DNA of 52,707 nt from Desulfobulbaceae bacterium (lineage in GTDB: Bacteria > Desulfobacterota > Desulfobulbia > Desulfobulbales > Desulfobulbaceae). Both the position numbers and the translations under genes were made by a program. Where the stretch lies: contig JANTGH010000007.1 in NCBI GenBank assembly GCA_024763055.1, positions 1 through 52,707 on the forward strand, in the 5' to 3' direction. Positions 1 to 52,707 of this stretch are shown piece after piece; position 1 is the first letter of the stretch; every line of letters starts with the position of its first letter. The notes under the pieces are model-generated. The model had not been told where the DNA came from. It saw only the letters and a program-made list of their open reading frames with translations, and did not search any database.

Positions 1-738
1 GATTACCTGAAGCCGGAACTGCAGCTGCAACGACAGAATATTGAGCATACCATTGTCGCCTTCGGCTCCACCAGAATCAAGGAGCCTCAGGCCATCCAGC
101 GCCGGGTTGAACAACTGGAAAAAACGTTGCATGACGATCCCGACAATGAAGAACTACGCCGGAAGCTTGCTATTGCCTGCCGTCTGCTGGAAAAATGTCA
201 TTATTATGGTGTGGCCCGGGAATTCGGCCGCCTGGTCGGTTCCGCCGGCCGGGGGCCGACGGATAACCGGCTGACCCTGATCACCGGCGGCGGACCCGGC
301 ATCATGGAAGCGGCCAATCGCGGTACTTTTGATATCGGCGCCACTTCGGTCGGCCTGAATATTACCCTGCCCCATGAACAGTACCCCAATCCGTACATCA
401 GCCCGGAACTCTGTTTTCGCTTTCATTATTTTGCCATTCGCAAACTGCATTTTCTTCTGCGGGCTAAGGCGTTGGTTGCCTTTCCCGGTGGATTCGGCAC
501 CATTGACGAGCTGTTTGAGGCTCTGACCCTGATCCAGACGCGCAAGATCAATCCGCTGCCGGTGGTTCTCGTCGGCGAGTCCTTCTGGCGTCAGGCCGTT
601 AATGTAGATTTTCTGGTCGATGAGGGCACCATTGATCCCGAGGACCGGGAACTGTTCTGGTATGCTGAAAGCGCGGAAGAAATCTGGCAGTCTCTGCTAG
701 ACTGGTACGCCCACAATGGTCATTCCCTTCTTCCTTGA
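1..738 (+). CDS. LOG-family protein, 5' truncated by the window edge
   Basis: The reading frame is open from base 1 to the TGA at 736-738, so the start lies outside the window. The visible part begins with a Rossmann strand and glycine turn (TIVAFGSTR, about codons 17-25). It then has GGGPGIMEA (codons 97-105) and PGGFGTIDE (codons 162-170), the nucleotide-binding signature of the LONELY GUY / lysine-decarboxylase-like family. Family members hydrolyse nucleoside 5'-monophosphates to the base and ribose phosphate. The helical insert before GGGPG is longer than in minimal LOG proteins. The next gene starts 4 bp after the stop, so it probably shares a transcript with the exporter permeases; no direct functional link is visible. 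Family assignment is firm, substrate unknown. Confidence 0.9.
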   Translation, partial: DYLKPELQLQRQNIEHTIVAFGSTRIKEPQAIQRRVEQLEKTLHDDPDNEELRRKLAIACRLLEKCHYYGVAREFGRLVGSAGRGPTDNRLTLITGGGPGIMEAANRGTFDIGATSVGLNITLPHEQYPNPYISPELCFRFHYFAIRKLHFLLRAKALVAFPGGFGTIDELFEALTLIQTRKINPLPVVLVGESFWRQAVNVDFLVDEGTIDPEDRELFWYAESAEEIWQSLLDWYAHNGHSLLP

Positions 739-741
739 CCG

Positions 742-1872
742 ATGGACAGAAAAAAATCCCGAATGCGGATGCGCGGCCTGATCCGCAAGGAAAGCCTGCA
801 GATCATCCGTGATCCATCCAGCATCGGCATTGCCTTTTTTCTGCCGGTCCTGTTGCTGCTTCTGTTCGGCTACGGGGTGTCCCTTGACGCCCGTGACGTG
901 GCTATTGCTCTTGTAGTGGAGCAGCCGGGGCCGGAGGCCTCTTCCCTGATCAGCGGGTTCTACCAATCCGAGTATTTTGCGCCCCGGGTAATGTTTTCCA
1001 TCCAGCAGGCCGAGCGCGCCATGATGGAGCGGCGGGTGGACGGCATTGTCTGGCTGCGGTCCGATTTTGCCCGGCAGCTGCGCTCGGGCGGCAGGGCTCC
1101 GGTTGCCGTTATCGTCAACGGCGTGGATGCCAACAAGGCCAGACTGCTCCAGGGCTACGTCAACGGGGTCTGGCTGCAATGGCTCAGTCGAACCTCTGCC
1201 GAACTTGGCCGACCGCTGCATATTCCGATCAAGGTGGAACAGAGGATCTGGTATAATCCGGCCGTGCGCAGCCGCAACTACCTGGTGCCGGGGCTGATCG
1301 CGGTCATCATGACGCTCATCGGCGCCATGCTCACCTCCATGGTGGTTGCCAGGGAATGGGAACGCGGCACCATGGAGGCCCTGCTGGTGACGCCGGTGCG
1401 GGTGAAGGAGATCCTGCTGGGAAAAATTGTGCCCTATTTTCTCCTTGGCATGGGCGGAATGGCGCTCTCCGTCGCCATGGCCATCTTTCTCTTCCATGTA
1501 CCGCTGCACGGTTCTCTTGCCGCCCTGACCCTGGCCTCGGCCCTGTTCATGCTCACCGCCATAGCCATGGGCCTGCTGATCTCCACCGCCGCAGGAACTC
1601 AGTTCGTTGCCGGTCAGGTGGCCATTGTCATCACCTTTCTGCCCGCCTTTATCCTGTCGGGCTTTGTCTTTGATATCGGCTCCATGCCGATTGGTATCCG
1701 GTGGGTCACCCATCTGGTTCCGGCCAGGTATTTTGTCGCCATTGTCCAGACCATCTTTCTTGCCGGGGATGTCTGGTCCATCTTTTTTGTCAACTGCGGC
1801 TGGCTGGCCCTGATGGCCGCCGTCTTCTTTGTTATTATCCGGAAAAAATCCCATAAGAGGCTGCGGATATGA
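742..1872 (+). CDS. ABC-2 type transporter permease (YbhS/YbhR-like), first copy
   Basis: This 376-residue integral membrane protein has one N-terminal transmembrane helix (about residues 28-48, following the RKESLQIIRDP segment typical of ABC-2 permeases). A large extracytoplasmic domain follows (about 50-180), then five or six membrane helices to the C-terminus. The intracellular loop REWERGTMEALLVTP is a family hallmark. It would form the membrane channel of an exporter with the next gene product. The ATPase and HlyD-type adaptor are not in view and probably lie upstream. The start is 4 bp after the LOG stop and the end overlaps the next gene in ATGA. Substrate (drug, lipid or other) cannot be read from the sequence. 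Confidence 0.9.
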   Translation: MDRKKSRMRMRGLIRKESLQIIRDPSSIGIAFFLPVLLLLLFGYGVSLDARDVAIALVVEQPGPEASSLISGFYQSEYFAPRVMFSIQQAERAMMERRVDGIVWLRSDFARQLRSGGRAPVAVIVNGVDANKARLLQGYVNGVWLQWLSRTSAELGRPLHIPIKVEQRIWYNPAVRSRNYLVPGLIAVIMTLIGAMLTSMVVAREWERGTMEALLVTPVRVKEILLGKIVPYFLLGMGGMALSVAMAIFLFHVPLHGSLAALTLASALFMLTAIAMGLLISTAAGTQFVAGQVAIVITFLPAFILSGFVFDIGSMPIGIRWVTHLVPARYFVAIVQTIFLAGDVWSIFFVNCGWLALMAAVFFVIIRKKSHKRLRI

Positions 1873-2987
1873 TTCTGATACTCCGCCGTATTTTTTCGTT
1901 GATGATCAAGGAGTTCCGCACCCTGCTCACCGACAAGAAGTCCAGAATGGTGCTGGTGGTTCCGCCGGTGGCCCAGTTAATCGTCTTTGGATACGCGGCC
2001 AGCTTTGAGCTCAATCATATCAACTATGTTGTCTTTAACGAGGATCAGGGCGTGGAATCGCGGCAGCTGCTGACCGGTTTTACCGGTTCCGATGTCTTTG
2101 TCCATTATGGCAGCATTGACCATGACTCTGAAATTGCGCCACTTCTTGATACCGGCAAGGCGTTGCTGGTGCTTCATATCGGGCAACAGTTCTCCGAAGA
2201 TCTCCACCTGGGAAGGCCGGCGCCACTACAGATAATTATTGACGGCCGTAATTCCAATACGGCTATGCTGGCGCTCAATTATGTCCGGGAAATTGTTCTC
2301 TCCTTTAACGAAAACTGGAGAGTGCGTCATGGTGGAAGAAATGCTCCGGCAGTCCTTATGCAGCGATCCTGGTTCAATGCCACCCTGGATTCACACTGGT
2401 TTATCATTGTCGGCATTGTCGCCCTGTTAAACCTGGTGGTCACCCTGGAAGTCACCGCCCTCTCTATTGCCAGGGAACGCGAGGCAGGCACCTTTGACCA
2501 GCTGCTGGTTACCCCGATGACACCCTTTGAAATCCTGATGGGTAAATCGCTGCCCGGCCTGATCATCGGCGCCCTGGAGGGCACCTTTATCATCACCCTT
2601 ATTGTTCTCTGGTTCCATGTGCCGCTTCGGGGCTCCATTCCGGCGCTTTATCTTGGTCTTTTTATCTTTCTGCTCTCCGCCATCGGTATCGGCCTGATGA
2701 TTTCCTCGCTTTCCGTGACCCAGCAGCAGGGGCTGATGGGCGCCTTTCTTTTCATGGTGCCCGCTGTCATTCTCTCCGGCTTTGCCACCCCTATCGAGAA
2801 TATGCCGCAATTTGTCCAGACGCTCACCTACCTCAATCCGATGCGCTACTTTCTCATCATTGTCCGTTCGGTTTTTCTCCAGGGCGCCTCCTTTGATCTG
2901 CTCTGGAGCCAGTACTGGCCCATGCTCCTGATCGGGCTGGTCAACCTGGCGGCGGCCGCCGTTCTTTTCAGAAAACGAATGTATTAG
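1869..2987 (+). CDS. ABC-2 type transporter permease, second copy
   Basis: This 372-residue paralogue of the preceding gene has the same plan: N-terminal helix, extracytoplasmic domain of about 140 residues, then a C-terminal helix bundle. The loop REREAGTFDQLLVTPMTP and the helix with FATPIENMP match the ABC-2 membrane family. Start ATG overlaps the previous stop by 4 nt, so the two are translationally coupled and likely form a heterodimer, as in YbhS/YbhR exporters. The PiT gene begins 3 bp after the stop, so phosphate transport may be co-transcribed with this exporter. Confidence 0.9.
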   Translation: MILILRRIFSLMIKEFRTLLTDKKSRMVLVVPPVAQLIVFGYAASFELNHINYVVFNEDQGVESRQLLTGFTGSDVFVHYGSIDHDSEIAPLLDTGKALLVLHIGQQFSEDLHLGRPAPLQIIIDGRNSNTAMLALNYVREIVLSFNENWRVRHGGRNAPAVLMQRSWFNATLDSHWFIIVGIVALLNLVVTLEVTALSIAREREAGTFDQLLVTPMTPFEILMGKSLPGLIIGALEGTFIITLIVLWFHVPLRGSIPALYLGLFIFLLSAIGIGLMISSLSVTQQQGLMGAFLFMVPAVILSGFATPIENMPQFVQTLTYLNPMRYFLIIVRSVFLQGASFDLLWSQYWPMLLIGLVNLAAAAVLFRKRMY

Positions 2988-2990
2988 AAT

Positions 2991-4037
2991 ATGATCATGG
3001 ATGGTGCCTTTCTTCTTCTGGTCATTACCATTGCGGTGGTGGTTCTATTTGATTTTACGAACGGATTTCATGATGCCGCCGACATGATCGCCACCTGTAT
3101 CGCCGCCCGGGCCATGAAACCGGGCATGGCAATCCTGCTGGTAACCTCATTTACCTTTTTAGGGCCTTTTGTCGGCGGCCTGGCGGTTGCGGACACGGTG
3201 GGCCAGTTTGTCCGTATCGGCGGCCGGCCGTCCATTTTTGCCGAAAGTATCGTCCTGGCTGCCATCCTGGCGGCAGTCTGTTACAATCTACTTACCTGGA
3301 AGTTCGGCCTTCCGACCTCCTCATCTAATTCCCTGGTCGGCGGTCTGGTCGGTTCCGGTCTGTACGCCATGGGAAGCGGCAGCGTCAACTGGGGTTTTAA
3401 CGCCCTGCTGCACGGAGAGCTGACCGGCGTGGTCAAGATCATTATCGGCCTGTTTATCTCGCCGCTGGCCGGATTTATCGGCGGTTTTCTACTGATGGGT
3501 CTTTTCATGCGCCTGTTTCGCAGGCTTTCCTACAAATCACGCAAACTTTTTGTTTTCAGCCAGTACCTGACCACGGCCTGGCTCGGTTTTACGCACGGCA
3601 CTAATGATGCCCAGAAGGGTATGGCCATTATCGGCATGCTGCTGCTCTCCGCCGGCCATTACCGGGTCTATACCATCCCGGACTGGGCGATTCTGCTCTG
3701 CGCGACCTCCATAACCCTGGGGACCCTGTTCGGCGGCTGGTCGATCATCAAGACCATGGGCTTTGGTCTATATCGTATACGAACCATGCATTCGGTGGCT
3801 GATCAGATCGGCTCCGCTCTGGTCATTTCAGCGGCAACCGCCATCGGCGCGCCCTGCTCGACCACCCAGGTGGTCACCTCTACTCTGCTTGGGGTCGGCG
3901 CCAGGGAAAAACCCCGCCATGTCCACTGGATAACGGCCCTGTCTATTATCAAGGGCTGGCTTTTTAATCTGCCGATTTCCGCGCTTATCGGCGCCCTGTT
4001 TATGATGATTTTTTCGCATCTCTGGATAACGCCATGA
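2991..4037 (+). CDS. PiT-family inorganic phosphate transporter
   Basis: The 348-residue protein has about ten transmembrane helices. It carries both duplicated PiT signatures: NGFHDAADMIATCI near residues 25-38 and HGTNDAQKGMAI in the second half, plus GAPCSTTQVVTS. These repeats line the Na+- or H+-coupled phosphate path in the family. The stop overlaps the next gene in ATGA, and that gene is the DUF47/PhoU-like partner usually found with PiT. Low-affinity phosphate (or metal-phosphate) uptake at the inner membrane is the expected role. Confidence 0.93.
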   Translation: MIMDGAFLLLVITIAVVVLFDFTNGFHDAADMIATCIAARAMKPGMAILLVTSFTFLGPFVGGLAVADTVGQFVRIGGRPSIFAESIVLAAILAAVCYNLLTWKFGLPTSSSNSLVGGLVGSGLYAMGSGSVNWGFNALLHGELTGVVKIIIGLFISPLAGFIGGFLLMGLFMRLFRRLSYKSRKLFVFSQYLTTAWLGFTHGTNDAQKGMAIIGMLLLSAGHYRVYTIPDWAILLCATSITLGTLFGGWSIIKTMGFGLYRIRTMHSVADQIGSALVISAATAIGAPCSTTQVVTSTLLGVGAREKPRHVHWITALSIIKGWLFNLPISALIGALFMMIFSHLWITP

Positions 4038-4663
4038 ATTTACCCAACCTGTTAAAAAAGTATATCCTGCCTGAAGAGATTAATTTTTTCCGCGAGCTGC
4101 GAGAGCAGGCAGAGGCCACCCGCAACACTATCGATGACCTGTACCGCTGTTTTGTCGAGGAAAAGGAGGAAAGTTGCCAGGCCGTGCTTGGTGACGAACA
4201 CCAGGCCTGTGCGCTCAAGGAACGCAACATGAATGACCTGGGTCGCGCCTTTATCACGCCGGTGGACCGGGAGGCTATATTCCGGGCCATAACCCATCTT
4301 GACTGGATCGTGATATCCGTCAAGCACCTGGTCATGGAAGCAAGGGCATACGGGATTGGTGATCTGCGGGAATATGAACAGCTGCTGCTTGAACTCAGGA
4401 ACTGCGCTGATCTGCTTAGCCGGGGTTTTTCAGCTCTTGAGGAAAAGGATCTTGAACAAACCGCGAAAAAGGCCGAGGCCACCCGTGATCTGGCCCACAA
4501 GATGACCGAGACCTATGTCCAGGCTATGGCAAAAGTGGCAAAAGGCAATGACATCCACCTGATGTTTACGCACAGGGAAGTCCTTTCCCAGGTCAAATCC
4601 ATTGCCAAACGATTTCATGTGGCCGCCAACACCCTGCAGGATATCACCATGAAATTGGGGTGA
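4034..4663 (+). CDS. DUF47 PiT accessory protein (PhoU-like)
   Basis: This 209-residue, almost wholly helical cytoplasmic protein starts with PNLLKKYILPEEINFF and ends with a helix ending in TLQDITMKLG. It fits the DUF47 / TIGR00153 family, distant relatives of PhoU. Family members are encoded next to PiT transporters and are thought to modulate them. The 4-nt overlap with the transporter supports coupled synthesis. It ends the plus-strand run; no clear intrinsic terminator follows, only a repeat-rich spacer. Confidence 0.88.
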   Translation: MNLPNLLKKYILPEEINFFRELREQAEATRNTIDDLYRCFVEEKEESCQAVLGDEHQACALKERNMNDLGRAFITPVDREAIFRAITHLDWIVISVKHLVMEARAYGIGDLREYEQLLLELRNCADLLSRGFSALEEKDLEQTAKKAEATRDLAHKMTETYVQAMAKVAKGNDIHLMFTHREVLSQVKSIAKRFHVAANTLQDITMKLG

Positions 4664-4742
4664 GTGCGCATGAATTCCTGATGTTCGACTATCCGGGTTC
4701 GTTGTCGGGCGACCGATCAATACCCGACAACTACCCACCATT

Positions 4743-4970
4743 CGTTATTCCCGCGATCTCCCTTCCGTCATTCCCGCGATCTCCCTTCCGTCATTCCCGC
4801 GATCTCCCTTCCGTCATTCCCGCGATCTCCCTTCCGTCATTCCCGCAGTCTCCCTTCCGTCATTCCCGCAGTCTGTTGGGCGGGAATCCATGGCCCCGTT
4901 ATTTCCGTGATCTTTTCATCGAAAATCCAGTGTACAACCCATGGCACGGCATCTATCCGGATCCCTGAGT
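4743..4970. repeat. Tandem 23-bp repeat array plus a dispersed-repeat tail
   Basis: Five full 23-bp units plus a partial sixth run from 4743 to 4880. The core is CGTCATTCCCGCGATCTCCC followed by TTC; the last units read GCAGTCT in place of GCGATCT. The array ends in GGCGGGAATCCA, the inverted complement of the ATTCCCGC core, so a whole element can fold as ATTCCCGC...GCGGGAAT. The tail (about 4890-4970, ATTTCCGTGATCTTTTC onward) resembles 9009-9060. The element looks like the dispersed ATTCCC/GGGAAT repeat class found in many Proteobacteria. The rest of the 339-bp gap (4664-5002) shows nothing else. Confidence 0.85.
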
Positions 4971-5002
4971 ACAATCTCGGGGAGGACGAATGAGACCTTT
5001 TT

Positions 5003-8002
5003 TCACGAAATTGCTTCTCCGTCATTGTCGACAAGCTGCCTGGCAATGGTATGCAAGTGTTGCCGGTAGGCAAACATCCAGGGTTCATCTTCACGGGAGG
5101 CAAGGAAATGGCCCTGGTAGGCGGCAAGGGCCTTTTGGACAGCGTTGGCAGGGCCGTCACCGGTGGTCTGCTTTTTTGTGAGCGCTTGTCCCGCCAGCCG
5201 CTCAAACTGCCAGCTGTCCACCCAGCAGACCTGTGGATTCAAGGTAAGGCTGGATGGAGTCTGGAGAACGGCATCCCTGATATTTAACAGACCACGCAGC
5301 CGGTGCAGGGTAATCTTCAGCGAAGCCGCCTGCTCATCGCCGTTGCTGTCCGGCCAGAAGAGATCGGCCAGCCGTTCCTTGTTCACCTGTCGTCCGCCCA
5401 TGGCAATAATGGCCTGCAAAAGCTGGATTGGCTTCTTTTTTGCCATGGAAGCCGGGCTTATTTTGTGTCCGTGACGGAGAATGGAAAACCTGCCCAGGGT
5501 AAAGATCCGTATCGGCCAGGGCCAGTTGCTCAGATGGACCGGGGGATGACGGGGGGGTATATGCCACTGCTCAACAAAACGGCAGACAAAAGCAGGCTCA
5601 ATGTTTTCTTCCAGGGCCAGGACTGCTACCGCTTCCATCATTTTGGGCAGAAAGAAGAAAAAGGTGAGGTAGTTTTTTTCTCTCGCCAGGGAAAATCCCT
5701 GTTGCAGATGCTGGATCGCTTTTTCTTTTTCACCCTGTCGGCTGTACATGTAGGCAAGCCCAAGGTGGGCCTGGCAGGTAAACCATGGGTTGCCGGGCGC
5801 CGCCGCCAGTTTGAAAACCTGTTCAAAACAAGCCTCGGCCCGGTTGGCATTGTCCTGGAACACGGCCACCAGGGCTGACCCGTACCAGCACCAGGTGGAA
5901 TAAGAGGGCATGCCGATTTTCTCCGCCATGTCCAGGGCCGAACGCTGGTGCCGGTCTGCAGCGACAAGGTCATCACCAAGCAGGGCCTCCAGGGTCTTGA
6001 CCACATGGTAATAACTACGTTCAAGCAGCCGGGCCCGGTCGATGTTTTCCTCCATCAGATGCAGATAGCCGGCCGCCTCTTTTTCCCGGCCGCAGCTCAG
6101 GCAGCAACCGGCGCCGAGAATGTAAAAATGCACTTCCCATACCCGAATGCCTGTTTCCCGCATCATCTGCAAGGACTCTTCGATAACCCCAATACACTTG
6201 TCCGGTTCGGCCATGATCAGATAATACTGCACCTCCATGGCCTTGATGGCGGACAGCAGCAGTTTTGATCCGATCCTGTCTTTATGGGCGTAAATATTGT
6301 CCAGGGCGGCCCTGGCTTCCGGGAATCTGCCCGTCCACAGGTAATGGGTGATAAGGGCGGGATGCATGCCTCCCCGGCGAACGATGCGCTGCAGCCAGAG
6401 TTCAAGATCGGGGTGGTCCGGACGTCGCAGGACCAGCGCCCTGGCAATGGCGCTGGCCATGGTGCTGTTTTCAAAAGAGCCGTCATCGGGAACGGTCCGG
6501 GGGTCAAGGTGCTCCTCCAGAAAGTCCAGCCATGGATCAAGGGTGGGCAGCTCGGAGAGATGATTGATGATGGAATTGGTCAGGGAACAGCAGGCAAGCA
6601 GGGCGCCGGTGGTGTTATTTTCCTGTTGAAAGAGGGAAAAGCTTTTCTTAAGAATTCCAATAGCCTGAAGAGGGTCAAAGGCCGTGGTCGCAACTCCGAA
6701 GAAAAAGAGCAGCCATGGATTCTTGCCGACGATCCGCCGGGGCAGGGCCTGCTGCCAGCGAAGCAGTGTCTTGAACCTGCCCTGGTCTAACATGGCGGGA
6801 CCGCTTTTTCTAATACGTTCTACAGCTTTGTCCCAGCTTTTGGCCTGGATAAGCAAATCAACCGCTTCCGGGATGCGGTTGTCCATGACAAAGAAATCAG
6901 CCGCCTGCTCAAGAAAACCCGTCAGGAGGGCAGCCGGCATGACGGCACGTCCTTTTTGCCGAAGAAAGTCCCTGAACAGTGGGTGAAACTGGAACAGTTC
7001 ACCTTTGTTATCCAGTCGGTAGGTGAAAAAATTTTCCCGGCTGAGACGGCGAAAATATTCCCCGGCTCCATGATTTCCCTGCAGCCTGTCAAGAAGTCCC
7101 GGCCGGATCTCGGGAAAGCGGGCCGCCAGCATTAACCTTTCTCTTTCCTCTGCGCCAAGGCCCGCAAAAATAACACCGGCAAAATAGTCAAACAGTTCCT
7201 GGTGGTCCAGTTCGCCCTGCTGCTCCCGGGCGCAGGTTTCCCTGTTCTGTTCCTTCAAAAGCAGGGTCAGGCCGGCGGCCCAGCCGGCCGTAATTTTGTG
7301 GAGATAGCGAATACAGTTTTCCTGTTCCCTGGGGATGCCGTGCAGGGCCATGACCTTGCCGATCTCCGGCGGTGTGAAGCAAAGGCCGTCCGGATCAAGC
7401 ACCTGGATTTTTCCCTCCATGCACATCCTGGAAAAAACCAGAGAAGGCGGTTTTCTGCTCAACACAATGGCCCGGCAGGCAACAGGAATTTCCTGCAAAC
7501 ATATTCCCAACAGATCAACCAGGGGTGACTGCTCCGGGATTTCCTGGAAATTATCGAAAACAAGCAGCCATTTTCCCGGCATGGCGCCAAAGAGCAGTCG
7601 AAAAAATCTGCGGGCGAAAACAGGCAGGGCAAGCATGTCCTCGGGGCTGAGTCCGGGCAGCTTGCAATCACTGATGATACCGGGGAAATTGGGAATAAAA
7701 GCCTGGGGCAGGGTGGAGAAGAAGGAGACGACATCGGCGTCAAGGGGATCAAGCTCATACCAGAAGACCGGCATCGCGGCCTGCCTGCTATAGTTTGCTG
7801 CCAGCACGGTTTTTCCGGCCCCCGGCGGACCGTTGATCCAGACATGGCCTTTGGCAAGAGCGCCTGCCACCTCTGCCAGGAGTCGTTTCCGCGAAAGAAT
7901 GCGATCACCCTGTCCCGGCAGCCGCGTCTTTGGGGAGATTACCGGTTGTCGGCCGGGCTTGGCGTCTGAAGGCTCCACAAGGGTAAATCGGGCATTTTTC
8001 AC
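5003..8002 (-). CDS. STAND-ATPase transcriptional regulator with C-terminal SARP-type winged helix and BTAD
   Basis: The 999-residue regulator has a MalT-like NTPase module: Walker A GPPGAGKT at residues 58-65 and Walker B-like WLLVFDNFQEI near 155. A long helical, TPR-like region spans about 350-820. Near residue 828 an OmpR-type winged helix begins (IRIFTLGRFSI ... ALFWPD-like LADLFWPD ... LKITLHRLR), then a BTAD domain from about 926. I chose the GTG at 8002 because AGGAG lies 9 nt upstream; a TTG at 8035 is possible but would bury that site. STAND regulators usually switch on by ligand and ATP binding. The BTAD stops about 75 residues in, shorter than usual, and the stop lies about 30 bp from the repeat block. 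It is divergent from the exported-protein genes and is their likely activator. Confidence 0.87.
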   Translation of the reverse strand: MKNARFTLVEPSDAKPGRQPVISPKTRLPGQGDRILSRKRLLAEVAGALAKGHVWINGPPGAGKTVLAANYSRQAAMPVFWYELDPLDADVVSFFSTLPQAFIPNFPGIISDCKLPGLSPEDMLALPVFARRFFRLLFGAMPGKWLLVFDNFQEIPEQSPLVDLLGICLQEIPVACRAIVLSRKPPSLVFSRMCMEGKIQVLDPDGLCFTPPEIGKVMALHGIPREQENCIRYLHKITAGWAAGLTLLLKEQNRETCAREQQGELDHQELFDYFAGVIFAGLGAEERERLMLAARFPEIRPGLLDRLQGNHGAGEYFRRLSRENFFTYRLDNKGELFQFHPLFRDFLRQKGRAVMPAALLTGFLEQAADFFVMDNRIPEAVDLLIQAKSWDKAVERIRKSGPAMLDQGRFKTLLRWQQALPRRIVGKNPWLLFFFGVATTAFDPLQAIGILKKSFSLFQQENNTTGALLACCSLTNSIINHLSELPTLDPWLDFLEEHLDPRTVPDDGSFENSTMASAIARALVLRRPDHPDLELWLQRIVRRGGMHPALITHYLWTGRFPEARAALDNIYAHKDRIGSKLLLSAIKAMEVQYYLIMAEPDKCIGVIEESLQMMRETGIRVWEVHFYILGAGCCLSCGREKEAAGYLHLMEENIDRARLLERSYYHVVKTLEALLGDDLVAADRHQRSALDMAEKIGMPSYSTWCWYGSALVAVFQDNANRAEACFEQVFKLAAAPGNPWFTCQAHLGLAYMYSRQGEKEKAIQHLQQGFSLAREKNYLTFFFFLPKMMEAVAVLALEENIEPAFVCRFVEQWHIPPRHPPVHLSNWPWPIRIFTLGRFSILRHGHKISPASMAKKKPIQLLQAIIAMGGRQVNKERLADLFWPDSNGDEQAASLKITLHRLRGLLNIRDAVLQTPSSLTLNPQVCWVDSWQFERLAGQALTKKQTTGDGPANAVQKALAAYQGHFLASREDEPWMFAYRQHLHTIARQLVDNDGEAIS

Positions 8003-8070
8003 AGAGAAAATCTCCTGACCAAAAGAACGGTGCAATAAAAAAATTCTAAAAAATCATACCAAATCGTTGC

Positions 8071-8117
8071 TTTTTTCTCAATCTGTACCTCATATGTACC
8101 CATGTCTCTGGTACGGT
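8071..8117 (+). promoter_or_regulatory. Candidate SARP operator and promoter, upstream of the small exported gene
   Basis: TGTACCT (8084-8090) and TGTACCC (8095-8101) are direct heptamers separated by 4 bp, an 11-bp period. They are preceded by TTTTTTCTC (8071-8079). Ten bp after the second heptamer is TACGGT (8112-8117), a plausible weak -10. SARP regulators bind heptameric direct repeats at an 11-bp period just before the -10. The same element recurs at 9231-9278. It lies in the divergent gap next to the regulator, so it may also control that gene. Confidence 0.6.
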
Positions 8118-8152
8118 GTCTGTAAACAATCAATTAAATAAGGGAGAAGTAC

Positions 8153-8725
8153 ATGAACAGACAGGATGAACAGATCGACAGAGAAAAACTCAATCCGAAA
8201 GACGAAAACAGATCAAGCATCAACAAATCCAGAAGAAAGGCATTAAAGACCCTTGCCGCAGGCACCGCTGCCGCCGGAGCCATGGCCTTGACCTCAAAAT
8301 GGAGTAAACCGGTGGTCGACACCATCATCCTGCCGGCCCATGCTCAGGCAACCAATGGCGCTGCTCCGATTGCGACGACCACCCCGGCACCGACCACCAC
8401 TACTGGTGAATGCAGCCCGGTATTGGGGCCTACCTGCATTGAGATAGTTAGAGATCAACAGACTCAATTTGTCACGTCGGCCACAGTCACCGGAACAGTA
8501 ATTCCACCCCAGGCAGGAGTAGCAATTAATGCATCATTCCGCTCGTTTAGTCAGCCAACAAACACAAGTCATACTTATCCCTTCCAGGCCACGACAAACG
8601 GCGCAGGGGCCTTTTCAGTAGGTCAAACCTTTGCGCTTGCCGACCAGATAACGGACATAGATGCCGGATATGCAGAAACCCCTTGTGGTGGGACTGATAT
8701 AGGACTCTGCGCAAATGGAGGGTGA
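8153..8725 (+). CDS. Small exported protein with twin-arginine-like signal, unknown function
   Basis: I do not recognise a domain in this 190-residue protein. The N-terminus is hydrophilic, then SRRKALKTLAAG (about residues 24-35) leads into a short hydrophobic stretch, resembling a Tat signal. KPVVDTIILPAHAQA (about 50-64) follows and ends in a likely signal-peptidase site. A Thr/Pro/Ala linker (about 70-85) precedes a small domain with six cysteines, perhaps disulphide-bonded. AGGGAG sits 6 nt before the ATG. It is the first gene after a candidate SARP operator and is followed by a strong terminator, so it is monocistronic. Likely periplasmic or surface-located. Confidence 0.75.
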   Translation: MNRQDEQIDREKLNPKDENRSSINKSRRKALKTLAAGTAAAGAMALTSKWSKPVVDTIILPAHAQATNGAAPIATTTPAPTTTTGECSPVLGPTCIEIVRDQQTQFVTSATVTGTVIPPQAGVAINASFRSFSQPTNTSHTYPFQATTNGAGAFSVGQTFALADQITDIDAGYAETPCGGTDIGLCANGG

Positions 8726-8768
8726 GCCGGGTGGAGTGGGTAAATGTAGTGTAAAAAAGCAGTTTTTC

Positions 8769-8813
8769 GAATATCTCGTAACGCCGCTCTGTGGCGCTAC
8801 GAGATATTCTTTT
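8769..8813 (+). terminator. Intrinsic terminator after the small exported gene
   Basis: A 12-bp stem (GAATATCTCGTA 8769-8780 with TACGAGATATTC 8798-8809) is extended by CGCC/GGCG across one mismatch, with a 7-nt loop. TTTTC follows on the plus strand. It separates the small exported gene from the repeat block. Confidence 0.8.
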
Positions 8814-8885
8814 CAAAAGTCATTTCCTGAAGTCGTCCACCATTACCGGTAAACACAAAGATTTCGGAATACCCGACCTTTCGTT

Positions 8886-9060
8886 ACCCGCAGCGAGGGC
8901 GGGAATCCATTATTTCGTCATCCCGTTGTCCTCCCACATCCGTCTTTCTCGCAGTCTGCCCCACTCCGTCTTTCCCGTGATCTGGTGGGCGGGAATCCAT
9001 TATTTCGTCATTTCCGTGGTCTTTTCGTCGGAAATCCAGCCTACACCCCGGTGCCAAACA
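8886..9060. repeat. Degenerate dispersed-repeat block, related to 4743-4970
   Basis: GGGCGGGAATCCATTATTTC and the following GTCA occur at 8897-8920 and again at 8987-9010, exactly 90 bp apart. Between them are decayed copies of the CGTCATTCCCGC unit (for example CGTCTTTCTCGCAGTCTGCC at 8941). The block then continues as ATTTCCGTGGTCTTTTC...GAAATCCAG, matching the tail at 4898-4930. The two blocks bracket the regulator and the small exported gene. The rest of 8814-9230 has no recognisable gene. Confidence 0.75.
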
Positions 9061-9230
9061 CCTGCCTGGATCCCCGTCCCCGACAACAGCATTCGAGGAT
9101 GACGCATACCTCGGGGATGACGGTCTGTCCCCGACAACCTTCGGGTATGACTACTTCCTCAGAAATAACAGTTTTTCCTTCCCTGCCGGAAACGCATTGT
9201 TTCTCACAGAAAATAATAGACAAAAAGCAA

Positions 9231-9278
9231 TTTTTTCTCCCGTTTGTACCTCATATGTACCCTGCCGCCTGTTATCAT
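9231..9278 (+). promoter_or_regulatory. Candidate SARP operator and promoter, upstream of the beta-propeller operon
   Basis: TTTTTTCTC (9231-9239) is followed by the direct heptamers TGTACCT (9245-9251) and TGTACCC (9256-9262). Ten bp later is TATCAT (9273-9278), a good -10. The heptamers, their 4-bp spacer and the 10-bp gap to the -10 match the 8071-8117 element exactly; only the spacer after the T/C-rich box differs (5 versus 4 nt). Surrounding sequence is not conserved, so the shared part looks functional. A start near 9285 would leave a leader of about 105 nt before the ATG at 9391. Confidence 0.65.
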
Positions 9279-9390
9279 CAGGGAAAAGGAGATTCTCTTC
9301 CGGGTTGACAGACGGGTTCTTTATTGCTCACCGGCCCGCGGGGGAAATTACATAACCGGCGTTGAGATCGAAAAAATACGGGAGGTTGGC

Positions 9391-12300
9391 ATGATAAAAT
9401 TATATCGGTGTCCTGGTTGGATATTCCTGATAGTTTTCTTTTTCTTTATCGGGATTTCCGCCGTCGATAGTGAAAGCGCCGCTTCACCCGCAAAACAGGA
9501 GCAACGGGGAGTTCAAGCGATTCCCGCAGCACAAAATACCCTGCAACAGGATTTGCTGTCCAGGATTACGGAGGATATTCAACAGCGGGAATACTTTTTC
9601 CATCGAGGACCCGTTCACCCAGAACAATCAGACAAAAATATATGGCAGGCACCCAACCGCAAACATGATTTACGTGTCTATGCCGGCGAAAACGGTGTTG
9701 AAATCCTGGAACGCCGGGGTGAAGGAAAACGATTGCTTCAGTTGAAGACTGTTGCTTTTGGACGTTTCGGCAATCTGCGCTCTCCAGGATCAGGGAGCAT
9801 TTCAGCGCACAAAAACCGACTGGAAATACAACGGGACACACTGAGCGAATGGTATATCAACACGGAAGAGGGGATCGAACAGGGTTTTACGCTGCCGAAA
9901 AAGATTGCCGGAAGCAGGCCCTTGATCATTGAACTGGAATGCGATAAGCAGCCGATTGTACATGATGATACCCATCTGGTCTTCGCCTCCTCCGCCAGAC
10001 GTCCTCTTGACTATGGCAGTTTGATCGTCACGGATGCGCTGGAAAACCCGGTTCCTGCCAAATTTATTCTGCTTGCCGAAAACCGTTTCAGTATCCGGAT
10101 ACACGACCAGGCGGCAGTCTATCCCCTCACCATTGATCCGATCATTACCTCATCGTACGATTCCCTGCTCTATGGTGATCAGACAAATGAATACTTCGGC
10201 ACCTCGGTTGCCGATGCCGGGGATGTCAATGGCGATGGATACAGTGATATCATTGTCGGCGCCCCAAACTATGATAACGGCCAGAATCAAGAGGGCGCTG
10301 TTTTTCTTTTTTTAGGCGGATTGAGCGGAATTGCTCAAACTCCGTCGTATCATTGGGAAGGAGAGGTTGCAGGGGCACAGTTTGGAAATACCCTTTCGGG
10401 AGCCGGTGATGTCAATGGTGACGGCAAGGATGATTTTGTGGTGGGCACTGTGGAAAATTATCCATCAACCCAGGGCAGCGCCATCGTCTACTACGGCGAT
10501 GCGGATGTAACCAATGGCTTGAGTCACAGCGGCACTATAATTGGCTCCGGTGTGAATGATAAATTTGCGGCCAGTGTTTCAGGCGCCGGAGATGTCAATG
10601 GCGACGGATACAGTGACATTATCATCGGCGCCCCTGGATATGGCCGGAATTCGATAGTTGAAGAGGGACGGGCCTATCTTTTCTATGGTTCCGAATACGG
10701 CATTGATACCCTTGGTGTTGATGATTTTTCCTTTCAGAATACCGGACAGGTCATTGACCATTCCGGCTATCATTTCGGTACTACGGTTTCAGTTGCCGGT
10801 GATATTAATGGAGACGGGTATGGCGATGTTCTTGCCTCCACTGATCGCGATGATGCGGGTACCGGCAATGAAGTGTATATTTATTATGGCTCGTCATACG
10901 GCATTTCCACCACTCCCGCATTTTCCGAAAAAATAGTCTCACCCCAGGCAGACAGCGATTTTGGTATAGGCCTTGCTGCGGCCGGTGATCTCAACGGAGA
11001 CGGCTTTGGCGACATCGTTATCGGCGCTCCTTTGTATGATGCCGACGGCCTGACGGACCAGGGGGCGCTGTTTATTCATTTCGGCTCTTCATCCGGATTG
11101 TCTTCGACCATCTCCCCGCTCGCCTTTAAGTCGAACAGCAATGGCGCTTTTCTCGGCAGCAGTGTTTCCGGAAGCGGCGATCTCAATGGGGACGGCTACA
11201 GTGATTTTGTCGCCGGGGCACTTGGTTATAACCTCCATGACGGGGCGATTTTCATTTATCACGGAACTGCGGCGGGAGCGGCCTATTCCTCTAAAATTCA
11301 TCTTTCCGATGTCGGCGTAGAGTCAGGAGCAAGTGTCGCCGCCACCGGCGATGTCAACGGTGATGGATACGCCGATCTTGTCGCGGGAGCGCCGCTTATC
11401 GGCGTCAATCACTGCGGCGGGGTCTTTGTCTTTCATGGCGGGGCCGCGCTGTTGGACAATACTCCCGATTTTTTCCTCGAATCCAATCAGGCCGGGGCTG
11501 AGTTTGGATCATCGGTATCGGCTGCGGGAGATTTTAACGGCGATGGCTATGATGACATCATCATCGGAGCGCCTTATTTTGACAAAGGACAAGGCCATGA
11601 GGGTATGGCGTTTCTCTATTACGGTCCTCCCGGTGGCCTGCTCTGGCCCTTTCCCCTTCAGCTTGGGGGTGATGTTACGAATGCATATTTCGGGAAAAAT
11701 GTAGCGGCCGCTGGAGATGTGAACGGGGATGGCTATGATGATGTCATTATTGGGGCGCCAACCAGTCCTTTTGATGGAAAAGCGTTCATCTATTACGGAG
11801 ATGCATTCTTAAATTTTCCTCCCAAATCGTTTTTATCGGCTGGTGATGTGGTATCCGGGGCTGGAGATGTCAATGGCGATGGTTTTGCCGATGTTATAGT
11901 CGCTGCCCCTGACTTTGATAATTTCAAGGGGCGTGTTTCTCTTTTTCTTGGTTCCGCCCATGGCATTAAAACAATCCCCTCGGCCGGAATAATTGGCACA
12001 CACGGCTTTGGTTTCGGGAAGAACATCGCTGGAATCGGTGATATCAACGGAGACGGTTATTCCGATATCGCTGTTGGCGCCAAGGATTATGCTAATGGGG
12101 AGTCAGGGGAAGGCGCTGTTTTTATCTATCATGGCTCAGCTCATGGTTTATCAGCAACACAGACCTGCGTTCTGGAATCAGATATACCTTCAGCCGCATT
12201 GGGAGAGGTTTCAGGTGCCGGAGATGTCAACGGTGATGGGTTTGATGACATCATTGCAGGAGCGGATGGAATCGGCAAGGCCTATCTGTATCTTGGGTCA

Positions 12301-13143
12301 ACAACCGGCCTTACAAACAGCCTGCCTATTATTTTTCAGGGAAGTGATCCCGCTTTCGGCTTTCGCACTTCCGGCGCCGGTGATGTCAACGGTGATGGTT
12401 TTGACGATATTCTCGTGGCTGCCACATCCGATACTGTCTCTCTTTATTTCGGGAAAGCAAGTGGTCTTGATATCGGAACTCCAGTGGTTTTTCAGAGCAA
12501 TCAAAACAATTCCCTCTTCGGTTACGGTCTGTCCGGTGCCGGTGATGTCAATGGCGACGGTTTTGCAGACATCGTCATCGGAGCAGAAAGATATGATCAT
12601 GGTCAGACCGATGAAGGCGCGGCCTTTCTCTATCTCGGCAACAGCTCCAGTCGTCCTGTCCGCACAACTTTTCTCAGAAAAGACGATTCTCATCCAATCG
12701 CCTCCCGTGGCCTGTCCTATGACGACAGCGGCTTTGCTCTGCGCATGGATCTGCATTCACCACGGGGAAAGGAAAAAATCAGGATAGAGGCCCTGGTTTG
12801 CCCGGAAATTCAGCCGCCGCCGGGAATATTCAATGCCTGCGACACGTTTATTTCTCCCTGGCAGGATGGTGTCACATCTTACACCCTGCAGATGGCCGGT
12901 CTCAAGCCGGGACTCTATTCGATCCGGGCCCGACAGGCCTATGCCCCGTATGCCGCTGTCACCCAAGGGGTATACCAACCGGCGCATCTCTGTGCCAATA
13001 ATTATCCCTGTCCTTCGTCACAGCATGGTCCCTGGCGATATCTGCATGGCGATTCCTCGGAATCGGTCATACGCATCGGCATGCCAAAATCAGAATTCCC
13101 CTGGCCTATGTTTCTGCCGGCCATAATATCCGGCGGAAAATAA
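9391..13143 (+). CDS. Secreted FG-GAP / integrin-alpha-like beta-propeller protein with FLPAI C-terminal tag
   Basis: The 1250-residue exported protein starts at ATG 9391, preceded by GGGAGG; the frame extends upstream to a TTG at 9244 but that lies inside the operator. A signal peptide covers about residues 1-30. A domain at about 60-255 ends in AVYPLTIDP, a segment common just before FG-GAP arrays. Then come 14 repeats centred on GD-[VILF]-NGDG-[YFK]-xD (about 268-1080), each a calcium-binding DxNxDG loop. Fourteen fits two seven-bladed propellers. The C-terminal domain has cysteines and ends with FPWPMFLPAI five residues before the end. It is first of four co-directional genes. Adhesion or surface display is inferred; ligand unknown. 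Confidence 0.88.
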   Translation: MIKLYRCPGWIFLIVFFFFIGISAVDSESAASPAKQEQRGVQAIPAAQNTLQQDLLSRITEDIQQREYFFHRGPVHPEQSDKNIWQAPNRKHDLRVYAGENGVEILERRGEGKRLLQLKTVAFGRFGNLRSPGSGSISAHKNRLEIQRDTLSEWYINTEEGIEQGFTLPKKIAGSRPLIIELECDKQPIVHDDTHLVFASSARRPLDYGSLIVTDALENPVPAKFILLAENRFSIRIHDQAAVYPLTIDPIITSSYDSLLYGDQTNEYFGTSVADAGDVNGDGYSDIIVGAPNYDNGQNQEGAVFLFLGGLSGIAQTPSYHWEGEVAGAQFGNTLSGAGDVNGDGKDDFVVGTVENYPSTQGSAIVYYGDADVTNGLSHSGTIIGSGVNDKFAASVSGAGDVNGDGYSDIIIGAPGYGRNSIVEEGRAYLFYGSEYGIDTLGVDDFSFQNTGQVIDHSGYHFGTTVSVAGDINGDGYGDVLASTDRDDAGTGNEVYIYYGSSYGISTTPAFSEKIVSPQADSDFGIGLAAAGDLNGDGFGDIVIGAPLYDADGLTDQGALFIHFGSSSGLSSTISPLAFKSNSNGAFLGSSVSGSGDLNGDGYSDFVAGALGYNLHDGAIFIYHGTAAGAAYSSKIHLSDVGVESGASVAATGDVNGDGYADLVAGAPLIGVNHCGGVFVFHGGAALLDNTPDFFLESNQAGAEFGSSVSAAGDFNGDGYDDIIIGAPYFDKGQGHEGMAFLYYGPPGGLLWPFPLQLGGDVTNAYFGKNVAAAGDVNGDGYDDVIIGAPTSPFDGKAFIYYGDAFLNFPPKSFLSAGDVVSGAGDVNGDGFADVIVAAPDFDNFKGRVSLFLGSAHGIKTIPSAGIIGTHGFGFGKNIAGIGDINGDGYSDIAVGAKDYANGESGEGAVFIYHGSAHGLSATQTCVLESDIPSAALGEVSGAGDVNGDGFDDIIAGADGIGKAYLYLGSTTGLTNSLPIIFQGSDPAFGFRTSGAGDVNGDGFDDILVAATSDTVSLYFGKASGLDIGTPVVFQSNQNNSLFGYGLSGAGDVNGDGFADIVIGAERYDHGQTDEGAAFLYLGNSSSRPVRTTFLRKDDSHPIASRGLSYDDSGFALRMDLHSPRGKEKIRIEALVCPEIQPPPGIFNACDTFISPWQDGVTSYTLQMAGLKPGLYSIRARQAYAPYAAVTQGVYQPAHLCANNYPCPSSQHGPWRYLHGDSSESVIRIGMPKSEFPWPMFLPAIISGGK

Positions 13144-13179
13144 TGCTTGCTCACAACCTTTCCCGCATGGAGCATAAGA

Positions 13180-15684
13180 ATGAAAAGAATTCATTTCCTA
13201 ACCCTGGTACTGGTGCTTCTGCAAGCGCCCCTGGCAGTCGCTGCTCTGGAATTTAATCCGACACTTTCCCTGACCGCAGGATTCCCCGGTGATTTGCCCG
13301 ATAATACAAGAGTGGCCTACAACTCACGGCACAGGGAGTATCTCGTTGTCTACCAGTACCATAACAGTATACTGCCCGGTCCCGATCAGATCCATGCAGC
13401 CAGGCTTTCAGCTGACGGAAAATATATCGCCAACTATATCATTTCCGATTTGCTCAACAGCTGTGGCCAGCCGGATGTGGCCTATGACCCGCTTTTTGAC
13501 CGCTATCTTGTTGTCTGGGCCTATGATACCGCCAATGACGGCACTGACCATGGCTGGGATATATATGGCCGTTTTATCCCCTGGAGCGGACCGACTGACA
13601 CTCTGAACAGCTTTGAAATCGCGGCTGGATATGATGAATATACCGGCAGTGGTTTTCATCTTGCGGTGGCTGAAAAAAATCCGAGAATTGCCTACGGGAA
13701 GAAAAATAAAACTTTTCTTATCGTTATGGAAGCTGTTCCCATCGATCCAGGAAGCAAGCCATATATCACGGGAACCAAAGTGTCGGTTACCGGGAATAAT
13801 CACTGGCAGAATCTCACAATCAGACTTACTGACATCTCCCTCGTGACCCTTGCCCACCCCGATGTGGCCTATGACAGTCTCCAGGATGAGTTTCTCGTTG
13901 TCTTTGATGATAACGAAAACTCAAGTTCAGGTGGTAGTATCTTCGGTCAGTTTGTTACCGGTCAGGAAGCGGTTGGAGAACATCATACGCTTCACAATTT
14001 TGGGATTCGATTCAGTGAAATAAACCCTGGCATAGCGCTCAGCGGGCACCATGAGCGGCCTGCTGTTGACTATTGTCCCGCCGCAGATTTTTATCTTATC
14101 ACCTGGGTCACAAACCGTGATATCGGACTTGGAGACCTCTGGGCCCGGTATTACCCGGGCAGAAGTGTACAGCCGCCACCTTCTGCGGTCCATCTTGAAC
14201 AATTGGACACCGGAGATTCCGTCAATCTTGTCGATGTGGCCTGCGGCGCAAACAAAATCCCCACCAATGGGCCTCAGGGTGGAGCGGACTGCCTTGTTAC
14301 CTGGACCCTGCGCCATGACAATGCATTCTGGACCTTTGGCCGCCAGATATCTCTTGTCGGAGACAGCAATGGTAATTTACTCAGCCATGCCACCGGTTTT
14401 TTCGGCCCTCTGCAGAACCTGGGCGCCGAATCGTCCTGGGGAACAGGGGAGCCGCGTATCGGAGTTGCATCCGGCCCAAAGAATTTCTGCCCGGCCTTCA
14501 CCGGACTGGACAGTTTATCAAATCAACGGACATTCAGCCGAATGAGCAGCTACTCGCCCTTGCCGGGCTGGAGCGCTGTGACTGCGGATGCAGACAGTTT
14601 TCACGGTCTTGCTACCAGAAGAGACGGCTCGCTGTATGCGTGGGGATCAAACTATTATGGAGTTCTCGGCCTGGGGGATACCAAAGATAGGAATACACCA
14701 GAACAGGTTGGCTCGGCCAAAGATTGGGTCATGGTGAGCACAGGACAAGGTCATACCCTTGGTATCCGTTCCGATGGTTCCCTTTGGGCCTGGGGATACA
14801 ATTATTACGGCCAACTCGGTCTGGGGGACAACGGCGACAATACGGATAGAATAACACCTGTTCGCGTCGGTTCAGCAACAGACTGGATAACCGTGAGTGC
14901 GGGAGGCGATAGCAGTTTTGGTATTCGTTCCGACGGCTCTCTTTGGGCTTGGGGGGATAATTTGTTTGGCGGTCTTGGACTCGGCGATACCAACGACAGA
15001 AGCGTTCCGACCAGAGTGGGAACATGGAATGACTGGGTGGCGGTAAACGAAGGGCGTTGGTTTACTCTGGGTATTCGTGCTGATGGTTCCCTCTATGCCT
15101 GGGGATCAAACTTCGTAGGCCAGCTTGGACTCGGAGATTTCAACGACAGAACCGCACCTGCCCGGGTGGGGACATGGAATGACTGGGTAACTGTGAGCGC
15201 TGGAGATGACCACAGCCTTGGTATTCGTGCCGACGGTTCTCTCTATGCATGGGGGATGGGTGGCAGCAAGCTCGGCCTTGGTCCACATGATCCACACGCC
15301 AGCAGTCTAATTACAAAGGTCGGTTCGTTCACTGACTGGCTGACAGTGAGCGCTGGATTTGGCCACAGCCTTGGAATTCGTGCCGACGGCTCTCTATGGG
15401 CTTGGGGAGACAATCAGTCTGGTGAATTAGGATTGGGGGACAACGCTGAGAGAAATACACCCGCACGAGTCGGAACCTGGGCCTGGCAAACAATGGCGGC
15501 CGGGGATTTCTACAGCTTCGCCATCCGTTCCGACGGCTCCCTGTGGTCCTGGGGTTACAACCATGGAACCCTTGGTCTCGGCGATACAACGGATAGAAAC
15601 ATCCCCACCCAGGTCTTCCTGCCTAAATCAAAATTCCCCTGGGCCATGTTCCTGCCGGCCATAATAAACGGGAAAACCAACTGA
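13180..15684 (+). CDS. Secreted protein with repeated-blade domain, seven RCC1 repeats and FLPAI tag
   Basis: The 834-residue protein starts at ATG 13180 (GGAG 8-11 nt upstream) with a clear signal peptide (residues 1-22, cleaved near AVAA). The N-terminal half (about 24-455) has recurring blades of the form VAY-[NDG]-x-x-x-x-EYLVV-[YFW], suggesting a beta-propeller. From about 460 there are seven RCC1 units (SLGIRADGSL-[WY]-AWG...QLGLGD), enough for a complete seven-bladed propeller. The last residues are KFPWAMFLPAI plus six. The N-terminal half is close to that of the next gene, so the two are paralogues. RCC1 repeats in bacteria are usually in exported proteins; the partner is unknown. 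Confidence 0.85.
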   Translation: MKRIHFLTLVLVLLQAPLAVAALEFNPTLSLTAGFPGDLPDNTRVAYNSRHREYLVVYQYHNSILPGPDQIHAARLSADGKYIANYIISDLLNSCGQPDVAYDPLFDRYLVVWAYDTANDGTDHGWDIYGRFIPWSGPTDTLNSFEIAAGYDEYTGSGFHLAVAEKNPRIAYGKKNKTFLIVMEAVPIDPGSKPYITGTKVSVTGNNHWQNLTIRLTDISLVTLAHPDVAYDSLQDEFLVVFDDNENSSSGGSIFGQFVTGQEAVGEHHTLHNFGIRFSEINPGIALSGHHERPAVDYCPAADFYLITWVTNRDIGLGDLWARYYPGRSVQPPPSAVHLEQLDTGDSVNLVDVACGANKIPTNGPQGGADCLVTWTLRHDNAFWTFGRQISLVGDSNGNLLSHATGFFGPLQNLGAESSWGTGEPRIGVASGPKNFCPAFTGLDSLSNQRTFSRMSSYSPLPGWSAVTADADSFHGLATRRDGSLYAWGSNYYGVLGLGDTKDRNTPEQVGSAKDWVMVSTGQGHTLGIRSDGSLWAWGYNYYGQLGLGDNGDNTDRITPVRVGSATDWITVSAGGDSSFGIRSDGSLWAWGDNLFGGLGLGDTNDRSVPTRVGTWNDWVAVNEGRWFTLGIRADGSLYAWGSNFVGQLGLGDFNDRTAPARVGTWNDWVTVSAGDDHSLGIRADGSLYAWGMGGSKLGLGPHDPHASSLITKVGSFTDWLTVSAGFGHSLGIRADGSLWAWGDNQSGELGLGDNAERNTPARVGTWAWQTMAAGDFYSFAIRSDGSLWSWGYNHGTLGLGDTTDRNIPTQVFLPKSKFPWAMFLPAIINGKTN

Positions 15685-15707
15685 TATTTGTGGAGAGGAG
15701 AGGGAAG

Positions 15708-17072
15708 GTGAAGAAAAAACGGCACGAACTAACGGGTAAGACAATAAAAATAATTCTCTGTTGTTTGTTGTTCTGGCTCTTGCCCGCAACTGCCGGGGCA
15801 GCCCTTGAATTTAATGCGACCCGTTCCCTTACCGCCGGTTGGCCCGGCGATCAGCCCAACTATCCCAGGGTCGCCTATAATTCCCGGCGCAATGAATACC
15901 TCGTGGTGTACGAGTATCATAATGATTTTATTCCGGGATCGATTCAGATCCATGGAGCCCGGCTTTCCGCCACAGGCAACTATATCGCCAATTACATCAT
16001 TTCCGACCTGCCCAATAACTGTGTGCAGCCTGATGTTGACTATGATCCAGTCCAGGACCGCTATCTTGTAGTCTGGAGCTATGACCGGCTTGGGAACAAT
16101 GGGGACTGGGATATTTATGGTAGATTTGTACCCGCGACAGGTCCGGTCGATACCCTGCCCGGCATGACCATTGGTGGTTTCTCCACCTGGAACGAATCAC
16201 ATCCCCGCCTTGCCTACGGCGCCGTTGACCGGGATTTTTTTGTGGTCTTTGACCTGGAAACCGGCGGCGCCCACCAGCCAGGCATCGCAGGATTCAGAGT
16301 GCCGGCCGATGGTTCACCATCCTGGCATTACATGTACATACGCGAAAATACCTATCAAGAGCCCAGAATGCATCCTGACATTGCCTATAATCCATTACGG
16401 GATGAATTCCTGGTCGTTTATGACAATGCGCTGGATATTTATGGGCATATCTTTCCGGGCCATGCCACCAATGGTCAATTTTATAATATCACGGATATTG
16501 GTCTGGCAATGACAGAGTTGCCTGCTCCGGCTACGCCCCTGCCCGGTATCCATGATTATCCGGCAATTTCCTTTTCGCCCGGCGCCAACTATTACATCAT
16601 TACCTGGGACACCAACAGGGCTACTGGTCATGGCGATATCTACGCCCGTTATTATCCCGGCGGCAACACCCTGCCGACAACTGTATACATGGAACTGCTC
16701 GACAACAACGCTGATCATGATAGAAATTCGTCGGTAGCCTGCAAAAATGACGGCACAGGATGCCTGGCACTCTGGATAGTGAAACACAACGGCATCCTCT
16801 TTACCTTTGGCCGGGAAATTTCCCTTAAAAGTGATGCTTCCGGCGTGCTGATAAGCCATGACACCGGTTTTTACGCACCCCTTGATAACCTGTCGACTGC
16901 CTCATCCTGGAGCAGGTATCCCACCGTCGCCATTGCCGGTGGCCGGAAAAATTTTTACCTGGCCTTTATGGGAAAAAGCCCCAACGCAATAAATATATTC
17001 GGCAGGAATACACTTTTTTCTTCCTTTTCCTGGCCCATGTTTCTACCAGCGATAATACATAGAAAGAAATGA
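15708..17072 (+). CDS. Secreted blade-repeat protein without RCC1 array, FLPAI tag
   Basis: The 454-residue protein is a shorter paralogue of the preceding one. I chose GTG 15708 because GGAGAGG lies about 8 nt upstream; GTG 15690 is the alternative. The signal peptide has a basic n-region (KKKRHELTGK) and is cleaved near AGA at about residue 30. The mature protein starts ALEFNATRSLTAGWPGD, nearly the same as its neighbour, and keeps the VAYNSRRNEYLVV blade motif several times, but has no RCC1 array. It ends FSWPMFLPAI plus five residues. Gap to the previous stop is 23 bp, so same transcript. Confidence 0.83.
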   Translation: MKKKRHELTGKTIKIILCCLLFWLLPATAGAALEFNATRSLTAGWPGDQPNYPRVAYNSRRNEYLVVYEYHNDFIPGSIQIHGARLSATGNYIANYIISDLPNNCVQPDVDYDPVQDRYLVVWSYDRLGNNGDWDIYGRFVPATGPVDTLPGMTIGGFSTWNESHPRLAYGAVDRDFFVVFDLETGGAHQPGIAGFRVPADGSPSWHYMYIRENTYQEPRMHPDIAYNPLRDEFLVVYDNALDIYGHIFPGHATNGQFYNITDIGLAMTELPAPATPLPGIHDYPAISFSPGANYYIITWDTNRATGHGDIYARYYPGGNTLPTTVYMELLDNNADHDRNSSVACKNDGTGCLALWIVKHNGILFTFGREISLKSDASGVLISHDTGFYAPLDNLSTASSWSRYPTVAIAGGRKNFYLAFMGKSPNAINIFGRNTLFSSFSWPMFLPAIIHRKK

Positions 17073-17106
17073 GATGATGTCTGCATTTTATGAGAGGAAC
17101 AGCGTT

Positions 17107-19239
17107 ATGAAATTCGTAAAAATCACCATTCTGATCACTTTACTTGTTGCTCTTTTTTATGGTCCCTGTCTGGCCGACTCTGTAATCCGTGGCGGGGAAT
17201 GGGGCGATGCCGCCCCGAAAGTCGTTTACAACAGCACCGACCATGAATACCTGGTCGTCTGGAATGAATTTATGACGGTCTGGCCGGTTTTCGGGCCGGT
17301 CATGGGACGGCGGCTGGCCGCAAACGGGGAAAAATTAGGGCCTCCATTCAAGATTTTTGACAGCGGCGTCAAGGCCGATGTCGTCTATGACCCGGACAAT
17401 GACCGGTACTGCGTGGTCTGCGAGAGCAATTTCACAGCCAGGCTCTGTTTTCTCGATGCCAAAGGGAAAAATATCGGCGCTCCGCAGCCCTATGCCAACA
17501 GCAGTTTTCCAAAAATTTACTACAATACCCTGGATCATAATTTTCTCCTCATCTTTATACATCTGGAGGATACGGGATCGGGCACCTGCAATCGGTCCCT
17601 GCGGGCCATGGCCATTGACGGCAACGGGGTTGCCGGTACCCAAAATAACGTTGCAACCCTCACCAACGACAGTTGTACGGCCGGAACATACTTTGCCGCC
17701 GCCTATGCTCCCATTGACTCCACCTTGACCCCGAACGGCCGCTATCTGGTCGGGGTCGGGAGTGTCGAAGCACCTTTATACATGCTCAACCGTGATGGTA
17801 ACCGGGTGCTGGTAAAGCCCGGAACAGGCGGAACCGGCTATGAAATCAATTTTAACGCCGATGCTGAAATCGCGGAAAACCTGGACATTGCCTTTGGTTA
17901 TCGACAGGGCAATGCGCAGGATCCGGTTTTCCTGGTCATCTGGGGCGAGCGGAGCAATAATAAATACTATGACAACAATCAGTGGACCGGGATTTACGGC
18001 GGCGTGGTGGATGCCGACCTTGATGATTATTCCGGCGAGATCAACAACTACACCTTTCCTATCTCCCTGCAGTGGACACATGCTGTCAGCGCTGCCGAAA
18101 CCTGGAATCCGAAAGCGGGTTACAACCCGGCAACCGGCAGATTTGTCGTCACCTGGCGGGAAACGCCGGGCCCTTCGCCGGACCCGCGCGACCTGGCCGA
18201 ACATAATCATATTCGAGCTGAAACACTCAAAACCCTGGATCCGGGTTATCCTGGCGGCAACATCCTGCTTTCAAAGGATATTGGTGCCGCAGATCCGGGC
18301 CTGCCCGCCCTGGCTGCCAATGGCCCGTCCGCCCTTACCGTCTGGCAGGATAACAGGAATTCAGCCACATCCATGTCCGATATCTTCGGTACGCTAATCA
18401 ATGTGAACAACAAGACCGTACATAATCTTCAAAGCAGTGTCCGGGGCTGGATCGCCGTGGCAGCTGGGCAGGGGCACAGCTGCGGGATTCGTTCCGATGG
18501 TTCCCTCTGGGCCTGGGGATGGAATGCTAATGGCCAACTGGGGTTGGGAGATACCAGTAACCGCAATGTCCCCACTCAGGTGGGGATTCACCAGGACTGG
18601 ATAGCTGTGAAAGCCGGAAGTTTTCACAGCCTCGGAATTCGCTCCGACGGTTCGCTCTGGGCATGGGGAGGGAATAATAGTGGCCAATTGGGAGTAGGAT
18701 ATCCCAATAACAGTCCTTCCCCCACTCAGGTGGGGACTCTCCGGGACTGGATAGCGGTGACAGCCGGAGATCTTCATAGCCTCGGAATTCGTGCCGACGG
18801 TTCCCTCTGGGCCTGGGGGTGGAATGCTAATGGCCAACTGGGGTTGGGAAATACCAATGACAGCTACCATGCCCCCACTCTGATGGGGAATGACAATTGG
18901 ATAACGGTAGCAGCTGGGCATGGGCACAGTCTCGGGACTCGTTCCAACGGCTCGCTCTGGGCCTGGGGGTGGAATACTTATGGTCAACTGGGGTTGGGAA
19001 ATACCAATGACAGCTACCATGCCCCCACTCTGGTGGGGAGTGACAATTGGATAACGGTGGCAGCCGGGTTTGGTCACAGTCTCGGAATTCGTTCCGACGG
19101 TTCGCTCTGGGTCTGGGGCCTCAATCAGTATGGCCAGCTCGGTTTAGGGGATACACGGGACAGAAATGTACCCACCCTGGTCGGCAAAAAATTTCCCTGG
19201 ACCATGTTTCTGCCGGCAATGGTCGGGCATCACCCGTAA
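17107..19239 (+). CDS. Secreted protein with blade-repeat domain, five RCC1 repeats and FLPAM tag
   Basis: The 710-residue protein starts at ATG 17107 (GAGAGGA about 8 nt upstream) with a signal peptide cleaved near CLA-DS (residue 23). The N-terminal domain (about 25-440) has VVYN-x-x-x-x-EYLVVWNE-type blades, more diverged than in the two preceding genes. About 445-695 holds five RCC1 units (GSLWAWGWNANGQLGLGD and variants), two fewer than a closed propeller needs. Two units are nearly identical at DNA level. The end is KFPWTMFLPAM plus five residues. It closes the four-gene run; no obvious terminator lies in the 93-bp convergent gap. Confidence 0.83.
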   Translation: MKFVKITILITLLVALFYGPCLADSVIRGGEWGDAAPKVVYNSTDHEYLVVWNEFMTVWPVFGPVMGRRLAANGEKLGPPFKIFDSGVKADVVYDPDNDRYCVVCESNFTARLCFLDAKGKNIGAPQPYANSSFPKIYYNTLDHNFLLIFIHLEDTGSGTCNRSLRAMAIDGNGVAGTQNNVATLTNDSCTAGTYFAAAYAPIDSTLTPNGRYLVGVGSVEAPLYMLNRDGNRVLVKPGTGGTGYEINFNADAEIAENLDIAFGYRQGNAQDPVFLVIWGERSNNKYYDNNQWTGIYGGVVDADLDDYSGEINNYTFPISLQWTHAVSAAETWNPKAGYNPATGRFVVTWRETPGPSPDPRDLAEHNHIRAETLKTLDPGYPGGNILLSKDIGAADPGLPALAANGPSALTVWQDNRNSATSMSDIFGTLINVNNKTVHNLQSSVRGWIAVAAGQGHSCGIRSDGSLWAWGWNANGQLGLGDTSNRNVPTQVGIHQDWIAVKAGSFHSLGIRSDGSLWAWGGNNSGQLGVGYPNNSPSPTQVGTLRDWIAVTAGDLHSLGIRADGSLWAWGWNANGQLGLGNTNDSYHAPTLMGNDNWITVAAGHGHSLGTRSNGSLWAWGWNTYGQLGLGNTNDSYHAPTLVGSDNWITVAAGFGHSLGIRSDGSLWVWGLNQYGQLGLGDTRDRNVPTLVGKKFPWTMFLPAMVGHHP
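18841..19070 (+). repeat. 150-bp RCC1 unit recently duplicated
   Basis: Bases 18841-18920 recur at 18991-19070 with only a handful of differences, an exact 150-bp offset equal to one RCC1 unit. A further match joins 18511-18550 to 18811-18850, two units apart. Such identity is unusual inside an RCC1 array and indicates recent unit duplication or gene conversion. Confidence 0.85.
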
Positions 19240-19332
19240 CATCAGGATAACCAATGACAGACGTTATGATGGGTGAATTATGATGGTATTACAAAAACAG
19301 CATGCCATGTCCTTCATGTGGTCAAACCATGT

Positions 19333-21783
19333 TCACCAACTGAGAATTTGGTCGATAAGTTCCGTTCTCTCTAATACCGACTCCATGGCCGCCGGAGGAA
19401 AGGCGAGGTAGGTGGCCCGGTAGCTGCTGCCGTTTCGGGTGGTTCCCACGGGTAAGCCGTTCATGTGCAGGATGGTTGCGGCGGAACCTGGAGTTAACGT
19501 ATAGGTGTTGTCACCGCGACTGACCGGAGGATCCAGCGAAGTATTGCCGAAACCGGCGAGCAGGCCGATCCCGGTAATATTTTGCGTTGCTGTGTAGCCG
19601 CCCATGGAGTTTATGCCGAGATAATCCGTCATCAGCGGTGAAGCCACCGGCCAGGCATGATACATGTGACTGCTGAACAGCAGGGTGGCATCACCGGCAG
19701 TATCAAGCCGGCTTTCCAGGGCGGATTCGCCGGCGGCGGTTAGGTAGGCCGTACCGATATCCGCATAGCCCATGGACCAGATAATTGTCTGGTAACGACG
19801 TAAAACGGCAAGGTCCGGCTCGAGGTTTCCGCTGCCGGTATCCCAGATGTCATAGCGTTTTCCCAGGGGAAAAAGGGCGGCGTCGTATCCGCTTCGACTC
19901 CAGCTTTTTTCCGGATCGGCATCGTCTTCAACAAACAGTATTGTCGCCCCCGGACGGCAGAATGATGGTTGCCCACTTCCCTGGTAGCCGACGCTTACCC
20001 CGGCATTTTGCATAATGGTCAAGGCTGCCGTCGGCCAGTTTCCAGCCTGAACAACTTCGGTGTTGCCGATGACATTGCCCATCCCCTGGTTAACAAAATG
20101 TCCGTTATCCGTAAAATTATCGGTAGCGGTATTGTTATCGCCATTATGAATAAATAACCATGCATCACCGGTGTGGGATATGACATTATCATGGATCCGG
20201 TAACCGCTTGTTCCTTCATCGGCATAGACAGCACTCTGGGAATTGGGCTGTCTGCACATGTAGTTATAGCTGATTTCCGAGTTCGGCTGCGGACTTAGGG
20301 TGTACACGCCACCGCCGTCGTGCAGGGTATGCATGTAATTTTCTATCCAGTTCGCTTGAATGCTATTGCTCCCGGCAGAGGAATCCGTTCCCCATCCCCA
20401 GCCGACGGAAATCCCGGAATAGGGCAGATCCCGCAGCTCATTATGTTCAATGGTCATTGATTTGACATATCCTGCAAATATTCCCACCCCGTCGTGATAT
20501 TCCCGGCCAACCCCAACTATTACATTATTGCTGATAATCGAATGGGTAGAGAGTGCGTCCGGGCTGATGTCGCCAAACTGAATGCCGCTTGAAGAGATGT
20601 CTTCAAACCGGTTACCGATGATATGGATATCCGTGCTGTTTTCGGCGATTGTCAACCCCGTCCCGCCAAGATGAATAAAGGTATTGCCGCTAAATGTTAT
20701 GGACGAGCCGTGGGTAACGTGTACGGCGGCCGGCGTTTTTTCAAGTGTTCCATCCGTGCCGATAAAATGAAATCCCGCCTGCAGATCGGCATAGCCGTTC
20801 GGACCTGAGGGCGTCAGCCAGGTGGTATGGGCAAAGGTTATCCCGGAAAAGGAAATATTGCCGACTGGTGTTTCGGCCGTGCCATGGACCGAAACAAGGG
20901 TTTGCACGCGTGGATAGATAAATTCCTCCTGATCAGGGTTTTCATCGGGAGCGGGTTTGTAATATAGATAGCCGGAGTTTCGGTCAAGGTACCATTCTCT
21001 TTGTTCATCAAGCAGTTCGTAACTGTTTTCAATCCAGGTGACATGATCAAAGCCGCTGTCGGGCTGATACGTTCCGCTGGAATTTGACCAACAGGGGTCC
21101 TGCAGGCTCATACTGGTGCCGGAGATCCCTGCGACCGGGCAGCGAAAACTGCGCCACTCGTTAAATCCGACGATTTCAATATCCTCAATATTGTTCCATC
21201 CCTGCATGAGCGGATCAATGTCGGTAAATCCAGCCGCGTTTCGGCTGTAGCCGCCAGGGTTGTCTGCGCCTCGCGCCCGAATTGCCCGCTCGCCATTGAC
21301 GTAAACCTGCCGGAAATTTATACCTGCTCCTATCCGGGTTCGATAAATCCCCTGGTTGGTGTCATAAAGCGCCCAGCCGGTAACCGTGGTCCCTCCGCTG
21401 ATGACCGGGGTTTCGCCGGGGTAGGCCTTGTAATAGACAGTGTGACCATTGGTTCCTGAATCGACGGCGGACAGTTCAAAGGTGGTGTTGAGTTTGTAGG
21501 CGCCGCCTCGCAAATAGACGCTGATGTTCGCGGACATACCCTGAGTGCTGTTCAGGGATCGTATGAGATCCCTGGCCGTGGTCAAGGAACAGGGGGCGCT
21601 CATACTGCAGGCTGTTCCACTGCCGGTCGGGCTTACGTGCAAGGCATCGGCATCCGGCTTGGGCATTGGATGGCCAAGAATCGCCGGGAGAAAATTTAAA
21701 ATAGTGCTTTTTTTCGCATACACATCTGCCGGGGACAACAAAACAGTAAGCAAAAAACCGACAACAACAAAACAAGTATTCAT
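19333..21783 (-). CDS. Secreted right-handed beta-helix protein with N-terminal FLPAI motif
   Basis: The 816-residue protein has a signal peptide (1-23, cleaved near VYA-KK). FLPAILGHP follows at 31-39, right after the mature N-terminus. DALHVSPTGSGTACS begins a parallel beta-helix domain (about 48-590) with many short strands such as GNTFIHLGGTGLTIAENSTD and SIISNNVIVGVGREYHDG, as in pectate-lyase-like PbH1 proteins. The C-terminal part (about 600-816), starting ATILFVEDDADPEKSW, looks like a separate alpha/beta domain. Substrate, probably a polysaccharide, is unknown. It converges on the propeller operon and lacks the TGTACC double repeat upstream, so co-regulation is not shown. Confidence 0.82.
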   Translation of the reverse strand: MNTCFVVVGFLLTVLLSPADVYAKKSTILNFLPAILGHPMPKPDADALHVSPTGSGTACSMSAPCSLTTARDLIRSLNSTQGMSANISVYLRGGAYKLNTTFELSAVDSGTNGHTVYYKAYPGETPVISGGTTVTGWALYDTNQGIYRTRIGAGINFRQVYVNGERAIRARGADNPGGYSRNAAGFTDIDPLMQGWNNIEDIEIVGFNEWRSFRCPVAGISGTSMSLQDPCWSNSSGTYQPDSGFDHVTWIENSYELLDEQREWYLDRNSGYLYYKPAPDENPDQEEFIYPRVQTLVSVHGTAETPVGNISFSGITFAHTTWLTPSGPNGYADLQAGFHFIGTDGTLEKTPAAVHVTHGSSITFSGNTFIHLGGTGLTIAENSTDIHIIGNRFEDISSSGIQFGDISPDALSTHSIISNNVIVGVGREYHDGVGIFAGYVKSMTIEHNELRDLPYSGISVGWGWGTDSSAGSNSIQANWIENYMHTLHDGGGVYTLSPQPNSEISYNYMCRQPNSQSAVYADEGTSGYRIHDNVISHTGDAWLFIHNGDNNTATDNFTDNGHFVNQGMGNVIGNTEVVQAGNWPTAALTIMQNAGVSVGYQGSGQPSFCRPGATILFVEDDADPEKSWSRSGYDAALFPLGKRYDIWDTGSGNLEPDLAVLRRYQTIIWSMGYADIGTAYLTAAGESALESRLDTAGDATLLFSSHMYHAWPVASPLMTDYLGINSMGGYTATQNITGIGLLAGFGNTSLDPPVSRGDNTYTLTPGSAATILHMNGLPVGTTRNGSSYRATYLAFPPAAMESVLERTELIDQILSW

Positions 21784-21943
21784 GTTTTTTCTTTGATTAC
21801 AGCCAATTCCTTCTGCATTTATCTTTGGTCAAAAAATCAACCAGACCCTACTCCCTGTATGAAAAGTTGCAGATAGTATGCCATCTTCAAGAAGTCCATA
21901 TATTTCGAATCTGCTGTACCAGTAAAAAATAACAGCCTTTCTG

Positions 21944-21972
21944 TTGACAATACAAAAAACAGACGCATTTTT
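21944..21972 (+). promoter_or_regulatory. Possible sigma-70 promoter for the universal stress protein
   Basis: TTGACA at 21944-21949 is a perfect -35. CATTTT at 21966-21971 is a weak -10 at 16-bp spacing; CATATG at 21975 is an alternative. The region (21784-22031) is AT-rich and holds the start regions of two divergent genes. A single TGTACC at 21915 lacks a partner repeat. Confidence 0.35.
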
Positions 21973-22031
21973 TCCATATGGAAGGTGTTGGGAATGATCC
22001 GGATAAATTCTCTATATTGCGGGGGTGCAAG

Positions 22032-22475
22032 ATGACTGAAATACACAAAGTGGTTGTACCGGTAGATTTTTCCACAAACACCGACAAGGTGGTTGAATAT
22101 GCTCTGTCAGTTGCCGATAAGCTTGGCGCCAACATACTGTTTTTCCACGTGATCAATGATTTCCAGGGTTATGATATGATGCTGGTTCACCCGTCTTTTA
22201 TGGGATTGACAAAGGACCTTGAGCAACAGGCCGAAGAACGGATGGCGGCGCTGGTCAAAAAATATGAACAACGAGAGAACGGCGCAAGCGGAAATGTAGT
22301 CGTGGGTGATGCTTCTGATGAAATTATCAAATATGCCAAGCTGCAAAATGCCGATATGATCATCATCGGGACCCATGGCGCCAAGGGACTGGAAAAAATT
22401 CTCCTTGGTTCCACCGCTGAACGGGTGGTCAAAAGGGCACCTTGTCCGGTGTTGATCTTCAATCCTTTTACCTGA
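22032..22475 (+). CDS. Universal stress protein (UspA family)
   Basis: The 147-residue single-domain Usp starts at ATG 22032, preceded by GGGGG; the frame extends upstream but the added residues are not Usp-like. It begins KVVVPVDFSTNTDKVVEYA and ends with GTHGAKGLEKILLGST, the G-2x-G-9x-G-[ST] loop of ATP-binding Usps, then PCPVLIF. Length is typical. It stands alone between the beta-helix gene and the yajC operon. Confidence 0.92.
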   Translation: MTEIHKVVVPVDFSTNTDKVVEYALSVADKLGANILFFHVINDFQGYDMMLVHPSFMGLTKDLEQQAEERMAALVKKYEQRENGASGNVVVGDASDEIIKYAKLQNADMIIIGTHGAKGLEKILLGSTAERVVKRAPCPVLIFNPFT

Positions 22476-22632
22476 GACTCATCTGACTGAAGGTCACGGT
22501 AGTCACGCAGCCCTAAACAACTTCCAGGACTCGGTTATAAAACGCAGGCAGAATTGGTGATGTTGACCGAAACCTGCCTGGAAATGATAATTGCCTGTGC
22601 CCTGAACAGCAATCCGCTGCCCGGTCATCTAC

Positions 22633-22674
22633 AAAAAAAGGCCGACGGACTGCATGTCGCTCAGTCTGCCGGCC
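22633..22674 (-). terminator. Intrinsic terminator of the yajC transcript
   Basis: GGCCGACGGACTG (22640-22652) pairs with CAGTCTGCCGGCC (22662-22674) with two mismatches. On the minus strand it is followed by seven T (22633-22639 complement). It lies about 50 nt past the yajC stop. Confidence 0.8.
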
Positions 22675-22722
22675 GTCGTCATCTTCATACACGATGAAGG
22701 GCTTTCAGCAACCGCCTATTCC

Positions 22723-23070
22723 TCAACTGCCTCCCTTGGCAGGAGCCTGATTGGCGCCCGGTGTCGCCGAGCCCGTAATGGCGTTCCGCACAACCTTGAT
22801 GGTCACGTTATCGGCAATTTCCAGGGTAACCGCCGTATCGGTCAACCCGGTGATTCGACCATAAATACCACCGTTGGTGATGACCTTTTCACCCTTTTTT
22901 AAATTGTTCAAATAGGCTTGGTGTTCCTTAGCTTTTTTCTGCTGGGGACGAATAAGCAGAAAGTAAAAGACGACAAAGATAAGGATAAGAGGCACAAAGG
23001 ACGCGATGCCACCGGCCGCGCCTGAGCCTGCTGCCGGTGCTGCTCCCTGTGCAAAAGCAATTCCTGTCAT
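22723..23070 (-). CDS. yajC: Preprotein translocase subunit YajC
   Basis: The 115-residue protein has a short Ala/Gly-rich N-terminus and one membrane helix (about 25-42, FVPLILIFVVFYFLLI). RPQQKKAKEHQAYLNNLKKG follows directly, the YajC hallmark, then a small beta domain (VITNGGIYGRITGL). YajC binds SecDF in the inner membrane. AGGAG precedes the ATG. It follows tgt by 75 bp, the classic tgt-yajC order; secD is not next in line here. Confidence 0.95.
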   Translation of the reverse strand: MTGIAFAQGAAPAAGSGAAGGIASFVPLILIFVVFYFLLIRPQQKKAKEHQAYLNNLKKGEKVITNGGIYGRITGLTDTAVTLEIADNVTIKVVRNAITGSATPGANQAPAKGGS

Positions 23071-23145
23071 TTGGGTTTCTCCTGTGCAAATGGATAAGAG
23101 TTTAGGCTACCTTTTGTTGTCGTTGTTCAGACATGCCGCCCAACA

Positions 23146-24264
23146 TCAACTTTTTAGTTCACGTTGTCTGTAAAAGGCCTTGCGAAAATCAGCAAACCGA
23201 TCCTCGCTTATGGCCGCCCGTATATCCGCCATCAGTGAACAGTAATAATGAAGATTGTGGATACTGTTGAGCTGACAGGCCAATAGTTCACGGCTTTGAA
23301 AAAGATGCCGTAAATAGGCCCGGGAATAATGACGGCAGGTGTAACAGTTACACTGTTCATCCACCGGCCGGTGATCATCCCGATATCGACTGTTTTTTAT
23401 AACAAGTCTGCCCGATGAAGTAAAGAGCATTCCATTTCTGGCATTGCGGGTGGGCATCACGCAGTCAAACATATCCACGCCCCGGTACACCCCTTCCACC
23501 AGATCCTCGGGAGTGCCGACTCCCATAAGGTAAACGGGGTAGTCCGACGGCAGGAACGGAACTGTCTCCCCGAGCATTTCCAGCATCAGTTCTTTGGGCT
23601 CGCCCACGGAAAGGCCGCCCAAGGCATAGCCGTCAAAACCGATATCAACCAGCTCCTCTGCAGCCTGCCTGCGCAGGTCCGAATACATCCCGCCCTGGAC
23701 AATACCAAACAGCAATTGCCCGGTATCAGACCGGGCCTCACGGCAGCGCCCGGCCCAGCGATTGGTCAGGGCCGTGGCCTTTCCTGCCTCTTCACGGTCG
23801 GCCGGATAGGGGATACAGGTGTCCAGGACCATCATGATGTCTGCGCCCAGGGCTTCCTGCACATGGACGGCATCTTCGGGGCTGAGGAACAATTTTTTCC
23901 CGTCAAGATGGGAGCGAAATTCCGCACCCTGCTCACTGATCTTTGCCAGTTCCTGCAGGCTGAAAATCTGAAACCCGCCGGAATCGGTCAGAATCGGCCT
24001 GTCCCAGTGCATGAATCCATGCAGTCCGCCGAACTCCCGGATTAATTCATGGCCGGGTCGAATAAATAGGTGATAGGTATTGCCAAGAATAATCTGTGCC
24101 CCAAGAGTTCCAAGGTCTTCCGGTGTCACGCCCTTGACGGTTGCCTGGGTGCCCACCGGCATGAAAACAGGCGTCTTAACGGCTCCATGCAAAGTGGCGA
24201 CCTCACCGCAACGGGCGGCGCATTCACTTGACGCGGCCACGAGGGTGAATGGTGAACCTGTCAT
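23146..24264 (-). CDS. tgt: tRNA-guanine transglycosylase
   Basis: The 372-residue enzyme exchanges G34 for preQ1 in GUN-anticodon tRNAs during queuosine synthesis. Motifs in order: [15 protein letters not shown] (about 30-45), [10 protein letters not shown] with the active-site Asp (about 93), GIVQGG (about 188), [10 protein letters not shown], and the zinc site C-x-C-x2-C-x25-H ([17 protein letters not shown]...). Length is normal for bacterial Tgt. Its start overlaps the preceding SlyD-like stop in ATGA. Confidence 0.96.
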
Positions 24265-24680
24265 CGAATGCCGAGTACCTTCAGGGTATAGCCAATGGAT
24301 TTTCCGGCAAGAAGATGGTTAAAATCCACCACCGCGCATTTTTCTTTCAGCTTGACGACAATACCGTCTATCTGCTCACCATTTGGCCCTTCTCCCCGTA
24401 TGGTGGTTCCTTCTTTCCAGGCCTCTGCGGGCAGGTGGTCCTTTGGGATCTCAAAAAAAGCCTCAGAAAGGGAAAGTCCATACCCCTTCTCCGGCGGCAG
24501 GATACCGGTTCGTTCCTCGCCTTCAGACATACCAGCCAGTACCTCCTCGAGACCGGGCATGAGTTCTCCGGAGCCAAGGGTGTATTCAAGCGGCTCCTCT
24601 CCAATATTTGATTCAATCACTTCCCCATCCTTCAATGTCAGGGTGTAGTGAAGAGAGACAATTTTTCCATCCTCAATCAT
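24261..24680 (-). CDS. FKBP-type peptidyl-prolyl isomerase, SlyD-like
   Basis: I place the start at ATG 24680, preceded by AAGGA, giving 139 residues; a longer frame upstream is not FKBP-like. The FKBP fold is split by an insert-in-flap chaperone domain (about 68-118). Family markers are [34 protein letters not shown] and the C-terminal [18 protein letters not shown]. The metal-binding His-rich tail of E. coli SlyD is absent. It probably acts as a cytoplasmic folding chaperone, co-translated with tgt. Confidence 0.92.
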
Positions 24681-24750
24681 GGGGTTTTCCTTCATTAAAT
24701 AATTCTCATTTGCGGTCGACGCCGATTCAGACACGCTGATCCAAAACGAA

Positions 24751-25389
24751 TCAATGAACCCGTTCGGTAAATGCAACTTTCAGGCCAAGGACAATCAAGA
24801 CCACGCCGGTCAAACGATCAAACCAGTGGCCGATCTTCAAAAATGTCCGCCGCACCGAACCGTGCCCAAAAAGAAGCGACAGGCCGGTAAACCAGAGGGC
24901 TGTCGCCACGGCCATGTACAGGCCATATCCAGCCTGGATAAGAAGCGGGGTCGCCGGGTCTATAACCACGGTAAACAGGGAAAGAAAAAAAAGGGTGGCT
25001 TTGGGATTCAGGCCATTGGTGAAGAAACCCGTCCGCAGGGCCTGAGCTGTTGTCGGCAGATTTTTTTCTCTTTTTCCAGGGAGTTCCGCCCGATTCATCG
25101 GTTTTGCCCGCAGAGCGCCCAGGCCAAGATACATAAGGTACAGGGCGCAGACCATTTTCATGACACTGAACAGGGCAATGGAACGTGAAACAAGCAGGCC
25201 GATACCAAGCAGTGAATAGCCGACATGGATAAAAATGCCGCTGCCCACGCCAAGACTGGTCCAGATGGCTGTTTTACGCCCATAAACAATGGATTGCCTG
25301 ACAACGACGGCAAAATCCGGTCCGGGGCTTGCCACCGCTAACAAATGAACAAGAACAACGGTGAGAAACTGGCTGAAATAGGGATGCAT
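24751..25389 (-). CDS. LysE/RhtB-family amino-acid exporter
   Basis: The 212-residue membrane protein (start ATG 25389) has six predicted helices. It carries the N-terminal ASPGPDFAVVVRQSI motif and GRKTAIWTSLGVGSGIFIH, both diagnostic of the LysE/RhtB superfamily, and GFFTNGLNPKATLFF in the middle. These proteins export amino acids or derivatives by proton exchange; the substrate is not readable. No strong ribosome site precedes the start; the upstream gene ends 22 bp away. Confidence 0.9.
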   Translation of the reverse strand: MHPYFSQFLTVVLVHLLAVASPGPDFAVVVRQSIVYGRKTAIWTSLGVGSGIFIHVGYSLLGIGLLVSRSIALFSVMKMVCALYLMYLGLGALRAKPMNRAELPGKREKNLPTTAQALRTGFFTNGLNPKATLFFLSLFTVVIDPATPLLIQAGYGLYMAVATALWFTGLSLLFGHGSVRRTFLKIGHWFDRLTGVVLIVLGLKVAFTERVH

Positions 25390-25411
25390 GAACACTTTTT
25401 TTCCATGTGGC

Positions 25412-26503
25412 TTATTGACGACTGGCGGCCATAATAACCTGATGCCACAAAAGGTCAAGAGCAGTTCTCTGTTTGTCAATTGAATCGGCAAGATAGAGCT
25501 GGATAAGCGCCCGGCGCAGATTTTGGCCCGGCCACGTTGTCTTAAAGTAGTGGTCGCCGGTGAGATGATCGGTGAAAAAACGCAGCCCTAACTCAAAACT
25601 GATCAGGATAGCGGCATCAAGGAGAAGTTCACGATCCTGTTCGCCAAGAAGATCCAGGGCCTGTTCGCAGTAGCCGCGCATGACCGCTGCAAACATTTCC
25701 CTCTGAAACACCGCCTTTTCCGGTTTTTCAATCTCCTCACCCGCAGGATTACAACAGGAACGCAGGCAGTCGCCGAGATCATATAACAGGGGTCCCGACA
25801 TAACCGTGTCAAGATCAATAAGACTGATGGCGGTGTCGCTGTTTTGGGCAAAGAGAAAATTACCGACCTTGGGATCACCATGAATCAGAGAAGAATGCAG
25901 CCGGGGACGGCAGGTCTCCAGGATACCCGCCCGACTCCGAAACCCATGTATCAGAGCGGCGCATTGGTGCTCCGCTTCACTGGGCGAATGTTCCTCTCTC
26001 TTGACCTGATCATACTGTCGCAGATAACACGTCGTCTGATGAAAGCCGGGCAGGGGATCATGGAGGGTATCCGCATCAAAATCCGCTAACAGATGATGAA
26101 AACAACCGAGCAGACGACCGATCTCCCTGCCCTGCCCGGCTGATTCAATCACCGGAAAATTCCGTGAATTTTCAATCCAGGTGAGCAGTCGCCAGGAGCT
26201 GCCGGAATCGTCTTCAAACGTGGCCGCTCCTGCCGGTGACTGTATGATGTGGGGTATCTGAATTGAGCATATGCGCGTTGTCGCAACGTGCCGACGAAGG
26301 TGGGAGGTTACACGCCGCAGGTTTTCCATTACCCGCCAGGGTTCTGGAAAAACAGCCGGGCTTAATCTCTGCAGGAGATATTGGTTGCCGGATACAAGCC
26401 GAATCTGGAGAGAATCGTTGACATTACCGCCGTTGATCGGGACGATCTCGGCAACTTTCTGGTCAGGGAGAAAAAAAGAAAGGGCTGCTTGAGCGGCCTT
26501 CAC
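25412..26503 (-). CDS. APH-fold small-molecule kinase, N-acetylhexosamine 1-kinase-like
   Basis: The 363-residue protein has the aminoglycoside-phosphotransferase kinase fold. It shows the N-terminal loop INGGNVNDSLQI (23-34), catalytic HGDPKVGNFLF (Asp 210) and the metal site IDLDTVMSGPLLYDLGD (229-245). The last motif closely resembles NahK-type sugar 1-kinases and not antibiotic kinases, so a hexosamine or related sugar is the likely substrate. Stop and start overlap the MazG gene by 4 nt. Confidence 0.85.
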   Translation of the reverse strand: MKAAQAALSFFLPDQKVAEIVPINGGNVNDSLQIRLVSGNQYLLQRLSPAVFPEPWRVMENLRRVTSHLRRHVATTRICSIQIPHIIQSPAGAATFEDDSGSSWRLLTWIENSRNFPVIESAGQGREIGRLLGCFHHLLADFDADTLHDPLPGFHQTTCYLRQYDQVKREEHSPSEAEHQCAALIHGFRSRAGILETCRPRLHSSLIHGDPKVGNFLFAQNSDTAISLIDLDTVMSGPLLYDLGDCLRSCCNPAGEEIEKPEKAVFQREMFAAVMRGYCEQALDLLGEQDRELLLDAAILISFELGLRFFTDHLTGDHYFKTTWPGQNLRRALIQLYLADSIDKQRTALDLLWHQVIMAASRQ

Positions 26504-26862
26504 GGCCTGTCCTTCCAGGCAGTATACTTTTCGCTGCTGCCTCTTGCTCGCTCGACCGGATATTTTTTTCCATTAAGCCGCATTTTTTTCTCTGCCGCGG
26601 CCAGGAGATCAATATCCAGCCGATCGCTTAAACGGCAGAGGTAGATGAGCACATCGGCCATTTCCATGGCAACCTCTTCCCTTTGTTCCGCCGTCAGTTC
26701 ACAACTTTGCTGCTCACTGAGCCACTGAAAATGCTCCACCAGCTCTCCGGCCTCGACAATAAGCGCCATGCTCAAATTCTTCGGACTGTGAAACTGCTCC
26801 CAGTTGCGCTCATCGGCAAAGGATCGTATGGACCGGGTGAGATCGATCAAGGAATCAGACAT
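26500..26862 (-). CDS. MazG-like nucleotide pyrophosphohydrolase
   Basis: The 120-residue all-alpha NTP pyrophosphatase has the metal motif E37-x2-E40 (EAGELVEHFQWL) and E67-x2-D70 (EMADVLIYL). This is the short single-domain type close to RS21-C6/dCTPase proteins, thought to remove abnormal dNTPs. It probably shares a message with the kinase gene, which starts within its last codons. Confidence 0.9.
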   Translation of the reverse strand: MSDSLIDLTRSIRSFADERNWEQFHSPKNLSMALIVEAGELVEHFQWLSEQQSCELTAEQREEVAMEMADVLIYLCRLSDRLDIDLLAAAEKKMRLNGKKYPVERARGSSEKYTAWKDRP

Positions 26863-26921
26863 ATAATGACAAGATATTTTTAAATGGAAAACAATTAATA
26901 AAACAATTAATTGAAGGACCC

Positions 26922-26956
26922 AAAAAAAACTCCGGCACCCTGATGGGGCGCCGGAG
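26922..26956 (-). terminator. Intrinsic terminator of degP
   Basis: CTCCGGC (26930-26936) pairs with GCCGGAG (26950-26956), with further pairing of CCC and GGG inside. Eight T follow on the minus strand. It lies just past the degP stop. Confidence 0.88.
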
Positions 26957-26968
26957 CAAAGAGAAAAA

Positions 26969-28429
26969 TTATTCAGCCCTCAGGACAACATACTGGCTGA
27001 AATCACCGGCACGCACCCTGAGCAGGACCTGTTTTTTATGTTTTGATCGCTTAAGTGCCCCTTTCAGTTCTTTCAAATTATGCACTCTCAGCTTATTAAC
27101 CTCTTCGATGAGTTGTCCAGCCTGCAGACCAACCCGACCTGCAGGGCTGTCGGGCTCAACTTCTGCAATCAGGACGCCCTGACCTTTCTCATAGCCAAAC
27201 TGTCCGGCCAACTCCGGGGTCAAATTCTGAAGACTCAAGCCCATATCAGCAAGAGGCGACCTGCCGGCTTGTTTTGCCGTCTGTGCAAAATCAGCAGGCT
27301 GCTCACCAATAGCCACGGGAATACTGTACTTCTTACCATCCCGGATAACCGTCAGCACAAGCTTGGTCCCCGGAGAGGTCATGGCAATGGCATTGCGCAG
27401 CTCTGCGACATTGTCCACTTTTTTGCCGTCAATGGCAAGCACAACATCACCTTGCTTGATACCTGCTTTTTCTGCGGGTGAATGAGCCGAGACCTCGGAG
27501 ATGAGAACACCATGGGTGGACGTCAGATTAAACGATTTGGCGAGGTCTTTATTTACGTTCTGGATCATGACGCCGAGCCAGCCGCGAGTGACCTTGCCAT
27601 GTTGTAAGAGTTGCTGTTCGATATTCTTTGCCATATTAATGGGAATGGCGAATCCAATCCCCATATAGCCGCCACTGCGTGAAAATATGGCCGAATTGAT
27701 ACCGATGGCTTCGCCATGGATATTCAGCAGAGGTCCACCGGAATTGCCGGGATTAATGGCGGCATCGGTCTGGATGTAATTTTCGTAATCACTGATTCCC
27801 ATACGGTTACGGCCCTTGGCACTGACCACACCCACAGTAACGGTTTGATACAGCTCAAAGGGATTGCCGATGGCAATGACCCATTCGCCGACCTGAAGTT
27901 TGTCGGAATTGCCAAGCGGCAATACCGGTAAATTTTTTCCGTCAATTTTAATCAAAGCAACATCGGACTGGGGATCGGTGCCCACGACCTTAGCAGTAAA
28001 TTCACGTTCATCAGACAATCGCACTGTTATTTTATCCGCATCTGAAACCACATGATTATTGGTCAGAATATAGCCGTCCGCGTCAATAATAAATCCGGAG
28101 CCGGCACCTCTCTGCTTGAATTCGCGCTGGCGGGGAATTCTTGGATGTTTAAACTGAGGCCCGAAAAATCGTTCAAAGAAGGGATCACTAAAAAAATCAT
28201 AAGGGCTCCCCTGTCCACCGGCAACATGCACCGATTTTTCCACCTCTACATACACCACCGCCGGTCCGGCTTTTTTGACCACCGCGGCAAAGGCTTTGGC
28301 GGAACGATCAAGCAGGGCGATATTTTCATCATCACCGGCAAGCGCGCCACCGACTGTTAAAAAAAAGAGTACCAAAAAAACAAGTGCGGCCGTCACAGAA
28401 TTCTGAATAGGCTTTGATATTCTACTCAT
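26969..28429 (-). CDS. degP: Periplasmic serine protease DegP/HtrA (Do family)
   Basis: The 486-residue protein has a signal peptide (about 1-31, ending GGALAG). The trypsin-like domain shows the catalytic triad His126 (TNNHVV), Asp156 (SDVALI) and Ser230 (NPGNSGGPL). Two PDZ domains follow (about 285-375 and 395-480), each with the carboxylate-binding loop (GWLGV; MGLSL). GGAGAAAG precedes the ATG. It degrades or refolds misfolded envelope proteins. The gene is monocistronic. Confidence 0.95.
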   Translation of the reverse strand: MSRISKPIQNSVTAALVFLVLFFLTVGGALAGDDENIALLDRSAKAFAAVVKKAGPAVVYVEVEKSVHVAGGQGSPYDFFSDPFFERFFGPQFKHPRIPRQREFKQRGAGSGFIIDADGYILTNNHVVSDADKITVRLSDEREFTAKVVGTDPQSDVALIKIDGKNLPVLPLGNSDKLQVGEWVIAIGNPFELYQTVTVGVVSAKGRNRMGISDYENYIQTDAAINPGNSGGPLLNIHGEAIGINSAIFSRSGGYMGIGFAIPINMAKNIEQQLLQHGKVTRGWLGVMIQNVNKDLAKSFNLTSTHGVLISEVSAHSPAEKAGIKQGDVVLAIDGKKVDNVAELRNAIAMTSPGTKLVLTVIRDGKKYSIPVAIGEQPADFAQTAKQAGRSPLADMGLSLQNLTPELAGQFGYEKGQGVLIAEVEPDSPAGRVGLQAGQLIEEVNKLRVHNLKELKGALKRSKHKKQVLLRVRAGDFSQYVVLRAE

Positions 28430-28557
28430 AACGCTTTCTCCAAATAATTTTCAGGGGGTTATATATTCATCATCCACAATACATTTGGTACAATGATGCT
28501 TCCGGGTAATTTCGTCAAGGCGGACAGGTAAGATTGTTATCAGATCGGACCAGCAGC

Positions 28558-28601
28558 AATAAAAAACCCCGGCAGGAAAAAGAGGGAGGAACCTGCCGGG
28601 G
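28558..28601 (-). terminator. Orphan minus-strand terminator
   Basis: CCCCGGCAGG (28567-28576) pairs perfectly with CCTGCCGGGG (28592-28601). The minus strand then reads six T and ATT. No minus-strand gene lies between here and 29512, so the transcript it ends is unknown: either read-through from trmO or a small RNA. Confidence 0.7.
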
Positions 28602-29122
28602 AAAGGAAGAAAAATGTTAAAACAAAATGCCAACTCGTTTTTGCAGACATCATGTCTTCCAATCTGCCTGACGTTGTCATTTGTTTTTTATTATGCCAAT
28701 ATCATGCCTGAATATATCCAACCTGATTATCAGGTTGAAATATCGTCATATTATTTTTTCAAAGTATTTTTTTATTTCTTTACACCGACTCTTATTGTAA
28801 AAAAAATACACGGTGACTGTCTCTCTTTGGGTACTTTTTACCCACCAGGGCTCTGTTGGTCATCGTACTCTATTATCTTGCTTTGCGAAAAATCTGAGGT
28901 AACATGAAATCATGTACATTCATCGTAGTTTATGATTACCATGCAAATACAACCGGCAGAAATCAGGGATAACATCACTTATGGATACCTTAAGCTGGAA
29001 AACATACATCACGATGCGGCAACCTGAAGATATCAGATACGTCGAGATCTATAAACCAGCTACAAATGATACCGGTCTATCCGGCATCATTTCGCCGGTC
29101 GCTGAAAAAGGACAATCTTGAC
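28602..29122. other. AT-rich intergenic region without a convincing gene
   Basis: This stretch is clearly more AT-rich than its surroundings. A 97-codon plus-strand frame (28614-28907) has a purine-rich leader, but its product is mostly Phe/Tyr/Leu with no recognisable domain, and I do not call it. TGGGTA-N5-TACCCA lies at 28828-28844. A minus-strand small RNA ending at the 28558-28601 terminator is possible. Confidence 0.4.
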
Positions 29123-29398
29123 ATGGCCCGCCCGTCATCACCACCGGATAAAAGCGTTGTCATCAGGTGCCCCCGTCTTGGCCATGAAATCTATTTTGAT
29201 TATTGCCGCCGGGAAAATATGGGGCTGCCCTGCTTTAAAATTCTCGACTGCTGGTTCGCCTATTTTCAAGTCGAGGAGTACATGCGCCAAAGCCTGACGG
29301 AACAGGAATGGAAGGATGTTTTTGAAAATCCCGGTACACCAAAAATTCTCTCCCTGCTTGAAAGCATACGCAAGGCACAGAAAGCTCCGAAGAAATAA
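29123..29398 (+). CDS. Small conserved-looking protein with four paired cysteines
   Basis: No named domain is recognised in this 91-residue protein. It starts at ATG 29123 with AAGGA upstream. Residues about 15-43 hold CPRLGHEIYFDYC and GLPCFKILDCW: four cysteines in a compact block that could bind a metal or form disulphides. There is no signal peptide. The C-terminal half is helical and basic at the end (RKAQKAPKK). My recollection is that similar CP-LG...YCR...PC...DCW proteins occur in Desulfobacterota; I could not check this. Confidence 0.65.
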   Translation: MARPSSPPDKSVVIRCPRLGHEIYFDYCRRENMGLPCFKILDCWFAYFQVEEYMRQSLTEQEWKDVFENPGTPKILSLLESIRKAQKAPKK

Positions 29399-29511
29399 CC
29401 GCGTTTTTCCCTTTACCGCCTTGTTGCCGCTGATACCGCGGCATTTCCTGCGAATTTGTCATGAAATGCCCTGGCCGGCCGATGGCGCCGCCCTGTTCTC
29501 CCCGGTTCCCT

Positions 29512-29904
29512 CTATATTTTTTTCTTGATATCAATAATGGGTGTATTGTCCAGGACGTCAACACCCGACACCGCTATTGTATTCTCATCAATCGCCTGGA
29601 CCAGAAGCTCGGAAAGGGCAATTGGATTGGGCCGCGCCGGACTGCGGGTGGCAAAGACACCACGCAACTCTCTGGACGAATCTCCCCGGGGATGCACCTT
29701 TAAAATGCTGCGGTCTGCTTTATGGAGCCAGAAAAGGACAACAATGGTCTGCCCCTTCGTAATTCCATCAAGACCGTCCCGATACTTTGGATAAATTTCC
29801 AGTATTCCTGTTCGGTTTGATTCACTGAAATTTTTGGGTGCATCGGCAAGACGGGTAATATCACCGTGCAGAATGCCGATACAGTGCAACCGTGGTTCTT
29901 CCAT
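29512..29904 (-). CDS. TrmO/TsaA-domain tRNA methyltransferase, short form
   Basis: The 130-residue protein (ATG 29904, GGGAG about 10 nt upstream) is a single TsaA/YaeB beta-barrel with the SAM-binding signature GVFATRSPARPNPIALS (about 85-101). TrmO N6-methylates t6A37 in tRNA-Thr. E. coli TrmO is about 235 residues; this lacks the C-terminal extension, so the tRNA target is less certain. Confidence 0.87.
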   Translation of the reverse strand: MEEPRLHCIGILHGDITRLADAPKNFSESNRTGILEIYPKYRDGLDGITKGQTIVVLFWLHKADRSILKVHPRGDSSRELRGVFATRSPARPNPIALSELLVQAIDENTIAVSGVDVLDNTPIIDIKKKI

Positions 29905-29984
29905 TACTCTATTCTCCCTTCTCCCATGAAACACGCAACTATACCCGGGTAATATAAAAAAAGAGTTACGGGCCGCTCAGCAGG

Positions 29985-32282
<2,298 letters not shown>

Positions 32283-32670
32283 AACATATCAAAACTATGG
32301 CAAATAGATAAAAGTCAACGTCAGTTTATTTATTCGTGTTCCCAGGATGATATAAGCTGGTATCATGTAACCAGCATGGCTGGACCAAAATTTCAGGACA
32401 CAGCCACAACGAACGATGAAAGTGTCGTCAGAGTCAACGCCTTGAAGGGCACTTTCATATAAAATGATAGGGGAAATTTTACCCAATAGCAAATTATGAT
32501 AGGAAGAAATGTCGATTTCCGCCGCTACCGAAACGGTTCGGCCAGAGATCCTTCGAGACAAGGGGAAAATCCCCACGCAGATCCTCAAAAAACACGGTGA
32601 GCTGCTACTACCTTATTACACTATATAGGGTATGCCCACTTCCTGTTTCACCCAAAATATAGATTTTTTC
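32283..32670. other. AT-rich spacer upstream of the riboswitch promoter
   Basis: I see no gene or structured RNA in this stretch; short frames on both strands lack recognisable products. It contains the divergent start region of the histidine kinase. Confidence 0.5.
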
Positions 32671-32699
32671 TTGACCCTTATGCATTCTTCAGGTACGCT
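32671..32699 (+). promoter_or_regulatory. Sigma-70-like promoter of the cobalamin riboswitch transcript
   Basis: TTGACC (32671-32676) and TACGCT (32694-32699) are 17 bp apart. Transcription would start close to the first riboswitch stem. Confidence 0.5.
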
Positions 32700-32894
32700 G
32701 GCAGGCAAATAAATGTTCAGGTGTCCGCCATCCGGCGGATGAAAAGGGAACCCGGTGCAAATCCGGGACGGGCCCGCCGCTGTAACCCTGCTCTTGTTTT
32801 GTACCGGCAAGAACTTCTTCAACGATATATGTCACTGTTCCGCTGAGCGGAATGGGAAGGCGGTTGAAGGGACAGGGAAGCCAGAAGACCTGCC
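32700..32894 (+). ncRNA. Cobalamin (B12) riboswitch aptamer
   Basis: Outer stem GGCAGG (32700-32705) pairs with CCTGCC (32889-32894). The conserved core reads GATGAAAAGGGAACCCGGTG, then CAAATCCGGGACGGGCCCGCCGCTGTAAC in two parts. The B12-box-like GGGAAGCCAGAAGACCTGCC follows at 32875-32894. These are the invariant elements of the cobalamin family. It controls the methyltransferase gene at 33026, whose family works with a corrinoid partner. Confidence 0.95.
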
Positions 32895-32957
32895 TGTGAC
32901 ATACACGGAATTCCCCGAGGATCGGGAAGGCCATGATTCTGTGGATAACAGGGATAT

Positions 32958-32999
32958 CCCGGATCGATTCTTTTTTTATTTTTCGGTCCGGGTTTTTTT
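32958..32999 (+). terminator. Riboswitch expression-platform terminator
   Basis: CCCGGATCGA (32958-32967) pairs with TCGGTCCGGG (32983-32992), with one G-U pair, and seven T follow. It sits between aptamer and gene, so B12 binding most likely ends transcription. GGGATATCCC (32951-32960) overlaps the 5' arm and may form the competing antiterminator. Confidence 0.85.
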
Positions 33000-33025
33000 A
33001 TGCCCGGCCCGAGGGAGAAAATACG

Positions 33026-33832
33026 ATGAACACGCAGAAAAAAAACAGCCTGCTGACCATCGGCGAGGATCTGCATATCCTCAACAACAGATTTCAACAG
33101 GCCGTAGACAGCAGGGACGAGCACAGCCTGATTGCGTTGGCCGATCAACAGATCAAAGGCGGGGCCAAGGCCTTAGATATTAATCTGGGCCCATCTAAAT
33201 CCATGGCGGCCAGACTGATGTGGGTAATGGAAACCATCCAGAGCCAATGGGACATCCCTCTCTTTCTTCCCGCGGGCGGCAACCTTGAAAAAGCGCTGCA
33301 ACTCCACCAGGGCAAGGCGACGATCAACGCGGTAACCGCTGACCCGAAGCGCCTTGATCCGGTCATAACACTGGCCCGTGATTACAATGCCAATCTCGTC
33401 GTCCTGTTGACCAAGCCAGGATTATGGACCGCCGGCAACCAACAACAGTTGCAGTTAGCTCTAAACGTGCTGGAAAGAAGCGATGCCATCGGCCTGCCCT
33501 TGGACAATCTTTATCTTGATCCGGTGTTCTCGGTTCGTACCGACCCCATGACCTGGAACTTAAGTGGCGGTATGCCCGATCTGGACAGGGTTCTTGAGCT
33601 GATCAGCTTCATCGGCGAGCTTACAGATCAGCGGGCCGGAACAATCCTTGCCCTCAGCAACGGCACCCTTGGCCTGCCTGCCCATAAACGTTCAGCATTG
33701 CACTGCCGGATGCTGCCGCTGCTCATCGAAGCCGGTTTACGGGCCGTTATTCTCAATTGCCGGGACAATGCATTGATGAAGGTTGCCCGTTCCCTTGATA
33801 CCGCCTCCCGGACGTGCAGAAAAGCCGCCTGA
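33026..33832 (+). CDS. Pterin-binding methyltetrahydrofolate:corrinoid methyltransferase-like protein (MeTr)
   Basis: The 268-residue TIM-barrel protein of the pterin-binding family starts at ATG 33026, GGGAG 10 nt upstream. Family markers are GGAKALDINLGPSKS (about 45-60), LYLDPVFSV (about 170-178) and LSNGTLGLP (about 218-226). MeTr (AcsE) moves the methyl group of methyl-tetrahydrofolate to a corrinoid protein in the Wood-Ljungdahl pathway; related MtgA-type proteins serve methylamine routes. No acs genes are in view. B12 riboswitch control is unusual for a stand-alone gene and supports a corrinoid role. Confidence 0.87.
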   Translation: MNTQKKNSLLTIGEDLHILNNRFQQAVDSRDEHSLIALADQQIKGGAKALDINLGPSKSMAARLMWVMETIQSQWDIPLFLPAGGNLEKALQLHQGKATINAVTADPKRLDPVITLARDYNANLVVLLTKPGLWTAGNQQQLQLALNVLERSDAIGLPLDNLYLDPVFSVRTDPMTWNLSGGMPDLDRVLELISFIGELTDQRAGTILALSNGTLGLPAHKRSALHCRMLPLLIEAGLRAVILNCRDNALMKVARSLDTASRTCRKAA

Positions 33833-33847
33833 ACGGCTTTGGCAGAA

Positions 33848-33886
33848 GCGGGAATCCGGAATAGAGTAAAATACGTGGATTCCCGC
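33848..33886. repeat. Isolated GCGGGAATCC...GGATTCCCGC inverted repeat
   Basis: Perfect 10-bp arms (33848-33857 and 33877-33886) with a 19-nt spacer. Same ATTCCC/GGGAAT class as the repeats at 4743 and 8886. It follows the MeTr stop; a separate 7-bp hairpin (AAAGCCG/CGGCTTT, 33821-33840) spans the stop codon and has no T tract. Confidence 0.8.
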
Positions 33887-33928
33887 CCAAAAAACCTGCG
33901 GAACGAACGAGAACCATACCAAAAAAAC

Positions 33929-35740
33929 TTACTCTGTCTTTTTTCCGGCCTGTTCACTGAATTTTTCCAGTTGCCGACGGTAGTACGCGGCATTCTCGGG
34001 ATCAAGACGAATGGCCTTGAGTTCAACGGCCATAGCCTCCTCGGCAAGACCGTTGGCAAAGTAGGCAGAGGCCAGGGTATCAAGGATAAAACCCTTCTCC
34101 TTAAGTAAAACGGCTGTCCGGGCCAGGGTCAGGGCGCGGACCGGATCACGCAGGGACTTATCCTTTGCCGTGAGCAACAGCCAGGCCAGGTTATTGTTAA
34201 GTTCCGCATTCATCGGGTTGATTGCCAGCGCCCTGCCGTAGGCCTCAATAGCCTTTTTCTCCATCGCTTCCTTCTGCATCAGGTCGCCAAGCAATTGCAG
34301 CCACAGGCTGTTTTCCGGTTCATCTTTAAGTTTCTGCTGCAGGACGGCCTGGGCATACCGGGTCTCGTACCCGGCAGCCATTGATTCCACGTCAAGCCGG
34401 GGCATGGCAAACATCAAAACAGCAATTACCAGAAAATATCCCGCGAGACTGGCAGTTACTTTACGGTTATGGCGCTTGACGAGCGATCTGTCCTGTTCGC
34501 ATCGCTCAAGAAAATCAATCCGCTCGCCGATGCCGAAATGGTGCCAGTTTTTCTCATCACGATTATTACCGCTTAATTCAGCAATCTTTTCAAAAGACCG
34601 AACAAGAGGCCGGCCGGTTCCCTGGGCCGAAAAAACATAGAGATCCGCCTGCCGCTCAAAATTGCGGATAAAATACCCAAAAATAAAACGAAAATAAATC
34701 AGCATAAAGGCAAGAAGAAAAACACCCCCGCAAGCGGCAAGCAGCGTATCCGGACCGATCTGGAGCACATCAAGCAGCCGGTAAAAAAAATCGCTGCCAA
34801 GCAACAGGTACGGCAGGGGTTCGACAAGTTTACCGGCCAGCAGGCTGAATCCTAAAAATAACAGAATATATAAGACAAGATGCAGTTTTTTTACGTGGCC
34901 GATCTCATGGGCCAGCACCGAGTCCAGCTCACGGGCATCAAGAGTTGCCACCAGAGCCGGTGTGAGCATCAAATAACGAAAACGGGGTACAATCCCCATG
35001 ACGGCTGCGGTAAGTACCTGCCCTTCAAACAGCGGCCAGTATAAAATCTCCGAAGAAAAGCCCTGCGACCGGCAGAATGTTTCAATGTGCGTGCGCAACG
35101 GTCCCGCTGGCATCGGTTTGCATCCCCAGAGCCAGCGGACCAGCGGTGGGAAAAACAGGGCCAGGAAACAGACAAATACGGCAAAGAGCAACAGGTCACC
35201 CCAGGAAGAGGTCAGCACTGTCTGAAAACCGGGCCAGGGCAGTAGGGTTAGAAGATCAAAGAATGCCGACAGTACGAGATAGGGCAGCACAATGGGCAGG
35301 TTTGCCTTGATATTGGAGACAATAAAACTGCCGGTGGAATACCGGCGGTGAAAAACTGCCTGATAAGCCTCTCGCCCCTTTGCCCACATAATGGAGAGCA
35401 GGAAAAAAAAGATGGCCAGTCCGGTAAAATTTTCCAGGACCGGCAAACGATCCTCCAGGGACAGAGGATGAAGATAATATTTCAGGTCAAGTCCGTAGAC
35501 AAAGACGATAAAAAGGACGACAGCAAGAAGAGAGAGCTTCTTTTCCGCTGTAAAATAAAGCTGACTTGCGGTGTTTTTGCATCGCCCATAGAACGCCCGG
35601 GCAATTCGGGAATAAAGAAAACAGAGAAGAACCGCAAATGATAAGGCCTGCCAGGAAGAAAGACTGGGCTCCTTAACCGGCGTATTAGTGGAAAAAATAA
35701 AAATCACCACAAGAAAATAGAGTAAATTTGCATAAATCAT
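33929..35740 (-). CDS. Membrane M48-family metalloprotease with C-terminal TPR repeats
   Basis: The 603-residue protein (ATG 35740; a TTG at 35758 is possible) has about five N-terminal membrane helices. The zinc motif HEIGH is at 278-282 (SVLAHEIGHVKKLH), followed by two more helices. A C-terminal TPR region (about 450-590) includes KAIEAYGRALAINPMNAELN and EEAMAVELKAIRLDPENAAY. The plan is HtpX/Ste24-like with a TPR partner domain. It probably degrades damaged membrane proteins. An inverted repeat lies 28-43 bp upstream. Confidence 0.88.
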   Translation of the reverse strand: MIYANLLYFLVVIFIFSTNTPVKEPSLSSWQALSFAVLLCFLYSRIARAFYGRCKNTASQLYFTAEKKLSLLAVVLFIVFVYGLDLKYYLHPLSLEDRLPVLENFTGLAIFFFLLSIMWAKGREAYQAVFHRRYSTGSFIVSNIKANLPIVLPYLVLSAFFDLLTLLPWPGFQTVLTSSWGDLLLFAVFVCFLALFFPPLVRWLWGCKPMPAGPLRTHIETFCRSQGFSSEILYWPLFEGQVLTAAVMGIVPRFRYLMLTPALVATLDARELDSVLAHEIGHVKKLHLVLYILLFLGFSLLAGKLVEPLPYLLLGSDFFYRLLDVLQIGPDTLLAACGGVFLLAFMLIYFRFIFGYFIRNFERQADLYVFSAQGTGRPLVRSFEKIAELSGNNRDEKNWHHFGIGERIDFLERCEQDRSLVKRHNRKVTASLAGYFLVIAVLMFAMPRLDVESMAAGYETRYAQAVLQQKLKDEPENSLWLQLLGDLMQKEAMEKKAIEAYGRALAINPMNAELNNNLAWLLLTAKDKSLRDPVRALTLARTAVLLKEKGFILDTLASAYFANGLAEEAMAVELKAIRLDPENAAYYRRQLEKFSEQAGKKTE

Positions 35741-35767
35741 AACGTCATGAGGCCTCAAACCCCGTAG

Positions 35768-35783
35768 ATGGGTATTTACCCAT
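35768..35783. promoter_or_regulatory. Inverted repeat ATGGGTA-TT-TACCCAT upstream of the M48 gene
   Basis: A 7-bp palindrome 28 bp upstream of the M48 protease start. On the plus strand T-rich sequence follows, so it could be a weak terminator, but no plus-strand gene ends here. An operator is the other reading. Confidence 0.35.
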
Positions 35784-35811
35784 TATTTTTCCGGCATCAA
35801 TAAAAAAAACA

Positions 35812-35839
35812 TTGACCTATTATAATTTTCTGGTAAAAT
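35812..35839 (+). promoter_or_regulatory. Promoter of the tRNA gene
   Basis: TTGACC (35812-35817), 16-bp spacer, TAAAAT (35834-35839). The predicted start falls about 12 nt before the tRNA. Confidence 0.7.
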
Positions 35840-35858
35840 AAAAAATTTTTCAAACGTT

Positions 35859-35935
35859 GGGCCTATAGCTCAGTTGGCTAGAGCCACCGGCTCATAACCG
35901 GTCGGTCCCTGGTTCGAGTCCAGGTAGGCCCACCA
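35859..35935 (+). tRNA. tRNA-Met (CAU), encoded CCA
   Basis: The 77-nt cloverleaf has acceptor GGGCCTA/TAGGCCC, D arm GCTCAGTTGGCTAGAGC, anticodon stem ACCGG/CCGGT around CTCATAA, TpsiC arm CCTGG-TTCGAGT-CCAGG and 3' ACCA. The anticodon is CAT. It reads as elongator Met; the lysidine-modified Ile2 tRNA shares this anticodon and cannot be fully excluded. It is not initiator, because the anticodon stem lacks three G-C pairs. A strong terminator follows. Confidence 0.95.
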
Positions 35936-36080
35936 GATTTCAGACCATGGAAGAAATCGATTATATGGGTTTCGTCCTTCTTCCTCAACGAAATAAATAC
36001 AGGCTTTTGAAAACAACGCCTTTACGACCATATCTACCCTGCAAACTACCGGTTTGGACAGGGGACAGGAATACAAGAAA

Positions 36081-36113
36081 GAGGTACAGCCCTAAGGGTT
36101 GTACCTCTTTTTC
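36081..36113 (+). terminator. Intrinsic terminator of the tRNA transcript
   Basis: GAGGTACAGCCC (36081-36092) pairs with GGGTTGTACCTC (36096-36107), one G-U pair, 3-nt loop, then TTTTTC. It ends 16 bp before the Nif3 start. Confidence 0.92.
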
Positions 36114-36128
36114 TTTGTAAGCTACCCC

Positions 36129-36938
36129 ATGGCTCTGTTTATTCAAGATATTATTGACATCCTGCAGCAAATCGCACCTTTTGAACTGGCTGAATCATGG
36201 GATAATGTCGGCCTGCTGGCGGGAAACCCGACGGCTCGCGCCCATTCGCTACTGGTGGCACTGGATCCTGTTTCCTCTCTTTTTAACGAAGCCGAGTTCA
36301 GGAAGGCCAACGTCATAATCACCCATCATCCCGCTCTTTTTCATCCGCTGAAAGCCCTGCGCACCGACAAGCCCACCGGCTCCTTCCTGGCCGGGGCCAT
36401 GCAAAGGAACATCCATGTAATAGGTTGTCACACCAACCTGGATTCCGCTGTCGGCGGAGTAAGCGACGTGCTGGCGGAACGGATGGACCTGCGGAATATA
36501 GCGCCTCTTGTTCCCGCTGAAGACACGGATAGATGTTCCCGCGGCCTAGGGCGAATCGGTGAATGTGCCCGGCCGATGAGTCCTGCTGAATGTGTGCAAC
36601 AATTGAGAAAAGCCTGCCAGGCGCCCTGGCTGCTTGAAGCCGGAACTCGGCCTGACCAGGTGAAAAAAATAGCGGTCTGCGGCGGTTCCTGCTCGGAACT
36701 TGCCGAAACCGCTATGCTGGCAGGAGCTGACCTGTACATCACTGCCGAGGTAAAACATTCCATTGCCCGCTGGGCCGAAGAGACCGGGTTCTGGATCATC
36801 GACGGCGGGCATTTCGCCACTGAATACCCGGCCATCCTCCCCTTGCGGGAACGGCTGCAGCAGGAAATAGAAAAACGAAACGAAGAGCATAGGGTTTATG
36901 CGGTAAGGCAAAGACCACCGTTAACAATAATTGAGTAA
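36129..36938 (+). CDS. Nif3-like dinuclear metal-centre protein
   Basis: The 269-residue protein starts at ATG 36129, directly behind the tRNA terminator; no good ribosome site is visible. Nif3/YbgI markers include AESWDNVGLLAG (19-30), ITHHPALFHPLK with metal His residues (about 67-78), CHTNLDSAVGG (about 100-110), and near the end DGGHFATE. Sometimes annotated GTP cyclohydrolase 1 type 2, but the cellular role is not settled. It precedes the zinc-ribbon gene, a common order in bacteria. Confidence 0.9.
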   Translation: MALFIQDIIDILQQIAPFELAESWDNVGLLAGNPTARAHSLLVALDPVSSLFNEAEFRKANVIITHHPALFHPLKALRTDKPTGSFLAGAMQRNIHVIGCHTNLDSAVGGVSDVLAERMDLRNIAPLVPAEDTDRCSRGLGRIGECARPMSPAECVQQLRKACQAPWLLEAGTRPDQVKKIAVCGGSCSELAETAMLAGADLYITAEVKHSIARWAEETGFWIIDGGHFATEYPAILPLRERLQQEIEKRNEEHRVYAVRQRPPLTIIE

Positions 36939-37007
36939 AGGCAACCTGAATAAAAACGCCGGCTACCGGAGATCGGCGCAACTGAGACTGGAACAAGGAG
37001 TGAACCA

Positions 37008-37730
37008 TTGAACGACGAGATGAACCAACTCATCGACCTGCAGGAAATTGATACGGAACTTGCCGGATTTGATAGAGAAATCAGTGAACATGAGCAGGAG
37101 ATCAACAATCGGCAACAGTCGATAAGCGAAAAGGAAAATGCTATTGCAGCCTGTCGGGACAGGGTAACGGAACTGGAACAGAAACGGCGAACCATTGAAA
37201 TAGAAAATGAAGATGCTGTCGCCCGGATCAAGGATCGTCAGAACAAGATGATGCAGGTACAAACCAGCCGGGAACATCAGGCACTGCTCAAGGAAATTGA
37301 AGATAATAAACGATTAATCAAGGAATCGGAAGAGCAGCTTCTTGACACCATGGAGGCGATAGAGCAGGCGAACAAAGAAGCTACTGAACTTGAAAACCTG
37401 CTGGCAGGCGAGCAGAACTTACTCAAAAAAGAAACAGCGACAGTAACGAAAAAAATTAAAAAAATTAACACCCGTCGGAAAACTGTTGCCAAAAAACGGG
37501 ACAAACTTGCTTCTGCTTTAAATGTACCTCTGCTTAAACGGTACGACATCCTGCTGACAAAACGGGCTGGTCTGGCCGTTGTCCGGACTGTTGGCGGTGT
37601 CTGCCAGGGCTGCTTTATGTCTATGCCGCCACAGCAGTTCAATGAGGTACGCAAGGGTGACACGCTCCAAACCTGTCCAACCTGCCAACGCCTGCTCTAC
37701 TATCAGGAAGAGGAATGCGAAGAGGCATGA
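37008..37730 (+). CDS. Coiled-coil C4 zinc-ribbon protein (CdsZ-like, DUF164)
   Basis: The 240-residue protein has a long coiled coil (about 10-170, rich in Glu/Lys/Gln) followed by a C4 zinc ribbon (CQGC ... CPTC, about 202-230). TTG 37008 is chosen because AAGGAG lies 7 nt upstream; the ATG at 37020 is too far. The family is widespread beside nif3 and rnh genes and resembles tRNA- or translation-associated helical-hairpin proteins; exact function is unclear. Confidence 0.88.
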   Translation: MNDEMNQLIDLQEIDTELAGFDREISEHEQEINNRQQSISEKENAIAACRDRVTELEQKRRTIEIENEDAVARIKDRQNKMMQVQTSREHQALLKEIEDNKRLIKESEEQLLDTMEAIEQANKEATELENLLAGEQNLLKKETATVTKKIKKINTRRKTVAKKRDKLASALNVPLLKRYDILLTKRAGLAVVRTVGGVCQGCFMSMPPQQFNEVRKGDTLQTCPTCQRLLYYQEEECEEA

Positions 37731-37744
37731 AGCTGTAGGCGTTA

Positions 37745-38329
37745 ATGGACAGGCAGAGTATTATCCGTCGGCTGGCTGAACAGCTGACCGACGTGGAGTT
37801 ACACAGAATTTTTCCCGACACCTCGGCACAGACTATCCGTAGCCTGCTGCGGGGTAAAAAGGAAAAGAATTTGCCCCGGGGCGGCGCGACCGAACACAGG
37901 GCAAAACCAAAAAACATCACCTCCTGCACACTGTTTACCGATGGCGCTTCCCGCGGGAATCCCGGGCAGGCCGGTGCCGGGATGGTCCTCCTTGACGACA
38001 ATGGACAGGAGCTTTTAACCCGGGCTGAATATCTTGGCCGGTGCACCAATAATGTTGCTGAATACAAGGCCTTAATTCTCGGCCTTAATTCGGCCCTGGA
38101 AATGGGCTGCCCAGCGCTTGATGTATGCATGGATTCCGAACTTATTGTCCGCCAGATCACAGGTAGATACAAAGTTAAAAACACTGCTCTGAAGTCTCTT
38201 TTTGCCGAAGCGCAGGGATTACTCCGGGAATTTCGACATTTCACTATTACCCATATTCCAAGGGCAAAAAATGCGAGGGCCGATGAGCTTGCCAACCGGG
38301 GAATTGACGAAAAAGTGCGAAATGATTAA
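37745..38329 (+). CDS. RNase HI-like ribonuclease
   Basis: The 194-residue protein has an N-terminal helical extension (about 1-60) and an RNase H domain. Catalytic residues are visible: Asp in LFTDGASRGNPG (about 65), Glu in NNVAEYKAL (about 104), Asp in CMDSELIVRQI (about 127) and Asp in NARADELAN (about 180). It would cut RNA in RNA-DNA hybrids. It is 15 bp from the preceding gene and immediately before rnpB. Confidence 0.9.
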   Translation: MDRQSIIRRLAEQLTDVELHRIFPDTSAQTIRSLLRGKKEKNLPRGGATEHRAKPKNITSCTLFTDGASRGNPGQAGAGMVLLDDNGQELLTRAEYLGRCTNNVAEYKALILGLNSALEMGCPALDVCMDSELIVRQITGRYKVKNTALKSLFAEAQGLLREFRHFTITHIPRAKNARADELANRGIDEKVRND

Positions 38330-38342
38330 TTTCCAGCAAATG

Positions 38343-38709
38343 AGGGCGGGCGCATGATCGCTCCGGCTACCGGCCGGAGAGGAAAGTCCGAACACCACAG
38401 GGCACGGTGGTTCGTAACGCGAACCGCGGGCAACCACGGGAAAGTGCCACAGAAAATACACCGCCGATGGAATGCGTGCATTCACAGGCAAGGTTGAAAT
38501 GGCGAGGTAAGAGCTCACCGCTTTCGTGGCGACACAAAAGGCAGGGTAAACCCCACCGGGTGCAAGACCAAATAGGGAAGCGTTTGAGGGCTGCCCGCCT
38601 GAAGCTTCCGGGTAGGTCGCAAGAGCTGCCGGGCGACCGGCATCCCAGTCAAATGATCATGGCCTGTACAAACAGGGACAGAATTCGGCTTACAGCCCGC
38701 CCTTTTTTT
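38343..38709 (+). ncRNA. rnpB: RNase P RNA, bacterial class A
   Basis: P1 pairs GGGCGGGC (38344-38351) with GCCCGCCC (38695-38702), and a T run ends the gene. Conserved segments: GAGAGGAAAGTCCGAACACC (P4/J-region), GGTAAACCCCACCGGGTGCA region, ACAAAAGGCAGGG and near the 3' end ACAGAATTCGGCTTACAG, the invariant tail. It processes 5' leaders of pre-tRNAs. The predicted start lies about 14 bp past the RNase H stop. Confidence 0.96.
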
Positions 38710-39020
38710 ATACCTAAATCCTGCAGTCGTCATGCGGTCAAGCCGCATCACTGTTCGTTCACCGAGAATGTTGAGATAGGTGCAGATGCAAGGAGGCAAG
38801 CGAATTTCGGCACAGGCATACTGGTTGGTACGTCGAGCACGAAACTCGTGAAGCCGACACCGTAGATGAGCCTGTACCGACGTTTGAATGCCGGATAACC
38901 ATAGGATTTAGTTATATAAAAACGTCCTGCAAAACATTGACTCTTGGGCCGCTTGCATTGTTCGTTGCGGCTGTGTCCTTAAAATTTTTGTCCAGCCATG
39001 CTGGTTTCAGGCAACAGACC
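38710..39020. other. Spacer between rnpB and ispDF with a long inverted repeat
   Basis: TCGGCACAGGC (38807-38817) can pair with GCCTGTACCGA (38870-38880), one G-U pair, enclosing a small hairpin CACGA-AAC-TCGTG (38838-38850). This could be a structured leader or a dispersed element. No gene is supported. The ispDF frame is open upstream to 38937 but those residues are not IspD-like. Confidence 0.45.
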
Positions 39021-40256
39021 ATGGGCAGTCAGGAAACGAAACCTCAAAACTTGGACTGCGGCACACCGAATCAACTTAAGGCTGGTGTAATTCTTCCGGC
39101 CGCCGGTTCCGGCGCCAGAATGGAATCCATTACACCCAAACAGTTCCTGCAACTCGCCGGCGAGCCAATTCTGATTCATACCATTAAGGTCTTTGCAGGC
39201 TGCCCCGCGATACACTGCATTATCCTTGCGGTGGCCGCTAGCCAGGAAGCACGAGTCAAAAAACTCCTTACCGAGTTCCTTTCCATTGAAACCCGGCAAA
39301 AAATTCGGGTCACCAAAGGAGGGGCAACACGCCAGCAGTCGGTTAAGGCCGGTCTTGACGCTCTGCCTGATGATATCCAACTTGTCCTTGTTCACGACGG
39401 GGCCCGCCCGCTCGTAGGCAGGGAACTTATCAACGCCTGCCTGCGGAAAACCCGGGAACAGGGCACGGCCATTGCCGCTATACCCGTCAATGACACGCTT
39501 AAACAGGCAGACGCCGACGGTCTTATCGGTAAAACCATTGACAGATCCAATGTATTTCGGGCGCAAACCCCTCAGGGAGCGCAACGACAGCTCCTTGAGC
39601 AAGCGTATCTTGTGGCGGAAGAGGACAACTTCATCGGTACGGATGAGTCTTCTTTACTGGAACATGCGGGTATTCCGGTTGCCATTGTCCCAGGTGAGGA
39701 AGGAAATATAAAAATCACCCGGCCCGATGATCTACGGATTGCCGGCGGGCTGCTTGGAGAAGAGAATATGTTGCGTATCGGTCATGGATTTGACGCCCAC
39801 CGGCTGGTAGAGGGTCGACCATTAATCATCGGTGGAGAGGTCATTGATTATCCTCTTGGTCTACTTGGACATTCAGATGCTGATGTCCTCAGCCACGCGC
39901 TGATTGACGCAATTTTAGGCGCCCTTGGCAAAGGGGATATCGGTAAGCATTTTCCGGACACGGACGACAGATACAAGGGAATCAACAGCCTGAAATTACT
40001 CGAAGAGGTCATCGGTCTAACCAATGACACGGGATATGCTCTCTCCAATGCCGACTTGACCATTCTCTGCCAGCGACCCAAACTGGCCCCCCATATAGAA
40101 AAGATGCAGCAAAACCTCGCCGCAGCCTGTGGGGCCGCCCCAGAAACAATCAACATCAAAGCAACAACCACAGAAAAGATGGGTTATACTGGACGAGGAG
40201 AAGGTATTGCCGCCCACGTCGTGGTCCTGCTGCGAGAGAATCCGACGAAGATATGA
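39021..40256 (+). CDS. ispDF: Bifunctional IspD/IspF
   Basis: The 411-residue fusion of two MEP-pathway enzymes starts at ATG 39021. The N-terminal IspD (about 20-245) has GVILPAAGSGARM and TPKQFLQLAG for CTP binding, VHDGARPLV, and RAQTPQGAQ. The C-terminal IspF (about 250-411) has GHGFDAHRL with metal Asp and His, GHSDADVLSHALIDA, DIGKHFPDTD and TTTEKMGYTGRGEG. The intervening IspE step is not encoded here. It supplies isoprenoid precursors. The stop overlaps the next start in ATGA. Confidence 0.96.
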   Translation: MGSQETKPQNLDCGTPNQLKAGVILPAAGSGARMESITPKQFLQLAGEPILIHTIKVFAGCPAIHCIILAVAASQEARVKKLLTEFLSIETRQKIRVTKGGATRQQSVKAGLDALPDDIQLVLVHDGARPLVGRELINACLRKTREQGTAIAAIPVNDTLKQADADGLIGKTIDRSNVFRAQTPQGAQRQLLEQAYLVAEEDNFIGTDESSLLEHAGIPVAIVPGEEGNIKITRPDDLRIAGGLLGEENMLRIGHGFDAHRLVEGRPLIIGGEVIDYPLGLLGHSDADVLSHALIDAILGALGKGDIGKHFPDTDDRYKGINSLKLLEEVIGLTNDTGYALSNADLTILCQRPKLAPHIEKMQQNLAAACGAAPETINIKATTTEKMGYTGRGEGIAAHVVVLLRENPTKI

Positions 40257-41389
40257 GCGTAAATCCGGAACGGCTTGCCGCCACCTTTATCAAACTCTGT
40301 GAAACCGACAGTCCCTCCCGCCATGAGGGAAAAATCGCAAATGAGCTGAAAAAAATATTTGCCGTCCTCTCGCCTGACACTTCTTTTGAAGATGAATCCG
40401 CAGCCATAACCGGCTCGGAAAGCGGCAACCTCTTTTTCCATTTTAGCGGGACCACGGAAAAAGAACCCATTTTTTTTAACTGCCATATGGATACGGTAGA
40501 GCCAGGGGTCGGTGTTCGGGTCAAACGGGAGGACGATCTTTTTACCAGCGCGGGCGATACGGTCCTCGGCAGCGATGACAAATCAGGGATTGCCGCCCTG
40601 ATCGAGGCCATACGGGTCATCCGGGAGCGGAATCTTCCCTTCCGGCCCGTGGAATTCGTATTCACCACCTGCGAAGAAATCGGCCTGTTAGGGGCAAAAG
40701 CCCTGAAGCCGCAGGATATACGGGCAAAATTCGGCTATTCCCTGGACTCCAGCGGCGCCGGCCGGGTGATCATAGGAGCGCCGGCCGCCAACAGACTGAA
40801 GATACAGGTACATGGTGTCGCCGCCCACGCCGGATTGCATCCTGAATGGGGCATCAACGCCATTGTTCTTGCCGGCCGGGCCCTGGCTCAAGCTCCAAAC
40901 GGACGAGTTGACGAAAACACAACGGTCAATTTCGGCACCATCCGCGGCGGCATGGCCTCAAATATCGTCCCTGAAAAAGTATTAATTGAAGGGGAAGTCC
41001 GCAGTCATTCGCAACAGCGGCTTGTTGAACTCACCCAAAAAGTGAAGGAGGCATTTACAACAACTCTTAATGACTGGCAGGACCTGACAGGCGCGGCCAA
41101 GGGCAAACCAGGCGTTGACTTCACCTCGGAACCTGATTTTCCCCTGATGCAGCTTGATCCGGACAGTAAGGTCATCAGCGTGGTCAGGAAGGCGGCAAAA
41201 TCCATTGATATGCGGCTTGAACTTACAGTGGCCGGCGGCGGCAGCGATGCCAACATCTTCAATGGCTACGGCCTGCAGACCGCCATCATCTCCACCGGCA
41301 TGACCCATGTCCATTCCACCGATGAACAGGTCGAACTCCAGGACATGGTCGAGCTGACCCGCCTGATTCTGGCCCTGCTCACTCTATAG
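40253..41389 (+). CDS. M20-family metallopeptidase, PepT/YqjE-like
   Basis: The 378-residue cytoplasmic zinc peptidase has FFNCHMDTVEPG (first metal His and catalytic Asp, about 76-87), LGSDDKSGIAAL (bridging Asp, about 104-115), FVFTTCEEIGLLGAK (catalytic Glu, about 134-148) and the last metal His in GMTHVHSTDEQV. A dimerisation lid lies about 180-290. It resembles tripeptidase T but is nearer the YqjE-type branch. Coupled to ispDF by a 4-nt overlap, without evident functional link. Confidence 0.9.
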   Translation: MSVNPERLAATFIKLCETDSPSRHEGKIANELKKIFAVLSPDTSFEDESAAITGSESGNLFFHFSGTTEKEPIFFNCHMDTVEPGVGVRVKREDDLFTSAGDTVLGSDDKSGIAALIEAIRVIRERNLPFRPVEFVFTTCEEIGLLGAKALKPQDIRAKFGYSLDSSGAGRVIIGAPAANRLKIQVHGVAAHAGLHPEWGINAIVLAGRALAQAPNGRVDENTTVNFGTIRGGMASNIVPEKVLIEGEVRSHSQQRLVELTQKVKEAFTTTLNDWQDLTGAAKGKPGVDFTSEPDFPLMQLDPDSKVISVVRKAAKSIDMRLELTVAGGGSDANIFNGYGLQTAIISTGMTHVHSTDEQVELQDMVELTRLILALLTL

Positions 41390-41410
41390 GCCGCCTTGTA
41401 CAAGTGAAGA

Positions 41411-42469
41411 TTACCGAAAAATCACCCTACCCGTTTTTTTGCCCTGAACCACCTCGCCGATGATCCGGCCTTCCAGCCCATAACCCGCCTTTCTCAGGCC
41501 GGAAAGCAACACCTCGGCATCTTCCGCAGGCATAGCGTATACAAGGCCGCCCGAGGTCTGAGGGTCGTAGCAGATCATTTCCAGCCCGTCGGCTTCCGCT
41601 TGCCCGCTGTCCACCGAGCCGCGGTAAAACGTACGGTTGGTATGTGCGCCTTCCGGAATAATTCCCATATCGGCAAATTCAAGCGTGCCCTCAAGAACAG
41701 GCACCTCCGAACGATGAACCAGTACTGATACCCCTGAGGCCTCAGCCATTTCATGGAGGTGCCCCAAGAGACCAAAACCGGTGATATCGGTACAGGCATG
41801 CACCATTATATCCAACTCCCTGATCAGTTCGGCCGGTAAACGGTTAAGCGTTGCCATGAGTTCAACAATACGGGACTCAACACCTTCCCCTGCAAGCCCG
41901 CCCTTCAGGGCGGTGGATAAAATTCCCGTTCCCAGGGGCTTGGTCAGCACCAATACGTCCCCGACCGCAGCCCCCGCATTAAGCAATACCTTGTCGGGAT
42001 GAACAATGCCGGTCACCGACAGCCCATATTTCAACTCCGTATCCTCTATGGAATGGCCTCCGACCAGCAGGGCGCCGGCTTCCTTTATCTTTTCCAGTCC
42101 ACCCTCAACAACCTGACGAAAAACCCTGTCATCCATGGTCTTCACCGGACAGGCAAGGATGTTCATGCAGAGAAGCGGCCAGCCCCCCATAGCGTAGACA
42201 TCAGAAAGGGCATTGGCGGCCGTGATTCGCCCAAATTCGAAAGGATCATCAACAATTGGTGTAAAAAAATCCAGGGTCTGGATAAGCGCAGTTGTATCAT
42301 CCAGACGATAGACTCCGGCATCATCGCAGGTTTCCGATCCGACAATCAGGTTGACATCGGTCGGCAGCTGCAGGCCGCATAGTATTTGACCCAGGTCCCC
42401 CGGGCCCAATTTAGCAGCTCAACCAGCGGCTTTAACCGTCGTCGTCAATCGTGTTTGTTCGTGTTGCAT
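41411..42469 (-). CDS. selD: Selenide, water dikinase containing selenocysteine
   Basis: The gene runs from ATG 42469 through an in-frame TGA at 42421-42419 (codon 17) to 41411, 352 residues. Upstream of the TGA the frame reads QTRLTTTVKAAG, and after it AAKLGPGDL, so the product has Sec at the catalytic position (usually Cys or Sec) followed by Lys20. Further motifs are ETCDDAGVYRL, GRITAANALSDVYAMGG, VGGHSIED and TDITGFGLLGH. SelD makes selenophosphate from selenide and ATP, the donor for Sec-tRNA. A caller that treats TGA as stop would start 60 bp late and miss the active site. No selA or selB is in view. Confidence 0.95.
42384..42410 (-). promoter_or_regulatory. Candidate bacterial SECIS hairpin in selD
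   Basis: About 14 nt after the UGA, CCCGGG-GGA-CCTGGG (42404-42390) forms a six-pair stem with one G-U and a G-containing apical loop; TTGG/TCAA extends it below. Position and size match bacterial SECIS elements read by SelB. Confidence 0.65.
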
Positions 42470-42697
42470 GTTTATTTAAACTTGAAAAAAATTATTCTTT
42501 CAACTCCAGATAGTTGTCCATAGGGTCGCCGGCACGTCAGCAAAGGTACCCAATCGCCTCATTACAGCCAAACTTTCAACCACATTATAAATATTTCAAC
42601 ATAATTTCGCCTTATTCTACCCGATGTTCGTATATTTTGTTGAAAAAAAGACAGGAATCTGTTTTGAAAGAATTTACTCATAATCATTTTCTTCATG

Positions 42698-42736
42698 GAA
42701 GGCACAGGGAATTATAATCTTTGTGCCTTCTCAATT
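42698..42736 (+). terminator. Hairpin upstream of purF, terminator or attenuator
   Basis: GAAGGCACA (42698-42706) pairs with TGTGCCTTC (42722-42730), 15-nt loop, then TCAATTTTT. The stem is moderate and the T tract is offset by four bases. It lies about 30 nt before the purF start; no plus-strand gene ends here, so attenuation is possible. Confidence 0.4.
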
Positions 42737-42762
42737 TTTATATCAAGACGGGTTGCAGGTAG

Positions 42763-44193
42763 ATGAGGTACAATATTTCCGACACAATGCTGTCGACCAG
42801 ACCAAAACATGAATGCGGAATCTGCGGCATTTATGGTCATGAAGACGCTGCAAAACTTACCTATTTTGGATTATACGCACTGCAGCACAGAGGCCAGGAA
42901 AGCGCCGGAATTATTGCCGGAGACGGAAACAAGGTAACCCTGCACAAGGACATGGGCCTGGTCCCGGAAGTCTTTACCGAAGCCAACCTGAAACAACTCT
43001 CCGGACACCTCGCCGTCGGCCACGTACGGTATTCCACAACCGGTGAATCAAACATCATCAATACCCAGCCCTTCCTGGTTACCCACAAGGGCATGCCTCT
43101 TGCCGTCGCCCATAACGGAAACCTTGTCAACTCGCTGGATCTGCGCAGACATCTTGAGGAAAAAGGGTCGATCTTTCAGACGACCATGGACAGTGAAATC
43201 GTTGTCCACCTCATGGCCCGCACCCTGGATATGGGCCTGGCCAAGGCCATCAAGGAAACCTTTGCCTGCATCAAGGGAGCCTACTCCATTCTTCTGATGA
43301 CCAAGGACACCATGATTGCCGTGCGCGACCCCAACGGATTCCGCCCCCTCTGTCTCGGTCGCCTGGAAAACGGTGCCTACGTGGTGGCTTCGGAAACCTG
43401 CGCTCTGGATCTGATTGAAGCCGAATACCAGCGTGATGTTGAACCCGGTGAAGTGCTGATAATCAACCAAAACGGACTCAAATCCATTTTTCCCTGGTCG
43501 CCGCGCCAAAAAAGTTTCTGCATCTTTGAACAGGTCTACTTTGCCCGTCCGGACAGCGACGTCTTCGGGTTTAATGTCTATGAAGCCCGTAAACGCATGG
43601 GGGAAATTCTTGCCCGGGAGGCCAAGATAGACGCCGACTTTGTCATGCCCTTTCCCGATTCCGGTAATTACGCGGCTCTCGGCTACTCGCATGCCTCCGG
43701 TATTCCGTTGGAAATGGGCATGATCCGCAACCATTATGTGGGACGGACCTTTATCCAGCCAAGCCAATCCATGCGTGACTTCTCGGTCCGGGTCAAACTG
43801 AATCCGGTTCGTTCACTGCTTAAGGACAAACGGGTTATCATTGTTGAAGATTCCATTATCCGGGGCACCACCGGCCGCAGCAGAGTTCGCTCACTACGCA
43901 AGATGGGTGCCAGAGAAATTCACATGCTGGTCAGTTGTCCTCCCACCTGCCATCCCTGTTATTATGGCATTGATTTCCCTTCCAACAAGGAACTTATAGC
44001 CGCAAAGAACAGCATTCCTGAAATCGCCGCCCATCTCGATTTGGACTCACTGAACTATTTAAGCCTTGAAGGATTGGTTGAGGCTACCGGTCTTGGCCGG
44101 GAAAATTTTTGTCTTGCCTGCTTTAACGGCAAGTATCCCATTGAACCGGATCCTGACTTCCAAAAGGATGCCCTGGCGGGATGCGGTTGCTGA
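42763..44193 (+). CDS. purF: Amidophosphoribosyltransferase
   Basis: The 476-residue enzyme makes phosphoribosylamine from PRPP and glutamine, the first committed step of purine synthesis. A short propeptide (about 17 residues) precedes the nucleophile Cys of CGICGIYGHEDA. The glutaminase domain has LYALQHRGQESAGI and VGHVRYSTTG; the PRPP loop is VIIVEDSIIRGTT. Late cysteines (CPPTCHPCYYG and FCLACFNGKYP) fit the 4Fe-4S type found in Bacillus PurF. The nearer ATG 42787 is an alternative start. Confidence 0.95.
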   Translation: MRYNISDTMLSTRPKHECGICGIYGHEDAAKLTYFGLYALQHRGQESAGIIAGDGNKVTLHKDMGLVPEVFTEANLKQLSGHLAVGHVRYSTTGESNIINTQPFLVTHKGMPLAVAHNGNLVNSLDLRRHLEEKGSIFQTTMDSEIVVHLMARTLDMGLAKAIKETFACIKGAYSILLMTKDTMIAVRDPNGFRPLCLGRLENGAYVVASETCALDLIEAEYQRDVEPGEVLIINQNGLKSIFPWSPRQKSFCIFEQVYFARPDSDVFGFNVYEARKRMGEILAREAKIDADFVMPFPDSGNYAALGYSHASGIPLEMGMIRNHYVGRTFIQPSQSMRDFSVRVKLNPVRSLLKDKRVIIVEDSIIRGTTGRSRVRSLRKMGAREIHMLVSCPPTCHPCYYGIDFPSNKELIAAKNSIPEIAAHLDLDSLNYLSLEGLVEATGLGRENFCLACFNGKYPIEPDPDFQKDALAGCGC

Positions 44194-44302
44194 TTATTAA
44201 TTTTTTTGGTGGTTCCTGCAGCCAAATATGATATTCTTCAGTTGACGGGACAACAGAGCCCTCATATCATCAAGCGTAACAGGGGCCGTTGTTCAGGCAC
44301 TA

Positions 44303-44497
44303 ATGGCTGAAATCAGTATAGACACCTATCTATGCAGCGGTTGTGCTGCCTGCGTGGAAATATGTCCACTGGTTTTCCGCTTGGATCCGATCAATGAAAA
44401 AGCGGAATTGATCCGGCTGCAACCGGAGATTACAGATGATGTCTACCTTGCTGCTGCCTATTGTCCTGAAAAATGTATAGAAATCATTGAAGGTTAA
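44303..44497 (+). CDS. Small single-cluster ferredoxin
   Basis: The 64-residue acidic protein has CSGCAACVEICP (Cys 11, 14, 17, 21) and a late CPEKC pair. This is the layout of monocluster [4Fe-4S] (or [3Fe-4S]) ferredoxins of sulphate reducers. It is a soluble one-electron carrier. It lies 43 bp before the bd-like operon; partner unknown. Confidence 0.88.
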   Translation: MAEISIDTYLCSGCAACVEICPLVFRLDPINEKAELIRLQPEITDDVYLAAAYCPEKCIEIIEG

Positions 44498-44539
44498 ACA
44501 GAGGAAGACAGTCTCTTTCCACAAGCCAAGGAGGTTCCC

Positions 44540-45619
44540 ATGAATCCCGCCACCCTTATTCCAACACCCGATGCAATCCCGGTTGGCTGGGGCTGGTTTC
44601 AACTCCTGCTGACTTTGACATTTTACCTGCATATCCTGGCCATGAACGTCATGCTGGGCACGGTGATCATCGCCTTTGTCCAGAACTTTTCCTCTGAAGG
44701 CAAATCTCTGCCCGTGAGCCGGCAGATTGCAAAAAAACTCCCCTACACCATTGCCCTTGCCGTAAATCTCGGCGTCGCGCCTCTTCTCTTTGTCCAGGTT
44801 ATTTACGGACATCTCATCTATGTCAGTTCAATCCTTATGGGTGTCTTCTGGCTCTCAATTGTCGCCCTGCTGATCATTGCCTATTATTCCGCCTATATTT
44901 ACTGTTATCGTTATAAAAACATGCGGGCCGGACGCATGGTGACCACAGGCCTCACCACGCTTTCCCTGCTCTGCATAGGCTTTTTCCTCAGCAATAACAT
45001 AACGATGATGCAGAACCCGGAATTCTGGCCCCGTTTTTTTGACCATCCTGATGGTTTTCTCCTGCACTTCAGTGACCCAACCCTTATTCCCCGCTACCTG
45101 CATATGATCGTTTCCGCCATTGCCGTAGGAGGCCTGGCCATAGCGCTCTGGTACACATACCAGGCATCGCGGGGGCAAGAGGATTGTTCACAGTGGATCA
45201 AATACGGATGTAACTGGTTTGCCGGGGCCACGATCGCCAACTATGGACTCGGCTTCTGGTTTTTCGGGGTTCTGCCGCACGGACTCATCAATCCGGCCAC
45301 ACTCGTCGGCGGCCTGTTTTCCCTTTTTCTCATTCTGGCCGTTATCACCGGCGCGCTATCGATTATCTCAGCCATGCGTTATCGACCGCTGCCGGCTACC
45401 TGGTATACCCTGGGTACCATCCTGCTCATGGTGCTTGCGCGCGACTTTCTCCGGGCCGCCTATCTACAGCCCTGGTTTTCTCCTGCCGAGCTGACCGTAC
45501 AACCGGCCTGGTCCCCTTTTATCCTCTTTCTCCTCTTTTTTATTGCCGGCCTGATCCTTATCGGTTGGATGCTGAAAATCACCTATGTCAGTCTTCGGAA
45601 TAGGGAGGTGCAGTCATGA
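44540..45619 (+). CDS. Polytopic membrane subunit, diverged CydA-like
   Basis: The 359-residue protein has about nine membrane helices. The first (LLLTLTFYLHILAMNVMLGT, with His about 31) aligns with the first helix of the next protein and with the CydA helix carrying the haem b595 His. Near the end LARDFLRAAYLQPWF sits where CydA has GRQPW. RYLHMIVSAIAVGG holds a second buried His. I infer a second CydA-derived subunit instead of a CydB, with moderate confidence. AAGGAGG precedes the ATG and the stop overlaps the next start in ATGA. Confidence 0.7.
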   Translation: MNPATLIPTPDAIPVGWGWFQLLLTLTFYLHILAMNVMLGTVIIAFVQNFSSEGKSLPVSRQIAKKLPYTIALAVNLGVAPLLFVQVIYGHLIYVSSILMGVFWLSIVALLIIAYYSAYIYCYRYKNMRAGRMVTTGLTTLSLLCIGFFLSNNITMMQNPEFWPRFFDHPDGFLLHFSDPTLIPRYLHMIVSAIAVGGLAIALWYTYQASRGQEDCSQWIKYGCNWFAGATIANYGLGFWFFGVLPHGLINPATLVGGLFSLFLILAVITGALSIISAMRYRPLPATWYTLGTILLMVLARDFLRAAYLQPWFSPAELTVQPAWSPFILFLLFFIAGLILIGWMLKITYVSLRNREVQS

Positions 45620-48258
45620 ATTATCCTGTCTGGAACCTTGATTTTTTCGGCGGTGGCCTGCTGATCGCCTTAATCGCTGTTTTCCATGTTTACATTTCCC
45701 ATTTTGCCGTCGGCGGCGGACTCTTTCTCGTTCTCACCGAACTTAAAGGCTATCGTGAAGATAATCCGTCTATTCTTGATTATACGTGTAAGCACGCCAA
45801 ATTCTTCCTGTTAGTAACCATGGTGGCCGGCTCCATGACCGGGGTCGGTATCTGGTTCACAATTTCCCTGCTCAATCCCGGCGCAACCTCCATTCTCATT
45901 CATAATTATGTTTTTGGCTGGGCCACGGAATGGGTCTTTTTTCTGATAGAGATCATATCACTCTTCATTTACGCCTACACCTTTAACCGTCTTGATAAAA
46001 AGACCCATCTTCTCATGGGCTGGATTTATTTCGGCGCCGCCTGGATGTCGCTTTTTATCATCAACGGCATCATCGATTTCATGTTGACCCCGGGCAGCTG
46101 GCTGGAGAACCATAATTTTTGGTCCGGCTTCTTCAACCCCACCTTCTGGCCGGCGCTCTTTTTCCGCACATTTCTCGCCCTGATGATCGCCGGTCTGTTC
46201 GGTCTGATGACCGCCACCCGACTCAAGGATGAAGAACTGCGCCATAAAATGGTCCGCCACTCTGCCCTGTATCTCCTTGCTCCCTTTGCTCTTCTGCTCA
46301 GTTCCGCCTGGTGGTACAAGGCAGCCCTTCCACCCGAGCTGCAAACCATGATTTTTCAAACCATGCCGGAGATGAAACCCTTTATTACCGGGTTTATCTA
46401 CCTCTCGCCGATACTTATGGCCGGCGGTCTGCTGATGGCCATCCGTATCCCGCGATGCATGGGTTGCACCGTAGCTGTCATTCTGCTCATCATCGGTCAG
46501 TTCTACATTGGATGCTTTGAATTTATGCGCGAAGGAGGACGCAGACCCTATATCATCCGCGACCATATGTACTCAAACTCCATCCTGAAAAAAGACCTGG
46601 AAACGGTCCGGAAACAAGGCGTATTGCTATCGGCAAAATGGGCACAGGAAAAAAAGGTCACCAGAGACAACATGCTTGCATCGGGCAAAGAACTGTACAA
46701 TTTACTCTGTCTTTCCTGCCATTCCAGTGGCGGACCGTTAAATGACATCAAAAAAGCGACCCGGAATTTTACTCCCTGGGGTCTGGCCAACATGATCGGG
46801 GCCATTGACCGCTTTCACCCCTATATGCCCCCGTTTCCCGGCAATCGACTTGAAGCGAAAGCCCTGGCCGCCTATATCGCCACGGAACTCAACGGTCGCC
46901 GGGACGCCACCAAACCCGTGCCCATTACAGCAAAGGCAGAAATCGATATCCCGGCCTTTGACCCGGAGAAAGCCGGGTATGTCCTTTTGTCATGGACGGA
47001 TATGGGTATGCAGGCCATGACGGATACCTCAAATGAATGGATGATGCTGCCGCCCGGGGTCAACCTGCATGCGCTACTCATCAAACGGGGTGAATCGCCT
47101 GAAATTATGACCGATGGCATTCGCTTAAATTATGCCATTGACCCGGCGTTTGCCAATCCGGCTTCCAAAATTTCCTTCTGGGACAACAGCAAGCAGCTTT
47201 TCGGCAAAAACATCACTCAAAATACCGGGCTGTCAGGAAGTCCTCTCTCCGGCGCCATGCAGGCCGGTGAAACAGATTTCCATGCCGATCTACTGCCAAT
47301 TGTTCCTTATCCTGAAGGGGGAGGCTATATGCCCTATCCCTCTATGACCATCACCGCCACAGATACTGCAACAGGCAAAATCCTGGCCAAGACCAGGACC
47401 GTGGTCCCCACGGCCACGGAAATGGGTTGCAATACCTGTCACGGCGGCCTGTGGCGGGTTGACGGAAGGGCCGGCATCTCGACACGTACGGCCGGTAATA
47501 TCCTGAGCGTGCACGACCGTCTTTCGGGCACAACCCTTGCTCAACAGGCAGCATCCGGAAAACCCGTGCTCTGTCAGCAATGCCACAGTGACAGTCGGTT
47601 CGGGCAACAGGGAGACGGCAAACAGCTCAACATGTCCGCTTCCATTCACGGCCTTCATGCCAATTTCCTCTCTCCCCAGGGCGCCGACGCCTGCACGGCC
47701 TGCCATCCCGCCGGGGAACTCGGTGCCAGTCGCAGTTTTCGCGGTATCCATCATTCCCTTGAGCTGAAATGCACCAACTGTCACGGCTCCCTGGCCGACC
47801 ATGCCATCAGCCTGCTTAAGGCAGAACAGAAAGCGGGCAAAAAGCGGGCAGCCGTCCTCATGCGGCACCTGCTGCCGGAAATGGAGGCTACTGCTGCCGA
47901 TATCCTCCCCCGCAAGCCATGGATTAATGAACCGGACTGTTTAAACTGCCATGAGGATTTTGAACAGCCTGGGGATGACGTGACCTTTAACAAATGGACG
48001 ACAAACCAGGATGAACTGTTTCGCAGCCGTACCGATGAGGCCGGATTCCTGCCGTGCAGCGCCTGTCACAACAGCGCGCACGCCCTCTATCCCGCAGTCA
48101 ACCCTTATGGAAAAAACCTCGATAACCGACAACCTCTTCAATACCAGAAGACGCCCTTTCCTTTAGGATCTAACAAGAGCTGTTTTGTCTGTCATACTAT
48201 GGAAATGGAAGAAGAGATGCATCATCCCAACATGCTGCGCGAATTCCGCAACCAGTAA
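45616..48258 (+). CDS. CydA-like membrane domain fused to an octahaem c-type cytochrome
   Basis: The 880-residue fusion has about nine membrane helices in residues 10-305. His24 in AVFHVYISHFAVGGG matches the CydA haem-ligand helix, and EGGRRPYIIRDHMY (306-319) matches the GRQPW region. After it come eight CxxCH motifs, at about 365, 605, 653, 693, 719, 775, 814 and 856. The first belongs to a monohaem cytochrome-c domain (365-430); the other seven form a periplasmic multihaem tail. It probably links the quinone pool or periplasmic carriers to an acceptor (oxygen, or another cytochrome). Direction of electron flow is not readable. The CydA Q-loop is absent. Confidence 0.85.
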   Translation: MNYPVWNLDFFGGGLLIALIAVFHVYISHFAVGGGLFLVLTELKGYREDNPSILDYTCKHAKFFLLVTMVAGSMTGVGIWFTISLLNPGATSILIHNYVFGWATEWVFFLIEIISLFIYAYTFNRLDKKTHLLMGWIYFGAAWMSLFIINGIIDFMLTPGSWLENHNFWSGFFNPTFWPALFFRTFLALMIAGLFGLMTATRLKDEELRHKMVRHSALYLLAPFALLLSSAWWYKAALPPELQTMIFQTMPEMKPFITGFIYLSPILMAGGLLMAIRIPRCMGCTVAVILLIIGQFYIGCFEFMREGGRRPYIIRDHMYSNSILKKDLETVRKQGVLLSAKWAQEKKVTRDNMLASGKELYNLLCLSCHSSGGPLNDIKKATRNFTPWGLANMIGAIDRFHPYMPPFPGNRLEAKALAAYIATELNGRRDATKPVPITAKAEIDIPAFDPEKAGYVLLSWTDMGMQAMTDTSNEWMMLPPGVNLHALLIKRGESPEIMTDGIRLNYAIDPAFANPASKISFWDNSKQLFGKNITQNTGLSGSPLSGAMQAGETDFHADLLPIVPYPEGGGYMPYPSMTITATDTATGKILAKTRTVVPTATEMGCNTCHGGLWRVDGRAGISTRTAGNILSVHDRLSGTTLAQQAASGKPVLCQQCHSDSRFGQQGDGKQLNMSASIHGLHANFLSPQGADACTACHPAGELGASRSFRGIHHSLELKCTNCHGSLADHAISLLKAEQKAGKKRAAVLMRHLLPEMEATAADILPRKPWINEPDCLNCHEDFEQPGDDVTFNKWTTNQDELFRSRTDEAGFLPCSACHNSAHALYPAVNPYGKNLDNRQPLQYQKTPFPLGSNKSCFVCHTMEMEEEMHHPNMLREFRNQ

Positions 48259-48315
48259 CAAGTCCGTCGATCAGGGTCGTTACCGTCTCTCAGGTTACGA
48301 TCCTGATCCACTCCT

Positions 48316-48921
48316 ATGTTTACCCTGGCCCTTCTCTGGTTATGTTGGTGCGTTCTGCACAGCCTGCTCATTACCGGCAGGCTCAATGCCTGGATAAATA
48401 AAAAGGGTGGTTTGCTGCAGGGCTCATACCGAATAGGGTATATCCTCTTCTCCATCATTTCCCTGATTCCGGTCCTCTGGTATCAGTACGCTCTTCCCCA
48501 GAAACTGCTTTTTTCCTGGCAGGGATGGTGGCGTCTGCCGCAATTCTTGCTGCTGCTCTACGCCCTTGTCCTGTTCTGGTATGGGAAAAAGAACTATGAC
48601 ATGAATTATTTTTTAGGTCTTACCCAGTGGCGGCAGTACCGAAGGGGAAAGGCGCCCCGCCGGCTTCCCTTTCGCTGTTCCGGTGTCCTCCAATATGTCC
48701 GTCATCCATGGTACAGCGGTGGAATCGCCCTTCTTTGGGCCCTGGGCCCGATTACCGACGCGGGCCTTTTAGGAAAATTCATTCTCTCGATCTACCTGAT
48801 CATCGGCACTCTGCTCGAAGAGCATAAACTCAAACACGAACTGGGGGAGGAATACAGGCGCTACTGCCGACAGGTGCCCATGCTCATTCCCTGGAAGGGA
48901 AAGGTTGTTTTCAAAGGATGA
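48316..48921 (+). CDS. NnrU/ICMT-like membrane methyltransferase-fold protein
   Basis: The 201-residue membrane protein has about five helices. VLQYVRHPWYSG (about 125-136) and LLEEHKLKHELGEEYRRYC (about 171-189) are the cofactor-binding signature of the isoprenylcysteine methyltransferase / PEMT fold, which also includes NnrU and methanethiol methyltransferase. Substrate unknown. It follows the cytochrome gene by 57 bp and may share its transcript; the start lacks a good ribosome site. Confidence 0.8.
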   Translation: MFTLALLWLCWCVLHSLLITGRLNAWINKKGGLLQGSYRIGYILFSIISLIPVLWYQYALPQKLLFSWQGWWRLPQFLLLLYALVLFWYGKKNYDMNYFLGLTQWRQYRRGKAPRRLPFRCSGVLQYVRHPWYSGGIALLWALGPITDAGLLGKFILSIYLIIGTLLEEHKLKHELGEEYRRYCRQVPMLIPWKGKVVFKG

Positions 48922-48941
48922 ACTACAGGCAAGAACTCGGT

Positions 48942-49979
48942 TCAGGGATCGGATTGGGTGCGGTTGCGCCAGCAGGTCGGATCTGCGGCAAGATAATCCC
49001 CGGTGAGCTGGTAGGCGGCGCCCCTGCAGCCATAACATTCCGCAGCCTTTTCGCAGGCCCGGCACTCGCCCTTGATCATCTCACGATAATTTTTCAGGTT
49101 ATTGATTACCTCGCTGTTTTTTAATATATCAGCCAGCCGGTTGCGGCGGATAGTATCAAGCGGAATGGTCACCCCGACGCAGGGCATGACCTCCCCGGTC
49201 GCGGTCACGAGACAGGAAACCTGGTGCCGCATGCACTTGTTGCCGACAAGCGGCGGCTGCGGTTCCCAGTGACGGCCGAATTCGTCCCGGTCAATGGCGG
49301 CAAGCCGTTCAAAGAGCGCCTTCAGCACGCCTCCATCGACCATAAGCCAGGAATTTTCCAGGGCATTGGCCTGGGGGGTGATAACCTCAAAATAGGGTTC
49401 GATATTCTGCCGCCGCAGCCACTGCCACATGGCCGGCAATTCGTCGATATTCTGCCGACAGATCACCGTACTGATCGCTAAAAACAGCTCCCGGGATGGA
49501 TAGCCGGCCTCTTGAAGGGTTGCCAGCGCCCGGGTCATGATTTCGTAAGCGCCTTTTTTTCCGGCCAGTCGGTCTTGGATTTCTTTATTGCGCGAGTTCA
49601 GTTTCAACGCCACCCGGATCCGATACTTCGCCAGTAGGACGGCAAGTTGCCGGTCAATGCCGGTGCCGTTGGTGAACATCTCGATTTCCAGCCGTTCTTT
49701 ATCTATAAAGTCTAACATTTCTTCAAGATGCGGATAGATGGACGGTTCACCGCCCAGGATAATAATCTTCCGGGCTCCCAATTCTTTTGCCTGCAGGATG
49801 GTATCCTTGATTTCAGCTCTGGACAGCTCATCCGTGCAGCGGGTTTTTTCCTCAACGTAACAGTAGGAGCAGCGGAAATTGCAAATCCGGCTGAATTCGA
49901 TTTCCATTGACAGCAACCGGTCGGCGGCAACCGCCTGTTTAATTTCCTGCTCGGTAAATTCAAGATTGTACAACTGCAT
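48942..49979 (-). CDS. Radical SAM protein with SPASM-like C-terminus
   Basis: The 345-residue enzyme has the radical SAM cluster Cys33-x3-Cys37-x2-Cys40 (CNFRCSYC) and GGEPSIYPHLEEML for SAM binding. The C-terminal half has further cysteines (CMRHQVSC, MPCVG, CRACEKAAECYGCRG), typical of SPASM/twitch domains with auxiliary Fe-S clusters. Such proteins often modify peptides or act in cofactor and lipid pathways. It lies 4 bp from the B12-radical SAM gene, so co-transcribed. Substrate unknown. Confidence 0.9.
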   Translation of the reverse strand: MQLYNLEFTEQEIKQAVAADRLLSMEIEFSRICNFRCSYCYVEEKTRCTDELSRAEIKDTILQAKELGARKIIILGGEPSIYPHLEEMLDFIDKERLEIEMFTNGTGIDRQLAVLLAKYRIRVALKLNSRNKEIQDRLAGKKGAYEIMTRALATLQEAGYPSRELFLAISTVICRQNIDELPAMWQWLRRQNIEPYFEVITPQANALENSWLMVDGGVLKALFERLAAIDRDEFGRHWEPQPPLVGNKCMRHQVSCLVTATGEVMPCVGVTIPLDTIRRNRLADILKNSEVINNLKNYREMIKGECRACEKAAECYGCRGAAYQLTGDYLAADPTCWRNRTQSDP

Positions 49980-49983
49980 CGGC

Positions 49984-51474
49984 TCAGTATCCCTCTAAGT
50001 CCTTGAAGTGATTCATTCGTGTCCACCGATCCACTTCCCTCTGGTACCTGCCCCGCCAGCCATATTTTTTCATGATTCTTCGATAATGGAGCTTGAGCCA
50101 TGGTTTAAACAAAAAACGCCAGATCATGGTCCAGAGCCAGCCCTGTTTCCTGACCGACAGTGGAGGATTCCACCAGCCAAGCACCACCTGCCGCTGGTAC
50201 CAGAACTGGTACTGCAGCTCATCGGCATCAAGGTGCCTGGTCCGGACATTGGCCCATAGGCCATTATATTTTTTCAGATCATTCAGATTGGTGACCAACC
50301 CCTCGTCCTGGAGCTGTTGTCGCATCCCGGTTTTGGGATACGGGGTAAGGATCTGGCAGTACGCCGCATCAGCTCCGATGCTTTTAAAGAAAGCATAATT
50401 TTCCTGGATCGACTCCACATCATCTTCGGGAAAACCGAATATCAGGCCGCCGATCACCATCATCCCGTATTTATGACAGTTTTCTATGGCCTTTTTCGAG
50501 GCGGCCACAATATCACCCTTGCCGGCAACGCTCAGATTTTTCTTTGAGCCGTTTTCAATCCCTAAGAAAATCGACCGGAAGCCGGCCTTGCCCATTTTTT
50601 TCACCATTTCCTCATTGCCGGCCATTGAGATGCAGTCGGCCTGGACGGAGAGGATGAGCCCTTTATAGTTGCGGGCAATGATGGCATCGCAGAGTTCGAT
50701 GACTCTTTTGGGGTTGAGCACCATGTTGTCGTCGGCAATAAAGACCCATCTGGATTTGCAGTTATAGTAGATATCATCCAGGTCCGCCATAACCCGGCTG
50801 ATGGGATAGGTGCGAAAGGTTCGGCCATACATGTGCTTCATGGAGCAGAAATTACACGATCGGGTACAGCCGCGCGAAGTTTCCAGGACCTCGATCTTGG
50901 AATACATGATATGGTAGCCCCAGGTCAGACGCCGCTTGTCCCTGATCGGTCGTTTCAGGGTGGCAAGATCAAGGTTGCCGCTCCTCGGGTTATGGATGAA
51001 TTTTCCATCAACCTTATACGACAGGGATGGAATATCGGCAAAATCGTCCCGCCCTGCCAAGGCGTTAATTAAACGCCGGCAGGCTTCCTCGCCTTCTCCG
51101 CGAACCATGAAGTCGATCCAGCGGGATTCCCGGGCCGCACCAATCTCCTCATGCATGAGGGTTGCATGGTAACCACCGATGACGATCTTCACCTCGGGCC
51201 GCAGTTTTTTAAGAAGATGAGCGATTTTGACGCAGGTATCATACTGCCAGGCCATGGCGGAAAGACCGATCAGATCAGGTTGGATCTTTGTAAGCAACCG
51301 GGTGAGGTACTTTTTGATGGAACGGCGTTTTCTGACCAGATCAACGATATAAACATCATGCTCCGGATCGATATTACCGGCGATGGAGGCGATGCCGAGG
51401 GTGGGCAGGTGAAAGGCCGCCTCATGGATAATGACCGGAGCCACATCCGGCATGGATATCAGGATAACCTTCAT
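49984..51474 (-). CDS. B12-binding-domain radical SAM protein
   Basis: The 496-residue protein has an N-terminal Rossmann cobalamin-binding-like domain (about 1-150, with IVIGGYHATLMHEE) and a radical SAM domain with Cys203-x3-Cys207-x2-Cys210 (RGCTRSCNFC). No DxHxxG is visible, so B12 would bind base-off without His if at all. GLIFGFPEDD and RTRHLDADELQYQFWYQRQ near the end fit the family. Members methylate, cyclise or rearrange unreactive carbons, including in lipids. It shares a base with the acyltransferase stop. Confidence 0.9.
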   Translation of the reverse strand: MKVILISMPDVAPVIIHEAAFHLPTLGIASIAGNIDPEHDVYIVDLVRKRRSIKKYLTRLLTKIQPDLIGLSAMAWQYDTCVKIAHLLKKLRPEVKIVIGGYHATLMHEEIGAARESRWIDFMVRGEGEEACRRLINALAGRDDFADIPSLSYKVDGKFIHNPRSGNLDLATLKRPIRDKRRLTWGYHIMYSKIEVLETSRGCTRSCNFCSMKHMYGRTFRTYPISRVMADLDDIYYNCKSRWVFIADDNMVLNPKRVIELCDAIIARNYKGLILSVQADCISMAGNEEMVKKMGKAGFRSIFLGIENGSKKNLSVAGKGDIVAASKKAIENCHKYGMMVIGGLIFGFPEDDVESIQENYAFFKSIGADAAYCQILTPYPKTGMRQQLQDEGLVTNLNDLKKYNGLWANVRTRHLDADELQYQFWYQRQVVLGWWNPPLSVRKQGWLWTMIWRFLFKPWLKLHYRRIMKKYGWRGRYQREVDRWTRMNHFKDLEGY

Positions 51475-52298
51475 CAGTTTATTTTGCTGGTACTGGATTC
51501 CTGGTGCATACCATCTGTATTGTCCCGGTTTCCCGTTATCAGAGCCTCTCGTATCCTCTGTTCCAGATCACTGAGCGATTGATGCGAATCAAACGTTATA
51601 CGATCCATGCTCCGCAGGCTGATGGTGTTGGCCATGCGGGCATTAAAGAAAAATTTTCCCGGAGTAAAAAGCTTATCGGTCCCCTCAAGATGAAGGATAT
51701 GAATGGGCGCGTTACAGAGCCGGGCAATCTTGACGGCGCCTCTGCGCAGGGGGCCGATGCTGCCATCACGGCTGCGGCTGCCTTCGGGAAAGATAAAAAA
51801 AATACCGCCGTCGGCAAGATATTTTTTCATTCCCTCAACCTGTTCGATCATCATTTCCCTGTACCTGCCCTCACCGTCGGCCGGGAAATAACCGGCATTC
51901 CGCAGAACCCAGCCAAAAATCGGAACCTTGAAAAACTTTGTCTTGACCACTGTTTTCTGTTTGGGGAACAGGGCCAGCATCAGCAGGGGATCCAGGTAGG
52001 AGAGATGATTACAGACAACAACCGAAGATCGTATCTGTTTTACCTGATCATCAATCCGCCACTGGTGCCTGGGCGCGATTGCTTGCAGAAGCCGGAAAAA
52101 CCCCCGGTAATAAAGGTTATTGATCCGCTGGAAACGGGGCTCCCTGGAGCCCGGTAACAGCCAAACCCCGCCATAGATAAAGCAGAATGGAAAGACAAAG
52201 GCCAGGATAAAATAGCCCCAGCAGGCCAGTGTTACCGCCGCATCATAACACCAGGCAAAGGGTCGGGTCAAGATAGCCTCAGGTGATGTGACGGCCAT
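51474..52298 (-). CDS. Lysophospholipid acyltransferase (PlsC-like)
   Basis: The 274-residue protein has an N-terminal membrane helix (about 22-46). Acyltransferase motif I is NHLSYLD (His98, Asp103) and motif III is FPEGSRSRDG (about 172-181). PlsC-type enzymes move acyl groups from acyl-ACP or acyl-CoA to lysolipids. Its start lies inside the last 20 bp of the ketoacyl synthase gene and its stop overlaps the next start, so all four right-hand genes form one operon. Confidence 0.92.
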   Translation of the reverse strand: MAVTSPEAILTRPFAWCYDAAVTLACWGYFILAFVFPFCFIYGGVWLLPGSREPRFQRINNLYYRGFFRLLQAIAPRHQWRIDDQVKQIRSSVVVCNHLSYLDPLLMLALFPKQKTVVKTKFFKVPIFGWVLRNAGYFPADGEGRYREMMIEQVEGMKKYLADGGIFFIFPEGSRSRDGSIGPLRRGAVKIARLCNAPIHILHLEGTDKLFTPGKFFFNARMANTISLRSMDRITFDSHQSLSDLEQRIREALITGNRDNTDGMHQESSTSKIN

Positions 52299-52707
52299 TT
52301 TTTATCAGCAGGCAGGTGTTGACACCGCCAAAGGCAAAATTTTCGAGCGCAACAATGTTGATGGCTTGCTCGGTCAATTCCCGGACATGGTTCAGCATTG
52401 CACAGCGGGGATCAACATTTTCCAAATTAAGAGTCGGGGCAACAAATCCCTTTTCCATCATGTAGAGGAGCATGGTCAGCTCAATAACTCCGCAGGTGCC
52501 CATACAATGGCCCATGTAGCTCTTCAGGCCGGTAACAAGCGGACGACCGCCGTATACGGCATCAATGGCCTGGGCCTCGATCACGTCGCCCATCTTGGTG
52601 GCGGTGGCATGGGCGGAAATCAGGTCAACCGCATCCGGTGAGATCCCGGCATCATCCAGGGCCAGCCTGAGGGTAGCGGTTATGCCGTCTAAATTGGGCA
52701 GGATCAG
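52279..52707 (-). CDS. Beta-ketoacyl-ACP synthase (FabF-like), truncated by the window edge
   Basis: Only the C-terminal 142 residues are in the window; the frame is open to the last base. Catalytic His residues are in ISAHATATKMGD and SYMGHCMG, and NFAFGGVNTCLL is the conserved C-terminal glycine loop. The active-site Cys lies upstream, outside the window. HATAT in place of the common HGTST and the pairing with PlsC and two radical SAM genes suggest a specialised rather than primary fatty-acid synthase. Confidence 0.9.
   Translation of the reverse strand: MILPNLDGITATLRLALDDAGISPDAVDLISAHATATKMGDVIEAQAIDAVYGGRPLVTGLKSYMGHCMGTCGVIELTMLLYMMEKGFVAPTLNLENVDPRCAMLNHVRELTEQAINIVALENFAFGGVNTCLLIKNGRHIT

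Follow-up and report, generated by a model that had tools for sequence, protein, structure and literature searches.

A ten-residue motif on otherwise unrelated secreted proteins of Desulfobulbales looks like an address label for the cell envelope

The C-terminal sorting signals known to us in Gram-negative bacteria depend either on a folded domain or on a membrane helix that works together with an enzyme inside the membrane. PEP-CTERM occurs on several to many varied exported proteins per genome, the parts of GlyGly-CTERM include a membrane helix and a basic end, and the C-terminal signals of type IX secretion, carried by varied secreted proteins, are folded domains about 80 residues long. Substrates of type II secretion systems (T2SS) carry Sec or Tat signals, and T2SS signals are elsewhere thought to be folded surfaces. 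Encapsulin cargo-loading peptides are short hydrophobic tail motifs that sit in a specific protein pocket in the cytosol, and a YLPLV-type motif is said to recur in exported proteins of Chloroflexota. GlyGly-CTERM is described as tripartite (PMC11980579) and as a transferable motif that, with a separate secretion signal, puts T2SS cargo on the cell surface (PMC13393428), and MYXO-CTERM of the Myxococcota is described as a lineage-specific C-terminal tag found on dozens of proteins per genome, with surface delivery by T2SS (PMC11980579).

The window analyzed here is a 52,707-nucleotide stretch of a Desulfobulbaceae genome (contig JANTGH010000007.1, assembly GCA_024763055.1). A reading of it from the letters alone (hereafter, the sequence-only reading) had proposed that four consecutive proteins with differing domains share a C-terminal tag in which FLPA[IM] stands 5–6 residues before the C-terminus, and the frames bear this out: all four, on the forward strand, terminate as claimed, with 5, 6, 5 and 5 residues after the motif in proteins 1 to 4. 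Protein 1, an FG-GAP repeat protein (9244–13143; start probably 9391, MIKLYRCPGWIFLIVFFFFI..., signal-peptide-like), has the translated tail FPWPMFLPAIISGGK (stop 13141–13143), in which the tag (13096–13140) consists of the core FPWPMFLPAI (13096–13125) followed by ISGGK. Protein 2 (13147–15684; 835 amino acids; start probably 13180, MKRIHFLTLVLVLLQAPLAV...) combines a propeller with RCC1 and has the tail FPWAMFLPAIINGKTN (stop 15682–15684), its tag (15634–15681) being FPWAMFLPAI (15634–15663) plus INGKTN. Protein 3 (15690–17072), a propeller-only protein that matches no Pfam family and has a signal-peptide-like N-terminus, ends in FSWPMFLPAIIHRKK (stop 17070–17072), with the core FSWPMFLPAI (17025–17054) and the residues IHRKK making up the tag at 17025–17069. 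Protein 4 (17074–19239; start probably 17107, MKFVKITILITLLVALFYGP...), again propeller plus RCC1, ends in FPWTMFLPAMVGHHP (stop 19237–19239), and its tag (19192–19236) is FPWTMFLPAM (19192–19221) plus VGHHP.

Because a related N-terminal propeller is found in proteins 2, 3 and 4 (47% identity between proteins 3 and 2; E = 1e-10 between proteins 3 and 4 in a single comparison), these three are not independent cases of the tag; protein 1 and the tagged proteins elsewhere in the genome can be taken as independent ones. On the reverse strand, a beta-helix protein (19333–21783) may carry a degenerate, W-less N-terminal form, ILNFLPAI (21679–21702), directly after its signal peptide; this stretch is weak alone (E = 2 in the tag HMM), and its support comes from its position and from full N-terminal tags elsewhere.

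The sequence-only reading had suggested looking for further FLPA[IM]-type exported proteins with an HMM of the tails, and many apparently exported ones were found in this genome and its relatives. Beyond the four window tags, the genome holds four further C-terminal tags and one variant, and an HMM built on seven tails gave eight matches in it at E < 1e-6, one of them (C143) outside the seed. Tag HMM matches occur in 34 of 115 genomes of a first set and, across the order Desulfobulbales, in 56 of 257, this genome being included in both counts, with a maximum of 27 matches per genome. A DNA pattern for the core picked out 110 stretches among 84,980 species; the core lies 2–9 residues before the stop in 70 of the 83 readable matches. 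Clearly non-desulfobacterial names stand at four of 80 readable loci (L202, L224, L228, L246), which resemble chance, about two being expected, and the one match on viral contigs overlaps the opposite-strand end of a predicted frame. Looser searches gave mainly noise and a few variant tags (a 23-base pattern, run on 31 genomes where few tags, if any, had been detected) or proved too loose in the window's own genome (a degenerate 20-base pattern, with 474 matches versus 340 for its reverse). Since variant tags exist, tag detection is incomplete in the genomes counted as untagged. Tag-rich and tag-free genomes occur within a single genus, as in g25 (G131, G140 and G142 versus G106 and G080) and g33 (G099 and G090 versus G200). 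Homologs of protein 3 occur in three of the 257 genomes of the order (its own, G035 and G016), and no tag-free ortholog was found among them, because the relative in G035 ends in a diverged tag, FPWALFFPSIQHAAKK, and the match in G016 covers residues 17–157 only. Taken together, the occurrences point to a motif that is lineage-specific to Desulfobulbales and sits on far more than a hundred proteins that are predicted to be secreted and have otherwise no relation to one another. A literature search, with most subscription papers outside its scope, found no description of the motif.

The 138 distinct tags collected, a set that leaves out the four apparent chance loci (of which only L246 was in an earlier set of 139), give the ten-residue consensus [FS]-[PS]-W-x-[ML]-F-L-P-A-[IM]; FPWPMFLPAITNNAQP is one peptide form of the tag. 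The 80 tags found by the HMM and not by the DNA pattern all have W and the second P; in this group position 6 is F in 74 and Y in six, A is kept in 73 and I in 74, and position 4 is variable. As proposed, most tags are C-terminal, with the core 2–9 residues before the stop in 122 of 138; another six lie at 10–20 residues and ten farther away, and some of the tags stand directly behind a signal peptide or between domains, so that the motif is not strictly C-terminal.

The tag is held at the protein level. There are 35 DNA sequences among the 36 copies of the identical peptide FPWPMFLPAI and 136 distinct DNA sequences for the 138 tags, and in the seven core codons the pairwise difference per site is 0.13 at the first codon position, 0.05 at the second and 0.62 at the third; the window's own pattern of varying codons and constant residues, read earlier as more than a recent copy, extends to the whole collection. 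An HMM of 58 tags, run on about 1.0 million residues of frames that include these seeds, gave 171 matches at 15 bits or more, each scoring at least 18, and shuffled or reversed versions of the same frames gave none at 15 bits or more (best score 8.9), which rules out a chance origin.

Most tagged proteins look exported. Among frames of ≥250 amino acids, a signal-peptide heuristic is positive for 67 of the 83 that carry the tag and for 115 of the 331 that do not, and by eye at least eight of the 16 tagged failures look like signal peptides after all, one (L134) being twin-arginine-like. The sequence-only reading had judged the tag too short for a membrane anchor, and hydropathy agrees: the best 19-mer of 122 tails has a median of 0.77 and only one tail reaches 1.6 or more, so a membrane helix is, by this prediction, absent. 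The tails are mostly neutral to positive, and Lys often precedes the tag. In the sole structure model, built from four sequences for one tagged leucine-rich repeat (LRR) protein, the LRR is mostly above 90 pLDDT and the tag region below 50, a low confidence that does not prove disorder; the model suggests, tentatively, a free tail outside the folded domain.

We propose that the tag is an address label of Desulfobulbales bound by a dedicated envelope receptor, a reading to which we give about even weight. Tagged proteins would cross the inner membrane by Sec, with at least one looking like a Tat substrate; after export the receptor, sited in the periplasm or in the outer membrane, would bind the exposed tag non-covalently and in this way retain or sort the protein at the cell surface, the outer membrane possibly being crossed through the T2SS. 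Because no reader protein was found, the function of the tag is one that we infer. Counting toward an address role is the choice-of-anchor Q family, the name of which points to variable anchors and which accounts for 10 of the 131 tagged proteins. The sequence-only reading had offered sorting, docking or processing; recurrence on unrelated, apparently exported proteins favors the first two, and we rank processing last: cleavage at a tag that is N-terminal or lies between domains would sever the tag or cut the protein, and the two sorting enzymes examined do not track the tag. When 755 frames beside tagged genes were clustered, the 40 largest clusters listed contained no receptor candidate and no partner gene; the untagged neighbors that recur widely all belong to common families (response regulators at 14 loci, ABC ATPases at eight, RHS-type proteins at six), and lineage neighbors also appear among these clusters. 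Likewise, at 18 T2SS loci of tagged genomes, some of them cut by contig ends, no extra gene set the region apart.

Could the motif be no tag at all, but a recent duplication, a DNA repeat that happens to be translated, or simply an ordinary strand within a domain that the proteins share? Among the four proteins of the window, three are indeed partial paralogs, and an ordinary shared strand was one of the two outcomes that the sequence-only reading had named as fatal to its proposal. The 131 tagged proteins span many domain types and have nothing but the tag in common (mean column identity 6%), and it lies outside any domain common to them; this comparison and the codon diversity tell against such readings, shuffles and reversals yield no matches, and the tag stands outside the LRR fold in the single model. 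We consider this explanation very unlikely, to the point of being hardly credible. A cleaved sorting signal, cut at or near the motif by a sortase-like protease or transpeptidase that then links the protein to some part of the envelope, as happens in the CTERM systems, would suit the short variable tail of the 122 C-terminal tags and the other C-terminal anchors that some tagged families, such as choice-of-anchor Q, carry elsewhere. Tags after signal peptides and between domains argue against it, and there is no transmembrane helix. Exosortase occurs in eight of the 34 tagged genomes and in 32 of the 81 others, and it is absent from eight of the nine tag-rich genomes (≥5 hits; most genomes are drafts), that of the window among them. 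Rhombosortase exceeds its family cut-off of 84 bits in two of 40 genomes (G009, G013), 33 of the 40 being tagged, and falls just short in G152 (82.7 bits) and G035 (81.5 bits). These two enzymes do not explain the tag, and a cleaved signal seems unlikely to us. In the per-protein tables of NCBIfam and Pfam matches, no best-scoring stretch at E 0.001 covers the tag, with the proviso that HMMER filters may drop very short models; for the 131 proteins, the scans covered the 25 commonest families each, without positions.

Alternatively, the W/F/M/L/I-rich decapeptide might insert itself at a membrane interface and hold the protein with no receptor. Its strong hydrophobicity with Trp and Pro, the frequent preceding Lys, the mostly neutral to positive tail and the tolerance for either end or inter-domain sites all fit such a direct anchor. 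Its hydropathy does not suffice for crossing a membrane, which an anchor at the interface would not have to do. Residue identity, however, is far stricter than hydrophobicity requires (in the 139-tag set, P is invariant, A is kept in 131 and position 6 is F or Y only), which favors a protein pocket as the binder and leaves the direct anchor a minor possibility. Finally, the T2SS of the lineage might recognize the tag itself and release or display tagged proteins, which carry Sec-like signals and one Tat-like signal as T2SS substrates do. In family f12, 23 of the 24 tagged genomes have a GspD match at E ≤ 1e-60, as do 41 of the 69 others (p = 4e-4, without correction for relatedness), a difference that hinges on including three GspD genes that are split or partial (G140, G195, G206). 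The sole tagged f12 genome without a match is 83% complete. On the strict family cut-off the link weakens to 20 of 24 versus 41 of 69 (p = 0.03), and it is not significant among good genomes (12/14 versus 28/40, p = 0.22) or in the first genome set (31/34 versus 68/81, p = 0.24). Many T2SS-positive relatives have no detected tag, and folded surfaces, the kind of signal thought to serve T2SS elsewhere, also tell against it. The link between tag and T2SS is thus correlative and suggestive, and direct recognition by the T2SS strikes us as decidedly improbable.

Returning to the address label, we see it as a possible, still doubtful, extension that Desulfobulbales use a position-tolerant, transmembrane-free envelope sorting code with its own receptor, read at the N-terminus, at the C-terminus or between domains and possibly coupling cargo to type II secretion. 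A helix-free motif of ten residues, with as many as 27 hits in one genome, would be a different sorting solution. A pattern search is enough to list the tagged proteins of Desulfobulbales genomes, which makes some of the envelope proteome predictable in this group of sulfur-cycling bacteria, and with the short peptide as bait one can test directly what marks proteins to pass through the outer membrane or to stay at it.

Compared with described systems, the tag appears to be an address label of a kind not yet described, directing proteins to the envelope or the surface of the cell. The sequence-only reading had set it apart from LPXTG, PEP-CTERM and GlyGly-CTERM, and the comparison upholds this: LPA[IM] lacks the T-G of LPXTG, there is no membrane helix, and the core has no conserved GG. 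The YLPLV-type motif of Chloroflexota is possibly similar as a short motif with Leu-Pro; a literature search found nothing on it. Encapsulin cargo-loading peptides are likewise short hydrophobic tail motifs but act in the cytosol, whereas the tagged proteins look exported. Type IX signals share the C-terminal position on varied secreted proteins; here only about ten residues are conserved in 131 proteins, outside the folded domain in one model. PEP-CTERM also marks multiple varied exported proteins per genome, but is tripartite with a membrane helix, and its exosortase is missing from most tag-rich genomes. Like GlyGly-CTERM of Vibrio, the tag is C-terminal on unrelated exported proteins, but GlyGly-CTERM is processed by a rhomboid protease, and rhombosortase is as rare here as noted above. 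MYXO-CTERM is similarly a lineage-specific C-terminal tag, with an invariant Cys, a membrane helix and an Arg-rich end, whereas the tag of Desulfobulbales has no conserved Cys in its 138 cores and no helix, and it occurs at N-terminal and internal sites too.

Four consecutive forward-strand proteins in the window, ending at 13143, 15684, 17072 and 19239, close with F-[PS]-W-[PAT]-M-F-L-P-A-[IM] followed by 5 or 6 residues, and their frames read exactly as the sequence-only reading had described the four tails. The second, third and fourth share a related N-terminal propeller and the first is an unrelated FG-GAP protein; the window thus holds two independent protein types, and the rest of the genome therefore matters. 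Convergent with this cluster lies a beta-helix gene (19333–21783, minus strand) whose product has a Trp-less FLPAI immediately behind its signal peptide (E=2 in an HMM of seven tails), which taken alone is a weak case for a tag. A relative of this protein also adjoins a tagged gene in locus L242. Upstream of the tagged genes, 5003–8035 (minus strand) encodes a 1010-aa ATPase/TPR regulator-like protein; a frame of 1010 aa falls in the same cluster as a frame close to a tagged gene in locus L249. Elsewhere in the window, 45616–48258 encodes an 880-aa protein in which CBB3- and MtrC-like multihaem domains are joined to a portion resembling cytochrome bd subunit I.

Searched with a DNA pattern encoding F-[FL]-P-A-[IM], this genome gave 48 matches, versus 16 with the pattern reversed, and the contexts revealed four more C-terminal tags: one on contig C12 (731-aa frame), two on C64 (978-aa and 86-aa frames) and one on C143. 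Part of the tagged C12 protein, in our reading a GEVED repeat, is matched by a thermolysin-type model; on the same contig, a multicopper-oxidase-like protein ends in the related tail FPWILYVPPI. The seven-tail HMM gave eight matches at E<1e-6 in this genome, including the C143 tag, which was not a seed.

Among relatives, a nine-tail HMM matched 34 of 115 genomes (own included), and a 58-tag HMM matched 56 of 257 genomes of the Desulfobulbales, with up to 27 matches per genome; all 56 belong to two families (32 in f1, 24 in f12). Among 395 genomes drawn from the phylum, five from outside the order matched (G457, G499, G264, G301 and G395): at the stop, G457 and G499 have what looks like a genuine variant, EDFYWPMFMPAILKGQNVTQ, and the G264 match is an 80-aa frame. 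The exact DNA pattern occurred in 110 stretches across 84,980 species, 80 of them readable, and 70 of 83 matches end 2–9 residues before a stop. Four outsiders look like chance; the other readable loci are labelled as Desulfobulbaceae, Desulfocapsaceae, Desulfocapsa, Desulfobulbus, Desulfogranum, Desulfobacteraceae or unranked Delta-/Proteobacteria. A tagged contig was found in the cultured Desulfogranum japonicum DSM 18378 (Desulfobulbales).

Our collection comprised 139 tags, or 138 without the chance match L246. The core ends 2–9 residues before the stop in 122 of the 138, 10–20 residues in six and farther in ten. Across all 139, W and the second P are invariant, with F in 133 (Y in 6), L in 130, A in 131 and I in 121 (M in 15); the same holds for the 80 tags that were not found through the DNA pattern. 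An origin as a recent copy or DNA repeat is disfavoured because codons vary while residues hold: over seven core codons the difference per site is 0.62 at third versus 0.05 at second positions, while FPWPMFLPAI, present 36 times, is encoded by 35 DNA sequences. In an alignment of 131 tagged proteins (leaving out five of 136 listed references and two frames shorter than 70 aa), every invariant or nearly invariant column lies inside the tag.

Among the 25 commonest families that each scan gave for the tagged proteins (n=131), the domains are of kinds usual in secreted and surface proteins, including InlB-type B-repeats (19/131), SBBP and RCC1 propellers, FG-GAP, LRR, GEVED, Lcl_C, laminin-G, thrombospondin-3 and Kelch, and peptidases (subtilases, C10, C39, M12B). 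NCBIfam choice-of-anchor Q matches 10 of the 131, and three M36-peptidase models, whose names refer to T9SS, myxosortase and rhombosortase, each match one tagged protein, perhaps by way of an accessory domain. Six loci hold RHS-type proteins; in L230 and L236 a few residues separate RHS/YD repeats from the tag behind them, which lies about 30 residues before the stop. Of frames at least 250 aa long, 67 of 83 tagged ones satisfy a crude signal-peptide rule, versus 115 of 331 untagged ones, some of which are spurious, and by eye at least 8 of the 16 tagged failures start with a signal sequence. The L134 start has a twin-arginine look, also by eye, and for the 108 tags whose frames are closed at the 5' end, three lipobox-like starts were noted. 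We regard it as close to certain that the motif is a genuine tag, under selection and linked to export.

The tail does not make a membrane span: only 1 of 122 attains the usual hydropathy threshold for one. In one structure model of an LRR protein, built from four sequences, the repeats mostly exceed 90 pLDDT and the tag region (271–283) stays below 50, which agrees better with a free tail than with a strand belonging to the domain, but confidence also drops when an alignment is shallow. The tag is likely to be an address read by a protein, because its residues are held far more strictly than hydrophobicity alone would demand. Tags also occur right after the signal peptide (L135, L154, L192, L235; diverged in L378 and L385) and internally (L182, L184, L186), and from these N-terminal and internal sites we infer that reading would be by non-covalent docking rather than cleavage. 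A sub-form in genus g1 (L169, L176, L244) has a 16-residue tail after the core, rich in His, Asn and Pro and ending in Phe.

Of the nine genomes carrying at least five tags, eight lack exosortase; over the whole set it occurs in 8/34 tagged versus 32/81 other genomes. When 40 genomes, 33 of them tagged, were searched for rhombosortase, two exceeded the cut-off and two more fell just short; weaker matches, also present in all 14 controls, we read as rhomboid background. For type II secretion (T2SS), a GspD-like match is near-universal in the first set (113/115), and 99 genomes exceed the cut-off (31/34 tagged, 68/81 others). Within family f12, GspD matches at E<=1e-60 occur in 23/24 tagged versus 41/69 others (p=4e-4), and in good genomes in 14/14 versus 28/40 (p=0.016), kinship uncorrected. 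In three of the 23 (G140, G195, G206) the GspD gene is partial or split and scores under the cut-off; leaving these out gives 20/24 versus 41/69 (p=0.03), and for good genomes on the cut-off count 12/14 versus 28/40 (p=0.22), again uncorrected. Genomes scored as untagged are undercounted because variant tags exist (FPWALFFPSI and FPWNVFIPAI in G035, PSWSLFIPAI in G199). In 18 loci we found no T2SS operon gene that sets tagged genomes apart, and the link to T2SS is a suggestive correlation.

At the GspG end of the T2SS operon on contig C16 of the window's own genome lies a delta-60-repeat protein with a CFI-box-CTERM end (L327:2-2041). In genome G014 this protein and GspG form one in-frame fusion (L335:17568-19910, minus strand), a single polypeptide of delta-60 repeats, CTERM domain and major pseudopilin.

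The literature searched yielded no published description of the present motif. GlyGly-CTERM and MYXO-CTERM, the published tags nearest in role to the present one, likewise work with T2SS but are tripartite and protease-processed (PMC13393428, PMC11980579).
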